Positions 1 through 64,000 of a stretch of 64,000 bases of DNA are shown here, one piece after another; positions within the stretch are counted from its first letter, which is position 1; every line of letters begins with the position of its first letter. Under the pieces are notes generated by a model. The model was given only the letters and a program-made list of their open reading frames with translations. It searched no databases and had not been told where the DNA came from. The DNA is taken from contig CP082230.1 of NCBI GenBank assembly GCA_019856515.1, forward strand, positions 1,054,001-1,118,000. The letters run 5' to 3'. The position numbers were made by a program, and so were the translations under genes. This DNA is from Prolixibacteraceae bacterium (GTDB lineage: Bacteria; Bacteroidota; Bacteroidia; Bacteroidales; Prolixibacteraceae).

Positions 1-1
1 T

Positions 2-721
2 TTTTGTCATCTTTTGGAACAAATGAAGCAATGTAAAAGTAAAAATTTGATCATTGACCTTAGTGAAAACCGTGGAGGTATGACTCCTCTTATTCGACCA
101 CTTTTATATCTTCTTTATGGTGATCATTATTTAAAATACCATTTCAATGCTAAGATGTGTCGAAAAATTTCGCCGCTTTATCTTCGTAAAATTGGATGCA
201 ATTCAATACAGTCCTATAACCAAAGTCATCACCAACACTATCAGCTAGGAGAGATTGTTTGTGACAATTTCGGATCATTCGATCCTTCGACACCTTTGAA
301 AGAACGAAGACAGCAGGTATTAAAGGGATATCATGAAATAGGCAAAAATATATTGACTAATGCGAAGGTAAATAAGGGAGTCCATATTTATGTAATCACA
401 TCTCCTAGAACATTTAGTGCTGCTTTCCACTTCATGTACTTTATGAAACGCTTGGGTAGAACGACAATAGTCGGTGTTCCATCCAGCCAATCTCCCAATG
501 CGTTTATGGAATCCACTCCTTTTTGTTTACCTAATACAGAGCTAAAAGGTACTATATCAAATTCACAACAAATTCTTTATCCTATGAAATCAGATAAAGT
601 TAAAGTGCTACACCCTGACATTCCTATTGATTGGGATCATTATCGCAGATACAGCTTTAGCACTGACACTCCTATTTCTAAAATCATTGACATAATCAAT
701 ACAAAAAGAACCAGTAACTAA
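2..721 (+). CDS. S41-family-like peptidase, C-terminal part (cut by the window edge)
   Basis: The reading frame is open from base 2, so the gene starts outside the window. A TTG at 14 is only an internal codon. The segment IIDLSENRGG resembles the conserved IxDlRxNxGG strand and turn of S41 (C-terminal-processing/tricorn-like) peptidases. The later segment PRTFSAAFHF, followed by GRTTIVG, occupies the place of the catalytic-serine stretch (SASAaE...g.tiVGe). The lysine of the CtpA-type Ser-Lys dyad is not visible downstream, so this may be a tricorn-like or degenerate member. S41 proteins of this kind in Bacteroidota are usually exported; here the N-terminus is missing and cannot be checked. 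It converges on the membrane-protein gene at 795. Confidence 0.6.
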   Translation, partial: FCHLLEQMKQCKSKNLIIDLSENRGGMTPLIRPLLYLLYGDHYLKYHFNAKMCRKISPLYLRKIGCNSIQSYNQSHHQHYQLGEIVCDNFGSFDPSTPLKERRQQVLKGYHEIGKNILTNAKVNKGVHIYVITSPRTFSAAFHFMYFMKRLGRTTIVGVPSSQSPNAFMESTPFCLPNTELKGTISNSQQILYPMKSDKVKVLHPDIPIDWDHYRRYSFSTDTPISKIIDIINTKRTSN

Positions 722-794
722 CATACATTCTACATAATCCACACACAAATAACACAATATTGTTATAGATGGAAATATGCATTAGGCTATTCCA

Positions 795-1439
795 TTATAG
801 ATGAAATGCTAACCCAAAATAAAAAGCTCTATGGCTATTATCTTTCAGATTGGAAGAAAGAGGTGTTATCCCCCAATCATAGCCTAAATAGGGTTCAATA
901 TGATCTAGATGAATACTTAACCCGACCTTTATTCCACTCGTAAAACGTTTTATATTATCATCTTTTGAATTACCAATATTCATAGGATAATCTTCATATT
1001 TTTTATCTTTAAAAGTTCGGATTGAACCATAGATATTGATATCTAGATATGGATTAGCACTAATATAAACCCCACTTGTACAAGAAAAAGATTTCAGTTT
1101 AAACAAACGATAACTACACTGAATAGGGACCTCAATACAACGCACATATGACTTATTGTGGAATGTTTCTGGCCCATCACGAAACTCACTCTCTGCACCC
1201 TTTGTAATATAAATCACTGCAGAGGAGACACGAAAATCTTTCACTATTTGCATATTGTAGAAGAACCCTATATGAAATCCAATCATTGGAGTGACTTTTA
1301 TATCTACTGTTTTATCTACAGTTACAAAAACTCTATTGATACCTGCTTGAATTCCTAAGCCACCTTTTTTCTGGCCTAAAGTTATACCACAAGAAATCAT
1401 AGCTATCCCGATAGCCATAAACATCTTAATAATTCTCAT
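795..1439 (-). CDS. Small outer-membrane beta-barrel protein
   Basis: 214 residues. An N-terminal hydrophobic signal peptide (about residues 1-22, ending ...TLGQ) is followed by alternating amphipathic strands and a C-terminal strand ending in FHL, typical of outer-membrane beta-barrels. It most resembles the OMP_b-brl_2/PorT-like group of 200-250-residue barrels common in Bacteroidota, whose individual functions are mostly unknown. No neighbouring gene on the same strand belongs with it: the flank is the IS630-type element. A promoter-like TATATTTG lies about 115 bases upstream of its ATG, just outside that element, so the insertion sits directly behind its promoter. Family assignment is by pattern only. 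Confidence 0.6.
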   Translation of the reverse strand: MRIIKMFMAIGIAMISCGITLGQKKGGLGIQAGINRVFVTVDKTVDIKVTPMIGFHIGFFYNMQIVKDFRVSSAVIYITKGAESEFRDGPETFHNKSYVRCIEVPIQCSYRLFKLKSFSCTSGVYISANPYLDINIYGSIRTFKDKKYEDYPMNIGNSKDDNIKRFTSGIKVGLSIHLDHIEPYLGYDWGITPLSSNLKDNSHRAFYFGLAFHL

Positions 1440-1552
1440 TTAACCTAGTCTAAATTTAATAATCTCTGTCTTTTGAATATTCCCCCTTTAATATGACATC
1501 TTTAAACTTAACACCATAAGTTTGGCCACCAATCAAAGTGAATGCATTTTAA

Positions 1553-1582
1553 CAAATATAGTTAAAATAACAAAACATCAAA
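1553..1582 (-). promoter_or_regulatory. Putative Bacteroidota promoter for the gene ending at 795
   Basis: On the minus strand TATATTTG (1553-1560) matches the TAnnTTTG -7 consensus. A TTTG-like -33 element (1579-1582) lies 18 bases further upstream, near the usual 19-21. The IS630-type element begins only 9 bases beyond it. Confidence 0.35.
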
Positions 1583-1590
1583 TCTTATTA

Positions 1591-2650
1591 AGTACCTAAT
1601 AACAAATATTGACGTATCGTTTATTATTAAAATAATAAGTCTTTCTTTGTACTATGAGATTTATTGAACTAACGGAAGAAGAAGTTTTAGAATTACGTAA
1701 TCGCTATCACAATTCGGATAATAAGGTTGAGCGTCACAGAAGTCATTGTTTATTATTATCGTCAGAAGGTTATACTATATCAGATATTATTGGAATATTG
1801 AAAAGCTCAAGAAGAACAATTGAACGATTATTTTCGTCATGGGAAGAGTCTAAGTATAAGTCTTTAAGGATAAAAAAAGGTCGAGGTCCGAAATATATAC
1901 TCACACCGTATCAAGCTTATATCGATGAGTCAATTAAAGAGCATAGTCGAAATATTGGACAGATACTCAACAAATTGAATGAAGATCATGATGTTACGGT
2001 TAGTCGTAATACACTCAGGAATTTTTTAAAAAGTTAGGATATAGTTGGCATCGAGTTAGACGATGTTTAAGAAATAAAAGAGATGCCTTAGCTTTTACTA
2101 TAAAAGAGTATGAACTTATGGCATTGAAGGAATTAGAAGACGTAGGTTACATCGATTTGTATTTTTGTGATGAAAGTCATTTTAACATGCTGCCATATAT
2201 TCCATATGCTTGGCAAAAGAAAGGTGATCAGATTAGATTGCCCTCTTCTAAAAGCAAAAGAGTCAATGTCATAGGAGCCGTAAATAGAAAAGGTAAATTG
2301 ATATATGAAATACATGAGGATTCCGTAAAAACTGATATATTTATTGAATTCGTTGATAAACTATGTGATCAAATAACAAGAAAAACAATACTTGTCCTTG
2401 ATAATGCCTCGATTCATAAATCTAAGAAATTTAAGGCTAAAATAGAGCAGTGGGAAGAAGAGGATCTCTACATATACTTTATCACACCATATTCGCCAGA
2501 ATTAAATATAATTGAGATATTGTGGAAACACATTAAATACTATTGGATCGGATTTTCTGCATATGAGAATTATCAAACCTTAATTATCAACCTAACAAAT
2601 ATTCTGAATTCCTATGGTAATAAATACGTCATTAATTATGCGTAGGTACT
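1591..2650 (+). mobile_element. Complete IS630-family insertion sequence, 1060 bp, flanked by TA
   Basis: Both ends are visible. The left end begins AGTACCTA (1591) and the right end is its reverse complement TAGGTACT (2643-2650). A second matched block, TGACGTAT, lies about 20 bases in from each end, so about 23 of the first 32 positions match. The element is flanked on both sides by TA (1589-1590 and 2651-2652), the duplicated target expected for IS630/Tc1-like elements. The only gene is the frameshifted transposase. Its stop codon lies inside the right inverted repeat. All parts look intact, which suggests recent insertion and possible activity. Confidence 0.9.
1654..2645 (+). CDS. IS630-family transposase made by a -1 frameshift
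   Basis: DDE transposase that cuts and reinserts its own element at TA. The first frame (1654-2037, 127 aa) is a helix-turn-helix DNA-binding region. It stops at TAG 2035-2037, six codons after ...LRNFLKS begins. The heptamer T TTA AAA at 2025-2031 is a classic -1 slippery site. Reading on from 2031 in the -1 frame gives KLGYSWHRVRRCLRNKRDA and continues without interruption through the 2118 ATG to 2645. The second part carries the catalytic triad: D in FCDESHF, D in LVLDNASIH, E in NIIEILW. The full product is about 330 residues, the normal family length. I therefore read the two frames as one programmed-frameshift gene, not a pseudogene. Confidence 0.85.
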
Positions 2651-2758
2651 TATTATGTCTCGTATATTTATTCTCAACATAACAGGTCATTCAAGATTAT
2701 TAAATTATATAATATGGAGTGAAGAAGGAAAGAAATGAATTTACAATATAAAGGAAAA

Positions 2759-2782
2759 GGTGAGATTGTATAAAGTCTCACC
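2759..2782 (-). terminator. Terminator of the cupin-propeller-CxxCH operon
   Basis: GGTGAGA and TCTCACC form a 7-bp stem with a 10-base loop just beyond the stop of the 2807-6772 gene. On the minus strand the hairpin is followed by a T-rich stretch (CTTTTCCTTT). Confidence 0.6.
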
Positions 2783-2806
2783 ATTCCTAAAAATATCTAA
2801 ATCTTT

Positions 2807-5800
2807 TTATTCCTCAATAATTACGCGAAAACCAACATTAAATACTTTCTGCCATGGTTTATAACTTACACGATATGATGATGTTGATTTTGACGATCTA
2901 TCCCTCCAGGAACCTCCTCTTACAACCTTCTCTTTTAAGATGTCTAAGTTATTCCGACCATCTTTTGCAACATAAGGATAGTTCGCATAGTTTGTTCGCG
3001 TCCATTCAGCAACATTTCCATTCATATCATATAGTCGCCAGGGATTAGCTTCATATTTGCCTCCTTTTACCATTAGCATACTTCCATCATCAACAGAATA
3101 TGATCTTGGAATAAAATCATAATATGGTAGTTTCGTGTTATCATCTGTCATTGGTTTTGGATTCACCCCACACACAGCCATATTTCTCAACTGCTTATCC
3201 GCAAGGTTAGCATATTTCTCAAAGTTAGAGTTATAATTCCCAAACCAAAATGCTCTATCTGATCCAGCTCTTGCGGCCCACTCCCACTGAGATTCTGTTG
3301 GAAGAGTTACTTCCTTTCCTATTTTTTTACTAAGTATTTCACAAAACTTCATTGCTTCTTTCCATGACACTCGAATTACAGGTTGGTTTGGCTTATTTGC
3401 ACTATATCCAGCTGTAGTATGATCCTTCCATAATTGTGCAATAAATCTACTATCATGATTTGGGAAAAATGTTTTGAATTGTTCATTAGTAACTTCAAAC
3501 TGTCCCATCCAAAAAGGCTTCTTGATTTTAACAACACTCATTGGTGATTCATCTTGATCTCCATCATCTGATCCCATAACAAAATTCCCTTGAGGTATTA
3601 ATACGAAATTCATTTTTACTCCTGGTGCAATTTCGATCTCTTGCATATTACTAGAATAACTCTCTTGCTTTTTCTGTGCTTCAGTAGAATTAAATGGCCA
3701 ATGTCGGATATGAGATCGGTGATTCTTTTTCTTCTTTAAAGGAGGTGGAACGACTATCGAATCTTTTTCTAAGGAAGACAAATACTCTATATACTTCTCT
3801 GTCTCTTCCTGCCAATCAACACTAATATTATTGTATTTTGACATCAACTCCTGACGTCTTTTGTATTGGTCGACCCCATTATATTTACATGTTTGAAATG
3901 AACCATTATATGGAGCATTAAAATCGATCCATGTGAATAATGTTCGCCATTCCTTATCTGAAAGTGTTACATTGTGATGTCCTTTCTTTAATAATTTCAC
4001 TAACTCACTTGTATTCGCATGATACTCCATTGGGTTCATCGTGTGAATATCAGCTTCAGCACCTTGTCTATTTATATATGGATGTAATGCTAAATAACTT
4101 TTCCCAAAGTGAACCACGTTATCGATAGAAGTATCTTTATAATCAGGAATGTCTTGACTCCCATCATGACAAGCAATACATCGTTTATTCAAAATTGGCT
4201 GGATCTCATATTCAAAAGAGAACGGTCGAACACCTCCGTTTGGGGGGGTAATAATCTTAGGGGATAATTGTGATGCAATCGTATTTTTAGGTATCGCAAT
4301 ACTATTTTGATTTTCATGACACCCAATACAAGACACTATTTCATTAGGCATACCAGTAAGCCAGCTCCTCATTAGTTGTACTGCAGCCCCATTTTCATCT
4401 AAAGGCTGAATAGATATTGGCACATTAGCAGGAATTTTAAACATTACAGAGCCATCTTTTTCTACAGGGACTGTTCCTAAAAGACGTTTGATATCCCAAC
4501 AACTTTGAATACCATGTGCATCAAAATTTGATTTTACATCATTATAAGCAAATTCGTATGCTAGAATCCTTAATCCTTTAATTGTTCCTCTGGGAACGCC
4601 TTGGGTGCCTAAACCTTCATATATATCTTGAATAAATACTGTTGACTCTTTTGATTTAACATCAACTTTTTCTGGAATGATAGGAGGTGTATCTCTTTTT
4701 AAAACTGGGATAACCTCAGTGATTGCTTTACCTTCGACTACTGAAATAGGGGTTATATTATCAAATACATCAACGAGATACAGCCCCCATAAACCATCTG
4801 GGGATAACTTAGCAGTGACTAAGAAATATTTATCATTCAAAGGGTGGGGTTTTAAAAATTGAGGCCATACTCCATCTACAATCTTATCTCCAATCACAGG
4901 TTTCACTGGCTTGTTACGATAAGGGATCTCTTGAATAACACCTTTTTCTTCTTGACGTCCCTTAGTAGGATCAAAAAGCACTAACCGACCTGTTCTTGGC
5001 ACACCATGGTGTCCAGATACCACAGCTACAAACTGACTGTCTCCATTTGGGATTGGCTTCGCGTCAAACATCGTATTGGGCCAGAAAGAGCCACTTCCAT
5101 ATAATTCTTTTTTGGTTGTACCATCTGGATTCATACGCATCATAATTCTCGAGAAATAATGTGTATTATCAGTATACTCCCATCTTAGGTACATGATTTG
5201 TCCATTATTCATCACTTCAGGGCTCCAATCGTTGTCTTGTCCAAAATTGAGACGACGAAGATCATTCGTTTTTGGATCATAAAGACACAGGTTTGCCACA
5301 GGCACAGAGCCACTATTACACGGAACCCCTTGATAACCGATAGTAGATGCTGTAATTATCTTTCCACTCGGAAGATAGGTTGCATCAAAAAAGTCGATAT
5401 CTGGTTCATCAACATGAGTTACTTTATGATTATTACTCCCATCTATATTCACTTCATACAATTGCCATCTCATATTCTTATTGACAGCTGAGTATAATAT
5501 TCTTTTGGCATCCCAATGCAATTGAAGATCCGTTATGGGTGATGTATTGTTCAGATTTAGAATAGTACGATTCTGAACTGTTCCACCTAAATCATATAAT
5601 TCAGAGATTTCACAATCATACCCTGTCCGATGCATATAACCATTTCCTGCAGAATTTTTAAATGGTGTACCTATCTCGCGAGCCATTACTCTTCTTGAAT
5701 TACCTTTAAGGTGATGTGTCACAACAATAACCTTATCCATATCTAATAATGGATTAGCTAAAAGAATACGTCTCTTTCTTTGAAGAATTTGATTGGCAAT

Positions 5801-6772
5801 TGCAATTACTTTTTGATCCTCGAAATAGATGTTTTTCTTCGTAGATTCTAAATGTTTTTTGATAAACAAAAGATCCTTGTTGGCCTGTTCTGTATTAAAC
5901 TGATCATATTGACTCATATTAATAATAGCAAGCTCTATTGCCTCCAAATTTACAATTCTAAGCTCTTCTTCTAATTTAAATACTGACATAATTCGAGTAA
6001 ACAAATTCAGATATTGCTTTTCTTGCTCTTCGATAGAAGACTGTTCAATATTATGAAGTTTTTTCTTGAATAGATTTTTTTTTGTTAATTTATTAACCAA
6101 CCTATTACAGATCTCTTTATAATCATCTAGACAGTTGTTGAATAACCAATAACTTGGATCATGATTAAAATAATTCATCAAGTTGTCTGTTTCTTTTGGG
6201 AAATGACGATATAAGTTTACCATTTCATCCGAAACAGATATATTAGTCACTTCTAACGAAGTAACATTAGTCTTACGGGGCGAACTTTTCTCGATCCCGA
6301 TATCAGCAACAAAAAAACTATATTTATTATCTAAAACTAGTTCAAAATAACCTCTCTCTAAGATCACTATACTATGACTAAATGTAGTCTTGTTTATTTT
6401 AGGAGTTTTATATTTTCTATTTTCATTAAGGTATACCTTAGACTTGTAACCAACATTTATATTCAACTGGTCAATGAATATTTCCTTTCCGTTCTTTGTA
6501 ACTAACTTCGCGTTACCCAATAACAAATCCGTATTTGCATTGTTCTTAAGAACAATTTTATGTCGATTATGAATATCAATCTTTATTTTTTTTGGAGGTT
6601 TATTTTTTTTAATCGGACCAGACTTATATGTCCAAGGTTTAATAGCATTATTTTGCAACCTCTTCTTGGTTGTAATGACATATTCACTCCAACTTTTATT
6701 GCTCTGTCCAAGAGTAGTTAAACAAGGAACAATAAAGATTAATAGAATTGTTGTTAGTTTTATTTTACACAT
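2807..6772 (-). CDS. Exported HzsA-related propeller protein with two CxxCH motifs and a C-terminal SUMF1 domain
   Basis: 1321 residues. A signal peptide (about 1-22) is followed by an uncharacterised N-terminal region (about 23-340) with a lysine-rich helical stretch. A PD40/WD40-like propeller (about 345-685) and a domain resembling the middle domain of hydrazine synthase alpha (about 700-810) come next. Two haem c motifs follow, CIGCH (about 812) and CIACH (about 864). A SUMF1/FGE-sulfatase-fold domain (about 1050-1321) closes the protein (VLIPQGNFVMGS, EVTNEQF, RGGSW, GFRV). The propeller-then-haem order resembles HzsA-type proteins, but nothing here indicates anammox. The SUMF1 domain lacks the paired active-site cysteines of true formylglycine-generating enzyme: the stretch after RGGSW has serines. 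It is therefore probably not a sulfatase activator. It is last in the operon, 8 bases after the propeller gene. The function is unknown. Domain calls are good, the role is inference. Confidence 0.75.
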   Translation of the reverse strand: MCKIKLTTILLIFIVPCLTTLGQSNKSWSEYVITTKKRLQNNAIKPWTYKSGPIKKNKPPKKIKIDIHNRHKIVLKNNANTDLLLGNAKLVTKNGKEIFIDQLNINVGYKSKVYLNENRKYKTPKINKTTFSHSIVILERGYFELVLDNKYSFFVADIGIEKSSPRKTNVTSLEVTNISVSDEMVNLYRHFPKETDNLMNYFNHDPSYWLFNNCLDDYKEICNRLVNKLTKKNLFKKKLHNIEQSSIEEQEKQYLNLFTRIMSVFKLEEELRIVNLEAIELAIINMSQYDQFNTEQANKDLLFIKKHLESTKKNIYFEDQKVIAIANQILQRKRRILLANPLLDMDKVIVVTHHLKGNSRRVMAREIGTPFKNSAGNGYMHRTGYDCEISELYDLGGTVQNRTILNLNNTSPITDLQLHWDAKRILYSAVNKNMRWQLYEVNIDGSNNHKVTHVDEPDIDFFDATYLPSGKIITASTIGYQGVPCNSGSVPVANLCLYDPKTNDLRRLNFGQDNDWSPEVMNNGQIMYLRWEYTDNTHYFSRIMMRMNPDGTTKKELYGSGSFWPNTMFDAKPIPNGDSQFVAVVSGHHGVPRTGRLVLFDPTKGRQEEKGVIQEIPYRNKPVKPVIGDKIVDGVWPQFLKPHPLNDKYFLVTAKLSPDGLWGLYLVDVFDNITPISVVEGKAITEVIPVLKRDTPPIIPEKVDVKSKESTVFIQDIYEGLGTQGVPRGTIKGLRILAYEFAYNDVKSNFDAHGIQSCWDIKRLLGTVPVEKDGSVMFKIPANVPISIQPLDENGAAVQLMRSWLTGMPNEIVSCIGCHENQNSIAIPKNTIASQLSPKIITPPNGGVRPFSFEYEIQPILNKRCIACHDGSQDIPDYKDTSIDNVVHFGKSYLALHPYINRQGAEADIHTMNPMEYHANTSELVKLLKKGHHNVTLSDKEWRTLFTWIDFNAPYNGSFQTCKYNGVDQYKRRQELMSKYNNISVDWQEETEKYIEYLSSLEKDSIVVPPPLKKKKNHRSHIRHWPFNSTEAQKKQESYSSNMQEIEIAPGVKMNFVLIPQGNFVMGSDDGDQDESPMSVVKIKKPFWMGQFEVTNEQFKTFFPNHDSRFIAQLWKDHTTAGYSANKPNQPVIRVSWKEAMKFCEILSKKIGKEVTLPTESQWEWAARAGSDRAFWFGNYNSNFEKYANLADKQLRNMAVCGVNPKPMTDDNTKLPYYDFIPRSYSVDDGSMLMVKGGKYEANPWRLYDMNGNVAEWTRTNYANYPYVAKDGRNNLDILKEKVVRGGSWRDRSSKSTSSYRVSYKPWQKVFNVGFRVIIEE

Positions 6773-6780
6773 AGCTATAA

Positions 6781-7671
6781 CTATCTTATTTTATCCTTAT
6801 CCCATGATGGGTCTAAAGAAGATATTTGTCCAAATTTCTTTTTATCATGTAATTTCCATACAACCTTTTTATGCTTATCAATCTCAACGACCTGGACTTG
6901 ATGCTCTAGACTCTTCGCATGCCCCCCCCAATTACATATAATAGTATTTCCATTCTTTAGCCTTATGGCCTCTGTTACGGATCTAAGTGAGATCCCTTCG
7001 ATATCATTCTCTTTTACCTCCCAAACAATCTGTTTTGTCAATGGGTTAATTTCAATCAGACGATGGCCATCTCCACAAGACACAAGCCAATTATTGTTTT
7101 TCAGTACAACAGTTGCAAAAGGAACTCCCCCAACATAGACTTCATTTATAATAGCCCCCTCTTTATTAAATTCATAAACTGTACGTTTTTTTCTAACTGG
7201 TACAATATATGTCCCCTTTTCTGTTTTTCTCACACGTCTTAATTGAGCATGAGGATTCCTCAGCTTTGTGTCAAAAGACATCTCAAAGATTACTTTTCCC
7301 TTCTTATTAATCTCTAAAACCTTCATTGGAGAGCCACATTGTCCTACCAGATAATTCTCTTCATTGGTTAACGAGATTGACTGTACCTCTGTTCCAATTG
7401 GCGCTTTATAATTCCAAACTACTTGATAATCTTTAGTGATCTCAGCAGCACCTTTTTTATATGAATATAGAATGTTCCCATTATCCAATTCCGAAACGCA
7501 ATTACATTCGTGCCCTTTCTCTAGTTCATAGGTCCATAATATTTTACCTCTTCGTGTTGCTTTTATAATCTTTCGATTTCCAGAACCAGCCATTACTATT
7601 GTTTTGGATTGTGCTCGAATGGTGCCTATAGCAATAAAAAGAATCACAATCCCTTCAAAAATCTTTCTCAT
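6781..7671 (-). CDS. Exported beta-propeller protein (PQQ/arylsulfotransferase-like repeats)
   Basis: 296 residues with a signal peptide (about 1-20, ...GTIRAQ). At least five repeats of the form GKILWTYEL, ..VVWNYKAP, ..NGNTIICNWGG, ..KVVWKLHD mark the tryptophan-containing outer strands of a PQQ-like or arylsulfotransferase-like beta-propeller. Three cysteines sit near ECNC and VGQCG. No catalytic motif stands out, so a binding or scaffold role is as likely as an enzymatic one. It lies between the cupin gene (27-base gap) and the large CxxCH/SUMF1 gene (8-base gap) and is almost certainly co-transcribed with both. All three products are exported, which suggests a joint job in the periplasm or at the cell surface. 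Confidence 0.7.
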   Translation of the reverse strand: MRKIFEGIVILFIAIGTIRAQSKTIVMAGSGNRKIIKATRRGKILWTYELEKGHECNCVSELDNGNILYSYKKGAAEITKDYQVVWNYKAPIGTEVQSISLTNEENYLVGQCGSPMKVLEINKKGKVIFEMSFDTKLRNPHAQLRRVRKTEKGTYIVPVRKKRTVYEFNKEGAIINEVYVGGVPFATVVLKNNNWLVSCGDGHRLIEINPLTKQIVWEVKENDIEGISLRSVTEAIRLKNGNTIICNWGGHAKSLEHQVQVVEIDKHKKVVWKLHDKKKFGQISSLDPSWDKDKIR

Positions 7672-7698
7672 TTAAATTATTTTTATCGTTTAATAGTT

Positions 7699-8379
7699 TT
7701 ATTTGGCTCTATTGAGAAAATATATCCTAGCTTCAAGGTCAGCATGTCTCACTAATGGTGAAGAATGAACATTTGCAACTTCCGACATGATAGCCCCTTC
7801 TTTGCCTGCAAACTGCCAATGAAGAGTTTCTTCTTTAAGTAGTTTAGTAAAATCTCCTGGATATGCGGGATATACATGTTTGGTTTTTGTGGTAGCCTCA
7901 TTATGACAATATGGGATTTTTATATCAGGGAATTTATCGAGATTATCCTTGCCAACACCTACAATATAACTCATGCCATGGCGTATAAACCAACCTTCTA
8001 ATTTTGCTGGCAAATCGTCTCCTTTAAGGTGGCGATGTTCTGGAAGCATTTGACCAGGAAGAAGAAAAATTTCCATTAACATATACTTATCTTCTTGATT
8101 GTTCACAACCATATTGACTGCAATCCCCATTTCAGCAAATCGACCTTCTCCATAGTCACTCACTTTTAATTTTTCTCGAAAATTGGGGTGTATTGGATAA
8201 CCATGATATTTACAAAGTGTAATCACAGCATCTTTTGCCTTTTCTGAGTCGAACTTACCGTTGCTATAGTAATCTTCATTTCTACAGGTAAAAAATTGAT
8301 CCCTTACCTGAGCATACAGATCACAATTACAACAAGCAATAAAAATTAAAATGGATAATCTTAAATACACGTTCTTCAT
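7699..8379 (-). CDS. Exported cupin resembling D-lyxose ketol-isomerase
   Basis: 226 residues. The N-terminus is a signal sequence (about 1-24, ...CDLYAQ). Cysteines in IACCNC make a lipoprotein conceivable, but the lipobox is poor. The core is a cupin barrel: LPGQMLPEHRHLKGDD followed by KLEGW matches the HxH...K..E metal-site pattern of the D-lyxose isomerase group. The later segment LHWQFAGKEGAIMSEVAN resembles their second cupin motif. Known D-lyxose isomerases are cytoplasmic, so export is unusual. It is the first gene of the three-gene operon, divergent from the HTCS across a 527-base gap. It may act on a sugar or be a metal-dependent cupin of other function; the substrate cannot be told from sequence. 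Confidence 0.65.
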   Translation of the reverse strand: MKNVYLRLSILIFIACCNCDLYAQVRDQFFTCRNEDYYSNGKFDSEKAKDAVITLCKYHGYPIHPNFREKLKVSDYGEGRFAEMGIAVNMVVNNQEDKYMLMEIFLLPGQMLPEHRHLKGDDLPAKLEGWFIRHGMSYIVGVGKDNLDKFPDIKIPYCHNEATTKTKHVYPAYPGDFTKLLKEETLHWQFAGKEGAIMSEVANVHSSPLVRHADLEARIYFLNRAK

Positions 8380-8906
8380 TTTATCGTTATTTCGTCGTTT
8401 ATATCTTAATTAAATGAATACAACTTATCATACAGGCAACATGCAATACAAGAATAATAGGATACATGTTTATCTGCCATTACTTTATTCCTATGAAATT
8501 AAATCAAAGAGCATCGAATTAATACTCTATATTTAATCAATAACACTCTTGTAACAAATGCTCCTACATATTAAAATATCAGGCAATAGAACACAAATGA
8601 GAGCTATCCCTATTCATCCTCACTTTAAGGACATTTCATCCCAATCATTCAATAATATAATAGCTCCTTTTGCTCTTAAATATTGACTCATGAAAAGTTC
8701 TATATTATCACAACAGTTTCATATTAATGCGATTAAAACCTAATGAAATGCTATCGCCTTTTCTACAAGTACTAAAATAGAGATCCAGCTCAACACATGC
8801 CGTTGTTTTTATTTCAATGATCACCGTTTTTAATTCATGACTTAAAACCATTTTGTGTTTGAATGAATAATGACTAGTTTCGAGACAATCGATTTAACTA
8901 ACTTAT
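8380..8906. other. Divergent intergenic region between the cupin operon and the HTCS gene
   Basis: 527 bases without an open frame worth calling. It should hold the promoters of both the minus-strand operon and the HTCS gene. A partial match TAGTTTCG near 8875, with TTTG at 8858, lies ahead of the HTCS start. I see no clear operator, RNA gene or terminator. Confidence 0.5.
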
Positions 8907-11900
8907 ATGAGAACATTTCTTTTTGCCTTTCTATTAGTTTTAATCCAGGACCAAGTGATGTCTCAACATCTATATTTTGACCATCTAACTGTTGAATCAG
9001 GACTATCCTCAAATAGAATTTTTAACATCTCACAAGATGATCGTGGTTATATATGGATGGGAACACAAAATGGGCTTAACAGGTATAATGGAAAGGAGTT
9101 CAAACATTTTATCCCAAGAGGTAATAAGCCTGGCTCAATAAAAGGAAATAATGTATTGGGAGTATATTCAGGTAAAAAAGGGAATATATGGGCTGTTACT
9201 AGAAATGGTGGCTTGAACTTTTTCGATGCTCAAAAAGAATCATTCGACCAATTTCCAGACTCAATATTTCCTTGTAGACAAGGATCCATTAAGAATATCA
9301 TTGAAGATGATCATGGAAATATACGATTTACATCTTCAGAAAAGTACTATTACTTTGATATAAAGAACAACCACATAAAACGTATTCTAAAGAGTAAAAA
9401 AGTTATATCACAATTTGAATATTCGACAGATACAATTGTAATTATCACCTCCAAGAGCATACTTTTCTATAACAAAAAAGGTGCGCTGAATAAAAGCATA
9501 AGTTATTACCACAATCAAAACATTATAGCTGCTTATTTATCAAGCAAAAAGAAGATTCATTTACTATCATCCAATGACGTTTCATTATTTGATCCCAAAA
9601 CGAGAACAACAACTCGAATTGTGAAATTTAATTCTAAAAAGCAAAGATGGCGACAAGAGATGTTGTCTAAAAATACAGACTTAGTATTTGATGGCGACAA
9701 CTATTGGATTACATCTAGAGGAAAACTATACTGTATAGACTCAAAAAAACAGGATATTCAAACTATAAATAATACCCCCAATAATAAATTTGATTTTCAT
9801 GGATTCCAAGTTAAACATGTCATGATTGACAAACATAATGATGTTTGGATTGCAACATATAACAACGGTCTAAATATATTCAAACGAAGTAATAATCAAT
9901 TTTACCACTATTACCCTTATAGCAAAATGGTTGGGACGAATAGTATTCCTCTGGTTCGTGCCCTTTGTCAAACAAAAAGTAATCGGATATGGGTTGGTTA
10001 CGAGGATAATGGAATTGGATACTATACTGAAAAAGACAATCAATACATTAACTGTTTTTCGACTGGACAATATATAAAATCCATCAGAGCAATATTTGAA
10101 GATAGTAAAGGAAACCTGTGGATTGGGACAAAAAATGGAATTTATTTAAAAAAGGTTGGCGATAAAACTCCTATTAATTTAAAACATGAATACAATATTC
10201 CTTTCCCTATTGGAATATGGAGTATTAAAGAAGACAAAAAAGGCCATATATGGCTTGGAGGAACAAGTCTTTTATCCATCAACTTAATGGACAAAGAGGT
10301 TACACATTACAATTACAAGTCTAAATCGAACATCGGTATAAGAGACATACTTTTTGATTCGCAATATGTTTGGCTCGCAACAAATTCTAGAGGTGTATTA
10401 CAGTTGAACCTCACGTCACACCCTTCGAGTCTGGAAAACAAAGAAACGATGAAGACTTATGAAGTCTGTGACCAAAAAGTCTTTCATTTAAGCGCTCAAA
10501 AAGATTATATATGGGCAGCAACAGCATCCGGATTATCTAGAATAGATAAAAAGAGTGGTAAGGTTGACAACTTTTATCAAAAAGACGGTTTATCAAACAA
10601 TATAGTCTATGCAACTTATACTGATAAAGATGAGAACCTATGGATTAGTACCGCCCGAGGAATAACATTTCTTGAAACAGAATCAATGCATTTTACGAGC
10701 TACCTTCCCAACCGATTTTTTCTAGATAATGCACAATATATGGATCGGAATGGACGAATATTCTTTGGTGGATATAATGGTTTTATCTCATTTGATCCCT
10801 CAAAGATTCGGGATAACTATTCACAACAACAACCATCTTTTGAAGAAATGTACCTAATAGGCGAAAAGCTTAGATACGATCAAAAAGATAATAATATTCT
10901 ATTAAAGTCTCTTGATCAAGTATCTGAGATTAAGCTTAAACATGATCAAAACACTTTTTCTTTTAAGGTTTTTATTCGTCCGATAACAAATACCACAGCA
11001 TCTTATCGTTATAAACTAGAAGGATTTCAAGACAATTGGGTGAATGCTGATAGGATGGATAACGTCATAAAATTCACTAAGATTCCTCCGGGGTACTACA
11101 AGTTAAGGATTCAAAATAGTCAAACTCTTCACCCAAAAGAGAGACAATTATCCATTATAATAATACCACCATTTTATCGTACTAATTGGTTTTATTTTAT
11201 GGTAATACTCTTAAGTATTTTGTTAATTGTCTCAATTATCAAATATCGTGAATATAAGATTAACCGACACAACATACAATTACAACGAGAGGTTGAAAAT
11301 AAAACATTAGAACTAAAAGATAAAAACATAAAAGTTAACCGACAAAAAGAGGAGATAAAAAATATATCTCATGAATTACATAAAGCAGATCAAGAAAAAC
11401 TTAATTTCTTCACAAATATTTCTCATGAATTAAAAACACCATTATCTCTTATCATCGGACATGTTGATTTTCTAAATAAAGAGGATCAAAACAAATCGGA
11501 TTCACTCGAAGCAATTCAAAGAAATGCAATCCAGCTGATGAACCATGTTGATGACATTGTTGATTTTAAAAAAGCATTTCAAGGAGAATTACAGCTAAAC
11601 TATGCAAATTGTGACTGCATTTATTTAATGAAACAATTAATAGATAACTTTAAATTTAAAGCATCCTTAAAATGGATTCATTTGCAGTTAGACAGCAACA
11701 GTAATGAGTTATTCTTACTTATTGACAAACACAAATTCGAAAAGATTATGACAAATCTTCTTTCTAATGCAATAAAATATACTCCGAACCATGGAAAAGT
11801 CACTGTTTCTATTGTGGAAAATGAAGGAAGTGTAAGGTTTAGATTTATTGATACAGGTTGTGGAATTACAGTAGCAGACAAAGATAAAGTATTTGAACGT

Positions 11901-12923
11901 TATTTCAGATCTGAAACAAATTATGCAAAAGGGCATGGTATGGGGCTTGCAATTGTTAAATCTTTGGTCGATCTACATGGAGGAACAATAACACTAAAAA
12001 GCACTATCGGAGAAGGGAGTTGTTTTACTGTGGAATTATTCAAGAAGGACAAAGAACTAGGGGCCTCGAACAATAATAAAACAAAACTTAACAATATTTA
12101 CTCCCATCCAATAAGGATTGATTCAAATCATATCGTTTCCCCTATGTCACTAATAAAAACAGGGGTACCATCTCTTTTAATTGTTGAAGACAACATTCAA
12201 ATTTCATCTCTATTATGCAAACTATTATCTGAAAATTATTCTATTGAACTTGCAAAGGATGGTAGAGATGCACTTAATAAATTAGAGAATAATGACGTAG
12301 ATTTAATTATTTCGGATATCATGATGCCTAGAATGGATGGAATTAGTCTATGTAGAGCATTAAAGAAAGATCAAAATTTTTCTCATATCCCCATCATACT
12401 ACTTTCAGCCAAGAGTGATGTAGAATCTCAAGTTGAAAGTTTCAAATTAGGGATCAATGACTATATAGAAAAACCATATAACTCTCAATTATTAAAAGCA
12501 AGAGTAGAAGCACTGATTCAAAACAGAAAAAAATTACAAGAAAACCTTTTATCAGAAAAATTCATTGTCAATCATGATAACAATATAGATCTACCAGAAA
12601 AAAAATTTCTTGAAAAAGTCTGGAAAATAACAAATAAGTACTATAGTGATAGTAACTTCTCAATTTCATTTTTGGGAAAAGAAATTGGAATGAGCCAAGC
12701 AACATTTTACAGGAAATTCAAAGGTCTAACGGGACAATCCCCAATTGATTTCTTGAAAAGCTTTAGAATAAAAAAAGCAGAATCATTATTGAAATCACAC
12801 AAACATTCAATATCTGAAGTATGTACGATGGTTGGATACCGTAGTGCATCCCAATTTAGGAAAGCATTTAAAGAGATCTATAACCTAAGCCCCTCAGAGT
12901 ATGCGAAGAACATTGTAATATAA
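8907..12923 (+). CDS. Hybrid two-component system sensor-regulator (HTCS)
   Basis: 1338 residues. Domains in order: signal peptide (about 1-20); two-propeller periplasmic sensor built of repeated IWxGTxxGLxxY/F blades (about 20-650); Y_Y_Y domain (about 680-750); one membrane helix (about 758-780); coiled coil; histidine kinase with H in FFTNISHELKTPL (about 840) and ATPase N box LLSNAIKYTPN; receiver with D in IISDIMMP (about 1136-1137); AraC-type helix-turn-helix (about 1240-1338). HTCS proteins bind oligosaccharides in the periplasm and switch on polysaccharide-utilisation loci. Its nearest partner is the divergent cupin operon. The nearest SusCD locus is 13-21 kb away and has no regulator of its own. 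The target operon is inferred, not shown. Confidence 0.93.
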   Translation: MRTFLFAFLLVLIQDQVMSQHLYFDHLTVESGLSSNRIFNISQDDRGYIWMGTQNGLNRYNGKEFKHFIPRGNKPGSIKGNNVLGVYSGKKGNIWAVTRNGGLNFFDAQKESFDQFPDSIFPCRQGSIKNIIEDDHGNIRFTSSEKYYYFDIKNNHIKRILKSKKVISQFEYSTDTIVIITSKSILFYNKKGALNKSISYYHNQNIIAAYLSSKKKIHLLSSNDVSLFDPKTRTTTRIVKFNSKKQRWRQEMLSKNTDLVFDGDNYWITSRGKLYCIDSKKQDIQTINNTPNNKFDFHGFQVKHVMIDKHNDVWIATYNNGLNIFKRSNNQFYHYYPYSKMVGTNSIPLVRALCQTKSNRIWVGYEDNGIGYYTEKDNQYINCFSTGQYIKSIRAIFEDSKGNLWIGTKNGIYLKKVGDKTPINLKHEYNIPFPIGIWSIKEDKKGHIWLGGTSLLSINLMDKEVTHYNYKSKSNIGIRDILFDSQYVWLATNSRGVLQLNLTSHPSSLENKETMKTYEVCDQKVFHLSAQKDYIWAATASGLSRIDKKSGKVDNFYQKDGLSNNIVYATYTDKDENLWISTARGITFLETESMHFTSYLPNRFFLDNAQYMDRNGRIFFGGYNGFISFDPSKIRDNYSQQQPSFEEMYLIGEKLRYDQKDNNILLKSLDQVSEIKLKHDQNTFSFKVFIRPITNTTASYRYKLEGFQDNWVNADRMDNVIKFTKIPPGYYKLRIQNSQTLHPKERQLSIIIIPPFYRTNWFYFMVILLSILLIVSIIKYREYKINRHNIQLQREVENKTLELKDKNIKVNRQKEEIKNISHELHKADQEKLNFFTNISHELKTPLSLIIGHVDFLNKEDQNKSDSLEAIQRNAIQLMNHVDDIVDFKKAFQGELQLNYANCDCIYLMKQLIDNFKFKASLKWIHLQLDSNSNELFLLIDKHKFEKIMTNLLSNAIKYTPNHGKVTVSIVENEGSVRFRFIDTGCGITVADKDKVFERYFRSETNYAKGHGMGLAIVKSLVDLHGGTITLKSTIGEGSCFTVELFKKDKELGASNNNKTKLNNIYSHPIRIDSNHIVSPMSLIKTGVPSLLIVEDNIQISSLLCKLLSENYSIELAKDGRDALNKLENNDVDLIISDIMMPRMDGISLCRALKKDQNFSHIPIILLSAKSDVESQVESFKLGINDYIEKPYNSQLLKARVEALIQNRKKLQENLLSEKFIVNHDNNIDLPEKKFLEKVWKITNKYYSDSNFSISFLGKEIGMSQATFYRKFKGLTGQSPIDFLKSFRIKKAESLLKSHKHSISEVCTMVGYRSASQFRKAFKEIYNLSPSEYAKNIVI

Positions 12924-12977
12924 AAATTGTATAACAAGACATACTTGAACACCGATGCTTGAATAAGCATTCTAAAC

Positions 12978-13027
12978 GTAACACTAAACAAAGTGATCAT
13001 GATAGTTCATTCTTGGTATAGTGTTAC
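12978..13027. terminator. Possible bidirectional terminator between convergent genes
   Basis: GTAACACTA (12978-12986) pairs with TAGTGTTAC (13019-13027), a 9-bp inverted repeat with a 32-base loop, between the HTCS gene and the minus-strand gene at 13076. There is no strong T run and the loop is long, so the call is weak. Confidence 0.3.
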
Positions 13028-13075
13028 CGAAACATAGTTCTCAACGCCCAATAGATCATCAAATCTATGCCTATT

Positions 13076-13609
13076 CTACTTGAATAAGTCGAATAGTTCT
13101 ATCAGAGTTTGATTAATTATCTCAGAACCGTACTTCTCAAAGCGTCTTTTATATGTTCTCTTTTTCTTTTTTAGAGCCAGCTCTTCTAAAGAATGATGGA
13201 TAATATGATCATGATAATTGTGATTCAAAGAAGGAATTGACTTAAATTCAACTAAATCAATCTTGCTTATCTTCACATAGTAATACGATTTATCAAAGAG
13301 GATCTCAACATCAAAGTTAGCTTTCATTTGCAACAGATAAATAGGACACTTGGAACGCGAAACATTAGTCTTTCTGTAATCAAAAAAGACATCATTACAA
13401 TGAAAATTGGATTTATTATTCTCAAAATCATACCCTGATTGAGTAAACTTTTTAAAAAGAGAATCTTTTGTTATTTCGATTGAGTGTATTGTTTCAAAAC
13501 GTGCTTCCCAAATAATCTGGCTGTTTTCAGTTCGGAAATTATCTAAACCCTTTCCTATTGATAAAAAAGGGAACGATAACAATATGGTAAACAATATAGT
13601 TTTTCTCAT
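13076..13609 (-). CDS. Small secreted protein of unknown function
   Basis: 177 residues with a clear signal peptide (about 1-19, ...FLSIGKG). The mature part has two cysteines (FHCND, SKCPI) that could form a disulfide. A strand-rich middle (FDVEILFDKSYYYVKISKIDLVEF) is followed by a lysine/arginine-rich segment (about 147-157) near the C-terminus. The start of the mature part (IIWEARFET) is reminiscent of DUF4468-type periplasmic proteins, but I cannot confirm membership. It stands alone: the HTCS gene converges on it and an IS4-type element lies upstream. No function is proposed. Confidence 0.5.
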   Translation of the reverse strand: MRKTILFTILLSFPFLSIGKGLDNFRTENSQIIWEARFETIHSIEITKDSLFKKFTQSGYDFENNKSNFHCNDVFFDYRKTNVSRSKCPIYLLQMKANFDVEILFDKSYYYVKISKIDLVEFKSIPSLNHNYHDHIIHHSLEELALKKKKRTYKRRFEKYGSEIINQTLIELFDLFK

Positions 13610-13890
13610 TTTCCATGGTTAAAAAATTAATACTAATCTTATCTAAATTTCCTAACTAACATGGGATATTTTCGTACTATATGTAACAATAAAAATCAAA
13701 ATATGTTTAGGCTATCTCTAATAAAATCAGAAACAACGACATTATCCTCAATCAACTAAGGATAGAGATAATCGTACCCAACACTATGATTGGGCACGAC
13801 TAAGGAGGATTAATATCTCTTTATTACATCGTAGAATAGATTACACTAAAATACACGACAAAATATTCTTTATAAACATTATACTTAACT
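13610..13890. other. Intergenic stretch left of the IS4-type element
   Basis: 281 bases, continuing after the insertion at 15241. It would carry the promoter of the secreted-protein gene. Two short hairpins are visible: TATCCT/AGGATA around 13744-13766 and CCCAA/TTGGG around 13779-13795. No coding sequence is recognisable. Confidence 0.4.
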
Positions 13891-15240
13891 CAATACTTCG
13901 GTAGTTTTCCATATAAACAACTAATAGTCAGTTGTTTATCAGTTGAATTATTTTGTTGTATCATTAATTTTCAGTATCTTATATATGTGTAAATTACAAT
14001 ATTTAAGTTGACTACTGATGAAAAAAACGATATATAAGGAATGTATTTCTAGAACACTCTCCAAGATGTCAGATATTGGTTTGGCAAGACGTAATTTTAT
14101 GATTGAGACAATTTATTTATTCTTAAGTATTATGGGAAAAATAAACTTTTTACAGTTGTCTCGTTATGGATCTAAAAATGAAAAAACTTATAGGAATCAA
14201 TTTGAAAAACGTTTTGACTTTCTGAATTTTAACTATTATCTACTTGAAGAAAATAAGTGTTCTGAATATGTTATAGCTTTTGATCCTTCATACATCAATA
14301 AGTCTGGCAAACGTACTGCAGGAATGGATGTGTTCTGGTCAGGGTGTGCAGGAAAGGCCAAACGAGGATTAGAGATTGGAGGTATTGCAGCAGTAGATGT
14401 TGTTAAAAACACAGCCTTTCATCTTGAAGCTGTTCAAACAATACCCAAGCCAAAGCAGAATCTAAATGACTGGTATATTAGTGTGATGACTGAAAGGATA
14501 TCATCGCTTAAAAAGATATCTAAATATCTTGTTGTAGATGCGTGGTTTTCAAATAGAAAGTTCATAACTAACATGATAGAACATGAAGTAAATGTTGTGT
14601 CTCGTCTTCGTTGTAATGCTCATCTTAAATATTATTATACGGGATCAAAGACTGGTAAAAGAGGGAGACCTAGAGTGTATGGTGATAAAGTAAACTGTAA
14701 AGAGATTGATGAAAAATACTTTGATTTGGTAGAGGAAACAGAAACTTATACCTTATATTCAGCTGTTGTATATTCGATTTCATTGAAGAGAAAAATACGT
14801 CTTGCTTATTATCAATCTTTAAATGGTAAAGGGAAAACGGATTACAAAATGTATTTCTCTACAGACATTAATTTAGAGCCAACAAAGATATATGATTATT
14901 ACAAGAAGCGTTTCCAAATAGAATTTATATACAGAGATGCAAAGCAATACACCGGATTGAATGATTGTCAGGCTCAAAGTGAAAACAAACTCCACTTTCA
15001 CTTTAATATGTCTATGACATCAGTGAATATAGCTAAGATAGCTGATTGGCTAGATCAAGAGAGTATACAGCAATCCCCTTTTTCATTGAACAACATCAAG
15101 AAGCTGAATTTTAATGAGTTAATGCTAAATGTGTTTTTATCTAAAATTGGGGTAAATACTAACTTGCAGAAAATACAGAAAGTGATAAAAAAGATCCGAT
15201 TATATGGGACAAATGCCGCCTAAAAACTCCCGAAGTATTG
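13891..15240 (+). mobile_element. Complete IS4-family insertion sequence, 1350 bp, with 6-bp target duplication
   Basis: The left end CAATACTTCGGTAGTTTT (13891-13908) is repeated inverted at the right end (15223-15240) with one mismatch in 18. The element is bordered on both sides by TTAACT (13885-13890 and 15241-15246), a 6-bp target duplication. One intact transposase fills it, and its stop codon TAA (15221-15223) touches the right inverted repeat. The precise ends and the duplication indicate recent, simple transposition. Confidence 0.9.
14018..15223 (+). CDS. IS4-family DDE transposase
   Basis: 401 residues. The diagnostic IS4 signature Y-(2)-R-(3)-E-(6)-K is complete in YKKRFQIEFIYRDAK (about 296-310). 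The two preceding aspartates of the triad are likely those in IAFDPSYI (about 91) and LVVDAWFSN (about 175). The length fits the family, and the frame is intact from the ATG, 127 bases inside the left end, to the right inverted repeat. It catalyses excision and insertion of its own element. Nothing else is carried by the element. The insertion lies between genes and does not visibly break one. Confidence 0.93.
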   Translation: MKKTIYKECISRTLSKMSDIGLARRNFMIETIYLFLSIMGKINFLQLSRYGSKNEKTYRNQFEKRFDFLNFNYYLLEENKCSEYVIAFDPSYINKSGKRTAGMDVFWSGCAGKAKRGLEIGGIAAVDVVKNTAFHLEAVQTIPKPKQNLNDWYISVMTERISSLKKISKYLVVDAWFSNRKFITNMIEHEVNVVSRLRCNAHLKYYYTGSKTGKRGRPRVYGDKVNCKEIDEKYFDLVEETETYTLYSAVVYSISLKRKIRLAYYQSLNGKGKTDYKMYFSTDINLEPTKIYDYYKKRFQIEFIYRDAKQYTGLNDCQAQSENKLHFHFNMSMTSVNIAKIADWLDQESIQQSPFSLNNIKKLNFNELMLNVFLSKIGVNTNLQKIQKVIKKIRLYGTNAA

Positions 15241-15298
15241 TTAACTATAACACACGAAATAATACCAACTCTATGTATTATCAATTTCGCCGTGTATA

Positions 15299-17554
15299 TT
15301 ATTGACGAAAATATTGGGAAAGATACTTGGCTGTAAATGAGTTTTCACACGTAACAATACTCTTTGGTGTTCCTTCTACAACGACTTCGCCACCAGCAAC
15401 ACCACCTTCGGGACCAATATCTATGATCCAATCTGCATTGCAAATCACATCCAAATTATGCTCAATTACCACAACCGTGTTACCATTATCAACCAATCGA
15501 TCCAATATCTGATTGACCTTTTTAATATCTGACATATGAAGACCAGTAGTAGGTTCATCTAAGACGTAGATATTACTATTTTTATGTAACTCTCTAGATA
15601 ATTTAATCCTTTGACATTCTCCTCCAGAAAGAGTTGATAAAGGTTGTCCTAATTTTAGATAACCTAAACCAACATCAACCATCAATTGTAATCGTTTTTT
15701 AATCTCTAGATCTGTAAAAAAGACTCTTGCTTGATTAATAGTCATATCTAAAACATCAACAATAGTTTTATTCTGATAACGATACTTTAGTACTTCATCT
15801 TTATATCTTATTCCTTTACAGGTCTCACATGTTGATTTTACTGAATCGAGAAAAGCCATTTCAATGGTTATATAGCCTAACCCATTACAACTTGGGCAAG
15901 CACCGGTAGAATTAAAACTAAAAATAGGCGCCGTACCATTGGTATGTTTAGCAAATAACTTCCTGATTAAATCAAAAACACCTGTATAAGTAGCAGGAAT
16001 AGATCTTTCGGATTGCCCTACAGGAGCTTGGTCAATTACTATTGCTCCCTTGTGTTGTTTTAAAAACTCCTTATGGATCAAACTGCTTTTACCTGAACCT
16101 GCGACACCAGTAATACAAGTTAAAACACCTTTGGGGATTTCTACAGAAATATTCTTAAGGTTATTTGTATTGGCATCATTAACGGCATAATACCCCTTAT
16201 GACCACGGACATTTTCCTTTAATACTATATCTAAATTTAAGTACTGAGCGGTAATTGTATCAGCATCTTTCAGTTTCTCATAAGTCCCCTCAAAAACAAT
16301 TTCACCACCTTTTGATCCTGCCATTGGGCCAACATCAACCACATGATCAGCAATCTTAATTACATCAGGGTCATGTTCGACAACGAGCACTGTGTTTCCA
16401 TTGTCTCTTAACTTCTGTAATAACTCATTTACAAGATGTACATCACGAGGATGAAGCCCTACACTAGGCTCATCTAAGATGTATAACATTTCAGTCAAAC
16501 TACAACCTAACTGTTTTGCTAGTTTCACCCTTTGTGCTTCTCCTCCTGATAATGTACCTGTTTCTCTTGATAAGTTTAAATAACCAACGCCTATGTGAAT
16601 AAGATGAGACAAACGATCGATAATTTGATTCGTTACCGTAAAAACAGTCTCATCCTTAACCGTTTGCATAAACTCATAGAGTTCGGTTAATTGCATTTGA
16701 GACAATTCATGTATATTAGCTCTATTAACTTTCACAGTCAATGCACCTTGGTTAATTCTAGCACCACCGCAAACATTACAAGGAGAACCATTGATATATC
16801 GCGTAATAATATCCTGCTTCTTTTTCGAAAGCGATGCAATATCTTTATTTAAATACAACCGGCAAATCTTACGATATATCCCTTCGTAATTACCATTCAT
16901 GAAACCAGCCTCATCCCCCATTTTATATCTTATCGATTTTGCATAAAGAAAATCATGAATCTCTTGATCACTAAATTCCTTTAATGGCTTATCAAAATCG
17001 AATAAATTAGAGAGTAAAACCTGTTTCCAATAGATTGTTCCGACACGAAATTCTTCAAATACTATCGCTCCCTCATTAATGCTTTTATTCCAATCAACGA
17101 TCGAGTTTACATCAAGACGAGTAACTTTTCCTGTTCCACTACATTCATTACACATCCCCTCTGGTGTATTAAAAGAAAAAAGATTAGATGCTCCAATAGA
17201 TGGGACTCCAATTCTTGAATATAGTAGTCGCAAATATGTATAGATCTCCGTAGTAGTCCCAACTGTCGATCGTGCATTTCCTGCAAAACGTTTTTGATCC
17301 ATTAAGATCGTTGGGGATAGGTTTTCTATCACATCATATGCAGGCTGTTCATATTTAGGTAGACGACTTCGAGCAAAACTACTAAATGTATCATACAGTT
17401 GTCTTTGTGCCTCTGCATTAATTGTTTGAAAAACTAATGATGATTTCCCAGACCCTGAAACACCAGTAAATACTACAATCTTATTGCGAGGAATCTCAAT
17501 ATCAAACCCCTTAAGGTTATTTTGTTCTGCTCCTTTTATTATAATATTACTCAT
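15299..17554 (-). CDS. Short UvrA-like ABC ATPase (UvrA2/DrrC-type excinuclease subunit homologue)
   Basis: 751 residues, against about 940 for housekeeping UvrA. Two ABC ATPase modules are present: Walker [10 protein letters not shown] (31-39) with signature LSGGEAQR (about 333), and Walker [10 protein letters not shown] (about 481-489) with signature LSGGECQR (about 638). Walker B segments ([20 protein letters not shown]) and zinc-module cysteine pairs ([25 protein letters not shown]) are also there. The sequence goes almost directly from the first Walker A region to [11 protein letters not shown], so the UvrB-binding domain is missing or much reduced. That is the hallmark of UvrA2-type proteins linked to resistance to DNA-binding drugs. 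It overlaps the upstream reductase gene by 4 bases (ATGA), so the two are translationally coupled. The true nucleotide-excision role is doubtful. Confidence 0.85.
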
Positions 17555-18081
17555 TGTTTCACATAATGAAGCTGTACCACACCAGAGTCAAAAGATTTGC
17601 AAGGAAGAGCCTTAAGATCAATTGGATTAACTCCTCCTACAAACAGACGTTTTCCATCTCCAAGAATAGTAGGAATAACAGTTATGACATACTCGTCTAT
17701 TAGATTCTTTTCCATAAGAAGCTTGACGATTTGTCCTCCACCATCACAAACAATATTCTTTCCCTCTTTTGATCTTAAGTCTACAATTAAAGACTCAATA
17801 TCTTGGTTATAAAAGGTAATATTCTTTTGTTTTTCAATATTTTGTCGTGTAATCACATAACAGTCTAAATTCCTAGCTTGAGGTAACGTTCCCCCTGTTA
17901 GCGTCAAAATAACATCATATGTATTTTTCCCTACGATATAGGTATCGATATCTTTATAGAAGTCATTGTAACCATAATCCTCCCCTTCTACCATAACCTG
18001 GTCTAGCCATGAAATATCATCGTTCTTTGTCGCAATATATCCATCAAGACTCATACTAATATACAGAATTACTTTTCTCAT
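17551..18081 (-). CDS. Dihydrofolate reductase-like protein (RibD C-terminal domain family)
   Basis: 176 residues. The start [17 protein letters not shown], the segment [12 protein letters not shown] and the glycine-rich [22 protein letters not shown] are typical of RibD_C/YyaP-YwjB-type reductases, which bind NADPH with a DHFR-like fold. These stand-alone proteins are usually annotated only as DHFR family; their substrates are mostly unknown. It is first in a two-gene operon with the UvrA-like ATPase (4-base overlap) and divergent from the WYL regulator 199 bases away. This suggests that the regulator controls the pair. A drug- or damage-response role is inference. Confidence 0.85.
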
Positions 18082-18280
18082 TGTGATTTGTTTTTTTATT
18101 TAGAACGGCAAAGATCTAGAATATGTTTATTCTATCATTGTACAAAATTTACCTGATTATACTTTCTCAACAAATAGTTACTATATTCACTTATAATTCT
18201 ATCGCGAATCTATCAATTACAGCTATGTAATAAACTTATGGATAACATTTGCAGAATATCTACCAATTACAAGATACAAA

Positions 18281-19216
18281 ATGAGAAACTATAGTTTAAT
18301 CCGGATGTGTGCCATTGTTCGTTATCTAGAGAACAAACTTGACAGAAATGGCGAACCTAGAGAATTTATCTCCAAAAAAGAACTAGAAACATATCTAAAA
18401 CAAACACCTGAAGGACAAGATGGGCTTCTTTCCATATCAGGCAGATCGATAGATAGAAGTATTGAAGAACTACGTTCCATGAATGTTAACATTAAATACT
18501 CACACAGTTATAAGGGCTATGCCATAGAACACCTTCCTGAAGATGAAGCAATATGTCAGGAACAACAGCAGAGAATTGTAGAGATGTTTAATATGATTGA
18601 TGTGATGAGAACGGATCATGGATTTAGTAAGTTTCTTCACTTCGAAAAACGTGACCGTTTAGGCACACAATTTCTCATGACTCTTTTGAAATCATGTCAA
18701 AAGAAGTCTATTACACAGATAACCTATCATTCATTCTATAAAGAAGAAGAGAATAAGCTTGTAGAACCCTACTTTGTCAAGGAGTGGGAAGGGCGATGGT
18801 ATCTTATCGCCATGGACAAAAGCAAACGAGCATTAAGGACCTATGCTTTTGATCGTTTAAAAGAGGTCAAAGTATACAATAATCAAACATTTAATGACCA
18901 ATTTAGAGAGGAGGCAGTTCACTATTTTGATCACTGTATCGGCATATTTGGAAGCAATAATAAAAAACCAGAAGAGGTGATAATAAGATGTTCTAAAAGA
19001 CAAGCTAAATTCGTTGAAACAAAACCTCTTCATCAGACTCAGACAATGTGCGAAGATGAAGATGGGTGGACGACTTTTAAATACAAAATATGTGTAACCT
19101 ATGATCTATTAAAAGAATTACTTAGTTATGGACCAGAGGTAGTAGTAATAAAGCCCGATCGTTTAAGGGAAGAAATGATAGATAATCTTGAAAGATCGTT
19201 ATGCCTATACGAATGA
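18281..19216 (+). CDS. WYL-domain transcriptional regulator (YafY/DeoR-like)
   Basis: 311 residues. The N-terminal winged helix-turn-helix (about 1-90) includes RSIDRSIEELRSMNVNI as recognition helix and wing. The central WYL domain (about 140-220) has the motif in EGRWYLIAMD and RTYAFDRLKEV. The C-terminal WCX-like extension runs to the end. WYL regulators sense ligands, often nucleic-acid fragments or nucleotides, and several respond to DNA damage. The gene is divergent from the reductase/UvrA-like pair with a 199-base shared upstream region, the usual arrangement for a local regulator. It ends at a bidirectional terminator shared with the M16 peptidase gene. Confidence 0.85.
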   Translation: MRNYSLIRMCAIVRYLENKLDRNGEPREFISKKELETYLKQTPEGQDGLLSISGRSIDRSIEELRSMNVNIKYSHSYKGYAIEHLPEDEAICQEQQQRIVEMFNMIDVMRTDHGFSKFLHFEKRDRLGTQFLMTLLKSCQKKSITQITYHSFYKEEENKLVEPYFVKEWEGRWYLIAMDKSKRALRTYAFDRLKEVKVYNNQTFNDQFREEAVHYFDHCIGIFGSNNKKPEEVIIRCSKRQAKFVETKPLHQTQTMCEDEDGWTTFKYKICVTYDLLKELLSYGPEVVVIKPDRLREEMIDNLERSLCLYE

Positions 19217-19294
19217 TCTAAATAATATCACAATATTATCCATCTTCAATCTACATTTGATCAGCTCAAGTGAGAACACAGATTCATCAAATAC

Positions 19295-19323
19295 AAAAAG
19301 CCATCTCGAAGAGATAGCTTTTT
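19295..19323. terminator. Bidirectional intrinsic terminator
   Basis: AAAAAGCCATCTC and GAGATAGCTTTTT form a 13-bp stem with one mismatch around a GAA loop. A/T tracts on both sides let it serve both the WYL regulator (+) and the M16 peptidase (-). Confidence 0.85.
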
Positions 19324-19348
19324 GTAATATGTGATAACGTATTATTGA

Positions 19349-22168
19349 TTATTGTTCAGGAACAAATTCAATATGAATACGTTTTGCTTTCTTGAAGAAT
19401 TTACGTGCAAATTTCTCTACATCTTTCTTAGATGTATTTGCTAAAACAACTTCAGGATCACTCTTTTTACTTGTTTTATCAATACCTTTCACAGCATAAG
19501 CTGAAATGACATTTGCATAATACGAGTTGTGATTCTTACCCTGTTCTAGATTTTTCTGAATATTCTTCACAGTCTTATTATAGTCTTCCTCTGAGATACC
19601 CTCTTTCAACATTTGAGTGATTTGCGCTTTAACGACCTCCATCAACTCTTTTGAACGATCGGGCTTACAATCAAACCTGATCAATAGAGAAGCTTGAGAC
19701 TTAGGATATTGACTAAAAGAAGCCCTTACAACAACACCATAAGTTCCTCCTGCTTCTTCTCTCACCTTTTCAGTAAAACGAAGGTCCAATACAGCCTGTA
19801 CGATATCCATACAAAGATCATTATGTGCAGAGTAAGGCATATATTGATTAAACTCCATATATTCTGTTGTTTTAGGAGTTTCAAGTTTAATTGGAATAAC
19901 AGTCTCAACATTTTCTTTAGGGAAAGTCACTCTGCGATCCACAAATTTCTCTTTACGATTTGTTGAAGTCAAAGAAGCAATATACTTACATACCATCTTT
20001 TTTGCTTCGTCCTCTTTTACATTACCTACAAGTACAAAAGTAAAATCACTTGCATCCTGCATACGATCAAGATAAGTCTTCTTCATCATATCGAAGTCTA
20101 GACTTTCAATAAAAGCTGGGCTTAAATTCATCACACGTGGATTATGATCATTGGTAATCAATGAAATTGAATCTCTTTTAATCACATCTGGATTATTTGA
20201 TAACGATGCAACAAATGCAGCATATCTAGATTTCAACGCATCAAAAGCATCTTTGTCAAAACGAGGAGATTCGAACTTCAAATAAAGCAACTGCATCATT
20301 GTTTCAAAATCAGCAGGAACACTACTCGCTTGGATTTTTTCCTGTAGATCATTAATATTCATTGATACACCAACACGTTTACCTGTCAACATTTTCTTTA
20401 GTGCTATCGCATCGAAATTCCCTGCACCATAGTTTTCTGCAAAACTACTTGCATAAGAAGCTGATGGTAACTCTTTTATATCGCTAACAATTGATGTTCC
20501 ACCCCAGCTATAACCAACTAATGACACTTTATCTTTATCAATATCAGCAAATCGATAATACACTTTTGAACCATTTGATAAGGTCCACTCTTTTGCATCA
20601 AATTGAGGAAGAACTTTTTCTGAAACAATTGTTCCTGCTTTCACCTTTGTTTCATCAACTAAAGGTTCGTTACTTACCGCATCTTTATAAGGCTCAAGAT
20701 TCGCTGCTTTTACAGCTGTAATCATTGACAAAGCTTCTTCTTTTGTCAGATGTTTCTCTCCCTCAGTAGGTCCAGAAACAACTACAGTTCTATTTCCTTC
20801 TTCACTACATTTTTCAATCAATGCATTGACATCTTTTACCGTAATTGATGGTAGCAATGCTTGTGCTAGTTGATACTCTCCTTCAATACCAATAACAGCT
20901 GCTCCAGTGAGGAAATTCTGTTGCATCTCACGACAATAAGAGTCATTTGATATTTTAGCTCTGTCTTTATAACGAGACTCTAATGCACTTAAAATATTCA
21001 ATTTTGCTCTCTCTAACTCTGAATTTAAGAAACCAAATCTTTCTGCACGTTCCCATTCATTAAGAATTGCTTGAAAACCTTTTTTCTCTTCTCCTGGCTT
21101 TATACCACATGAAACAGAGAAAGCATCATAACCTCTTACGAAACCACTCAAAGATACATCTCCATAGATGAAAGGTGGATTCCCTTTTTGAATCAATTCA
21201 GAAATACGAGCACCTAACATCTGATTCATCAAGCTAGTTACCATATCATTACGATAATCGATTACCGTTTCTGGATTCTTTGCAGTGTTTTTTTGCACTT
21301 TATACATCGTAACTGATGTACGAGACATCTCCTTGTCCAAAGCTTGAACAAAATAAGTTTCGTTGTGATCAGGTACCTCAAAGAATGGGCGAGGCTTTGC
21401 ATCTTTAACAGCAGGCACTTCTGTAAACATTTTCTTTATTTTACCTTCAACTTCCTCTACATCAATATCACCAACAACAATGATACATTGCAGATCTGTA
21501 CGATACCAATCATGATAGAAATTTCTAAGTGTATTATACTCAAAATTATTTATTAGATCATAGTCTCCAATTATATCACGTACCGCATATTTAGAATCTT
21601 TAAACAACACAGGAAAAAACTGCTGACGAACTCTAAAACCTGCATTACGACGTGTTCTCCACTCTTCTGAAATCACACCACGCTCTGAATCAATCTCTTC
21701 TTCAGTCAAAAGAAGATAATTAGTCCAATCATGTAGAACTAAAAGACAAGTATCAACTAAACCTTTCGGACCTGTAGGTACTTCACTTAAATTATAAGCC
21801 GTTTCATTAAACGCAGTGTATGCATTGATATTGCGACCAAACTCTACACCATGTTTTTGTAAGGTATTTAAAACCCCTTTACCTTTGAAATTCTCAGTAC
21901 CATTAAAAGCCATATGCTCTAAAAAGTGAGCTAAACCATTTTGATCATCATTCTCCAAAAGCGCACCAACATTCTGAACAATATAAAAACTTGCTCTCTC
22001 TTTTGGCTCTTCGTTATGACGAATATAATACGTTAATCCGTTAGGAAGTACTCCCTTTCGAATAGTCTGTTCTAATGGTAGTGGCGAATCCATCGACACT
22101 TGTGCCTGTACGGTTGTAATAGAACATAAGGATAATACAACGACACATAAACTTAATAATTTTCTCAT
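19349..22168 (-). CDS. M16-family zinc metallopeptidase (pitrilysin/insulinase-like), exported
   Basis: 939 residues with a signal peptide (about 1-22, ...TTVQAQ). The inverted zinc motif HxxEH is present in GLAHFLEHMAFNG (about 80-92), with the distal glutamate in RGVISEEWRTRR. The protein has four M16 repeats: an active N-terminal pair and a C-terminal pair without the metal motif, the usual layout of full-length bacterial pitrilysins. It should degrade peptides in the periplasm. It is transcribed alone, closed by the terminator at 19295. Its upstream region is unusually rich in perfect palindromes (22211-22310) that overlap a likely promoter. Confidence 0.92.
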   Translation of the reverse strand: MRKLLSLCVVVLSLCSITTVQAQVSMDSPLPLEQTIRKGVLPNGLTYYIRHNEEPKERASFYIVQNVGALLENDDQNGLAHFLEHMAFNGTENFKGKGVLNTLQKHGVEFGRNINAYTAFNETAYNLSEVPTGPKGLVDTCLLVLHDWTNYLLLTEEEIDSERGVISEEWRTRRNAGFRVRQQFFPVLFKDSKYAVRDIIGDYDLINNFEYNTLRNFYHDWYRTDLQCIIVVGDIDVEEVEGKIKKMFTEVPAVKDAKPRPFFEVPDHNETYFVQALDKEMSRTSVTMYKVQKNTAKNPETVIDYRNDMVTSLMNQMLGARISELIQKGNPPFIYGDVSLSGFVRGYDAFSVSCGIKPGEEKKGFQAILNEWERAERFGFLNSELERAKLNILSALESRYKDRAKISNDSYCREMQQNFLTGAAVIGIEGEYQLAQALLPSITVKDVNALIEKCSEEGNRTVVVSGPTEGEKHLTKEEALSMITAVKAANLEPYKDAVSNEPLVDETKVKAGTIVSEKVLPQFDAKEWTLSNGSKVYYRFADIDKDKVSLVGYSWGGTSIVSDIKELPSASYASSFAENYGAGNFDAIALKKMLTGKRVGVSMNINDLQEKIQASSVPADFETMMQLLYLKFESPRFDKDAFDALKSRYAAFVASLSNNPDVIKRDSISLITNDHNPRVMNLSPAFIESLDFDMMKKTYLDRMQDASDFTFVLVGNVKEDEAKKMVCKYIASLTSTNRKEKFVDRRVTFPKENVETVIPIKLETPKTTEYMEFNQYMPYSAHNDLCMDIVQAVLDLRFTEKVREEAGGTYGVVVRASFSQYPKSQASLLIRFDCKPDRSKELMEVVKAQITQMLKEGISEEDYNKTVKNIQKNLEQGKNHNSYYANVISAYAVKGIDKTSKKSDPEVVLANTSKKDVEKFARKFFKKAKRIHIEFVPEQ

Positions 22169-22210
22169 ACAATTTTTGTTTAGTCAAATATCCACACAAA
22201 TGGATACGTC

Positions 22211-22310
22211 ATTTAAACCAAGGTTTAAATTAACATTTTTTAATTAAAATCAAATATAATATGATTTTAATTTAAAAGGTATGTAACTTATATTATTATC
22301 CTTTTAAATT
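22211..22310. repeat. Cluster of three perfect inverted repeats upstream of the M16 gene
   Basis: (1) ATTTAAACC-AA-GGTTTAAAT, 9-bp arms, 22211-22230. (2) AATTAAAATCA / TGATTTTAATT, 11-bp arms with a 9-base loop, 22242-22272. (3) AATTTAAAAGG / CCTTTTAAATT, 11-bp arms with a 20-base loop, 22269-22310. Repeats 2 and 3 share bases, so they could form alternative structures. The minus-strand -7 element TATATTTG (22251-22258) lies in the loop of repeat 2. Confidence 0.7.
22251..22258 (-). promoter_or_regulatory. Putative -7 element of the M16 peptidase promoter
   Basis: The minus-strand reading TATATTTG matches TAnnTTTG, 83 bases before the ATG. No convincing -33 TTTG is seen at the right distance. 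Confidence 0.3.
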
Positions 22311-22585
22311 TATATCATTTAACCTAATGATTAAAACATATAAAAAATGACTCCTTGTGATAAAAGCAATAACCAGAAAGGTTGATTCAATACTCCACCA
22401 CTCATCTAAATTAGTATATCCCTAAACGGTATAATTACAAAATATATAAATTATTTTTATTTATGATATAAATAAAAGCCTACACATTATTATTATCAGT
22501 AACTTAAGCACCAGAATAATTTGAGTTAGATACAATAACTAATTGAGTTTACCTTTCAATAAAGACTAGAAAAACACACAAGCTT

Positions 22586-23986
22586 ATGAAACAATCAATT
22601 TTACTTCTAATGTTCTTATGGACTAGTGCAATTTATGCACAGTCCTTAAAAATTCCTCAGATAATTGGTTCCAACATGGTCCTGCAAAGAAACGATACCG
22701 TGAAGATATGGGGATGGTCTACTCCAGAAAAGAAGATTCGTATTAAAACTTCTTGGAATAAAAAAAGCTATACAACATATGCTAACGGTAAAGGAAAGTG
22801 GACTGTAAGTGTCGTTACTACTCAAGCAGGAGGACCTTATCAATTAGAAGTTAAATCGGCGAATGAAAAACAACTATTCAAGAATATTTTATTAGGTGAG
22901 GTTTGGTTATTTTCAGGACAATCGAACATGAACTTCAATCTAAAAGGAAGTTATGGAAGCTATCCACTAGAGAGAGACCAGATTTTATTGGCTTCAAACC
23001 AATCCAAAATTAGAATATTTGATGTTGATCGTAAAGTCAGTCTAGTCCCATCTGACACTCTACTATCAAAAGAAAAATGGGAAATTTCCACTCCTCAAAA
23101 TGCAGCCAATACAAGTGCTATCGCATATATGTTTGCACTACAACTTCATCAAACACTTAATGTTCCTATTGGTATTATTCACACCTCCTATGGGGGAAGC
23201 TACATCTCAGCGTGGTTAAGTAAAGAGACGTTGAAAAAATACAATCAATACGATCTAAAGAATCTAAAGTACACTAAGTGGAACAATGATATTCCATCAG
23301 CAATATATAATGCAATGTTAAAACCATTAGCTCCATATGGGATTAAAGGTGCACTTTGGTATCAAGGGGAATCTGACAGAAAAACACCACAATTATATAT
23401 TCAACAGTATCAAGACTTAGCAAATGATTGGCGTTCTATATTTCAACAAGATTTCCCAATATATATGGCACAAATTGCACCTTTTGGATATAAACCGCCA
23501 TCACAATCTCAGTATATCAGGGAAGCGCAAATCAAAGCAGCAAATATGATCTCCCAAGGAGGCATTGTGATTACAAGTGATGTAGGAGAAAAAGGGAATA
23601 TACACCCACATAAGAAAAAACCTATTGCTGATCGTTTCTTGAGACTAGCTTTAAACCAAGCATATGGTATGACAGCCATAGATGCATCTAGCCCAAGATA
23701 TGAAACCCATAAGATTGATGAAAATAAAATTGTTCTACAATTTAAGGATGCAAATGAAGGTTTACATTGTAATGATAAAGATCTAAAATATTTTGAAATA
23801 GCAGGCATAAATAAGAAATTCTACCCTGCCAAAGCAAAGATCGTTGGTCGAAATAAAATTGAAGTATCTTCAAAAAATGTTACACAACCTATTGCTGTAA
23901 GATATGGATGGAGAAATTTCTTTATTGGTAATATCTATGATTCGCACGATCTTCCTCTATCTTCTTTTCGTACAGATAAGTGGTAG
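22586..23986 (+). CDS. Sialate O-acetylesterase-like exported carbohydrate esterase
   Basis: 466 residues with a signal peptide (about 1-19, ...IYAQ). The SGNH/SASA-type catalytic features are visible: nucleophile serine in LFSGQSNMNF (about 114-119), the GALWYQGESD block (about 253-262), and the late Asp/His pair in SDVGEKGNIHPHKK (about 331-344). An N-terminal beta-domain (about 20-100) precedes the catalytic fold. The family removes O-acetyl groups from sialic acid or, more widely, from plant and algal glycans; the substrate here is unknown. The sulfatase gene follows 80 bases downstream on the same strand and is probably co-transcribed. Together they would remove acetyl and sulfate groups before glycosidases act. 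Confidence 0.85.
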   Translation: MKQSILLLMFLWTSAIYAQSLKIPQIIGSNMVLQRNDTVKIWGWSTPEKKIRIKTSWNKKSYTTYANGKGKWTVSVVTTQAGGPYQLEVKSANEKQLFKNILLGEVWLFSGQSNMNFNLKGSYGSYPLERDQILLASNQSKIRIFDVDRKVSLVPSDTLLSKEKWEISTPQNAANTSAIAYMFALQLHQTLNVPIGIIHTSYGGSYISAWLSKETLKKYNQYDLKNLKYTKWNNDIPSAIYNAMLKPLAPYGIKGALWYQGESDRKTPQLYIQQYQDLANDWRSIFQQDFPIYMAQIAPFGYKPPSQSQYIREAQIKAANMISQGGIVITSDVGEKGNIHPHKKKPIADRFLRLALNQAYGMTAIDASSPRYETHKIDENKIVLQFKDANEGLHCNDKDLKYFEIAGINKKFYPAKAKIVGRNKIEVSSKNVTQPIAVRYGWRNFFIGNIYDSHDLPLSSFRTDKW

Positions 23987-24066
23987 TCCATCAAAAAAAA
24001 ATTACTCACTAAAAACTCAAGATTCTTTAGAGAGTAAATTATCTAACAACTTTTCATTTAAACAAG

Positions 24067-25626
24067 ATGAATTTTAAACACACAACGAAAGTCCTTACCC
24101 TAGCTCTTCTTGCCTCCTCGCAATTAGTCCAAGCTAAGAAAACATCAAAAAAATTGCAACCCAATATTGTCGTATTCATGGTGGATGACATGGGGTGGCA
24201 AGATACATCTCTACCATTTTGGAATAAAGAAACATATCTCAACAAACAGTTTCACACTCCCAACATGGAGAAATTAGCATCAGAGGGGATGATGTTTACA
24301 CAAGCTTATGCATGTGCCATATGCTCTCCCACTAGAGTGAGTCTTATGACTGGAATGAATGCGGCAAGACATAGAGTGACCAATTGGACACTATACAAAG
24401 ATAAGATGAACCAGGGGTCACCTAAAGGACTAAAAATACCTGAATGGAATTATAATGGTGTCGGGGTGGATCAAGCTGTATCTCACACAGCATACACTCC
24501 TCAACCTCTTCCAAAAGTCCTTCAGGACAATGGTTATTACACAATTCATTGCGGAAAAGCGCATTTCGGTGCCATTGGAACTCCTACCGAAGATCCTCGA
24601 TCACTTGGGTTTGATGTGAATATTGCAGGACATGCTGCAGGAGGGCCTGCTTCATATTTAGGGAGCGATAATTTTGCTAAACCCCAAAAGAAAAATTCTA
24701 TTTGGAACATACCTGGTTTAGAAGAATTTCATGGGAAAGATATCTTTCTAACAGAAGCATTAACACAAAAAGCTCTTCAAGTAGTTACAGACTCTGTTCC
24801 TTCTCAGAAACCATTCTTTCTTTACATGGCACATTATGCAGTTCATTCACCTATTATGGGAGACGATCGTTTCGTTCAGAAATACATTGATCAAGGATTA
24901 AGCCCAATAGAAGCAAAATATGCATCCATGGTTGAAGGAATGGACAAAAGTTTAGGAGATATAATGTACTATCTCAAAAAGAATAATTTAGAGAAAAACA
25001 CAGTTATTCTTTTCATGTCTGACAATGGTGGCCTAAGTGCATTAGCCCGTGGAGGATTAGCTCATACCCACAACTATCCTCTATCTAGTGGTAAAGGTTC
25101 AATTAGAGAAGGGGGAATTAGAGAACCAATGATTGTAAAATGGCCACAAGTAGTAAAACCTAATACTAAATGTGATGACTATGTCATTATTGAAGATTTC
25201 TTTCCAACCATACTTGAAATAGCTCAGGTCAAAGAGCTCCCAAATAAGCACCAGCCGATTGATGGAAAATCTTTCACACCACTCTTAGAAGGACAAAAAA
25301 ACATCAATAACAAACGACCTATATTTTGGCACTCACCTAATTTCTGGGGGCCATCTGGACCGGGTATATCTTTCTATAGTGCCATAAGAGAAGGGGATTG
25401 GAAATTAATATACTACCATACCAATCAAAAATTTGAATTATTCAATATCAAAGAAGATATTGGCGAACACTACAACCTAGCATGCCAACAAAAAGACAGA
25501 ACAAAACAATTGGCAAAAAAGCTTTCTGATTATCTACGAGAGGTAAAAGCCCAACTGCCTATCATTGCAAAAACAGGAGAAAAAGTCCCATTGCCAGATG
25601 AAATAGAAATCATAGAAGAGCCCTAA
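24067..25626 (+). CDS. Exported S1-family sulfatase
   Basis: 519 residues with a signal peptide (about 1-23, ...LVQAK). The metal site is in FMVDDMGWQD. The sulfatase signature CSPTR (C86), within CAICSPTRVSLMTG, provides the cysteine that must be converted to formylglycine. DNGG later in the chain supplies further metal ligands. The C-terminal part (AIREGDWKLIYYH) is the usual sulfatase small domain. Because the modified residue is a cysteine, a maturation enzyme is needed. None is in this window: the SUMF1 domain at 2807 lacks the catalytic cysteines. It probably desulfates a polysaccharide imported or bound by the convergent SusCD pair. Confidence 0.93.
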   Translation: MNFKHTTKVLTLALLASSQLVQAKKTSKKLQPNIVVFMVDDMGWQDTSLPFWNKETYLNKQFHTPNMEKLASEGMMFTQAYACAICSPTRVSLMTGMNAARHRVTNWTLYKDKMNQGSPKGLKIPEWNYNGVGVDQAVSHTAYTPQPLPKVLQDNGYYTIHCGKAHFGAIGTPTEDPRSLGFDVNIAGHAAGGPASYLGSDNFAKPQKKNSIWNIPGLEEFHGKDIFLTEALTQKALQVVTDSVPSQKPFFLYMAHYAVHSPIMGDDRFVQKYIDQGLSPIEAKYASMVEGMDKSLGDIMYYLKKNNLEKNTVILFMSDNGGLSALARGGLAHTHNYPLSSGKGSIREGGIREPMIVKWPQVVKPNTKCDDYVIIEDFFPTILEIAQVKELPNKHQPIDGKSFTPLLEGQKNINNKRPIFWHSPNFWGPSGPGISFYSAIREGDWKLIYYHTNQKFELFNIKEDIGEHYNLACQQKDRTKQLAKKLSDYLREVKAQLPIIAKTGEKVPLPDEIEIIEEP

Positions 25627-25654
25627 TAGATAGATAGGATTTAGATTGATATCA

Positions 25655-25690
25655 TGCAAGGAACATTCTTATGTAAGAATGCTCCTTGCA
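25655..25690. terminator. Strong bidirectional terminator between sulfatase and susD
   Basis: TGCAAGGAACATTCTTA pairs with TAAGAATGCTCCTTGCA: 17-bp arms with one mismatch and a 2-base loop. A short T run (TATTTTG) follows on the plus strand. It separates the convergent sulfatase (+) and SusD (-) genes. Confidence 0.8.
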
Positions 25691-25706
25691 TATTTTGAAA
25701 CTCCAA

Positions 25707-27239
25707 TTATTTTAAATTAGGATTTATATTAACCTCATTAGATGGTATTGGCCAATATTCATATGAAGAATTGTAATTTAATCCTGCATCTACAAGATCA
25801 TTTAACTCCCCCCATCTTTTCAAATCTCCCCAACGATGTCCTTCAAAAAGAAGCTCGACTCTACGATCTTTCTTAATCTGAACTAATAATGCATCTGCAT
25901 CACTATCTGAGATACCGTCCATTGTTAAGCCAGCTCTATCTCTAATTTTCTTCAACTCTGTCCAAGCCTCTGCAGTCTTTCCAGGAATCATTGCTAAAGC
26001 TTCCGCTCGATTAAGAATTACTTCAGCATATCTTATTACAGGAACATTGATAGCTGATCCCACCGAAAAATACTTTCCTCCTGCTCTCCAATACGCTGGA
26101 TCATGATAAAGAAACTTACGCATTTGCAATGCCCCTTTTTCTTTTAAATCAGCTCTAAAATCTTTGTACAAATCAAAATCAGGAAAAACACTTGTCTTAT
26201 TGAATTCAGGATAATTGATCTTGTCTACCCCTGCAATAAGAATTGAGCCCTGCCTACGAATATCATCTTTTTCAAATATATCTAAAATATCATATACCTT
26301 ATTTCCATTTTCATCATTTACTTTTCTAGGGCGTAGATATTGCCCCCAAGAGATACGTGGCCATATATGTTGTAGAATAGTTGTCTCAGCAGATTCTGCA
26401 CTCCAATATTTACCTTTACCACCGACAAACTGTACTTCAAAAATAGACTCATTACTATTCTGTTTCATTCCATCAAACATATGTACAAAATCGTTAGAAT
26501 CAACCAAGCTGTAACCAAGTTTCTCTACTTCTGTTGCTGCTTCTGCTGCACCTTTATAATCTTTAGTCCATAAACGAATACGACTTAATAATCCATATGC
26601 TGCACCTTTAGTTACCCTTCCTACTTCAGATTTACCATAACTAACAGGTAATTTTAGTGCTGCATTTAAAAGATCTTTATCTAACTGACTCCAAATCTCA
26701 TTAGAAGCTGTTTTCTTGATTGTGTTTGCCTTCTCAGGGGCTAACACAGTTGTTGGAAAAGGGACATCTCCAAAGCCACTAACAAGGTTAAAATAGAATA
26801 ACGATCTTAAAAACAACACCTCTCCGATATATCGATCTTTCATATCTGGAGACAGATCACCTGCATTATCAATATTATCTAAAACATAATTTGCTCTTAC
26901 AATTCCTTTATAACAAGCATTCCATCTGCTACCAAAATATTGGTTGGTATTCTTCCATCGGAAATAATGAATTGAGACTAAATCTGGACCAAAACCACCA
27001 TCACCCCATGGATTATAAATATTATCAGTAGGAGCTTCTCCAAGCACAATGAATGACCAACTATAAAGTCCTCCATAGCTTAAAGGATCATAAACAGCTG
27101 TTACAGCATCACCGACCTGACTAGCATACTTCATGAATGTACCTGAATTTTGTCCATTCATATCAGTCTTATTTAAGACATCATCACACCCATATAATGT
27201 AATGAGTGCTACTATATATAAAATTATATTTTTCTTCAT
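25707..27239 (-). CDS. susD: SusD/RagB-type surface glycan-binding lipoprotein
   Basis: 510 residues. The lipoprotein signal (residues 1-18) ends in LYGC, followed by DD, a pattern compatible with export to the cell surface. The alpha-helical TPR-like core and the C-terminal block RRVELLFEGHRWGDLKRWGEL are diagnostic of the RagB/SusD family. It caps the SusC barrel and delivers oligosaccharide to it. It lies 12 bases downstream of susC, so the two form one transcript. No other gene of the locus is on this strand, so this is a minimal susCD pair facing the esterase-sulfatase pair. Confidence 0.95.
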   Translation of the reverse strand: MKKNIILYIVALITLYGCDDVLNKTDMNGQNSGTFMKYASQVGDAVTAVYDPLSYGGLYSWSFIVLGEAPTDNIYNPWGDGGFGPDLVSIHYFRWKNTNQYFGSRWNACYKGIVRANYVLDNIDNAGDLSPDMKDRYIGEVLFLRSLFYFNLVSGFGDVPFPTTVLAPEKANTIKKTASNEIWSQLDKDLLNAALKLPVSYGKSEVGRVTKGAAYGLLSRIRLWTKDYKGAAEAATEVEKLGYSLVDSNDFVHMFDGMKQNSNESIFEVQFVGGKGKYWSAESAETTILQHIWPRISWGQYLRPRKVNDENGNKVYDILDIFEKDDIRRQGSILIAGVDKINYPEFNKTSVFPDFDLYKDFRADLKEKGALQMRKFLYHDPAYWRAGGKYFSVGSAINVPVIRYAEVILNRAEALAMIPGKTAEAWTELKKIRDRAGLTMDGISDSDADALLVQIKKDRRVELLFEGHRWGDLKRWGELNDLVDAGLNYNSSYEYWPIPSNEVNINPNLK

Positions 27240-27251
27240 CTTTTTTTACTT

Positions 27252-30200
27252 TTAGAAGCTAATATTTACACCCATAATAAAAGTCCTTGATGGAGGATAT
27301 AAGAAATGATCTACACCTGATTGTAGGTTACTTCCTCCATTAGCACCCACTTCAGGGTCAACTCCTGAATAATTCGTGAATGTAAAAGGATTCTTCACAC
27401 TACCATAAATCCTGAATTTAGAGAAATGCATGGCCTTTTTTACTCCTTTTGGCAATTCATACCCCAACTGAATTAGTGAACATCTCAGATATGCCCCACT
27501 TTCCACATAATAACTTGAGAATCTAATATTTTGATTCGGATCATTTGGGTGAGCTCTAAAGTAAGGTGTATTTGGCATCTCAGGCGTCCAAGGTTGGTGT
27601 ACCATTTTATTCTCTCCACGTGTTGGATCCAACATTGATCGTTTTGTTAAATTCATCACATCATTACCATAGACACCATTAAATGCAACGCTTAAAGAAA
27701 CATTAGCATAACTTACTTCTGCATTTAGTGCATAGGTAAAATCTGGAACAGGGCTACCGATGAATGTACGATCATCCTCAGTGATTTCTCCATCACCATT
27801 CAAATCTTTAAACCGAATATCACCATCTGCTGCATTAGGTTGGATTTTTTGCTTTGTTCCATCTTCTAATGTTGTTGTATAACTGTCTGCTTCTCCTTTT
27901 TGAAATAGTCCGTCTGCAACATAACCATAGAACTCACCAAGCTCACGGCCTTCTTGAGTTCGAGTCAATCGTGACCCTTGGAAAGAGAAACTTTCGTAGT
28001 ATCCTTTTCTTCCAACATTCCACACTTTGTTATTAAATGTGGTAATATTACCACCAACAGTATAAGTCAATCGATCAATATTATTAGTATAGTTCAAAGA
28101 CAATTCCACACCAGAATTAGTCAATTCAGCAATATTTTGTACCATAGAACCAGGATTGGATCCAGAAGAAATCCCCGTAACTGCTGATTGCTGTACACTA
28201 ATCAACATATCACTATGATGTTTTGTGAAATATTCAGCTGTAACACTTAGTTTATTATCAAACAAATATGCATCCACACCATAACTCGTTTGCGTCACTG
28301 TTTCCCACATTACATCCGGGTTCGCTAAGCTCCTTGAGGCTACACCATTCGTAACTTTACCATAATTATCACCAAAAGGATAAGAGAAACCAGACACCAT
28401 CGAAGCGGAATAGGCATAGTTACCAATACCGTTATTACCGACTTGCCCCCATCCACCTCTTATTTTCATCGAAGATATAATGCCTTCTTTAGGGAAAAAT
28501 GCCTCTTCAGAAATACGCCATCCTGCAGAGATTGATGGGAATACCCCCCACTTATTATTTGATCCAAAACGAGAAGATCCGTCACGTCTAATATTGGCTG
28601 TAATTAAGAATCGCTCATCTAAGTTTAAAAATACCCTTCCGAAGAAAGATAACATTCCATGCTCTTGAATGCCATTAGATATCGTGGATGGATCAACACC
28701 ATTAGCACTAACCACATAATATCCATTATCCTGATATTTAGTACCGACATTTAGATTCTCAGAGACACTTTCCTGATAACTCTGGCCTAAAGTAGACTGT
28801 AAGCTACTACTCCCAAATTTCAATTTATAATTTAAAGTATTTTCATGAAGAAGATTTGTTGATCGTCCAAAACCTCTTCCTACACTTTGACGATCTTGGA
28901 TTGCTGTCCCTAAATCATAAGTATCTGAAATTCCTTTTTTATAACTCCCAGTATATGTATAGGAAACAGCAGTTTTAAAACTTAAATCTTTGGTAAGATT
29001 TAAATTGGCAAACACATTCGCCATGAACTTATTTGTTTCTGCTGGATAACGTTCTCTTTCAGCAAAAAATAACGGATTTCCTATGGGTTTATATAACGAA
29101 TTCTTTTCTGTGGGAGAATAATTTCCATTCTCATCATACACAGGAATCGTTGGGTAGAAAGTATAGGCAGAGGTAATCAAACTATTAAAATTATTTCTAC
29201 CACCACTCAGATTGTTCTGTTTTGAGTTAGAAAAGCTTATGTTTGCTCCCACCTTAAACCACTCTTTAATTTGTCTATCTACATTTGTTCTCAACGTAAA
29301 ACGCTCGAATGAAGTACCTTTAGTAGTTCCTTCTTGTGACAAGTATCCTGCAGAAATGAAGAAATGACCTTTATCACTAGCTCCAGAGAATGAGATCTGA
29401 TGATCTTGAATTGGCGCAATTTGAGTAATCGCATCCACCCAATCTGTGCCTTCTCCATAACTTTCTGGATCATTTAATGGATAGTCCTTTCCAAGAATAG
29501 TACTCGCATTTTTCATATATTGAGCATAATCAGCTCCTGTCATTGTCTCTACAGCATTATATATTTTTTGTACACCATAGTAACCATTATAAGATACAAC
29601 ACCTTCTCCCTTCTTTCCTTTCTTCGTAGTAATAATAATTACCCCATTGGCTGCTCTTGCTCCATAAATTGCTGCCGAAGCCGCATCTTTAAGAATATCT
29701 AACGAGGCGATATCATTCGGATTAATAGATGATAGCGGATTGCTATTCTCAGATCCTGAAGCTGCAATAGGTACACCATCAACGACATACAATGGCTCAC
29801 TATTATTAAAACCTCCAACACCTCGTATCCTTACTGAAACACCACCACCTGGAGTAGCACTGTTTTGCATAACATGGACTCCAGCAACTTTACCTTGAAG
29901 ACCTTGGTCAAGTGTTGCTCCTGCACTTTTGGTAATATCCTCTGATTTAACAGAGGCAACAGAGCCTGTTAGATCTTTTTTCTTCATTGAACCATAACCG
30001 ATAGCAACAACTTCATCAAGAGAAGTTATGTTCTCTTTCATTGTAACATCAATTTGAGTCCTACCTTTTATTAATACTTCCTGGTTTTGGAAACCTAAAT
30101 ACGAATAAATCAACGTTGAATTGCCTATTGCATCAATTGCATATTTCCCATCAAAATCTGATGCCGTTCCTTTAGTCGTTCCTTTAATCATTACAGCCAC

Positions 30201-30323
30201 GCCAGGCAAAGGTTGCCCCTTCTCGTCAAAGATGGCTCCTGTAATTTTGCTTGTTTGCGCATTTACTGATATACTCATACATATAAGTATCAGTAAGCAG
30301 ATGTACCTATTCATACAGTTCAA
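27252..30323 (-). CDS. susC: SusC/RagA-type TonB-dependent outer-membrane transporter
   Basis: 1023 residues. Signal peptide (about 1-25), carboxypeptidase-regulatory-like domain (about 27-100, ITGAIFDEKGQPLPGV), TonB-box-like stretch (SLDEVVAIGYG), plug domain with PLYVVDGVPI and IYGARAANGVIIITTKKG, and a 22-strand barrel ending in GVNISF. There is no STN domain at the N-terminus, so it is not the signalling kind that talks to an anti-sigma factor. Regulation must come from elsewhere, for example an HTCS. It imports oligosaccharides into the periplasm with its SusD partner. A second Met at residue 4 could be the start. Confidence 0.95.
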   Translation of the reverse strand: MNCMNRYICLLILICMSISVNAQTSKITGAIFDEKGQPLPGVAVMIKGTTKGTASDFDGKYAIDAIGNSTLIYSYLGFQNQEVLIKGRTQIDVTMKENITSLDEVVAIGYGSMKKKDLTGSVASVKSEDITKSAGATLDQGLQGKVAGVHVMQNSATPGGGVSVRIRGVGGFNNSEPLYVVDGVPIAASGSENSNPLSSINPNDIASLDILKDAASAAIYGARAANGVIIITTKKGKKGEGVVSYNGYYGVQKIYNAVETMTGADYAQYMKNASTILGKDYPLNDPESYGEGTDWVDAITQIAPIQDHQISFSGASDKGHFFISAGYLSQEGTTKGTSFERFTLRTNVDRQIKEWFKVGANISFSNSKQNNLSGGRNNFNSLITSAYTFYPTIPVYDENGNYSPTEKNSLYKPIGNPLFFAERERYPAETNKFMANVFANLNLTKDLSFKTAVSYTYTGSYKKGISDTYDLGTAIQDRQSVGRGFGRSTNLLHENTLNYKLKFGSSSLQSTLGQSYQESVSENLNVGTKYQDNGYYVVSANGVDPSTISNGIQEHGMLSFFGRVFLNLDERFLITANIRRDGSSRFGSNNKWGVFPSISAGWRISEEAFFPKEGIISSMKIRGGWGQVGNNGIGNYAYSASMVSGFSYPFGDNYGKVTNGVASRSLANPDVMWETVTQTSYGVDAYLFDNKLSVTAEYFTKHHSDMLISVQQSAVTGISSGSNPGSMVQNIAELTNSGVELSLNYTNNIDRLTYTVGGNITTFNNKVWNVGRKGYYESFSFQGSRLTRTQEGRELGEFYGYVADGLFQKGEADSYTTTLEDGTKQKIQPNAADGDIRFKDLNGDGEITEDDRTFIGSPVPDFTYALNAEVSYANVSLSVAFNGVYGNDVMNLTKRSMLDPTRGENKMVHQPWTPEMPNTPYFRAHPNDPNQNIRFSSYYVESGAYLRCSLIQLGYELPKGVKKAMHFSKFRIYGSVKNPFTFTNYSGVDPEVGANGGSNLQSGVDHFLYPPSRTFIMGVNISF

Positions 30324-30487
30324 TTTATATTAGTTTTCAACGTTAGTCAGCAATAGGTGGCAAGTAGAAAGTACATATAAACTAATTTGACATCTATACC
30401 CATGTCAAAAATGATGTCCCATCTTTACAAAACAGCTCCTATTGCATTGTTTGATCGACCAAAATTGTTCATTATTAAATTGTCATT

Positions 30488-30545
30488 GTAACTGAAATCA
30501 ACCATTTAAGTAACATCAAAGTAACCTTATTTACATCTATGTAAC
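30488..30545. promoter_or_regulatory. Phased GTAAC repeats upstream of susC
   Basis: GTAAC occurs at 30488, 30510, 30521 and 30541. The spacings of 22, 11 and 20 bases place them on nearly the same face of the helix, 165-220 bases before the susC ATG. This could be a binding array for a regulator such as the HTCS. The pattern is seen; the role is inference. Confidence 0.3.
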
Positions 30546-31378
30546 ATTTATACATTAAAATACCAATCCCTCATTTTCATAATAAAAACATCACTAACAA
30601 ATAAATATCATCACTAAAACAAACAACCTAAACTTATCCCAAAATCAACTCTTTATTGACATAAAAACCGATGGAGAATAAACATAACACAAAGTGATAA
30701 TTTTGTTAATTTATATTTTAAAATCCGACATTAAGAGTAAAAAAACAATATGTTATATAATATATTTGATAAAATAGACCTTACATCAAGTCTTTTATTG
30801 CCTACCTGCTAGATGTTTAGCCATTTCCACGACTAAAGATGAATTCAATGAATTGTAACCAGTCTAATGACACCCCCCATCTCTTTTTCTGCATTAGATC
30901 TAAATAATAACATCTTTTTAGATTAAAACGAATAGATGGTCACCTAATCTTCTAATACGAACGCTTTGCTAAATTCCTACAACATTAGTTGAGATCCATT
31001 CGATTAGATCCTTTTATGTTATACATTAGAGATCGATAGTAAAAAACAAAAAGATATTAATCTAAATATTCTATAAGGTAATTATCTTCAGATAGAAGAA
31101 GCGACTTAACCCTATTCAGTGGAAGTTATACAATCCCTGGATCGATTTTTAAATATTACGATACAAAGACCTGTCATATAAGCGACAGGCAACTATTGAT
31201 TTAATTTTCATATCCAATCCTAGCCCTAAATAGAGGGAATCAAATACAAACGAACAAACTGCAAGCCGCACACACACAACAACTCAAGTATTCTGATTTA
31301 CTCCTATAGTAATATAGAAAGAGATATTGATGATCCCATCATCATATCTTACAACTTCTATATCACACAGGCTATACA

Positions 31379-31531
31379 AACAAGCTACTATCCTCAGTCT
31401 TTCTACTGAGATTGCTCGAAATTCATTCAAAGTTCATTCGAAGATCATTCATCGATTTTTCATTTTGGGTGAGGGATCTTCGCATGAACTTTAAATGATA
31501 CCCCAAAGAAGGCAGAGGATAGTAGCATGTT
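31379..31531. repeat. MITE-like 153-bp inverted-repeat element with an inner 11-bp tandem repeat
   Basis: ACAAGCTACTATCCTC (31380-31395) is repeated inverted at 31515-31530 with one mismatch, and one more base pair extends it. Inside lie three 11-bp units: AAATTCATTCA, AAGTTCATTCG, AAGATCATTCA (31419-31451). No target duplication is evident, so it may be a structured repeat and not a transposable element. Confidence 0.5.
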
Positions 31532-31616
31532 ATTCAGGGAAAGGTTACTTTAAAGGGCTCAACTCTTTGATATATTGCTATTTTAAATTCAAACTCGTTA
31601 TAGACAAAATAAAAAT

Positions 31617-31647
31617 CCCCAATAATATTATGTGAATATTATTGGGG
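31617..31647 (-). terminator. Terminator of the alpha-2-macroglobulin gene
   Basis: A perfect 13-bp stem, CCCCAATAATATT / AATATTATTGGGG, with a 5-base loop. On the minus strand it is followed by ATTTTTATTTTG, a good T tract. Confidence 0.85.
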
Positions 31648-31724
31648 AATGAATAACACCTATACTGAAAACTATCTCATATAGAGAAATGAGTATTACC
31701 TCATATTTGGTTTGATATATGCTA

Positions 31725-34700
31725 TTATCTTATAATCACCTGCTTCATTTCATTGTTTGCATTATAACCGGGAAAATAGATCATCTCAATCTTTGCGGGA
31801 TTCATCGTAAAGGTACCAGCATAGCGTGGTAATAGTTCTATTTCAAACTCATACGTTCCAGCTTTCAACTGAGAACAGAATATGGTCACTTCATTCTTAT
31901 GGAATTCGCGATGGGTTTCCCCTTTATAGAATGGCTTTTTACTCACATAGCTACATCCCGCAGGTATTGGAACATGGATGGCTACATAGTCGGCATTTTT
32001 AGGGGCTTCCACCTGTGCTATTAATTTCACCGCCTCTCCTACTTTCAATGCATTCCCTACCTTATCTTTGAAATAAGTCTTTATAGCACAATCACTATTC
32101 TTTAACGTAGTATTTTCTATCCAATGCTTTTGTGAAGCCATAATATTTACTACGCCTCCAACGTTTTGAACGGTCATCTCTTTTGTAGGATCTAATTCCA
32201 ACTCTACAGGAAATGCAGTAATGGTTTTATTTAATCCTCCTGAAAGGATCAATTTCGGCACCTTGGTATTTGTTTTACTTTGAATTAAGTCTGGCAAGAT
32301 AGTTTGTATTACCAATGAAGACAAATAGGTATTACACCACAGATCACTGTTACATAAAAAGAATCGTTGCAATGATCCCACCTCTTCCGAAGGGCTTTGA
32401 GGATCGTTCTTCAGGATTCGATAAGCGATTAATGTATTTACAACTCGTCCTCGATTCACAGTATATTCTTTACTATCGCTTGAGAACGATAGCAGTCCAA
32501 ATGAATCGACTTCCTTATATGTGTCAATCTCTTTTATATCATAATCTAAACCACACAGTTGCTTTAGCTCTATCAAGGATAATTTAGTGTGTATAGAACT
32601 ATTTTTGCGGTCATCGAACTTTTTAATGTACTGTTCGTAGTCAACAGGTGCATTTATTCGTTTTAAAATCTTCAAAGCGTTTATTTGCTTATCCACATAC
32701 ACAAAATCAAACAGATATTCTTGTAAACGAGTTGTCAACATTTTTTTTGACACATGAATAGTATACCCCATCTGTTCTGCTTGAAATAGAGCATCAACCG
32801 CATGTAAAGAGATCCACAATCTAGGTTGGTCACCAATCCACCAACCCCATAAGTTTTCACATCTTTGTCGCTCCTCAATAAGGCGAATTAAACGTTTAAC
32901 TTTTGCATTGTTAAGAAATCTATCTCCTTTAGATTCGACAATTTGCTTTTTGGCCAATAAGGCAATCAATTTAGATGAAAGTTGTTCGGTACAGTCATAT
33001 TTGTAAACTCTAACATCTTTTATTTTCTCCTCCCATAGATCATACGAACTCGATTGAACCGTAAACTTCACGGGCCCTTTGCTGGCATCAAAAGATAGCG
33101 AAATAGTCGTATCTCGATCGAAATAATAGTTTCGATAACGATAGGTTTCCATTCCTTTGGCAAAAACTGGGATATCTCGTTTTTCGCCATCCACATATCC
33201 ATTCTTTTCTTGAAGAAGATAAGTCATAGATAAAGTATCGGCATCAGCACAGATGGTTATTGTATCTACCATTTTAGAGACACCATCATGATAGCGCGAG
33301 TATATCTTTTTCCCATTTACTTCAAGATGAGTTTCTACAGACACATCATCCTCACTGTAGTTAAGCGTCTTTCCAATAGCCTTTACCGTATCCCCTAGGA
33401 TCAGATAACGTGGTGTAGCAAGTTGTGCTGTCAATGGTTTATAGGATTTTATCTCACTACTAATAAAACCTGATTGACGATGACCATTCATCGCAATGAA
33501 GTTAGTCTTCCAATTGGTTACATCATCAGGAAATGTTACGTCAAAAGTAGCTCGCCCCTCTTTATCAGTTCTCAACCTAGGCTGCCAAAAAGCATAATCA
33601 GAGAAATTTGTTCGGATCGATTGTTCTGGGATTGATTCCCCCACCGCTTCATCGTATGCCACAGAAACAAGCTTTTGATAAATTGAATGATCTATTTGCA
33701 ACTCAATGACACCATTTTTTGCACTTCTACCATACAACAGGAATGCATCATCACCATTGACGACCTTAACACTTTGAGCTTCGATATTATTTAAAGAGAT
33801 CGGATCTCCCATAAATACATTACCATTTAGTAAAACCAATGGCTTATGGACAAAAGAATAAGATTCTTCGCCTTTATAAAAGATCAAAGCATTATCCTTT
33901 TGTGTAACCTTCACTGCAATATGCTCACGTTGACCTTTTAATGTATTCAGTTGGTCGGCAAACATTGCTTCATCCGCCACAAAAGACTTCATTGGATCAT
34001 CAGACTGGGCTTTGCTACTATAACCCGTAAGCACTCCTTTTATTTCAAAATCTCCTTCTTTTAAGGTAAATACCTCTTCGGTTTTCTCAGGGTATGGTGA
34101 CTTAACAGCTATTTTCACACGCTCAAATCCAGGATATGAGTAAGTCAAATTACCATAAGAAAGTGGTAATCTATAAAATCCATTATCATCGGATTTTGTA
34201 GTAATAGCTTTATCCTCCGACATAATCGTGACACCAGAAAGAGGCTCTTTTGACTTCTTATCATAAACGTATCCTGAAATACAATAATAAGAGTTCGGAA
34301 CATGCGACTTGGTATGATATTTTTGTATAGGAAGATACAAACTCGCTGTATTATTTGGCAGAATTCGTTCTATCACTTTACTATTTTCAACACCAAGATC
34401 TACCAAGCTTTGTATATAAGAGCTATAAGCATCTTCTTTATAAAGTATTGGGAGGTCATATTTCCTGTAACTCAAGCCAAGCGAAGTTACTTTTATTGGT
34501 GTAACGATATGATACTTCTGATCTTTATAAAAAAGAACGACACGATAATTCCCTTCCTTAAGACGATCTATGGTTAAATGATCATGATACTCAAACACAC
34601 GATGATACGTGCTATCCTCCTCATTAAGTAGTACTAATTTGTCAGGCCTTTCGGGATTAAATTTTTCATTCCTTGACGCGATTAACACTAGACGAGCTGC

Positions 34701-37514
34701 TCCATTTCTTTTTATCAGTGATAGGAATTCAACAGGTGAATTTCGAACAGATATTTGGTGTGATTTGTATAACAAATCTATTTTACGTTGTGTTAGAACT
34801 TCATCAAAGAGATCATTAGCCTGATAAGAGTCTAACTTATCATAGCATACGTTACTATAAAGTTCATACTTTAACATTCTGTTTTTAAGAAAACCATACC
34901 GAATATGTGGATCAAAAGTAAAGGATTGTGGCTTATTTCCTTCAATATATAATTGAAGGTCTACATTATGGATTGGGCCAACATATTTTGGCCAAGCACC
35001 CTTTTTTATCTTGTTGTCTAACATTAAGATATCACTTCCACTTTGAATATAAGACAGACGATCCGCTACAACATGATGATAACTCTGAATATACTTTGAG
35101 AACAATGTGATCTCTTCTGGTGTAAAATATTTTTTTGTTTTGGTTCTAGTTACATTTTTAGCACTCCCCATCATGTCCATGGAAAATATCAATTTTTTAC
35201 CTTGATTAAAAAGAACACTATCCACTTCGATTTCATAGCGGTCCAGTCTCATCTTTATTTGATGATACCCTGGGTCAATTCTAAAAGAATATGGATTACT
35301 CCCTGACATCCAATTAAAATATACAGGTACCCCATCGACATACACAACCCTAACATCCTGTCTTTTACCATTATGCATCACATAGGGTGCAAACTGCGTT
35401 ATAGTGTCTAATGGGGTATATTCATAACTAAAGACATCATTCCCAGGATAATAAACTTGATAATACAATAACGTATCTAGTCCCGCTTTCTTTTGCCAAA
35501 AAGGATAGTCTAAATATGATGTATGGGATTCATATTTTTTATGCATCTCATGACTCTTACTTTTTAGCTTCGTTTTTTTAGATTTACCTAGAAGTGGGAC
35601 TTGAGGAGCTGGAGCATTGAATTTTTTAGTCACTCCATATGCCGTCAGATCCACATTCTCTACAGGCAAGCCTTTTGGGTCTTTTACCACCACTTCTATT
35701 TTTGACTTTTGACCAGGGTATACCAAACGAGGTTGTTTGACCAAAAGATTCAATTGGTCTGCATTGTATCGAATATCTAGATTCTTTTTCAATACTTTTC
35801 CCGCCCATAAGTATTGTAACGAAACACTATAATTTTCTTTACGTGGATTAAGTTCCTTAAAATGTAGCGTTTTACCATACCCTTCTTGCACTATTTTATC
35901 TTTGGCTAAGATCGTGTACCTGAAAGGGATCTTATAAGGATTATAGACTTTCACCATCAGCGAATCCATATCTCTATAGGTAAAACAATCTACTCTAGAA
36001 GATAACCTACTCATATTTATCCTCTTAGATATAGAATCCGAAGAAATCTTATACGATCTATGAATTGTTTGAAGAGGAAAACAGAAAGGTGTGTTGTTGG
36101 ATGCGATCTGTTGGTCGTTATTAAACTGATCAAGTACTGTCACTGTGACATTTTTCTCCACCGGTTTCCCATTAACTAAATATTCTACCAAGATAGAATC
36201 ATTCTTAAAACGATAAGATAACTCCGACATCTCGTGGTAATAATCAAAACGGGCAAGCTTTACCATTGTTTCGCCATCAGAGGTTACCATTTTCACCGTC
36301 ACATCACATGAAATATTCGCTTTTGGTAACGCCGTATAAGGAATCGAAATTCTTGTTTTTCCTCGGGTCATCAGCTCTGTCGTAGTGGTAAACAAAGTAT
36401 CACCTATTACTCCCTGCTTATCGAATAGTCGAGAAACACGCTTTGGAGTTACTACAATCTCCACAGTGGCATCCATGAGATTTAAATTATTCTCATCTTG
36501 TGCTAATAGATCTAACAGTACATCTTCGCAATAGTACTTAGTTCTAGGTAAAGAGACTTCAAAATGAGACTTATTCAACTGATAGTCTTCATATTTAAAT
36601 GTGTTGCGAATATAGGATTGATCCTTATCTCTTAATTCTAAAGAATAGTCTGCGTCTAGCTTAAGTTTTAACGAATCATTCAATACAAACTCACCTTCAT
36701 AAGCGCCATCTTCATAGGGAGACAATGTCGATATCATCTTACGATCAGGATAGTTTCGAAGCAGGACATTCAAATCTTTTTTTACTGGAATCCCCTTTTT
36801 ATCTACAATAAAAGCTTTGTATTTTACCGTATCCTTAGGTCGGTAAATAGGTTTATTGAACACCAAATATCCGTTATAAGAGATATATTTCTTACGAAAC
36901 AAGTTCGTCATGCAATAATAATTTCGTCTTAAGTTGAAGGGCCTGTAGTAGCTTGAATATCTTAATTGTCCATACGATAAGCTATAGAAAGAAGTAAACC
37001 CATCATATTCGATCGAAACAAGTCCTTTCTTGGTTGATTTATAATCGACAAAAGACTTGGTGTCTTGGTTATAATTTATTTTCCTATTACCGACCTTTAC
37101 CAAGGCATTATCAATGAGTTTACCATCCAACGAATATATTTGTAATATTAGATCTCGATCATTATCCAGTACCTTCGCGAATATATTTGACTGAGAAAAT
37201 ACTGATGTTTCCAAACCATTAAGATTAGGGCAAGACATAATATAATGACCTTCTGGTAAACAGTTTAGGTAGCCCCCATCCGTTAGGAATGAATCGACCA
37301 AAGTGTGATACATCTCATTTTTAGGAGGATGAGACCTGAGATAAAGCGCTTTGGCTTCCTTTTCATTTATCTTAAACAGATAAGTATATACACTTTGGTT
37401 TGGCACTTCTTTTGGTTGCTGGGCAAATACAATAGCATTTGACAGAAAACTTATTAGAAACAATGTATACTTTAATACACTCCTAATTAAGGCTTTGAAG
37501 TCTCTCATCCACAA
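31725..37514 (-). CDS. Alpha-2-macroglobulin-like protein with inserted carboxypeptidase-regulatory and plug-like domains
   Basis: 1929 residues with a signal peptide (about 1-31, ...IVFAQ). The N-terminal half holds macroglobulin MG2-type domains (for example KPIYRPKDTVKYKAF, about 216-230). A carboxypeptidase-regulatory-like domain (about 1076-1140) is followed by a segment resembling a TonB-receptor plug (PLVLLNGNVFMGDP ... FLLYGRSAKNGVIELQ, about 1225-1275). Then comes the A2M domain (AFWQPRLRTDKEGRATFDVTFPDDVTNW) and the thioester domain with CTEQ (about 1507), which keeps the CxEQ thioester pattern. The closing receptor-like domain ends in GYNANNE. Such proteins trap peptidases in the envelope. 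A pbpC partner, common in Proteobacteria, is absent. The gene follows GH20 on the same strand after 130 bases. Confidence 0.88.
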   Translation of the reverse strand: MWMRDFKALIRSVLKYTLFLISFLSNAIVFAQQPKEVPNQSVYTYLFKINEKEAKALYLRSHPPKNEMYHTLVDSFLTDGGYLNCLPEGHYIMSCPNLNGLETSVFSQSNIFAKVLDNDRDLILQIYSLDGKLIDNALVKVGNRKINYNQDTKSFVDYKSTKKGLVSIEYDGFTSFYSLSYGQLRYSSYYRPFNLRRNYYCMTNLFRKKYISYNGYLVFNKPIYRPKDTVKYKAFIVDKKGIPVKKDLNVLLRNYPDRKMISTLSPYEDGAYEGEFVLNDSLKLKLDADYSLELRDKDQSYIRNTFKYEDYQLNKSHFEVSLPRTKYYCEDVLLDLLAQDENNLNLMDATVEIVVTPKRVSRLFDKQGVIGDTLFTTTTELMTRGKTRISIPYTALPKANISCDVTVKMVTSDGETMVKLARFDYYHEMSELSYRFKNDSILVEYLVNGKPVEKNVTVTVLDQFNNDQQIASNNTPFCFPLQTIHRSYKISSDSISKRINMSRLSSRVDCFTYRDMDSLMVKVYNPYKIPFRYTILAKDKIVQEGYGKTLHFKELNPRKENYSVSLQYLWAGKVLKKNLDIRYNADQLNLLVKQPRLVYPGQKSKIEVVVKDPKGLPVENVDLTAYGVTKKFNAPAPQVPLLGKSKKTKLKSKSHEMHKKYESHTSYLDYPFWQKKAGLDTLLYYQVYYPGNDVFSYEYTPLDTITQFAPYVMHNGKRQDVRVVYVDGVPVYFNWMSGSNPYSFRIDPGYHQIKMRLDRYEIEVDSVLFNQGKKLIFSMDMMGSAKNVTRTKTKKYFTPEEITLFSKYIQSYHHVVADRLSYIQSGSDILMLDNKIKKGAWPKYVGPIHNVDLQLYIEGNKPQSFTFDPHIRYGFLKNRMLKYELYSNVCYDKLDSYQANDLFDEVLTQRKIDLLYKSHQISVRNSPVEFLSLIKRNGAARLVLIASRNEKFNPERPDKLVLLNEEDSTYHRVFEYHDHLTIDRLKEGNYRVVLFYKDQKYHIVTPIKVTSLGLSYRKYDLPILYKEDAYSSYIQSLVDLGVENSKVIERILPNNTASLYLPIQKYHTKSHVPNSYYCISGYVYDKKSKEPLSGVTIMSEDKAITTKSDDNGFYRLPLSYGNLTYSYPGFERVKIAVKSPYPEKTEEVFTLKEGDFEIKGVLTGYSSKAQSDDPMKSFVADEAMFADQLNTLKGQREHIAVKVTQKDNALIFYKGEESYSFVHKPLVLLNGNVFMGDPISLNNIEAQSVKVVNGDDAFLLYGRSAKNGVIELQIDHSIYQKLVSVAYDEAVGESIPEQSIRTNFSDYAFWQPRLRTDKEGRATFDVTFPDDVTNWKTNFIAMNGHRQSGFISSEIKSYKPLTAQLATPRYLILGDTVKAIGKTLNYSEDDVSVETHLEVNGKKIYSRYHDGVSKMVDTITICADADTLSMTYLLQEKNGYVDGEKRDIPVFAKGMETYRYRNYYFDRDTTISLSFDASKGPVKFTVQSSSYDLWEEKIKDVRVYKYDCTEQLSSKLIALLAKKQIVESKGDRFLNNAKVKRLIRLIEERQRCENLWGWWIGDQPRLWISLHAVDALFQAEQMGYTIHVSKKMLTTRLQEYLFDFVYVDKQINALKILKRINAPVDYEQYIKKFDDRKNSSIHTKLSLIELKQLCGLDYDIKEIDTYKEVDSFGLLSFSSDSKEYTVNRGRVVNTLIAYRILKNDPQSPSEEVGSLQRFFLCNSDLWCNTYLSSLVIQTILPDLIQSKTNTKVPKLILSGGLNKTITAFPVELELDPTKEMTVQNVGGVVNIMASQKHWIENTTLKNSDCAIKTYFKDKVGNALKVGEAVKLIAQVEAPKNADYVAIHVPIPAGCSYVSKKPFYKGETHREFHKNEVTIFCSQLKAGTYEFEIELLPRYAGTFTMNPAKIEMIYFPGYNANNEMKQVIIR

Positions 37515-37644
37515 TTTGTTTTAATGTTCAATATAGAATAACCATAAAATTAACCATTTTAACATTACGAAACAATATTACACAAAAGACAAAAGAGGCA
37601 ATAGCCCCTTCTGCTTGTTATATTATGCTTATATTTTGAAGTAA

Positions 37645-39609
37645 TCACTTCAGATAATTGTACACTTTTAGATTTCTCACACTTCCGTTGAAACCCATTT
37701 GCCTATCAGATCCTAGCATATGGATCGGACAAACCGTTTGGATTGGATAGCTCCCTATCTCTTTCCCATTTACAAACAATGTGGTCTTATTCTTCTCACC
37801 TATGAGCTTAATCGTTTGCCACTCTTCAGGCTTTAATTGATAGTCATAGACAAGTATATCAGGGCGATGGGAATCTAACGGATGATGAAAATAGTTTTGG
37901 TTTGCACGAACCAATGTCACTCCTTCTTTCATTTCACTCGTCTTTTTCTTTTTATAAAGATGTTTTACACTTGAATATAAAGCAGCATTACGAGAAGAGA
38001 TAATTGCCACTTCATCCTTTATGGTATCTTTTGGGAAAATTTCCAACTCTAGTGTCCATGGATAAGTTATCTCCTTTTTTTCTTTACTAAGAATTAAGGC
38101 CTTGGATGGATCCAAATTGGCATGGTTACGCTTTATAATTGTTCTGTCTTTCTCTTTTTCACGATCTAACAGATGACTTAAGGGAACATCCATTACAGAA
38201 GATCTTTGGGTTTGGAAATCTTCATATGAACCACTTACAGGGCTACCCCAAAGCTTTTGTGAGAATATGGCCAAAGAGGGTAACGATAATCGAGCAATTT
38301 CACTTGTTGTATAACCCGTGGGACCGAAATCATTCCACACATGTAATGCACCACCTAAAAGCTGTTCACTATTTTGTTTAAGGTTACTTTCCTTTTTAGG
38401 ACCAAACATAAGAGGAGTCCACTTTTCGAATACGAATTTATCATCCACACCATAATAAGGTGCACCTGGAACAATATATGTGTAATAGTGAGATGAATTA
38501 ATAAATCGATACCCTTGATCTAATTTATTTTGTGCATCACTAGTTTCCCACATATCAATAATGGTATTCTTATTGACAAGGGTCCTGCCTGGCATGTGTT
38601 CGTATCCTGACCAAATACGACAGGACTTCCCTTTTGTCTCAACATATCTCGACATCTGATTTATATAGTCACGAAATGCCTCGCCAATCTTAAGTTTCAT
38701 TTCAGGATCTTTGATGCGATGAATTCTATACTCATCTGTTCCTATATGAAAATCAGGAGCATCAAAATGTGGAATGACCTCTTCCAATATAGACTGAACA
38801 AAAGGAATCGTCTTCGAATTTAAAATATCTAAATAATTCTCACTGATCAATTTACTTTTTAAATCTGGACGTACACGAGTAAATGCCAAAGAGTGTCCTG
38901 GTGAATCTATTTCAGGAGTTATTACCACCCCGTATATTTTAGCAAAATCTTGCAATCTTCGTATCTCATCCCACGAATAGTGTCCATCTTTCGAAGTTAA
39001 TTCAGGATATTTCGTACTAGGAAGTCTATACGCAGGATAACCACCCCAAGAGTTATCACTTAAATGAAGATGAAGTTCATTCATCTTAAACCATGCCATC
39101 GATCGGATATAATCTTTTAGCTCTTCATAAGGGATAAACTTTCTAGCCACATCTAGCATCAATATTCGATGTTGATAGCTAGGATAATCATTAATCGTTC
39201 TAAAAGACAATCTCCCGTCAAATGAAGTAGACCGGATAAGTTGAAACAAGGACCTTGTTCCATATAAGAACCCTCGATAATCATTCGCTTCAATAGTTAT
39301 ATTTTGAGAAATAGTTAATCGATAAGAACCAGAAGTTGATTGAACATGCTCATTTCTCTTAAATATTATCGGCACTCCATTTGATCTATATTTTATCTTT
39401 CTCTCCGACTTCATCTCTTTTAGAAAGATATTCAATAAAGGATTAATCATCTCTCCAACGTCATTTACTATATAGTAATGTTTCAAGTCAAGAACTTTGG
39501 TCCCACCATCCCATATAGTGACTTGTGGCTTAGGGATAATCGTCTCTTTACTGGCAATCATTTCAACAGATAGCATCATATATAATGCTAGAAGTAGATA
39601 CTTTTTCAT
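37645..39609 (-). CDS. Exported GH20 beta-N-acetylhexosaminidase with C-terminal lectin-like domain
   Basis: 654 residues with a signal peptide (about 1-20, ...EMIASK). A GH20b-type N-terminal domain (about 22-140) precedes the catalytic barrel (about 145-480), whose start is RILMLDVARKFIPYEEL. The catalytic Asp-Glu pair lies in FHIGTDEYRI (about residues 291-292) and the substrate-contact motif in LHLHLSDN. The last about 150 residues (TLELEIFPKD ... NGKEIGSYPI ... GSVRNLKVYN) look like a LamG/concanavalin-type sugar-binding fold. It would release terminal N-acetylhexosamine from glycoproteins, mucin, chitin or glycosaminoglycan fragments. No local glycan transporter is on the same strand. 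It lies upstream of the alpha-2-macroglobulin gene, possibly in one transcript. Confidence 0.9.
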   Translation of the reverse strand: MKKYLLLALYMMLSVEMIASKETIIPKPQVTIWDGGTKVLDLKHYYIVNDVGEMINPLLNIFLKEMKSERKIKYRSNGVPIIFKRNEHVQSTSGSYRLTISQNITIEANDYRGFLYGTRSLFQLIRSTSFDGRLSFRTINDYPSYQHRILMLDVARKFIPYEELKDYIRSMAWFKMNELHLHLSDNSWGGYPAYRLPSTKYPELTSKDGHYSWDEIRRLQDFAKIYGVVITPEIDSPGHSLAFTRVRPDLKSKLISENYLDILNSKTIPFVQSILEEVIPHFDAPDFHIGTDEYRIHRIKDPEMKLKIGEAFRDYINQMSRYVETKGKSCRIWSGYEHMPGRTLVNKNTIIDMWETSDAQNKLDQGYRFINSSHYYTYIVPGAPYYGVDDKFVFEKWTPLMFGPKKESNLKQNSEQLLGGALHVWNDFGPTGYTTSEIARLSLPSLAIFSQKLWGSPVSGSYEDFQTQRSSVMDVPLSHLLDREKEKDRTIIKRNHANLDPSKALILSKEKKEITYPWTLELEIFPKDTIKDEVAIISSRNAALYSSVKHLYKKKKTSEMKEGVTLVRANQNYFHHPLDSHRPDILVYDYQLKPEEWQTIKLIGEKNKTTLFVNGKEIGSYPIQTVCPIHMLGSDRQMGFNGSVRNLKVYNYLK

Positions 39610-39759
39610 ATTCTTAGTTTTATCTTCAGTTATTTCCGTTTAATTTCGGTATTTCAAACGAATAAACAAACATTATGATCCAAAAATAGATACAGGGGAT
39701 CGTCCAATAATTTAAGTTTCTGATTCAAAAACACAGTTCTCACTATAACAACATATTTT

Positions 39760-40293
39760 ATGGACAATAACCTTAATGAAACATTCCAAATCGAGATACG
39801 TCAAATCCATCATACCGACTATCCTCAACTTATCAAAATCTATCGTAGAGCAGAAAACATGAAATATATTCCTGAAACACTACATAGTAAAAGTGATAAA
39901 GTGTTAATCGAAAGATGGAAGAAATACCAAGAACACTACGATGATGGATTTGGAATATTCGCCATCGTTCTAAAGGACACACAAGAGGTAATAGGTGAAA
40001 TTGGTCTATTTATGACACAGACAGAGAAGCATTGTGCCGAATTAGGAATCATTATAGACTATAGCTATTGGAAAAAAGGAGTGGGAAAACATGCATGTGA
40101 CAAAATTTTCCATAAAGCGTACCTAGAATACGGTATACAAGTGATCATCGCACAGATGTTTGAACAAAATAGAGGTAGTATTGCATTAGTAGAGAAATTA
40201 GGATTTAAAAAAGAGTCATTTCAAAACCATACAGACGGCACAACATCATTTTGCTACAAGCGTAAACTATCATTATATGGAATCACAAAATAG
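39760..40293 (+). CDS. GNAT-family N-acetyltransferase (RimJ/RimL-like)
   Basis: 177 residues. The fold order is typical: IEIRQIHHTDYPQLIKIYRRAENMKYI, then GEIGLFM, AELGIIIDYSYWKKGVGKHAC (acetyl-CoA pyrophosphate loop in the form YWkkGvGk), then IIAQMFEQNRGSIALVEKLGFKKE. The last block, N..S..l.eklGF, is diagnostic of the Acetyltransf_3 (RimJ/L) subgroup that acetylates protein N-termini or small amines. The target is unknown. It stands alone, divergent from GH20 by 150 bases. Confidence 0.88.
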   Translation: MDNNLNETFQIEIRQIHHTDYPQLIKIYRRAENMKYIPETLHSKSDKVLIERWKKYQEHYDDGFGIFAIVLKDTQEVIGEIGLFMTQTEKHCAELGIIIDYSYWKKGVGKHACDKIFHKAYLEYGIQVIIAQMFEQNRGSIALVEKLGFKKESFQNHTDGTTSFCYKRKLSLYGITK

Positions 40294-40606
40294 ACTATCA
40301 TTAAGTAGATCTCATTGCGTATTTTTATCACATAAAGCATGAGAAACATCATAATATCATTTTCTGCATCCAAAACCCGTCTTTGTCATTCTAAAAGTCG
40401 AACAGAATAACATTTTTTGAAAGATCGAACATTCGTTCTAAATATTTGAATCGTAGGACTACAGGGAGGTATCAGTGTTACTCTTTCGTTAATTCAGAGA
40501 AAAAAATCCTTATTTAGAAGAAATTATTTATTCAAATTAAGTATAAATAAATAGATTTGCAATCGATTTTAAAAACTACATATATTTCAACTATATACTA
40601 CTTAAT
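40294..40606. other. Upstream region of pflB
   Basis: 313 bases with no gene. It holds a likely promoter element near the pflB start (40552-40559) and a small dyad GAACATTCGTTC around 40429-40440. No FNR-like TTGAT....ATCAA box is visible. Confidence 0.4.
40552..40559 (+). promoter_or_regulatory. Putative -7 element of the pflB promoter
   Basis: TAGATTTG matches TAnnTTTG, 47 bases before the pflB ATG. The -33 element is weak. Confidence 0.4.
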
Positions 40607-42832
40607 ATGTCTAATAGAGGATTTAAAAATGGAAATTGGAATGAGTCCATTGATGTTAGAAACTTTGTCGTTCAAAACATCACCCCATATGAAGGGGATG
40701 ACTCTTTTCTACTAGGACCTACTGACCGTACAGAACGTTTATGGGATGTATGTCGTGTTGCGCTAAAAGAAGAGCGTCAAAACAATGGTGTTAGAGCTAT
40801 TGACACTCAGATCGTTTCAACGATTAACTCTTTTGAAGCCGGTTATATCCAAAAAGAGGATGAGGTAATCGTAGGGCTTCAAACAGATATGCTTCTGAAA
40901 AGAGCCATGAAACCATACGGTGGTTACAATGTTGTAGAAAAGGCCGTTACGGAACATGGTCTGACTGTAGATCCTAAAGTTACAGAAACATTTACTAAGT
41001 ATGCTAAAACACACAATGATGGTGTTTTTGATGTATATACAAAAGAGATTCGCAAATTTAGATCATTAGGATTCCTTACTGGTCTTCCTGACAATTACGC
41101 ACGTGGTCGTGTTATTGGAGACTACAGACGTTTGGCTCTTTATGGTATTGATACATTGATCCAAGCGAAACAACAAGATATGGATGGCTTGGTTGGACCA
41201 ATGGACGATGCTCGTATTCGTGTTCGTGAAGAGGTGGCTGAGCAGATCAAAGCACTTCGCGAGATGATTGAGATGGGTAACCGTTACGGTCTAGAACTTA
41301 ACAGACCTGCGAATAATGCAAAAGAAGCTGTTCAATGGACATACATGGCATATCTTGCAGCAGTAAAAGAGCAAGATGGAGCAGCGATGTCTCTTGGAAA
41401 TGTATCCTCTTTCCTTGATATCTTTATTCAAAAAGATCTTGTAGCTGGAACCATTACAGAAGCAGATGCACAGGAGTACATTGACCAATTTGTAATGAAG
41501 CTTCGTATGGTTCGCCATCTAAGAATGGATGCTTATGAACAAATCTTTGCAGGCGACCCAACTTGGGTAACAGAGTCTATTGGAGGTATGCTTGCTGACG
41601 GAAGAACAAAAGTAACAAAAACGTCTTTCCGCTTCCTTCAAACACTATATAACCTAGGGCCATCACCGGAACCAAATATTACAATTCTTTGGTCACAAAG
41701 CCTTCCTGAAGGATTCAAAAGATTCTGTTCTAAAGTATCAATCGACACTTCATCTATTCAATATGAAAATGATGATCTAATGCGTGAGAATCGTTGTTCT
41801 GATGATTATGGTATCGCATGTTGTGTCTCTTTCCAAGAGATTGGAAAACAGATTCAATTCTTTGGAGCACGTACCAACCTAGCTAAGACATTACTTCTTG
41901 CTATTAATGGTGGTCGTTGTGAGAATACAAACACAATGATGGTACCAGGAATCAAAGAACTCGACGGAGAATATCTTGATTACGACCAAGTAGTAGAAAA
42001 CTTTAAGATTGCCATGCACTCAGTTGCTCGTGTATATAATGAGTCGATGAACATCATCCACTACATGCACGATAAATACTACTATGAAAAAGGACAAATG
42101 TCACTAGTGGACACCAATCCTAAGATCAATATCGCTTATGGTATTGCTGGATTATCTATTGTTGCCGATTCTCTTTCTGCAATTAAGCATACAAAAGTTA
42201 AACCTATCCGTAACGATGATGGTCTTACTGTAGATTTCTCGATCGAAGGTGAGTTCCCTAAATACGGTAACGATGATGATCGTGTTGACGATATCGCAAG
42301 AAAAGTGGTTAATCACTTCAACAACGAATTGAAAGCACTTAAAGTATATAAAGATGCAGACCCTACATTATCCGTATTAACTATCACATCAAACGTAGTT
42401 TACGGTAAAAAAACAGGAGCAACTCCTGATGGACGTGGTGCTGGTGTACCTTTTGCTCCAGGAGCAAATCCAATGCACGGTAGAGATACACACGGTGCAA
42501 TTGCATCTCTTAACTCTGTAGCAAAAATTGACTATAAAGATTCTCAAGATGGTATCTCAAATACATTTAGTATTGTTCCTAAATCTCTTGGAGCAGAAAG
42601 AGAAGATCGTGTTATCAATCTTGTAGCAACTCTTGACGGTTACTTTGGTCGTAAGGCACACCACCTTAATGTCAATGTTCTTAATAGAGAAACACTTCTT
42701 GATGCGATGGAGAATCCAGAAGAGTATCCACAACTTACTATCCGAGTTTCTGGTTATGCAGTTAACTTTACACGCTTATCAAGAGAGCAGCAACAAGAGG
42801 TTATCTCTCGTTCGTTCCACGATAAAATGTAA
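40607..42832 (+). CDS. pflB: Formate C-acetyltransferase (pyruvate formate-lyase)
   Basis: 741 residues, the usual PflB length. It converts pyruvate and CoA to acetyl-CoA and formate in the cytoplasm, without oxygen. The two active-site cysteines are C405-C406 in GIACCVSFQ. The glycyl-radical residue is G716 in [10 protein letters not shown] near the C-terminus. The substrate pocket motif [17 protein letters not shown] is intact. The activating enzyme gene follows after a hairpin. Codon use is noticeably cleaner (GGT, CGT, AAC) than in the neighbours, as expected for a highly expressed gene. With no oxygen-tolerant pyruvate dehydrogenase in view, this supports a fermentative life style. Confidence 0.97.
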
Positions 42833-42869
42833 AATACTATAAGATATTCTTAAGTAGACAAATATCATG

Positions 42870-42911
42870 AAGAGAGCCAACCTTAAATAGCTTTAAGGAT
42901 ATGGCTCTCTT
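42870..42911 (+). terminator. Hairpin between pflB and pflA
   Basis: AAGAGAGCCA (42870-42879) pairs with TGGCTCTCTT (42902-42911), with an inner CCTTAAA/TTTAAGG stem and a short loop. It looks like a pflB terminator or attenuator. It overlaps the upstream in-frame ATG at 42901, which argues against that start for pflA. Confidence 0.75.
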
Positions 42912-42926
42912 TACTAATTTTGGACC

Positions 42927-42934
42927 TATCTTTG
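42927..42934 (+). promoter_or_regulatory. Putative -7 element of a pflA promoter
   Basis: TATCTTTG matches TAnnTTTG, 20 bases before the preferred ATG at 42955. A second match, TAATTTTG, lies at 42915-42922. This would allow pflA expression separate from pflB. Confidence 0.35.
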
Positions 42935-42954
42935 TAAAAAATACAATTAAATAT

Positions 42955-43692
42955 ATGGAGTCTTTATCGGTACATTCAATAGAAAGTTTCGGAACACATG
43001 ATGGACCAGGTGTACGCATGATTATTTTCACCCAGGGGTGTAAGTTTAAATGTCTATACTGCCATAATCCAGACACCATACCCATGGATAAAGGGACTAA
43101 ATATGATCTAGAAGATTTAGTTCGTCGTGCTGTAAATATGAAAGGTTATTTTGGCAAACTCGGAGGAGTCACGATTTCTGGAGGAGAGCCTCTTATCCAC
43201 AGCAAAGATCTTATCCCTCTATTTAAAAGATTTAAAGAGGAAGGGATAAACACCAATATTGATACAAACGGAAGAGTACTCAATGCTCACACCAAAGAAC
43301 TTATTGACAAATATGCAGATCTTGTAATGCTTGATATTAAACATATCAATAACGAATGGCATAAAAAGATTACAGGAGGCCATGAAGTAACATATCCACT
43401 TAGATTTGCAGCACATCGAGAGTCCTCTGGAAAGCCGATGTGGATTCGTTATGTTTTAGTTCCAGGTTGGACCGATCAACCGGAATACTTGCACCAATTA
43501 GGAGAGCATTTCAAAGACTATAAAACTATTGAGAAAATCGAGATTCAACCCTATCATCAACTAGGAGTTCATAAATGGGAATCCTTAGGATGGGAATATG
43601 AATTGAAGGATGTCCAAGAAAATAGTGATGAACAACTGCAAAAAGCAAAAGAAATATTATCTCAATATTTTAAAGAAGTAAAAGTCAATTGA
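42955..43692 (+). CDS. pflA: Pyruvate formate-lyase activating enzyme (radical SAM)
   Basis: About 245 residues from the chosen start. The radical-SAM cluster motif CxxxCxxC is in GCKFKCLYCHNPDT, and the GGE motif in TISGGEPL binds S-adenosylmethionine. The N-terminus ESLSVHSIESFGTHDGPGVR aligns with the start of known PflA proteins. An ATG 18 codons upstream (42901) lies inside the pflB-pflA hairpin and would add a tail without counterpart, so I place the start at 42955. The enzyme makes the glycyl radical on PflB and requires anaerobic conditions. It lies 122 bases after pflB. Confidence 0.94.
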   Translation: MESLSVHSIESFGTHDGPGVRMIIFTQGCKFKCLYCHNPDTIPMDKGTKYDLEDLVRRAVNMKGYFGKLGGVTISGGEPLIHSKDLIPLFKRFKEEGINTNIDTNGRVLNAHTKELIDKYADLVMLDIKHINNEWHKKITGGHEVTYPLRFAAHRESSGKPMWIRYVLVPGWTDQPEYLHQLGEHFKDYKTIEKIEIQPYHQLGVHKWESLGWEYELKDVQENSDEQLQKAKEILSQYFKEVKVN

Positions 43693-43699
43693 TTTTCAC

Positions 43700-43760
43700 T
43701 AGATGTTTGATAGAAAATAAACAAAATTGCTTGAAGCACTGTTAATCTATCAAACATCTA
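43700..43760. repeat. Perfect 14-bp inverted repeat ahead of the alpha/beta-hydrolase gene
   Basis: TAGATGTTTGATAG (43700-43713) and CTATCAAACATCTA (43747-43760) are perfect complements separated by 33 bases. The right arm ends 6 bases before the ATG of the next gene, where a ribosome would bind. No T run follows, so it is not an ordinary terminator. Confidence 0.6.
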
Positions 43761-43766
43761 TATATA

Positions 43767-44720
43767 ATGAAAAAGCTTTCTACCCTTTTATCGATCTTCC
43801 TAATTTGTACTTCCACATACTCTGTTGTGGCTAGTGATACTGTTCTTGATCAGGAAGTTGTTGTTTCTTCGAAACAAATGAAGATCTATGGATCATTAAT
43901 GACACCCAAAGAACAAACGAAGATTGCGGCTTTGATCATTGCTGGATCTGGACCAACAGACCGAAATGGCAACTCTAAATTCACACAAACCAATTGTCTA
44001 CTCCAGCTTGCACAATCTCTAGCAGATCATAATATTGCATCACTTCGTTATGACAAAAGAGGAATTGGGAGAAGTACTTTTAACCTAGTTGATGAGAACC
44101 TTTTAAGATTCGACCAATTTGTTGATGACGCCGTAGCTTGCATACAATATCTAAAGAAAAAGAAATTCACACACATTATTGTCATTGGTCATAGCCAAGG
44201 AGCTCTGATAGGAACGCTTGCAATTCAAAAAGAAGAAGCCTCATCATTAATCTCATTATGTGGTCCAGGCAAACCCGGGGATAAAATTATTGAAGAACAG
44301 CTTCGATCAATGCCACAACAAGATCTAACCAATCAAGCAATTCCAATTCTTAACCTATTACAATCAGGTCAAAAAGCTTCAAATATCCCAATACCACTAA
44401 GAGCTATCTTTAGACCCTCAGTACAACCATTCTTAATATCATGGTTTCAATATGACCCTTGTGAAGAGATCAAAAAAGTTTCCATCCCTATTCTGATTAT
44501 TGCAGGAAAACAAGACCTGCAAATTCCATTATATGATGCAAAGTTACTTCATAAAGCAAATAAAACATCAAAACTTGTGATTATCAACAAGATGAACCAT
44601 GTATTAAAAGAGGTAGGAAATGATATTAAAGAAAATAGAGCATCGTATAGTGACCCACTACTTCCTATTTCAAAAGAGTTAATCGAAAAGATAGATCAAT
44701 TTGTTAATCACAATCCATAA
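43767..44720 (+). CDS. Exported alpha/beta-hydrolase (esterase/lipase-like)
   Basis: 317 residues with a signal peptide (about 1-22, ...SVVAS). The nucleophile elbow is GHSQG (S143), the oxyanion region is in IAGSGPTDRNGN, and the conserved strand-loop LRYDKRGIGRS precedes it. D in AGKQDLQIP and H in MNHVLKEV complete a plausible triad. This is the subgroup of exported acyl-ester or peptidase-like hydrolases (often annotated S9/YqiA-like) of unknown substrate. It follows pflA by 74 bases, but the intervening perfect inverted repeat and unrelated function suggest independent control. Confidence 0.85.
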   Translation: MKKLSTLLSIFLICTSTYSVVASDTVLDQEVVVSSKQMKIYGSLMTPKEQTKIAALIIAGSGPTDRNGNSKFTQTNCLLQLAQSLADHNIASLRYDKRGIGRSTFNLVDENLLRFDQFVDDAVACIQYLKKKKFTHIIVIGHSQGALIGTLAIQKEEASSLISLCGPGKPGDKIIEEQLRSMPQQDLTNQAIPILNLLQSGQKASNIPIPLRAIFRPSVQPFLISWFQYDPCEEIKKVSIPILIIAGKQDLQIPLYDAKLLHKANKTSKLVIINKMNHVLKEVGNDIKENRASYSDPLLPISKELIEKIDQFVNHNP

Positions 44721-44995
44721 TCGTTCATTGATACTCACACAATAAATTAATGGATAATTTTCTCCATGAAGTACTTGGTGACAAATATGGACCCATATAT
44801 TTTAACTTAAGAAAGATGCACTTTTTTGAGTTAAATATCTATTGAATTAAGTAATACAGAGATGACACTCACCCAATAATCTAGGAGAATAGATTTATGA
44901 ATGGATATTCATACATAAGTTGACAGTAGAATAAAAATTAGTCTTAAGATATTATCAACATAGAATATTCATCTATTTAACATTTTTGATGAATC

Positions 44996-45028
44996 AAGTA
45001 TCAACGAAGTATCCTTGAAGTATCAACA
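44996..45028. repeat. Three tandem 11-bp units
   Basis: AAGTATCAACG, AAGTATCCTTG and AAGTATCAACA follow one another without spacing. Unit length and the leading AAG match the tandem repeat at 31419. The adjacent ATTCATCTATTT (44968-44979) resembles ATTCATCGATTT beside that one. Confidence 0.65.
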
Positions 45029-45251
45029 AACTACGGAGGAATCCTATGGTAAACCACTGGCTTTTGTACATTTTGCCCTCAAGAACCATTATATAAAAGG
45101 AGGGAGTGTAAATTAAACTCTGTCTGAGTTATTTTTCATACTGTTTTTAAATCCCAGTAATTGCATATTTGAAACTTTCATTCAATTAAACAGGGACAAT
45201 GAGTTTAAAAGCTATTTTAACATCTTCTTTTGAACATGTACTATACGAATT

Positions 45252-45295
45252 AGCTCCTACTACTGTTTACAATGATGTGTACAGCAATAGGAGCT
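45252..45295. terminator. Hairpin at the end of the adenine-deaminase-type gene
   Basis: AGCTCCTA (45252-45259) pairs with TAGGAGCT (45288-45295), and an inner CTGT-TAC/GTACAG pairing extends it. No clear T run follows on the minus strand, so termination is only likely. Confidence 0.4.
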
Positions 45296-45318
45296 TAACT
45301 TTAAGTCATAAAATGTCT

Positions 45319-46329
45319 TTATGAACTATATTCCTCGATGAAAGCATCAATTTTTTTGTGATAGGACTCTCTCACCTTTTCTGTTATAAATGATGCATCA
45401 AAACTATTTCTCGCAAGCTGTATGATTTGCTCTTTAGTGAGATTTAAAGCATTACTAAGCTGCATGTAGTTTTCAGAAAGGTAACCACCAAAATAGGCAG
45501 GATCATCAGAATTGATAGTTACACGTATTCCTCGTTCCATAAGCTCTAGCAAAGGATGCTCTGAAAGATCAGAGACGACCTTTAAACTTAAATTAGATAA
45601 AGGACACATTGTAAGGGCTAAGTCAGAACGATGGATCTCAGCCATCAATTCAACATCTTCTACACATCTATTCCCATGGTCAATACGATCGACTTTCAAC
45701 AACTCAATTGCTTCCCAAACATAAGCAGAAGGGCCTTCCTCTCCTGCATGTGCTACAACTTTAAGGCCTGATTCTCTAACCTTAGAAAAGACATGATCAA
45801 ATTTTGTCGGAGGATTTCCTTTTTCTGAACTATCTAAACCTATTGCTCCAAATAATGGGATAAACTCTTGAAGCTGTTCCCAAGTAACTAAAGCTTCCGC
45901 TTCACTTAGATGTCGTAAAAAACTCGGAATTAGAACATAGCTAATATCTAACCACTTCTGACCATCTTCTAACGCGTGATGTATTCCTTTTACGACAGCC
46001 TCCATCTTAACTCCTCTTTCCGTATGGGTTTGCGGATCAAAGAATAGTTCTACATGTACGACCCCATCTTGATGTACTCTTTTAAGATAGGCCATCGTTA
46101 AATCATAAAAATCTCTCTCATGCAATAGTACAGCAGCACCGGCATAATACAAATCTAAAAAGTCTTGAAGGTTGTTAAAATTATATGCAGATCGCAATGC
46201 TTCAACATTATCATACTTTAGATTGACCCCATTCCTTTGGGCTAGAGCAAACATAAGCTCTGGTTCAAGGGTCCCTTCGATATGCAGATGTAATTCCGCT
46301 TTGGGTAATTTTTGAATAAAGTAATTCAT
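45319..46329 (-). CDS. Adenine deaminase of the adenosine-deaminase family
   Basis: 336 residues. Metal ligands are in ELHLHIEGTLEP (HxH), VAHAGEEGP and the Asp pair in TINSDDPAYFGGYL; the catalytic glutamate is in AGEEG. The blocks GLDSSEKGNPPTKF, RIDHGNRCVED and LTMCPLSNLSLKVV fit the adenine aminohydrolase branch (Aah1/bacterial ADE type) better than true adenosine deaminase. It converts adenine to hypoxanthine and ammonia for purine salvage. It is a single gene, followed upstream on the same strand by the unrelated epimerase. Adenosine as substrate remains possible. Confidence 0.85.
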   Translation of the reverse strand: MNYFIQKLPKAELHLHIEGTLEPELMFALAQRNGVNLKYDNVEALRSAYNFNNLQDFLDLYYAGAAVLLHERDFYDLTMAYLKRVHQDGVVHVELFFDPQTHTERGVKMEAVVKGIHHALEDGQKWLDISYVLIPSFLRHLSEAEALVTWEQLQEFIPLFGAIGLDSSEKGNPPTKFDHVFSKVRESGLKVVAHAGEEGPSAYVWEAIELLKVDRIDHGNRCVEDVELMAEIHRSDLALTMCPLSNLSLKVVSDLSEHPLLELMERGIRVTINSDDPAYFGGYLSENYMQLSNALNLTKEQIIQLARNSFDASFITEKVRESYHKKIDAFIEEYSS

Positions 46330-46425
46330 CTGTCGTTTTTAGATTAAAAAAAATATTGGATAGGACAGCAAAAATGCACTTTTATCTCATTATAACCATA
46401 AAAACTATATATGAAAAATGTCATC

Positions 46426-47295
46426 TTACAATTTGTTTACATAGGAAGCTAATGTTGGGTAGAGATATACAAATCCAGTGTTCTCCCACTTGGACACATC
46501 CATATATGCTAGATCTGTTATAATAGAGACACCTTCCCCCATAGCCAAAGTCAATGGAAGTTTTGGAGCAGTAATTCTCAATCGCTGACCATATCTCTCT
46601 TTTAATTGATCTAACACATCCTCTTGTGAAATATATTCAGGCAAAGCTATATTATAAACACCTCTTATTGTTTCATGACTCAAAGCCCATTGATAGGAAC
46701 GAATCAAATCTTCTAACGGAATCATTGGGTATGGTAACGATGGGTCAATCGAAGCCATAAGAATTCCGCGTTGACCTAACCTAGCCATCATTGAAAAAGC
46801 ACCATAACTCGGATCAGCAACCATAGATAATCGGAATATAACGGTTCGTATAGATGGATCAGCAGGATACATCGCTTCGTGCTCCCAAGCCCTTCCTAAT
46901 TTCTGAAGAAACCGATCCCCTTCAATTCCTTCATCCTCTTTAAATGGACCTCCAGGTGAATAAATTCCAACTGCAGACGTAGATATAAATACTCTATTTT
47001 TTTCATCTTGCAAAGCAATTCTATTTAAAGAAGCTCTTATATTCCGTGTTGTTTCAATACGGCTACTCCATAACGTTTGTTTATACTGACTACTCCATCT
47101 TTTTGCGACAGAGGCTCCGCTGAGATGAATCACAGCATCACACTCACGGAGTGTTTGATCTAAGTTTTTGGGATTATACAATATATCTTCTCTTTTTAAT
47201 CGAATAATTTGATAATCTGACTTCAGCTCTTTACATAAATGTTTTCCCACAAATCCAGATGCACCCGAAATTCCAATAGTTTTTTGTTTCATCAT
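46426..47295 (-). CDS. TIGR01777-family SDR epimerase (YfcH/SulA-like)
   Basis: 289 residues. The N-terminal nucleotide site GISGASGFVGKHL is the GxxGxxG motif of an extended SDR. The segments DAVIHLSGASVAKRWSSQYK, FISTSAVGIYSPGG and YNIALPEYISQEDVLDQL are typical of the TIGR01777 (DUF1731-containing) group. The natural substrate of these nucleotide-sugar-epimerase-like enzymes is not established. It is divergent from the PBP gene by about 117-156 bases. The tandem position with the adenine-deaminase-type gene (96-base gap) is probably coincidental. Confidence 0.87.
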   Translation of the reverse strand: MMKQKTIGISGASGFVGKHLCKELKSDYQIIRLKREDILYNPKNLDQTLRECDAVIHLSGASVAKRWSSQYKQTLWSSRIETTRNIRASLNRIALQDEKNRVFISTSAVGIYSPGGPFKEDEGIEGDRFLQKLGRAWEHEAMYPADPSIRTVIFRLSMVADPSYGAFSMMARLGQRGILMASIDPSLPYPMIPLEDLIRSYQWALSHETIRGVYNIALPEYISQEDVLDQLKERYGQRLRITAPKLPLTLAMGEGVSIITDLAYMDVSKWENTGFVYLYPTLASYVNKL

Positions 47296-47451
47296 CCTAT
47301 TTTTTCTTTATTTTATTAGATTAAAACAATCGATGGGTTTATTATGTTCGACATTTATACCTTTTCCACTTTACATATCTACACTTTTTTTTAACTTCGT
47401 ATTGGTCAATTATTGTCCTCAAATAAGAATCGTATTCAATTCTCAAATCCT

Positions 47452-49815
47452 ATGTTGCAAATTTCAGATATAAAGCAGAAGTTTAAAGCTATCACATTCA
47501 AACAATGGCTAAAAATTTTACTTACATTGGTCATTATTGGAGTCACATTTATAATACTGTTTATTTTCAGTATATATATGGGGATATTTGGACCTGTTCC
47601 TTCATATGATGATCTAAAAGAGATAAATAACCCTGTTGCTTCTGAAATATACAGCTCTGACAATCAACTTATTGGACGAATATACCTTCAGAACAGAAGT
47701 AATGTATCCTATGATGAGATATCTATTCACGCGATTCAAGCATTAGTTGCCACCGAAGATTCTCGTTTCTATGAGCATGAAGGTATTGATGAGATGGCTC
47801 TTCTTCGAGTATTCTTTAAGTCCATTATCTTGCAACAACACAATTCAGGAGGAGGAAGTACACTAAGCCAACAAATTGCTAAAAACATATACGGTAGAGA
47901 AAACCATTGGGTTCTCTCCATGCCTGTAAATAAAATTAAAGAGGCTATAACAGCTTACCGTTTAGAACAACTATTTAATAAGGAAGAAATTCTTACTCTC
48001 TATTTGAATACCGTTCCATTTGGTGACAATACTTATGGTATTGAGACTGCATCCCAACACTTTTTCAGTAAAAAAGCAAAAAAACTCAGTCTAAATGAAG
48101 CTTCTGTGATCGTAGGTATGCTGAAAGCAAATACATATTATAATCCCAGATTACATCCCGACCATGCTTTTAAGCGAAAGAAGGTCGTATTACATCAAAT
48201 GGTTAAGAACAACTATCTATCACAAAAAAGATATGAAAGCCTCTCTAAAGAGAAGGTCATATTAAGATTAGATGACGGGCCTATAATTACAGAACTATCG
48301 GGATATTATAAGCACGAGATCCGAACTCAAACGATTAAATATCTCGCATCTGAAATAAAAGCCAATGGTAAGCCATTTAATATCTACACTGACGGTCTAA
48401 AAATATATACGACTATTGACAATCGTATGCAACAGATGGCAGAAGAGGCTGTGCTTTATCATATGATGAATGTCCAAAAGAACTTTGAAAGACATTGGAA
48501 AGGTCGAAATCCTTGGGGCAAGGATACTTCAATTATCGGTAGAGCTCTTCGTAGTTCTCGAAGATATAAAGGATTAAAAAAGAAGAACACAACACCTAAA
48601 GATATCCAAAAGATTTTCAGCACGCCTATCCCAATGCAAAAGTTCACTTATGATGGGATAAAAGAAGTTAAGATATCTCCGATGGATTCTATTAAATATT
48701 CGATCCAACTTCTTCATCCAAGTTTTATCGCAATTGACCCTCAAACTTATCAGATTAAAGCATGGGTTGGTGGACCAAACTATAAATACTATCCATATGA
48801 TCATGTGAAGTCGAAAAGACAAGTTGGCTCAACATTTAAACCCTTTGTTTATGCTGCAGCAATTGAAAGTGGTGTGGATCCAGGAAAGTATATAAGCAAT
48901 GCTCAAGAGACATACGAAGATTATAGTGGATGGACACCCAAAAATGCTGAAAATCATTATGACGGCTACTACTCTATGGAAGGAGCTTTAGCACATTCAG
49001 TAAACACTGTAGCTGTTAAGGTAATGATGGAAACAGGTGTGGATAATGTAGTCAATTTAGCTCATAATATGGGAATCAATCAGAAGCTACCACATGTTCC
49101 TTCTTTAGCTCTAGGTGCTGCAGATTGCTCACTACTTGAATTGACATCAGCCTACACATCCTTTGCCAATGGAGGGATGCATGCCAAGCCGATTATCATT
49201 AAAAAAATAGATGACTCCGATGGTAATACAATAAGGACTATTGATACAGAGGTCCCACGCAGAGTGCTTAAACAAGAGACAGCTGCTATTATGAACCGCT
49301 ATTTAAAAGCAGTAGTGGATAGTGGAACAGGACGATCCCTTCACAGCAGATACGGTCTTCGAATCGATATTGCTGGAAAAACAGGAACCACACAAAATGG
49401 TGCCGATGGATGGTTTATGGGCTACTGTCCCAATTTAGTAACAGGAGCCTGGGTAGGTGCGAACAACCCAAAGATTCATTTCCGAACATTACGATATGGA
49501 CAAGGAGCATATCTAGCACTCCCTATTGTAGGAGGTTTTTTCAAAAGATTAACGACAACAAAAGCAACAAGAAGACAGTATCAAAGAGAGTTCGTTCCAC
49601 CATCAAATAAGTTTCTTCGAGAGAATGGACAGATGTCCATGTTTTCAGAAACAGGTAAGAAGAAAAAACCATGGTTAAATATCGATTTAGGTTTTTTAAA
49701 GTCAAAGAAAGATACTACAGAACAGCTCGAAGAGATGAAGAAGAAAGCTCCAAAGAAGAAAAAGAAGAAGAAAGGTCTATGGAGAAGCATCAAAGGAGTT
49801 TTTGGAAGAAATTAG
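47452..49815 (+). CDS. Class A penicillin-binding protein (PBP1A-type transglycosylase/transpeptidase)
   Basis: About 787 residues from the ATG at 47452. A TTG at 47413 is in frame but would only add 13 residues. A short cytoplasmic tail and one membrane helix (about 20-45) precede the GT51 transglycosylase (EDSRFYEHEG with catalytic Glu; GGGSTLSQQIAKN) and the transpeptidase with S460 in GSTFKPF, SVN in AHSVNTVA and K643 in AGKTGTT. The C-terminal tail is strikingly lysine-rich (EEMKKKAPKKKKKKKG). It polymerises and cross-links peptidoglycan. It has its own promoter region divergent from the epimerase; the LysR gene follows 59 bases later. Confidence 0.94.
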   Translation: MLQISDIKQKFKAITFKQWLKILLTLVIIGVTFIILFIFSIYMGIFGPVPSYDDLKEINNPVASEIYSSDNQLIGRIYLQNRSNVSYDEISIHAIQALVATEDSRFYEHEGIDEMALLRVFFKSIILQQHNSGGGSTLSQQIAKNIYGRENHWVLSMPVNKIKEAITAYRLEQLFNKEEILTLYLNTVPFGDNTYGIETASQHFFSKKAKKLSLNEASVIVGMLKANTYYNPRLHPDHAFKRKKVVLHQMVKNNYLSQKRYESLSKEKVILRLDDGPIITELSGYYKHEIRTQTIKYLASEIKANGKPFNIYTDGLKIYTTIDNRMQQMAEEAVLYHMMNVQKNFERHWKGRNPWGKDTSIIGRALRSSRRYKGLKKKNTTPKDIQKIFSTPIPMQKFTYDGIKEVKISPMDSIKYSIQLLHPSFIAIDPQTYQIKAWVGGPNYKYYPYDHVKSKRQVGSTFKPFVYAAAIESGVDPGKYISNAQETYEDYSGWTPKNAENHYDGYYSMEGALAHSVNTVAVKVMMETGVDNVVNLAHNMGINQKLPHVPSLALGAADCSLLELTSAYTSFANGGMHAKPIIIKKIDDSDGNTIRTIDTEVPRRVLKQETAAIMNRYLKAVVDSGTGRSLHSRYGLRIDIAGKTGTTQNGADGWFMGYCPNLVTGAWVGANNPKIHFRTLRYGQGAYLALPIVGGFFKRLTTTKATRRQYQREFVPPSNKFLRENGQMSMFSETGKKKKPWLNIDLGFLKSKKDTTEQLEEMKKKAPKKKKKKKGLWRSIKGVFGRN

Positions 49816-49874
49816 GCTGTGTTGTGAACTCTATGTTATTCCCAATGGTTTAAAATTATAAACGAATCAGACTT

Positions 49875-50759
49875 ATGGATTTTAGAAGTATTGTTTTCTT
49901 GTCAGTAGCTCGTAATTTGAACTTCACAAAAGCTGCAGAAGAGCTCCACATTAGCCAACCTGCTGTAACAAAGCATATAAAACTACTTGAAGAGTCACTC
50001 GAAACCACTCTCTTTGAGAGAAAAGGGAATCGTATTGTTTTAACTGATGAAGGCTATTTGGTGCAGAAGCACTACCTTGAGATGCATGAGATTGAAAATA
50101 CTCTAATCTATGAGTTGCAACAACGCAACAATAAAACAAAAGGAGTTTTACGTATTGGTGGGAGCTCCACTATTGCACAATATGTATTACCTCCTATAAT
50201 AGCCAAATTTCATCAACGTTTTCCAAATGTACGGATAAGCTTGGTTAGTAGTAACTCTTTTCATGTATTAGAAATGCTACATAACAATCTTATCGATATA
50301 GCATTTGTTGAGAATCATTCCACAAGATCCGATTTAAACTACAGGTATTGGATGGATGATGAGCTCGTTATTATTACGGGGATGAAAACAAAAGTTGGGA
50401 AAGAGGAACTCACATTGGAAAAGATAAAGAAATATCCACTTATCGTTAGAGAGATTGGCTCTGGAACACTTGAAGTTATAGAACATATATTCAAAGACCA
50501 CCATCTTAACATGGATGACCTGAATATCAGAATGCACTTGGGAAGTACGGAAGCGATGAAACATTACCTCACCGAATTCGAAGGGATAGGAATTGTTTCA
50601 AATCAAGCCATTCAAAATGAATTAAAGTGGAATCACTTGAAGATTCTACCATGTGAAGAGATCAAATTTCATCGAGCCTTTCGGATATCTACTAAAAAAG
50701 GAGAGTCTCGAAGACTCATCGATAATTTTATCGAATTTACGCTAAACTATAACTTTTAG
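49875..50759 (+). CDS. LysR-family transcriptional regulator
   Basis: 294 residues. The N-terminal winged helix (about 1-60) contains SVARNLNFTKAAEELHISQPAVTKHIKLLEE, the canonical LysR recognition region, followed by ERKGNRIVLTDEG. The rest is a periplasmic-binding-protein-like effector domain (LRIGGSSTIAQYVLP, VSSNSFHVLEML). The two genes downstream on the same strand encode sulfite-export-type carriers. The relation resembles the YeiE-YeiH arrangement of enterobacteria, where a CysB/CbbR-like LysR sits by yeiH, although there it is divergent. A sulfur-oxyanion ligand is inferred. Confidence 0.92.
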   Translation: MDFRSIVFLSVARNLNFTKAAEELHISQPAVTKHIKLLEESLETTLFERKGNRIVLTDEGYLVQKHYLEMHEIENTLIYELQQRNNKTKGVLRIGGSSTIAQYVLPPIIAKFHQRFPNVRISLVSSNSFHVLEMLHNNLIDIAFVENHSTRSDLNYRYWMDDELVIITGMKTKVGKEELTLEKIKKYPLIVREIGSGTLEVIEHIFKDHHLNMDDLNIRMHLGSTEAMKHYLTEFEGIGIVSNQAIQNELKWNHLKILPCEEIKFHRAFRISTKKGESRRLIDNFIEFTLNYNF

Positions 50760-50782
50760 TTATAACCTATAATAATATAGTA

Positions 50783-50814
50783 TTTGACTTACATTCATTT
50801 CTCGACTACTTTTG
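50783..50814 (+). promoter_or_regulatory. Putative promoter of the yeiH-TSUP operon
   Basis: TTTG (50783-50786) and TACTTTTG (50807-50814) are spaced by 20 bases, a good match to the Bacteroidota -33 TTTG / -7 TAnnTTTG pattern. It lies 31 bases before the yeiH ATG, between the LysR gene and its likely targets. Confidence 0.55.
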
Positions 50815-50845
50815 CATTAAATAATTAACGCGAATATTAGTAGTT

Positions 50846-51826
50846 ATGAATGTAACCGCATTAAACCCAATAAGGAACTACGACTCTTTAAACAAGAAAT
50901 TAGTCCTTGGAATTCCATTTCTTTTTCTCATCCCTCATTTCGAAGCAGCATTTGCTCTCATACTAGGGATAGTTGTCGGAAACATTCCTGCATTACGCAA
51001 GCATGTTCCTCATACAGTATCTGCATCCAGCCTACTGAAGTACTCCGTAATTTTAATGGGATTTGGAATGCACTTGGCACCTATGATCCAAGTATCAAAG
51101 GAGGGGTTTATCTTCACTGCTATCACCATCACCACTGCTCTTGTACTTGGAAAAGTGCTCGGGAAACTTTTTGGCATCGACAAACAACTTGGCTTCCTAC
51201 TTTCTTGTGGTACAGCCATATGTGGTGGAAGTGCAATTGCAGCTGCAGCGTCAGCAACTAATGCAAAGACACAAAACATCTCGATTGCATTAGGAGTCGT
51301 TTTCTTATTAAACTCTATTGCTCTTCTTATATTTCCTTCTATTGGACATTTCTTTGAAATGAGTCAGACCCAATTTGGGTACTTTAGTGCATTGGCTATT
51401 CAAGACACAACTTCTGTTGTTGGTGCATGCAGCACTTATGGGGATGAAGCATTACAAATCGGCACAATGCTTAAATGTGCAAGAGCACTTTGGATTATAC
51501 CTCTGACTATTGGTGTTGTTATGTTACACAAAGGTGATAATACATCGGAAGATGGGACAAAAAAGAAAAGAGCATGGCCAGTATTTATCCTCTTCTTTAT
51601 CGGAGCAATTCTATTGGTTGAACTTTTCCCACAATGGAATAATACTTTTGACCATTTGTACTGGATAGGAAAGAAGATCATGTTGTACGCAATTTTCCTT
51701 ACTGGACTAGGAATAAATAGAAGTTTAATCCAACATCAAGGAACCAAGCCATTATGGATCGGGGTCTTATTATGGATTGTTCTCATCGCAGTCTCACTGT
51801 ACATCACTATTTATCATGTAAGTTAA
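50846..51826 (+). CDS. yeiH: YeiH/UPF0324-family putative sulfate/sulfite exporter
   Basis: 326 residues, about ten membrane helices. The family block LLKYSVILMGFGMHLAP, then LGFLLSCGTAICGGSAIAAAASA and DTTSVVGACSTYG (Cons_hypoth698/YeiH) is clear. Members are annotated as sulfate or sulfite exporters on genetic evidence from a few species; direct transport data are scarce. It is followed after 18 bases by a second, unrelated sulfite-exporter-type carrier, and preceded by a LysR regulator. This strengthens a sulfur-oxyanion role. Confidence 0.9.
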   Translation: MNVTALNPIRNYDSLNKKLVLGIPFLFLIPHFEAAFALILGIVVGNIPALRKHVPHTVSASSLLKYSVILMGFGMHLAPMIQVSKEGFIFTAITITTALVLGKVLGKLFGIDKQLGFLLSCGTAICGGSAIAAAASATNAKTQNISIALGVVFLLNSIALLIFPSIGHFFEMSQTQFGYFSALAIQDTTSVVGACSTYGDEALQIGTMLKCARALWIIPLTIGVVMLHKGDNTSEDGTKKKRAWPVFILFFIGAILLVELFPQWNNTFDHLYWIGKKIMLYAIFLTGLGINRSLIQHQGTKPLWIGVLLWIVLIAVSLYITIYHVS

Positions 51827-51844
51827 CATTTAAAATAAAGAGCC

Positions 51845-52576
51845 ATGAACCACACAATTATTATCCTATGTTTAGTTATTGCAGGAGCGAGCCTCTTAAA
51901 AGGAATGACCAGCTTTGGTTTTTCATTGATGGCATTTCCAATACTACTGAATTTCTACTCTCCAATGGTATTAGTTCCAGCATTAACGCTTTGTAATGTA
52001 TTAACGAGTGCGCAAATTATTTTCACGACAAAATCAGAAAAGAGCAAACACTCAAACCACTGGTTAATTATTGCAGGTTTTGTAGGAATTATTCCAGGAG
52101 TACTGCTACTACAAACACTTGATGTGGCAACATTAAAAGTTATTGTCGGTGTTATATTTGTACTTCTATCGATATTATTCCTTTCTGGCTTTAGGTTTAA
52201 AATTAAACATCCCATTAGAGCTCAAATCATCGCTGGAAGTACTGCTGGGTTTCTCGGAGGAGCACTATCTGTTAGTGGTCCACCACTAGTGCTATTTCTA
52301 ACATCAATGCAATTTAGTAACCAAGAGTTTCGATTGCATTTCGCGCGATTTAGTGTATTAACCTCATCGGTAGCCTTCATCGGCTATTTCTTAAGTGGAA
52401 TGATTACACCTCAGGTTTGGAAAATATTCTTAATATCGTTTCCCATACTCATACTTGGAACAATATTGGGACAACGCCTGTCGACCAAAGTTTCTATTAA
52501 GTTCTTCCAAGTATTGTGTATAACCATATCATTATGTGCAGGAATATGGTCATTAATATCTGGATTAGACATATAA
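51845..52576 (+). CDS. TSUP-family (TauE/SafE) membrane exporter
   Basis: 243 residues with about seven to eight membrane helices. The internal duplication of the TauE/SafE fold shows in GASLLKGMTSFGFSL and GSTAGFLGGALSVSGPP, the two motifs typical of the family (sulfite exporter TauE/SafE, PF01925). Members move sulfite, sulfoacetate, thiosulfate or other organosulfur anions. The gene starts 18 bases after yeiH and ends at a terminator (52681), so the two form one operon. Having two different carriers of similar presumed substrate in one operon is unusual. Confidence 0.88.
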   Translation: MNHTIIILCLVIAGASLLKGMTSFGFSLMAFPILLNFYSPMVLVPALTLCNVLTSAQIIFTTKSEKSKHSNHWLIIAGFVGIIPGVLLLQTLDVATLKVIVGVIFVLLSILFLSGFRFKIKHPIRAQIIAGSTAGFLGGALSVSGPPLVLFLTSMQFSNQEFRLHFARFSVLTSSVAFIGYFLSGMITPQVWKIFLISFPILILGTILGQRLSTKVSIKFFQVLCITISLCAGIWSLISGLDI

Positions 52577-52680
52577 ACCACAATTTTTTCTCAACAAAGA
52601 CTAGTTATTTGATCATTTTAGATCAATAGTACAAATTAGATTTACAACACAAACTTATCAAATGTGGTTCATGCAAAATG

Positions 52681-52715
52681 AAGGCAGACAGCTCTTTAAG
52701 AGGAGCATCTGCCTT
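52681..52715. terminator. Bidirectional terminator between the TSUP and Gdx genes
   Basis: AAGGCAGA-CA-GCTC and GGAGC-ATCTGCCTT make a hairpin with an 8-bp outer stem and an inner GCTC/GAGC pairing. The flanks are A/T-rich. It lies between converging genes. Confidence 0.75.
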
Positions 52716-52741
52716 TGCATATTTCATTCTGAACCAAACAA

Positions 52742-53059
52742 TTAATGTGCTAACTTTAATCCGATTAAACCGATTACAATTAACATTACAGCAAGTACCC
52801 TAGCGATGCTTGAAGCGTCACCAAATAAAACGATTCCAACAATAAATGTTCCCACAGCTCCAATACCAGTCCAAACAGCATAAGCCGTTCCAATAGGTAT
52901 CACCTTTTGGGCATTAAATAAAAAATACCCACTCAACCCCATGGATGCAACAGCAAACAATATCCATAGATATTTATTATCTGAAGACTGTGAAAGTTTA
53001 AGCCCCAAAGGCCATCCTATTTCAAAAACTCCAGCTAAAATTAAATACAACCAACTCAT
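52742..53059 (-). CDS. gdx: Gdx/SugE-type small multidrug resistance exporter
   Basis: 105 residues and four membrane helices, the standard SMR size. The conserved glutamate lies in the first helix (VFEIGWPLGLKLS). That block and AYAVWTGIGAVGTFIVGI are the SugE/Gdx fingerprints, as opposed to EmrE. Characterised Gdx proteins export guanidinium in exchange for protons. No guanidine riboswitch is recognisable upstream. The gene is divergent from the AraC regulator (134-base gap), which may regulate it. A TATTTTTG (-7-like, minus strand, 53131-53138) lies 72 bases before the ATG. Confidence 0.9.
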   Translation of the reverse strand: MSWLYLILAGVFEIGWPLGLKLSQSSDNKYLWILFAVASMGLSGYFLFNAQKVIPIGTAYAVWTGIGAVGTFIVGIVLFGDASSIARVLAVMLIVIGLIGLKLAH

Positions 53060-53193
53060 TAAATACCTCTTTTAAATAATACTTCTTACAGGATTATTCA
53101 TCCATTATCTACTCTCTAAATGATATTGGTCAAAAATATCACTATATATTACTAATTTTACGGTTATTATCTAGGTAAAAACATTTCATTTCC

Positions 53194-54108
53194 ATGCAAT
53201 ATATATATGATGACATTCAAGAATACACCCAAGCATTTGCTTCAAGAACAATGGTAAATAACCATAAATTTTGTCTATGTAGCATTAAGGAATATCCATC
53301 CGACAACAAACAGTATTACAAAAGATACAAGGTTCCCCATTACCGTACATTTTTTGAAATTGCAATTATTGAGAACGACAGCATGCAAGTTCAGATAGGC
53401 GACACAATCTCTTATTCCTCAAGTAGTGTTATAGAAGTCATTTCGCCATACCAATTGTTTTCCATGAAACCACCAGTAAACTTGGACCTGAAAAACAATA
53501 ATGCTTCAAGTAGAATATATACAATATTATTTAGTGCCTCGTTTTTAGGCAAACAGATAGAAGACTATGAAATTCAAAACCAATACCCTTACTTCAAACT
53601 TCATACCCTACCCCGCTACTCATTGACAAAAGATGAATTACAATCATTCAAATATCTTATTAGATCGATGAAAGAAGAACCTGTAATTGAAACCAAAGAA
53701 TACAGTAAGCTACTAAAAAGCTATTTGAAACTAATTCTACTCAAGATCTCACTGATTACAAAGAATGGTGATACTAAAGCTATCATAAGTAGGTCTGAAC
53801 AAATTACATCCCAATTTGAATCACTGCTTTCCAAGCACACATCACCATTTCTATCTATTCCAGAATATGCCTCCTTAATGAATATTAGCCCAGCCTATCT
53901 TACAGAGTCTATAAAAAGAGCTACGGGAAAAAGTGCACAAACATTATTAATAGACTACAAACTTCTCTTTGCTAAATCTTTAATTAAACAAGGCAAAACA
54001 TCCATTACTGAGATCGCGGATAAAATTGGTTTTAGTGACAATTCTAATTTTGTAAAATTTTTCAAAAGGCACACTGGCACAACACCACGTAGATTTAGAG
54101 ACTTATAG
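53194..54108 (+). CDS. AraC-family transcriptional regulator
   Basis: 304 residues. The N-terminal sensor half (about 1-185) has a cupin-like look (YRTFFEIAIIEN, VIEVISPYQLFSMKPP) without obvious metal ligands. The C-terminal HTH_18 domain (about 205-304) contains LSIPEYASLMNISPAYLTESIKRATGKS and ITEIADKIGFSDNSNFVKFFKRHTGTTPRRFR, the full two-helix-turn-helix AraC pattern. It is divergent from the Gdx exporter. Effector and target are not visible; the exporter and the GH3 gene downstream (about 215-250 bases) are the nearest candidates. Confidence 0.92.
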   Translation: MQYIYDDIQEYTQAFASRTMVNNHKFCLCSIKEYPSDNKQYYKRYKVPHYRTFFEIAIIENDSMQVQIGDTISYSSSSVIEVISPYQLFSMKPPVNLDLKNNNASSRIYTILFSASFLGKQIEDYEIQNQYPYFKLHTLPRYSLTKDELQSFKYLIRSMKEEPVIETKEYSKLLKSYLKLILLKISLITKNGDTKAIISRSEQITSQFESLLSKHTSPFLSIPEYASLMNISPAYLTESIKRATGKSAQTLLIDYKLLFAKSLIKQGKTSITEIADKIGFSDNSNFVKFFKRHTGTTPRRFRDL

Positions 54109-54360
54109 AAGTTACTTTTCATAAAAAACACAGCTAAAAACAACAACTGATTACAACTTCATTCTAGACACAAATATATCATCGTAAAAAACTGAACTAC
54201 AATACATCAATTTATGTTTTATGTTTTTTTTGAATATTGAATACTACTTTCTATACGATTAGATACATTTTATTCAAAAAAAAGTATCATATTTGCACTC
54301 AAACCCGTTCCAGTCTGTTATGGTATGGCTTCAGAAATAACCAATAAAAAACGATATTCG

Positions 54361-56688
54361 ATGACGATCAAAAGAAACATTGTTCTAATCCTAATCTTTT
54401 CTTGCTTTCTACAAGTTGTACAAGCGAAGAAGAAGTATCCTTATCAAGATCCATCATTAGATGTAAAAACTAGAGTTGATGACCTCTTAGGAAGGATGAC
54501 TCTTGATGAAAAAGTAGCACAACTTCACCAAGGAAGTGTCTCCAGTAAATTGGAAGACGAAAAGGTGACTGAACAAGTGATAAAAACAACTTTTGGTGAC
54601 AAGAGTATCGGAACTCTTGCGAGTCCCTTTATTCACTCAGAGAATATTGCAATTGTATATAATAAAGTTCAAAGATACTTGGTCGAAGACACAAGACTTG
54701 GAATCCCTGCACTATTAATTGCAGAGACACTACATGGACACCTTGCTATTGGGGCCACAGTATTTCCTCAGAGTATTGCGGTTGGAGCGACGTGGAATAC
54801 AGAACTAACACATAAAATGGGTATTGCCATTGCAAAAGAAGCTAGTTCTGTTGGTGTAAAACAAGCACTTGCACCGGTTCTTGACCTTTCTAAAGATCAA
54901 AGATATGGTCGAGTAGAGGAGTGTTATGGAGAAGATCCATATTTAGTTTCAAGAATGGGAGTAGCATATATTACAGGAATGCAAGGAAATACACCACAAG
55001 CCATTGGCAGTCAAAATGTAATGTGTATGGCAAAACACTTTGCTGCATATTCTGTTCCCAATGGAGGTATAAACCTAGGGCCAGCACTCATTGGAGAACG
55101 TGAACTTCGCACATATCACCTTCCTTCATTCGAAGCAGCAGTAAAAGAAGCTAAAGTGGCATCAATTATGCCATCATACAATGAGTTAGATGGAGTTCCT
55201 GCCCACTCTAATCCTTTCTTATTACATGACATTCTTCGTAAAGAGTGGGGATTTGATGGATTTGTATTTTCAGATTACGAAGGAATTGACATGCTACACT
55301 ATTTCCAGAAAGTAGCAAAAGATCGTAAAGATGCAGCACTACAAAGTATTAAAGCAGGGGTCGACCTTGAAGCCCCAAATGACGATTGCTACAGCAACCT
55401 GAAAGAACTTATAAAAGAAAACAAAGTAGATATTTCTTTAATAGATCGTTCTGTACGACGTGTTCTTGAGGCAAAGTTTAAAGCAGGATTATTTGAGAAT
55501 CCTTATGTAGATGCTAAGATGGTAAAGAAGGTGATGAAACAGAAAAAACATGTCGCACTTTCTCAATCAATTGCTGAAGAAGCAGTGGTGCTATTAAAAA
55601 ATAAAAACAACGTACTTCCTTTAAAATCCAACAACCTAAAAGTTGCTCTTTGTGGCCCAAATGCTGATAAAGTACAGTTTGGAGACTATAGTTACTCAAA
55701 AAGGAAAGAGGATGGTGTAACACTTTATGAAGGGCTAACCAATAAGCTAGGCACATCACAGGTTCTTTATACAGAAGGTTGTGATTTAACCAACCAAAAC
55801 AGAGGTGGTTTTGATCAAGCCATTGCGAATGCTGCAAAGAGTGATGTCGTTGTAGTAGCTGTTGGAGGTACTTCAGCCATACTTTCTGGTATTGGATGGG
55901 GTGGTGGAACGTCCGACATCAATACATGTGGAGAAGGTTTTGACCGTGCAACATTAGGATTACCTGGAGTTCAGCTAGACCTAGTGAAAGAACTTAAAAA
56001 AGCAGGGAAACCAGTCATTGTTGTTATGATTAATGGTAGAGGGTATTCGATTCCTTGGTTAAAAGAAAATGTGGATGGTATCGTTGAAGCATGGTATCCA
56101 GGAGAAAAAGGGGGTGATGCAATTGCAAACATTCTTCTTGGAAAAGTAAATCCTTCTGGAAAACTTCCTGTTACACTTGTACGAACAGCTGGCCATTCAC
56201 CATCAAATTACAATTATAAGCCTTCAGGACACGGTTACTACCATAAACCAGGAACTCCACAACGTCCAGGACGCGATTATGTATTTTCTTCACCAGCTCC
56301 ATTATATGCATTTGGATATGGTCTAAGCTATACTCGTTTTGATATCAACAATCTAAAGATCACAAAACAGAAATATAATCAAAATGATACAATCCACTTT
56401 TCTGTTTCAGTTAGAAACAAAGGGATAATGGATGGAAAAGAGGTTATTCAGGTCTATGTAAACGATAAGTATAGCAGTGTAACGACTCCTGTTCAGGCAT
56501 TAAAAGCATTTAAAAAAGTTGCCATCAAAAGAGGGCAATCGAAGACAATAGAATTCTCTATCCCCGTAAGTGAACTTCATTTGATCAATAGAGAGATGAA
56601 GAAAGAGGTGGAAGCTGGAGAGTTTGAAATTCAGATTGGCAATAGTTCAGATAATATTCTTGTTCGCAAAAATATTGAAGTACTATAG
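54361..56688 (+). CDS. Exported GH3 beta-glycosidase (beta-glucosidase/xylosidase type)
   Basis: About 775 residues. An ATG at 54325 is in frame, but the signal peptide (TIKRNIVLILIFSCFLQVVQA) begins at the ATG of 54361, so I use that. The GH3 barrel (KTRVDDLLGRMTLDEKVAQL ... MPSYNELDGVPAHSNPFLL) carries the nucleophile aspartate in GFVFSDYEGID (about residue 305). The (alpha/beta)6 sandwich follows (VALCGPNAD ... NGRGYSIPWL), and a fibronectin-like C-terminal domain (YAFGYGLSYTRF ... VRNKGIMDGKEVIQVYV) closes it. It trims terminal beta-linked glucose or xylose from oligosaccharides in the periplasm. It is a single gene ending in a strong terminator. Confidence 0.93.
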   Translation: MTIKRNIVLILIFSCFLQVVQAKKKYPYQDPSLDVKTRVDDLLGRMTLDEKVAQLHQGSVSSKLEDEKVTEQVIKTTFGDKSIGTLASPFIHSENIAIVYNKVQRYLVEDTRLGIPALLIAETLHGHLAIGATVFPQSIAVGATWNTELTHKMGIAIAKEASSVGVKQALAPVLDLSKDQRYGRVEECYGEDPYLVSRMGVAYITGMQGNTPQAIGSQNVMCMAKHFAAYSVPNGGINLGPALIGERELRTYHLPSFEAAVKEAKVASIMPSYNELDGVPAHSNPFLLHDILRKEWGFDGFVFSDYEGIDMLHYFQKVAKDRKDAALQSIKAGVDLEAPNDDCYSNLKELIKENKVDISLIDRSVRRVLEAKFKAGLFENPYVDAKMVKKVMKQKKHVALSQSIAEEAVVLLKNKNNVLPLKSNNLKVALCGPNADKVQFGDYSYSKRKEDGVTLYEGLTNKLGTSQVLYTEGCDLTNQNRGGFDQAIANAAKSDVVVVAVGGTSAILSGIGWGGGTSDINTCGEGFDRATLGLPGVQLDLVKELKKAGKPVIVVMINGRGYSIPWLKENVDGIVEAWYPGEKGGDAIANILLGKVNPSGKLPVTLVRTAGHSPSNYNYKPSGHGYYHKPGTPQRPGRDYVFSSPAPLYAFGYGLSYTRFDINNLKITKQKYNQNDTIHFSVSVRNKGIMDGKEVIQVYVNDKYSSVTTPVQALKAFKKVAIKRGQSKTIEFSIPVSELHLINREMKKEVEAGEFEIQIGNSSDNILVRKNIEVL

Positions 56689-56724
56689 TTCGATTTCATT
56701 ATTATTCGTATTTATTCTCAATTG

Positions 56725-56762
56725 CGCTGGCACTGTTTCTTTAACATGCCAGCGTTTTTTTT
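56725..56762 (+). terminator. Intrinsic terminator of the GH3 gene
   Basis: CGCTGGCA (56725-56732) pairs with TGCCAGCG (56747-56754), immediately followed by eight T. It is one of the clearest terminators in the window. Confidence 0.9.
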
Positions 56763-56916
56763 GTTCTGTATACCTCCTATCTCTTCTCGAGTACATTTCA
56801 AAACACAATCATTTGCAAGCATCGTCCCCACTTCTTTTTTAACAATTGTAAATCAAACATATTTAAGGCTCTATCTGTTGGTTATTCAGTAATGTTTAAT
56901 TTAACCAAATATCTTT

Positions 56917-58341
56917 ATGGATTCAAAGAAGGTAGGATTAGCTGGTTTGGTCGCCATTGTTTTTACTTCAATGGTGGGTAGTGGAGTATATAATATTCCC
57001 CAGAATATGGCTGCTGAGGCTAGTGCTGGTGCATCTCTTATAGCATGGATAATAACAGGAGTCGGAATGTTGTTTTTAGCACTTACATTTAAGCTATTAT
57101 CAGATAAAAGACCTGATATAACAAGCGGTATTTATGGATATGCAAGAGAAGACCTTGGTGACTATGTTGGATTTAATGCAGCATGGGGTTATTGGGTATC
57201 TGGTGCAGTTGGAAATGTTGCTTTTGCAATCTTACTAAATGATGCCCTTGGATTTTTCTACCCTGTTCTTAAAGAGCATGGATGGGAAACGATAGTATTA
57301 TGCTTAGGTATGATCTGGTTCTTCTCCTTCATTGTGATGTTTGGTGTAGAGTTTGCTACAAAACTAAGCTCCTACTCTACAATCATTATCATGATTGCTC
57401 TCTCCGTCATTTTAGGCTGTTTAATATATGCTTTCGATTGGAATACATTTGTCGATTCATTCTTTGGAGAGAAGTATAACCTGCCATCTGTAGGCAAACA
57501 AATAAAGAGTACCATGATGGTAACGCTATGGTGTTTTATTGGTATTGAAGGTGCAGTGGTAATTTCAGACAGAGCTCAAAAGAAAAGCGATGTAGGTAGA
57601 GCAACAATGATTGGACTTGTTGGAGCGCTATTTATATATAGTGCAATATGCTTACTATCCTTCGGTATTATGACACAACCGGAACTATCAAAAGCAGTAA
57701 GTCCATCAGCTGGTTCTGTTTTAAAGGTTGCTGTAGGAAATTGGGGTAATGAATTTGTAAATATTGCCGTTATTTTATCTCTTCTTGTTTCTTGGTTAGC
57801 ATGGACTGTTTTGGTTGCAGAAGTACCATATGCAGCATCTAAAGATGGGCTATTACCGAAATTTTTTGATAGAGAAAATCGACGTAAAGCACCAGTATCT
57901 TCATTAGTTATCACGGCTATTTTAATGACCATTGTTATGGGATTGGTATTTACGGCCTCTGATGTCTATCTCGCAGCAGTAAATATTGCATCTGTAATGA
58001 TCATTCCTCCATATGTTCTCAGTTCACTTTATTTATGGGATGGAACAGAAAAGCACAAACTAACCTATAAAGATCATAAACGAAGAATTAAGGGGTTAAT
58101 AATTGGTATTGGAGGAACTTTCTATGGGGTCTGGCTTCTTTACTCAGCAGGTATAAGCTACCTATTAATGTCTGCCATTTTCTATTTTATCGGTATCCCG
58201 TTCTACTATAGAGCAAAAAGAGAACACCTGAAGAGTGGTGTCCATATCTTTAATAATAAAGAACGTGTACTTGCCATTTTAATTATCATCGCAACCATTG
58301 TTGCTGTAAGTATGATGTTAGACGGAAAATTGACAACCTAA
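56917..58341 (+). CDS. APC-family basic amino-acid/polyamine antiporter
   Basis: 474 residues with about twelve membrane helices. The first helix GLVAIVFTSMVGSGVYNIPQNM carries the GSG break typical of APC antiporters. WCFIGIEGAVVIS (helix 6) matches the ArcD/AdiC/PotE-type basic amino-acid antiporter group. It should exchange an external amino acid (ornithine or arginine) for the decarboxylation product (putrescine or agmatine), exporting the consumed proton as product charge. It is first in the operon: the ornithine-type decarboxylase starts 12 bases after its stop. Which of the two decarboxylase products it moves cannot be decided here. Confidence 0.9.
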   Translation: MDSKKVGLAGLVAIVFTSMVGSGVYNIPQNMAAEASAGASLIAWIITGVGMLFLALTFKLLSDKRPDITSGIYGYAREDLGDYVGFNAAWGYWVSGAVGNVAFAILLNDALGFFYPVLKEHGWETIVLCLGMIWFFSFIVMFGVEFATKLSSYSTIIIMIALSVILGCLIYAFDWNTFVDSFFGEKYNLPSVGKQIKSTMMVTLWCFIGIEGAVVISDRAQKKSDVGRATMIGLVGALFIYSAICLLSFGIMTQPELSKAVSPSAGSVLKVAVGNWGNEFVNIAVILSLLVSWLAWTVLVAEVPYAASKDGLLPKFFDRENRRKAPVSSLVITAILMTIVMGLVFTASDVYLAAVNIASVMIIPPYVLSSLYLWDGTEKHKLTYKDHKRRIKGLIIGIGGTFYGVWLLYSAGISYLLMSAIFYFIGIPFYYRAKREHLKSGVHIFNNKERVLAILIIIATIVAVSMMLDGKLTT

Positions 58342-58353
58342 ATACCAATCATA

Positions 58354-60687
58354 ATGGAATATAATAAGCTTTTTAAATATTTAGTGATCGACAAGTCGGT
58401 CCATTCGAATACTATTACAGGAACGTTAATTCGTAATATTATACAAGAAATTGAGAACAAGGATCATAAAGTAGTTGTCGCGACCAACCAAGAAGAAGCC
58501 GAGATTGCGATAGATAATGATCCAGCATTCGGGTGTATTTTACTTGACCTTGATCATGAATCGAAGAACTATCACACCCAGAGTATTATTGATTTTATTC
58601 GAAATAAAGGATACGAAGTTCCTATCTTCATCTTATCCGAGAAACAAAAAATCAACGAGATACCTGTCACAATGCTTGAAGAGGTAAGAGGCTTCATTCA
58701 TCCAGAAGAAGAGACTCCTACATATGTGGCTAAATATGTCAATCGTGCATTTAAGGAATATATCGAATCGTTAAAAACTCCATTCTTTGGAGGAATGATT
58801 GATTGGGCAGAAGCAGGTAATGACATGTGGTTATGTCCAGGTCACAACGGTGGAAATTTCTTAAGAAAATCTCCTCAAGGACGTATTCTTCATGATTATC
58901 TCGGTGAATCTTTTTGGAGAGCAGACTTCAATTTTGTTCCCGACCTAGGAGATGTATCAAATCACACAGGTGCATTTCTTGAATCGGAGAAAGAAGCATC
59001 TAGGATATATGGCTCCGAAAGAACTTATTATGTCCTCAACGGGTCGACAACCTCAGTTAAAATTGTCAATGGAACATTGATGAAAGATGGTGACCTTATA
59101 TTGTGTGATAGAAACAATCATAAGTCTCATCACCACTCATTTATGCTATACGGAGCAATACCGATATTTATTGAAGATGATAGGAATGACTATGGTATGG
59201 TAGGCCCTATGAAACTAGGTGCTTTAGACGAAAAAAGAATACGAGAGCAGATAAAAAACAATCCTCTTGTTAAAGATCCCAATGCATGGAAAAAAGAACG
59301 ACCATTTAGAGCTGTTATCATTGAAAATAACACCTACGATGGTACAACTTATAACGTCCAAACCATTTTAGATAAAGTAGGACATCTTGCAGATTATATT
59401 TTCTTCGATGAGGCATGGGGTGCTTTCATGAAATTTCATCCACTTTTTAAAGGTCGCTATGGAATGAGTTTGGAGCTCAAACCTGAAGATCCAGGATTAT
59501 ATGTTGTTCAATCCACACATAAGCAGCTTAGTGGTATGAGTCAAGCATCCCAAATTATCGTTAAAGATTCGCATATCAAAGATCAACCTAGATGTGTGAA
59601 CCATTTGCGCATGAATGAAGTATACTTAATGCATATGAGCACATCTCCTTTCTATCCGATGTATGGATCATTGGATGTTGCAGCACAGATGATGAAAGGA
59701 AAGTCAGGGTTTATTCTTTGGAATGAAGCATTTAAACAAGGTATTGAGATTCGAAAGAAAATACGCGAATTGCAACATCATTATCAAAAAAACACAGATC
59801 CTGCAAAACGCTGGTTCTTTGACCCGTTTGTACCTCACCACCTTACAATTGAATCTGAAGGAATTATCGATATGGCCTGGGAGGAAGTACCAACAGAGGT
59901 TCTTCTAGCACACCAAGAGGCTTGGGTGATGAAACCTGGAGATATTTGGCATGGGTACGAGACACTAAAAGGTGATTTTGCAATGATTGACCCTTCTAAA
60001 TTAATGATCTTAACACCTGGTATCAATGTAAAGGACCACACATATAATGATTTTGGTGTTCCTGCACCTATCTTAGGTAAATATATGCGATCCAGAGGTG
60101 TCGTAAACGAGAAGACTGACTTCAATTTGATTCTTTTCTTAGTCACTCCAGGATTAGAGAAAAACAAAGCAGGCACTTTGCTTTCTGAACTTGTTCGCTT
60201 TAAAGAACTCTATGATAACAATGCCACAATGGATGAAATGTTCCCTGACCTTACAGCTAGTTATCCAGAATTATATAAAGGAAAACACGTGAAAGAGATA
60301 GCTCAGAAGATTCATGGTATATACAAAAGTAATAATGCAAAATTGTTACAAAAAGAGATTTTCTCTGCAGAACATTTCCCAGAGATGGCGATGACACCTC
60401 ACAAAGCACACGAAGCACTCCTTTCAGGAAATGTGGATTTTGTTCCATTCTCAGAAGCCAAAAATAGAATTGCTGCAACCGTAGCATTAGTCTATCCTCC
60501 TGGTATCGGAGTGATCTGGCCAGGTGAAAGATACGATGACAAAGCGCAGCCAATGTTAGACTATTTTGAACTATTTGAAAGAACCAATCCATACTTCCCT
60601 GGTTTTGATAACGAAATTCAAGGAGCATATCTACAAAAAGGATCTGACGGAGTTGAACGCTACTATACATATGTAGTAAAAGAATAA
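58354..60687 (+). CDS. Ornithine decarboxylase-type PLP enzyme (SpeC/SpeF-like)
   Basis: 777 residues of the Orn/Lys/Arg decarboxylase fold: N-terminal receiver-like wing domain (about 1-130), PLP domain, C-terminal domain. The PLP lysine is K390 in QSTHKQLSGMSQ. The stretch SQIIVKDSHIKDQPR and STSPFYPMYGSLDVAAQM match ornithine decarboxylases SpeC/SpeF more than AdiA or CadA, and DRNNHKSHHH supports this. It would make putrescine and consume a proton. Tight coupling to the antiporter (12 bases) suggests acid resistance or polyamine supply. Substrate choice is inferred from motif likeness, without alignment. Confidence 0.85.
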   Translation: MEYNKLFKYLVIDKSVHSNTITGTLIRNIIQEIENKDHKVVVATNQEEAEIAIDNDPAFGCILLDLDHESKNYHTQSIIDFIRNKGYEVPIFILSEKQKINEIPVTMLEEVRGFIHPEEETPTYVAKYVNRAFKEYIESLKTPFFGGMIDWAEAGNDMWLCPGHNGGNFLRKSPQGRILHDYLGESFWRADFNFVPDLGDVSNHTGAFLESEKEASRIYGSERTYYVLNGSTTSVKIVNGTLMKDGDLILCDRNNHKSHHHSFMLYGAIPIFIEDDRNDYGMVGPMKLGALDEKRIREQIKNNPLVKDPNAWKKERPFRAVIIENNTYDGTTYNVQTILDKVGHLADYIFFDEAWGAFMKFHPLFKGRYGMSLELKPEDPGLYVVQSTHKQLSGMSQASQIIVKDSHIKDQPRCVNHLRMNEVYLMHMSTSPFYPMYGSLDVAAQMMKGKSGFILWNEAFKQGIEIRKKIRELQHHYQKNTDPAKRWFFDPFVPHHLTIESEGIIDMAWEEVPTEVLLAHQEAWVMKPGDIWHGYETLKGDFAMIDPSKLMILTPGINVKDHTYNDFGVPAPILGKYMRSRGVVNEKTDFNLILFLVTPGLEKNKAGTLLSELVRFKELYDNNATMDEMFPDLTASYPELYKGKHVKEIAQKIHGIYKSNNAKLLQKEIFSAEHFPEMAMTPHKAHEALLSGNVDFVPFSEAKNRIAATVALVYPPGIGVIWPGERYDDKAQPMLDYFELFERTNPYFPGFDNEIQGAYLQKGSDGVERYYTYVVKE

Positions 60688-60823
60688 GAGGTCAAGAGTT
60701 CAAAGAAACTCTCTCATTATTGGTTGTTGTTTTATTTTATGGCGTTTCTCGCTTTATAGTTATTACATGGGGATTTAACAAGGTGGGAAACTCCTCATTT
60801 TTTCATCAAAATAAGATATTAAA

Positions 60824-63082
60824 ATGGAATTATATAATTGGAAGATATTAGTTGCATCGCTTTTTCATGAAGATATTTTTGAATCTCAAAGGGTCAAAGA
60901 ACTTGAAATTGCGATCTCGCAGAAGGGTTATGATGTAATAAAATCTCGCGCCATCTCACATGTTGAGAACTTATGTGGTAAATTTAGAAATATTGCAGGT
61001 GTTGTTATTGATTGGGATATAAGCAAAGATCCTCTTAACAAAGAGGAACAAATAATAAGTCTCAGAGAGCATTTCCCTGACTTACCAATATTTCTCATTT
61101 CTGAAACCATACGATCAGAGTCTTTACCAACAAAACTACTAGCCACCTTAAACTCTTACTATTGGCTTGATGATGACACCTTATCATTTTTATCGGGTCG
61201 TATTACTCACCAAGTAGATAATTATGTAAATAAACAATATCCTCCATTCTTTGGGGCACTAGTTTCTTATGTAAACAATTATAAATATGCCTGGCATACT
61301 CCTGGACATATGGGTGGAGAGGGATTTCTTAAAAGTCCTTCAGGCACCGCTTTCTACAACTTCTACGGCGAAAATACCATGCGATCGGATTTATCCATAT
61401 CAGTACCTGAACTAGGTTCTCTTTTAGATCACAGTGGCGTAGTTAAGGAAGCTGAAGAGCTTGCTGCCAAAACTTTTAATTCGGACCAAACCTATTTCAT
61501 TCTTAATGGTACATCAACAGTAAATCAAGTCATTTGGAGAAGTCGAGTGATACCTGGTGACATATCTTTAGTAGATAGAAATTGTCACAAGTCACTAAAT
61601 TATGCGATGGTTATCACCCATGCAAAACCAATGTATCTCTGTCCTGTAAGAAATGGCATCGGGATCATTGGACCTGTACCATTAAAAGAGATGACATCTA
61701 ATCGAATATCACAAAAAAGAGAAGAGTCTACTCTTCTTGTAGAAGCGGATAAAGATAAAGGTATTCGCATGTCTGCAATTACAAATTCCACATACGATGG
61801 GCTAGCATACAATGTCAAAAAAATAAAAGAAACCTTAGGACCAAATGTAGAAGGGATGCACTTTGATGAAGCATGGTATGCATACGCTCGATTCCATCCT
61901 ATTTATGACGGTTTTTACGGAATGACTCCTGATCAAAATGAAGAAATGCCTCCTGTATTCACCTCTCATTCCACTCATAAGCTTTTGAATGCTTTTTCAC
62001 AAGGATCAATGCTCCATATCAAAAATGGAGATAATGAAAAAATTGACCCTGTCGAGTTTAATGAGGCCTACATGATGCATGGGTCCACTTCTCCAAACTA
62101 TCCGATGATAGCCTCACTAGATGTTTCTTCCCAGATGATGCATAATCACGGGGAACAGATGAGTAACGATAACATAATTGATGCCATTATACTTCGACAA
62201 GAGATAATGAAAATTCAACGTCAGGCTCATGACGAGAAATCATGGTTCTTTCAGACATGGCAAAGAGATGTATGGAAAAAACAGAACTTTGAAAGTATTG
62301 ATCCTCAATCGCTATCATATGATAAAGAGTTTTGGCTACTACAACCAGGTGAAGAATGGCATGGTTTTGAGTTAGACGATGCGAATTATGTTATGCTAGA
62401 TCCAATCAAGATTACATTTCTAACACCTGGGGTGGATATAAATGGTAATTTTGAAGAGAATGGTATACCTGCTAGTATCGTCACGGACTACCTTATTGAC
62501 AAAGGTGTAGTAGCTGAAAAGACAGATACGTACTCCTTCTTAATGCTCCACTCTTACGGAACAACTAGAGGAAAACATGGGGAACTGATTACAGCTCTAC
62601 TTCAATTCCAAAGAGATTATGATCACAATAGACCATTAGAAGAGGTGTTTCCTGAGTTAGTAAAAAAATGCCCAAACAAATACGAATCGATGGGCTTAAA
62701 AGATTTATGCGAAGCATTACATCGTTTCTATAAAGAGCATGACTTTCTAAATCAGCTTCATCGTGCATTTGAGACGCTACCAAAACAAGTAATGCAACCC
62801 TCAAAAGCATATGAAGAGGTTGTAAAAAAGAATGTCGAATTTGTATATCTAGATGAAATGATGAATCGAATACCAGCAGTGATGCTTGTTCCCTACCCTC
62901 CTGGAATTCCTGTTATGATGGGGGGAGAGATATTGGATAACAGTAGTAAATCAATACACACCTATCTGTCCATACTTGAATTATATGAAAACTCTTTTCC
63001 TGGTTATGAAAAAGATATTCACGGAGTAGAAAGAGATATTAAGGATAATAAAATACGTTATAAAGTAATTTGTATTAAATAA
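60824..63082 (+). CDS. adiA: Arginine decarboxylase-type PLP enzyme (AdiA-like)
   Basis: 752 residues, same three-domain fold as the preceding gene but clearly a different branch. The PLP lysine is K386 in HSTHKLLNAFSQ, the same number as in E. coli AdiA. VDRNCHKS, GIIGPVP, FDEAWYAYARFHPIY and FNEAYMMHGSTSP all match AdiA-type enzymes closely. It would convert arginine to agmatine, consuming a proton; lysine as substrate is the main alternative. It follows the ornithine-type gene by 136 bases and ends in a terminator. Two decarboxylases with one antiporter could form a broadened acid-stress module. Confidence 0.88.
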   Translation: MELYNWKILVASLFHEDIFESQRVKELEIAISQKGYDVIKSRAISHVENLCGKFRNIAGVVIDWDISKDPLNKEEQIISLREHFPDLPIFLISETIRSESLPTKLLATLNSYYWLDDDTLSFLSGRITHQVDNYVNKQYPPFFGALVSYVNNYKYAWHTPGHMGGEGFLKSPSGTAFYNFYGENTMRSDLSISVPELGSLLDHSGVVKEAEELAAKTFNSDQTYFILNGTSTVNQVIWRSRVIPGDISLVDRNCHKSLNYAMVITHAKPMYLCPVRNGIGIIGPVPLKEMTSNRISQKREESTLLVEADKDKGIRMSAITNSTYDGLAYNVKKIKETLGPNVEGMHFDEAWYAYARFHPIYDGFYGMTPDQNEEMPPVFTSHSTHKLLNAFSQGSMLHIKNGDNEKIDPVEFNEAYMMHGSTSPNYPMIASLDVSSQMMHNHGEQMSNDNIIDAIILRQEIMKIQRQAHDEKSWFFQTWQRDVWKKQNFESIDPQSLSYDKEFWLLQPGEEWHGFELDDANYVMLDPIKITFLTPGVDINGNFEENGIPASIVTDYLIDKGVVAEKTDTYSFLMLHSYGTTRGKHGELITALLQFQRDYDHNRPLEEVFPELVKKCPNKYESMGLKDLCEALHRFYKEHDFLNQLHRAFETLPKQVMQPSKAYEEVVKKNVEFVYLDEMMNRIPAVMLVPYPPGIPVMMGGEILDNSSKSIHTYLSILELYENSFPGYEKDIHGVERDIKDNKIRYKVICIK

Positions 63083-63098
63083 TAGTAGTAAATTTAAT

Positions 63099-63130
63099 CT
63101 ATGGTATCACTTTTGATACCATAGGTTTTT
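63099..63130 (+). terminator. Intrinsic terminator of the decarboxylase operon
   Basis: CTATGGTATCA (63099-63109) pairs perfectly with TGATACCATAG (63114-63124) around a 4-base loop, followed by GTTTTT. Confidence 0.88.
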
Positions 63131-63139
63131 ATTATTCAT

Positions 63140-64000
63140 ATGAGCGAAAAGAAAATTATCTGGATATCCATAGTAAGTGCTATTGCTTTTTCTCTTGTTG
63201 GGATTATTTGGGGTACAATTTCTGGGTCTGCAATGATAATATTTGATGGGGTTTATTCTTTTGTAAGTGTTATACTTAGCCTACTATCACTGATTGTTGC
63301 AAATTCATTAAACAAAGAAGGCACCTCAGAACACTTTCCTGTCGGAAAGGCACACTTAGAGCCTTTTCTTATTGTATTTAAATCGCTTGTATTGATAACA
63401 ACATGTATCTACTCGATATCTAACGGCATAGTGGATATTATGAGTGGAGGTCATTTAGTAAACCCTACCCAAACCATAACGTATTCGGTTATTTCAACGA
63501 TTGGTTGCTGGTCTACCTTACATTATATTAGGAAAAAGAACAAAGCTATACAATCTAATATTGTACAGATTGAGGGAGATCAATGGTATGGAGACACACT
63601 ATTAAGCATTGGCGTATTAGTTGGGTTTGGGATTTCAGAGTTATTAGGACTACTAGGTTTTAATCAAGTGCTATACTACGTCGATTCGACTCTTGTAATA
63701 TTAGCTTCATCTTTCTTTATTTTAATTCCAGTAAAATCTTTATGGATCCATGGTAAAGAGATGATGCTCCTAGCCCCTCACAAAAAATATGTAACCCCTT
63801 TTGTGAAAGTTGCCAATCAATTATGCGAAGAACTCAATGCAGATGACTACGATATAAGTGTGGTAAAACAAGGACAAGAATTATATGTAGAATGTACATT
63901 CTCTTTTCTTCGTGATCAAACTTTTTCATTATCAGAGATTGATGATATCAAGCATAGAATACAAACTCCTTTCCAAAAAAAATATAATGTTGTAGTAGTG
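63140..64000 (+). CDS. Divergent cation-diffusion-facilitator-type transporter (cut by the window edge)
   Basis: The frame is open from ATG 63140 to the end of the window (287 codons). It begins MSEKKIIWISIVSAIAF and shows about six membrane helices, with EHFPVGKAHLEPF in the position of the CDF loop with conserved histidine and a soluble C-terminal domain starting near ADDYDISVV. Compared with FieF-type CDF proteins, the helix-2 motif reads FDGVYSFVSV (the second Asp is Ser) and the helix-5 motif QWYGDTLLS (His is Gln). Two of the four transport-site ligands therefore seem to be replaced. It may belong to the predicted Co/Zn/Cd transporter branch (COG3965-like) with unknown cargo. The start lies 10 bases after the preceding terminator. 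Confidence 0.75.
   Translation, partial: MSEKKIIWISIVSAIAFSLVGIIWGTISGSAMIIFDGVYSFVSVILSLLSLIVANSLNKEGTSEHFPVGKAHLEPFLIVFKSLVLITTCIYSISNGIVDIMSGGHLVNPTQTITYSVISTIGCWSTLHYIRKKNKAIQSNIVQIEGDQWYGDTLLSIGVLVGFGISELLGLLGFNQVLYYVDSTLVILASSFFILIPVKSLWIHGKEMMLLAPHKKYVTPFVKVANQLCEELNADDYDISVVKQGQELYVECTFSFLRDQTFSLSEIDDIKHRIQTPFQKKYNVVVV

Follow-up and report, generated by a model that had tools for sequence, protein, structure and literature searches.

The three-gene operon described here appears, with an estimated probability of about 55%, to be a satellite locus, probably induced by glycans, that supplies parts of a periplasmic c-haem complex which resembles hydrazine synthase (HZS) and acts on sugar. 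The HZS-like architecture probably serves carbohydrate metabolism as a second function, because the same genes are located beside sugar-breakdown enzymes in other Bacteroidales. Family assignments, the order of the HzsA-, HzsB- and HzsC-like regions, haem motifs, co-occurrence and gene context were computed; from these we infer that the complex forms and is loaded with haem, where it is located, and what it acts on and how.

Within the window (the whole stretch of 64,000 nucleotides that was analysed), three minus-strand ORFs lie in a row, encoding a cupin, a propeller and a large alpha protein, with gaps of 27 and 8 bases. The ORF coordinates agree with the original prediction of this row and of an HTCS gene divergent from it. 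The features are as follows.

8907-12923, plus strand: HTCS gene, presumed sugar-responsive regulator of the operon (Pfam domains)
8380-8906, no strand: divergent intergenic stretch separating the cupin and HTCS genes, presumably the control region (position between ORFs)
7699-8379, minus strand: cupin gene, 226 aa, D-lyxose/D-mannose isomerase type, exported by its signal-like start (ORF, PDB matches)
6781-7671, minus strand: beta-propeller gene, 296 aa, PF22701 Mala_s_1-like, relative of PDB 3no2, exported by its signal-like start (Pfam, PDB)
2807-6772, minus strand: alpha gene, 1321 aa, HzsA-like exported di-haem-type protein with C-terminal SUMF1 fusion (Pfam, PDB alignment)
4613-5785, minus strand: alpha propeller region, about residues 330-720, boundary approximate (weak pieces against 5c2v_A, each not significant)
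4313-4588, minus strand: HZS_alpha middle domain PF18582, residues 729-820 (Pfam)
4316-4330, minus strand: haem alpha-I type CxxCH, CIGCH, residues 815-819 (motif, HzsA alignment)
4166-4180, minus strand: haem alpha-II type CxxCH, CIACH, residues 865-869 (motif, HzsA alignment)
3977-3979, minus strand: invariant His932, which may be the distal ligand of haem alpha-II (alignment)
2819-3607, minus strand: SUMF1 domain, residues 1056-1318, lacking both FGE cysteines (Pfam PF03781, alignment)

Read by eye, all three proteins open with a hydrophobic signal-like stretch, in line with their predicted export. Transposase genes flank the cluster on either side (2118-2645 and 14018-15223), and the ORFs of the locus include no beta-gamma gene.

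The 1321-residue protein resembles the alpha subunit of anammox HZS (HzsA, PDB 5C2V) in its HZS_alpha middle domain, in the order of its two haem-c motifs and in the putative propeller region ahead of them. Pfam gave matches to HZS_alpha (PF18582, E = 1.5e-34) and SUMF1 (PF03781, E = 2.2e-39). The alignment to HzsA (5c2v_A, E = 2e-16 and 1e-20) was collinear over the middle domain and both haem-c regions, which bears out the HzsA-like middle domain predicted earlier. A six-bladed N-terminal propeller is a feature of HzsA, and the propeller pieces of the alignment were in the right order and individually not significant. Two CxxCH motifs were present in 51 of 51 alphas, 47-53 residues apart and exactly 50 apart in 40 of them; this set was drawn from 56 alpha-like ORFs, with 4 CxxCH-less pieces and one ORF with three motifs (L116) set aside. 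With two sites at near-fixed spacing in all 51 alphas, the pair is not due to chance. All 44 aligned alphas, also those at satellite loci, keep both haem-type motifs, which had been noted before, and the candidate distal His. HzsA chain H745 (His772 by offset) aligns one residue after the invariant His932 in the profile alignment. The genome encodes CcsA (PF01578), and thus has both the CxxCH sites and the maturation expected of a c-type cytochrome.

HzsA Tyr591 is the proximal residue of haem alpha-I, at His+4 of the CxxCH (PMC12758564, PMC12607021). The window alpha has Asn at that position, and in 50 of the 51 alphas the 8 residues that follow the first CxxCH include no Tyr. The NCBIfam hydrazine synthase equivalog cut-off was missed by the window alpha (58.6 against 800). 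Formylglycine-generating enzyme (FGE), the SUMF1 type, has two catalytic cysteines following its GGS motif. These cysteines are absent from the window domain and a single Cys is found at that place in 3 of 44 alphas (the window alpha being among the 44); sulfatase maturation by this domain was therefore rejected. NPCBM domains were found in 4 of 19 alphas and F5/8C domains in 6 of 19, and the NPCBM match in the window alpha was sub-threshold (16.2 against 23.9).

The genome encodes three alphas and a single beta-gamma protein, an HzsBC-like fusion. The beta-gamma gene (G000:C1:1136090-1137865) is located 74 kb beyond the window cupin, in a core operon with the order IclR-betagamma-propeller-alpha; each of the three alpha paralogues has a propeller gene immediately upstream. 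The protein matched HzsB (E = 2e-33) and HzsC (E = 2e-26) in fused order, HzsC scoring well above other di-haem peroxidases, and it is similar to the fused Scalindua form, in which a propeller is joined to a di-haem CCP-type domain (PMC12758564). For the beta-gamma of locus L117 the HZS beta-gamma fusion was the top NCBIfam match, with a score short of the equivalog cut-off (78.7 against 1250). The position of gamma-His144 is occupied in 35 beta-gammas by Ile (31), Val (2), Ala (1) or Thr (1), and never by His or Trp. HzsC gamma-Cys165, of the third haem thioether, lies opposite an alignment gap; the own-genome protein lacks any Cys between residues 432 and 511, and 17 of 35 aligned beta-gammas have some Cys there. 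We infer that the window alpha and this beta-gamma act jointly.

Among 393 sampled genomes of the order, beta-gamma was present in 15 of 15 with an alpha and in 4 of 378 without (Fisher test, p = 8e-24; the Fisher tests take related genomes as independent, which they are not). It was also found in 4 of 4 further Bacteroidales alpha genomes, one of which has only a fragment where a contig stops, and in 19 of 20 genomes reached through search loci. With an HzsBC-like partner in 19 of 19 Bacteroidales alpha genomes, cupin, propeller and alpha were ruled out as a complete system. Of the 15 alpha genomes, 12 had a strong cupin match, as did 1 of 378 others (p = 2e-19), weak matches below 93 bits (G058, G482, G658, G796) being scored absent; the cupin was missing from alpha genomes G002 and G686, and only weakly matched in G658. 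Two or three of the cupin, propeller and alpha families stand together in eight loci (L059, L062, L108, L111, L113, L114, L119 and L143). The three families thus recur in other Bacteroidales, as the idea of a three-gene system implied, but the unit is larger: it takes in the fused HzsB-HzsC-like protein and, elsewhere, also IclR, CcsBA, kinase and thiolase.

The cupin matched the PDB D-lyxose/D-mannose isomerases 2y0o (E = 2e-13) and 7nzo (E = 3e-12), which confirms its earlier assignment, although it stays under the gathering score of Pfam PF07385 Lyx_isomer (13.6 against 20.8 bits). The cupin core aligns with these isomerases, and the His/Glu metal-binding pattern is common to both: the site EHxH...E...H is complete, and H115, H117, E128 and H187 are invariant in 14 aligned cupins. 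Unlike the isomerases, 12 of these 14 have a signal-like start, mostly with a lipoprotein-type Cys (the exceptions being L010 and L117 as called). Among the 7 candidates scored, out of 29, the window cupin was the genome's only match to its family. In L009 a GH36 gene lies upstream of the cupin. The middle gene had been described as a PQQ-like propeller. It is a propeller, but a Mala_s_1-like one (PF22701, E = 6.4e-47; 3no2, E = 4.8e-68); PQQ_2 was below cut-off, and a PQQ enzyme was ruled out.

The HTCS gene (Reg_prop, Y_Y_Y, HisKA, HATPase, Response_reg and AraC HTH domains in Pfam) starts 527 bases from the cupin start on the opposite strand. One Bacteroidota-type promoter pattern was tried; it had no match in 8380-8906 and 6 in the whole window, against 3.15 expected. 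HTCS genes are also found near satellite alphas in L058 and L060, and adjoin an alpha-betagamma pair in L144. The HTCS adjacency noted earlier holds here and near some satellites, but the HTCS was rejected as a fixed component, since IclR adjoins the conserved core operon instead. As in HTCS-controlled PULs, the HTCS is divergent from the operon, and SusC/D and sulfatase genes adjoin several satellite alphas at other loci. Unlike a PUL, the window operon has no SusC/SusD pair, nor a glycosidase; the nearest SusC/D genes in the window are at 25707-30323 (25.7-30.3 kb), with a transposase and further genes in between. SusC, sulfatase or HTCS genes lay within 6 kb in 8 of 12 betagamma-distant alpha loci and in 1 of 15 betagamma-adjacent loci, in a comparison that was devised after the loci were inspected and used Bacteroidales loci with flanks only. 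Short contigs (L043, L047, L048, L051) and non-Bacteroidales loci were left out, as were L106 and L110 (contig-end splits) and L121 (ordinary kinase/regulator), with which the counts were 9 of 15 and 1 of 15; L055 was kept, though its contig stops just upstream of alpha. The difference persisted without L055 (p = 0.0008) and without the window (p = 0.0017).

The neighbours in other Bacteroidales include kinases, aldolases and SusC/sulfatase genes, labelled by best phmmer matches to a few queries, with some of the cluster genes compared to Pfam/NCBIfam. CcsBA, for cytochrome-c assembly, adjoins alpha in L009, L010 (as two ORFs), L110, L111, L113, L114 and L117. DhaK, DhaL and LsrF share a cluster with HzsBC in L062, L108, L111, L113, L114 and L117. 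A Rid/FkbO-like protein occurs in eight clusters (L105, L107, L108, L109, L111, L113, L115 and L117), and a protein of 104-108 aa without any Pfam match was labelled VOC108. The LsrF-type gene of the full clusters is a likeness to Lsr (AI-2) catabolism, and the one tested, from L117, exceeded the NCBIfam equivalog cut-off (466.8 against 297). Unlike in Lsr catabolism, the kinase is of the DhaK/DhaL type rather than LsrK, and no Lsr transporter, nor any other transporter, was seen among the recurring cluster genes. DhaK and LsrF had no match in the 4 window-genus genomes searched, one of which is 77% complete, so the downstream kinase and thiolase steps cannot be the same there.

Hydrazine synthase was long held to be without relatives, and distant relatives of unknown function were reported only recently: HZS-like alpha/beta-gamma pairs outside anammox, in clades I-IV of Planctomycetota, Desulfobacterota and others (PMC12758564). 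The pairs described here resemble them in that alpha and a fused beta-gamma are co-located and key HZS residues are missing. Clade I alphas have no His772, where the invariant His is here one residue off, and clades I-III have Trp at gamma-His144, where Ile is mostly found here (PMC12758564). SUMF1, sugar and LsrF do not occur in the main text of that paper, and no paper was found on a SUMF1-fused, sugar-linked HZS-like version. The original prediction that no pathway with this combination had been described thus holds for the combination, but not for HZS-like pairs outside anammox. Unlike anammox HZS, the alphas have extra N-terminal and SUMF1 domains and a sugar-gene neighbourhood. The complex should not make hydrazine, as judged from the sequence, because equivalents of alpha-Tyr591 and gamma-His144 are missing.

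We propose that the 1321-aa protein would be the alpha subunit, with a propeller, a middle domain holding haem I and a C-terminal domain holding haem II, to which an N-terminus of carbohydrate-binding type and a SUMF1 cap are added. The partner of this alpha would be the single fused beta-gamma of the genome, a propeller with a di-haem CCP/MauG-type domain supplied from the core operon, and CcsBA of the same genome would assemble the cytochrome c. The cupin may convert a released sugar between its aldose and ketose forms outside the cytoplasm, and the separate propeller, lipoprotein-like in paralogues, may dock or hold the complex. Alpha and beta-gamma would carry out a redox or rearrangement step on the released sugar. 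In full-cluster species, a cytoplasmic DhaK/DhaL-type kinase and LsrF-type thiolase would process the product to DHAP and acetyl-CoA; such end products would point to a deoxy-dicarbonyl (DPD/AI-2-like) five-carbon product. A joint sugar role, as first suggested, is supported as far as gene context links the system to sugar metabolism. Much more tentatively, the whole Bacteroidales HZS branch may be a periplasmic sugar enzyme, in which the exported isomerase feeds a four-haem complex, with a tunnel joining its two active haems, that yields a deoxy-dicarbonyl sugar of AI-2/DPD type for phosphorylation by a DhaK/DhaL-type kinase and cleavage by LsrF, and exchangeable PUL-borne alphas give glycan specificity to a shared beta-gamma core.

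Homology to HZS alpha, beta and gamma could also mean nitrogen chemistry, with the complex acting on NO, hydroxylamine or an amine (HZS-like, detoxifying, or in oxidative deamination of amino sugars) and the sugar genes secondary. The Rid/FkbO-like protein of the eight clusters would fit, as its superfamily includes imine deaminases. We consider this unlikely, because equivalents of Tyr591 and gamma-His144, important in HZS, are missing and gamma-Cys165 lies opposite a gap, the scores fall far short of the NCBIfam hydrazine synthase cut-offs, and the neighbours are kinases, aldolases and SusC/sulfatase genes.

It is similarly doubtful that the window copy is a non-enzymatic satellite for glycan binding or anchoring through its CBM-like N-terminus, propellers and SUMF1 fold, with haems that only carry electrons or are vestigial. 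Such a role would suit the SUMF1 domain without FGE cysteines, the NPCBM and F5/8C domains of relatives and the SusC, sulfatase or HTCS genes near betagamma-distant alphas, but the haem motifs and candidate distal His are kept in satellites too, and the cupin retains its full metal site. A chance grouping of unrelated exported proteins close to mobile elements, to which the transposase genes on both sides might point, is disfavoured as very improbable, given the recurrence of the families in eight loci and the co-occurrence of cupin and alpha.

A satellite operon for a sugar-acting, HZS-like complex remains the preferred reading. In Bacteroidales, the recurring cluster with genes for haem assembly, an isomerase, a kinase and a thiolase places the HZS architecture in a concrete functional context, and it bears on the origin of hydrazine synthase. 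The alpha protein is present in the named isolates Bacteroides sp. HPS0048 and Carboxylicivirga sediminis, so the question is open to bench work. There is also a hint here that carbohydrate use may involve a new haem-dependent step in the periplasm.

The original prediction of three tightly spaced genes with a divergent hybrid two-component system (HTCS) was borne out by ORF and family searches, the genes in the row being 27 and 8 bases apart. The window covers positions 1054001-1118000 of a genome of 5.19 Mb on one contig.

7699-8379, minus strand, cupin
6781-7671, minus strand, propeller protein
2807-6772, minus strand, alpha protein of 1321 aa
8907-12923, divergent from the three genes, HTCS

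DDE-type transposase genes (2118-2645 and 14018-15223, plus strand) flank the cluster and HTCS on both sides, and lateral arrival of the island is possible.

Judged by its sequence, the large protein is an alpha subunit like HzsA of hydrazine synthase (HZS). A profile of 19 sequences including it (residues 330-960) matched a single PDB protein at E<=0.001, hydrazine synthase alpha (5c2v_A, E 2e-16); the middle and C-terminal domain pieces were significant, the propeller pieces correctly ordered but weak. A profile of the C-terminal half, with relatives without SUMF1 included, matched HzsA at E 1e-20 and aligned both CxxCH motifs with those of haems alpha-I and alpha-II, the haem roles being applied as given in PMC12607021. 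Both motifs were invariant in 44 aligned alphas, and their spacing was 47-53 residues in 51. His932 was invariant, distant alpha forms included, and in the C-terminal-half profile the HzsA distal ligand His772 aligned one residue after it. Family search found NPCBM in 4/19 alphas (residues 103-183 in that of locus L009) and F5/8C in 6/19; in the window alpha NPCBM stayed under the cut-off (16.2 versus 23.9 bits). In the alignment the SUMF1 domain lacked the cysteine pair of formylglycine-generating enzyme, at what we take to be its positions; 3/44 alphas had one such cysteine.

Two more full-length alphas are encoded in the genome, and the same propeller gene lies upstream of each. One of them, at 1131-1135 kb, is preceded by IclR, HzsBC-like and propeller genes in that order. 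The 592-aa HzsBC-like protein, a fused beta-gamma, was the one match in this genome, and its gene starts 74 kb beyond the window cupin. Against PDB 5c2v, a five-sequence beta-gamma profile gave E 2e-33 for beta and 2e-26 for gamma. The surface-layer propeller 1l0q (E 2e-35) slightly outscored beta, and other di-haem peroxidases scored far below gamma (best 6e1c, E 1e-8).

Co-occurrence was counted at E<=1e-100 in 393 genomes sampled evenly from the order. Beta-gamma was present in 19 and alpha in 15, and all 15 alpha genomes had beta-gamma (Fisher p=8e-24, with related genomes treated as independent). The four with beta-gamma and no such alpha (G013, G683, G693, G695) each carried an adjacent HzsA-like protein lacking the SUMF1 motif (loci L122, L125, L126, L127). 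In the wider phylum sample beta-gamma was rare (4/395 at E<=1e-60, including two distant ones). Four additional alpha genomes all had it, in one case as a 130-residue piece at the end of a contig, as did 19/20 genomes reached through a further set of loci, whose titles name Bacteroidota, Planctomycetota, Kiritimatiellota, Verrucomicrobiota and Lentisphaerota; the exception was G822, the MAG of L018. The cupin family gave 13 strong and 4 weak matches in the 393 genomes, and 12 of the 13 strong ones were in alpha genomes (p=2e-19); alpha genomes G002, G658 and G686 lacked a strong match. The window cupin was the only family match found in its own genome, where 7 of the 29 candidates from a first look were scored.

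On sequence grounds the system should not be classed as hydrazine synthase, because equivalents of Tyr591 and gamma-His144 were not found in the aligned alphas and beta-gammas, gamma-Cys165 is uncertain and the NCBIfam hydrazine synthase cut-offs were not reached; the best NCBIfam match of the L117 beta-gamma was the HZS beta-gamma fusion, under its cut-off. This lowers the reading as HZS, not the reading as built like HZS.

SusC, sulfatase or HTCS genes lay within 6 kb of 8/12 solo-alpha (satellite) loci versus 1/15 beta-gamma-adjacent loci, the window locus counting by its HTCS alone; L106 and L110 (split by contig ends) and L121 (an ordinary kinase/regulator) were dropped, and L055 was kept. 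In a quick tree of 59 alphas, the six others of the window genus formed a fully supported branch excluding the window alpha. The latter grouped, at a support of 81 that is not strong, with P0122, P0123, P0124 and P0128, two of which (P0123 and P0124) carry the name Carboxylicivirga. To judge from equal lengths of the longest contig, beta-gammas P0018, P0007, P0009/P0021 and P0006 appear to share contigs with alphas P0122, P0123, P0124 and P0127, respectively. Satellite context, tree placement and flanking transposases together suggest that the window alpha set was acquired separately.

Between the satellite and the core locus, pyruvate-formate-lyase, its activase and YeiH/TauE genes (40607-43692 and 49875-52576) resemble ORFs adjoining the core locus in G002, of the same genus (L056:239-5713), and the region seems syntenic. 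A PUL-like stretch at 22586-39609 (SASA esterase, sulfatase, SusD, SusC, alpha-2-macroglobulin, GH20), separate from the HZS-like finding, perhaps targets sulfated, acetylated amino-sugar glycans.

In several other Bacteroidales the genes are grouped in one cluster.

Gene content of related loci
L111: IclR, HzsBC, Rid/FkbO-like, cupin, alpha, CcsBA, 104-aa protein, DhaK, DhaL, LsrF, propeller
L113, L114, L117, L108, L062: variants of L111
L014/L015 (Alistipes MAGs): IclR, alpha, HzsBC, Rid/FkbO-like, cupin, DhaK, DhaL; no CcsBA
L009/L010 (cecum MAGs): GH36, cupin, alpha, CcsBA, HzsBC; no DhaK/LsrF within the fetched stretch
G019: IclR-HzsBC (L142); cupin-VOC108-DhaK-DhaL-LsrF-propeller (L143); four alphas in other loci

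As G019 illustrates, the same genes can still occur in a genome where alpha and beta-gamma are separate. Nine of the 15 alpha genomes had both in one fetched locus, five were limited by short contigs, and G658 had them on different contigs. CcsBA, a system II cytochrome-c assembly protein, adjoins alpha in L009, L010, L110, L111, L113, L114 and L117. This placement favours haem loading; the window genome has its own CcsA. In L117, LsrF exceeded its NCBIfam equivalog cut-off (466.8 versus 297) and DhaK did not (277 versus 406), so the substrate of the latter may differ from dihydroxyacetone. Neither DhaK nor LsrF had a match in 4/4 genomes of the window genus.

Variant forms were also seen. The alpha of G059 (L062:8538-12596) is divided at about residue 708 into two ORFs, of which the second opens with a signal-like stretch of its own; the division is either natural or a lesion. 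A partial extra protein with three CxxCH and HZS-alpha likeness (L116:2-1450) lies immediately upstream of a pair of alpha and beta-gamma. In another family of the phylum, distant HzsBC-like proteins of greater length (about 675 aa; L066:1270-3306, L067:1474-3489) adjoin propeller proteins weakly resembling alpha. A second pair type (L124:6993-11350, L125:8829-13108, L144:9787-14560) combines SUMF1-less HzsA-like, HzsBC and propeller genes; in L144 an HTCS-like gene is transcribed divergently from it. In L124 and L144 it is accompanied by genes resembling FGGY, DeoC and alcohol dehydrogenase, the DeoC labels and the L144 FGGY label being read from sequence, not family search.

HZS-like alpha/beta-gamma pairs outside anammox are already known. 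PMC12758564 describes four clades in which alpha homologues are co-located with fused beta-gamma ones, and records beta-gamma homologues from Bacteroidota; its main text contains none of the terms 'SUMF1', 'formylglycine', 'sugar' or 'LsrF'. A relative, P0189, is already called 'HzsA-related protein' by NCBI. In literature on hydrazine synthase, HZS_alpha and LsrF/dihydroxyacetone kinase in Bacteroides, we found no earlier account of the SUMF1-alpha/HzsBC/sugar-gene cluster.

Beside the observed families, motifs, co-occurrence and gene context, we infer a periplasmic HZS-like redox complex that would assemble, carry haem and act on a sugar; the cupin would serve as isomerase. LsrF in the full clusters, with its known reaction, and the FGGY kinases and DeoC-like ORFs beside the SUMF1-less pairs (L124, L144) hint that the product may be a deoxy-dicarbonyl.
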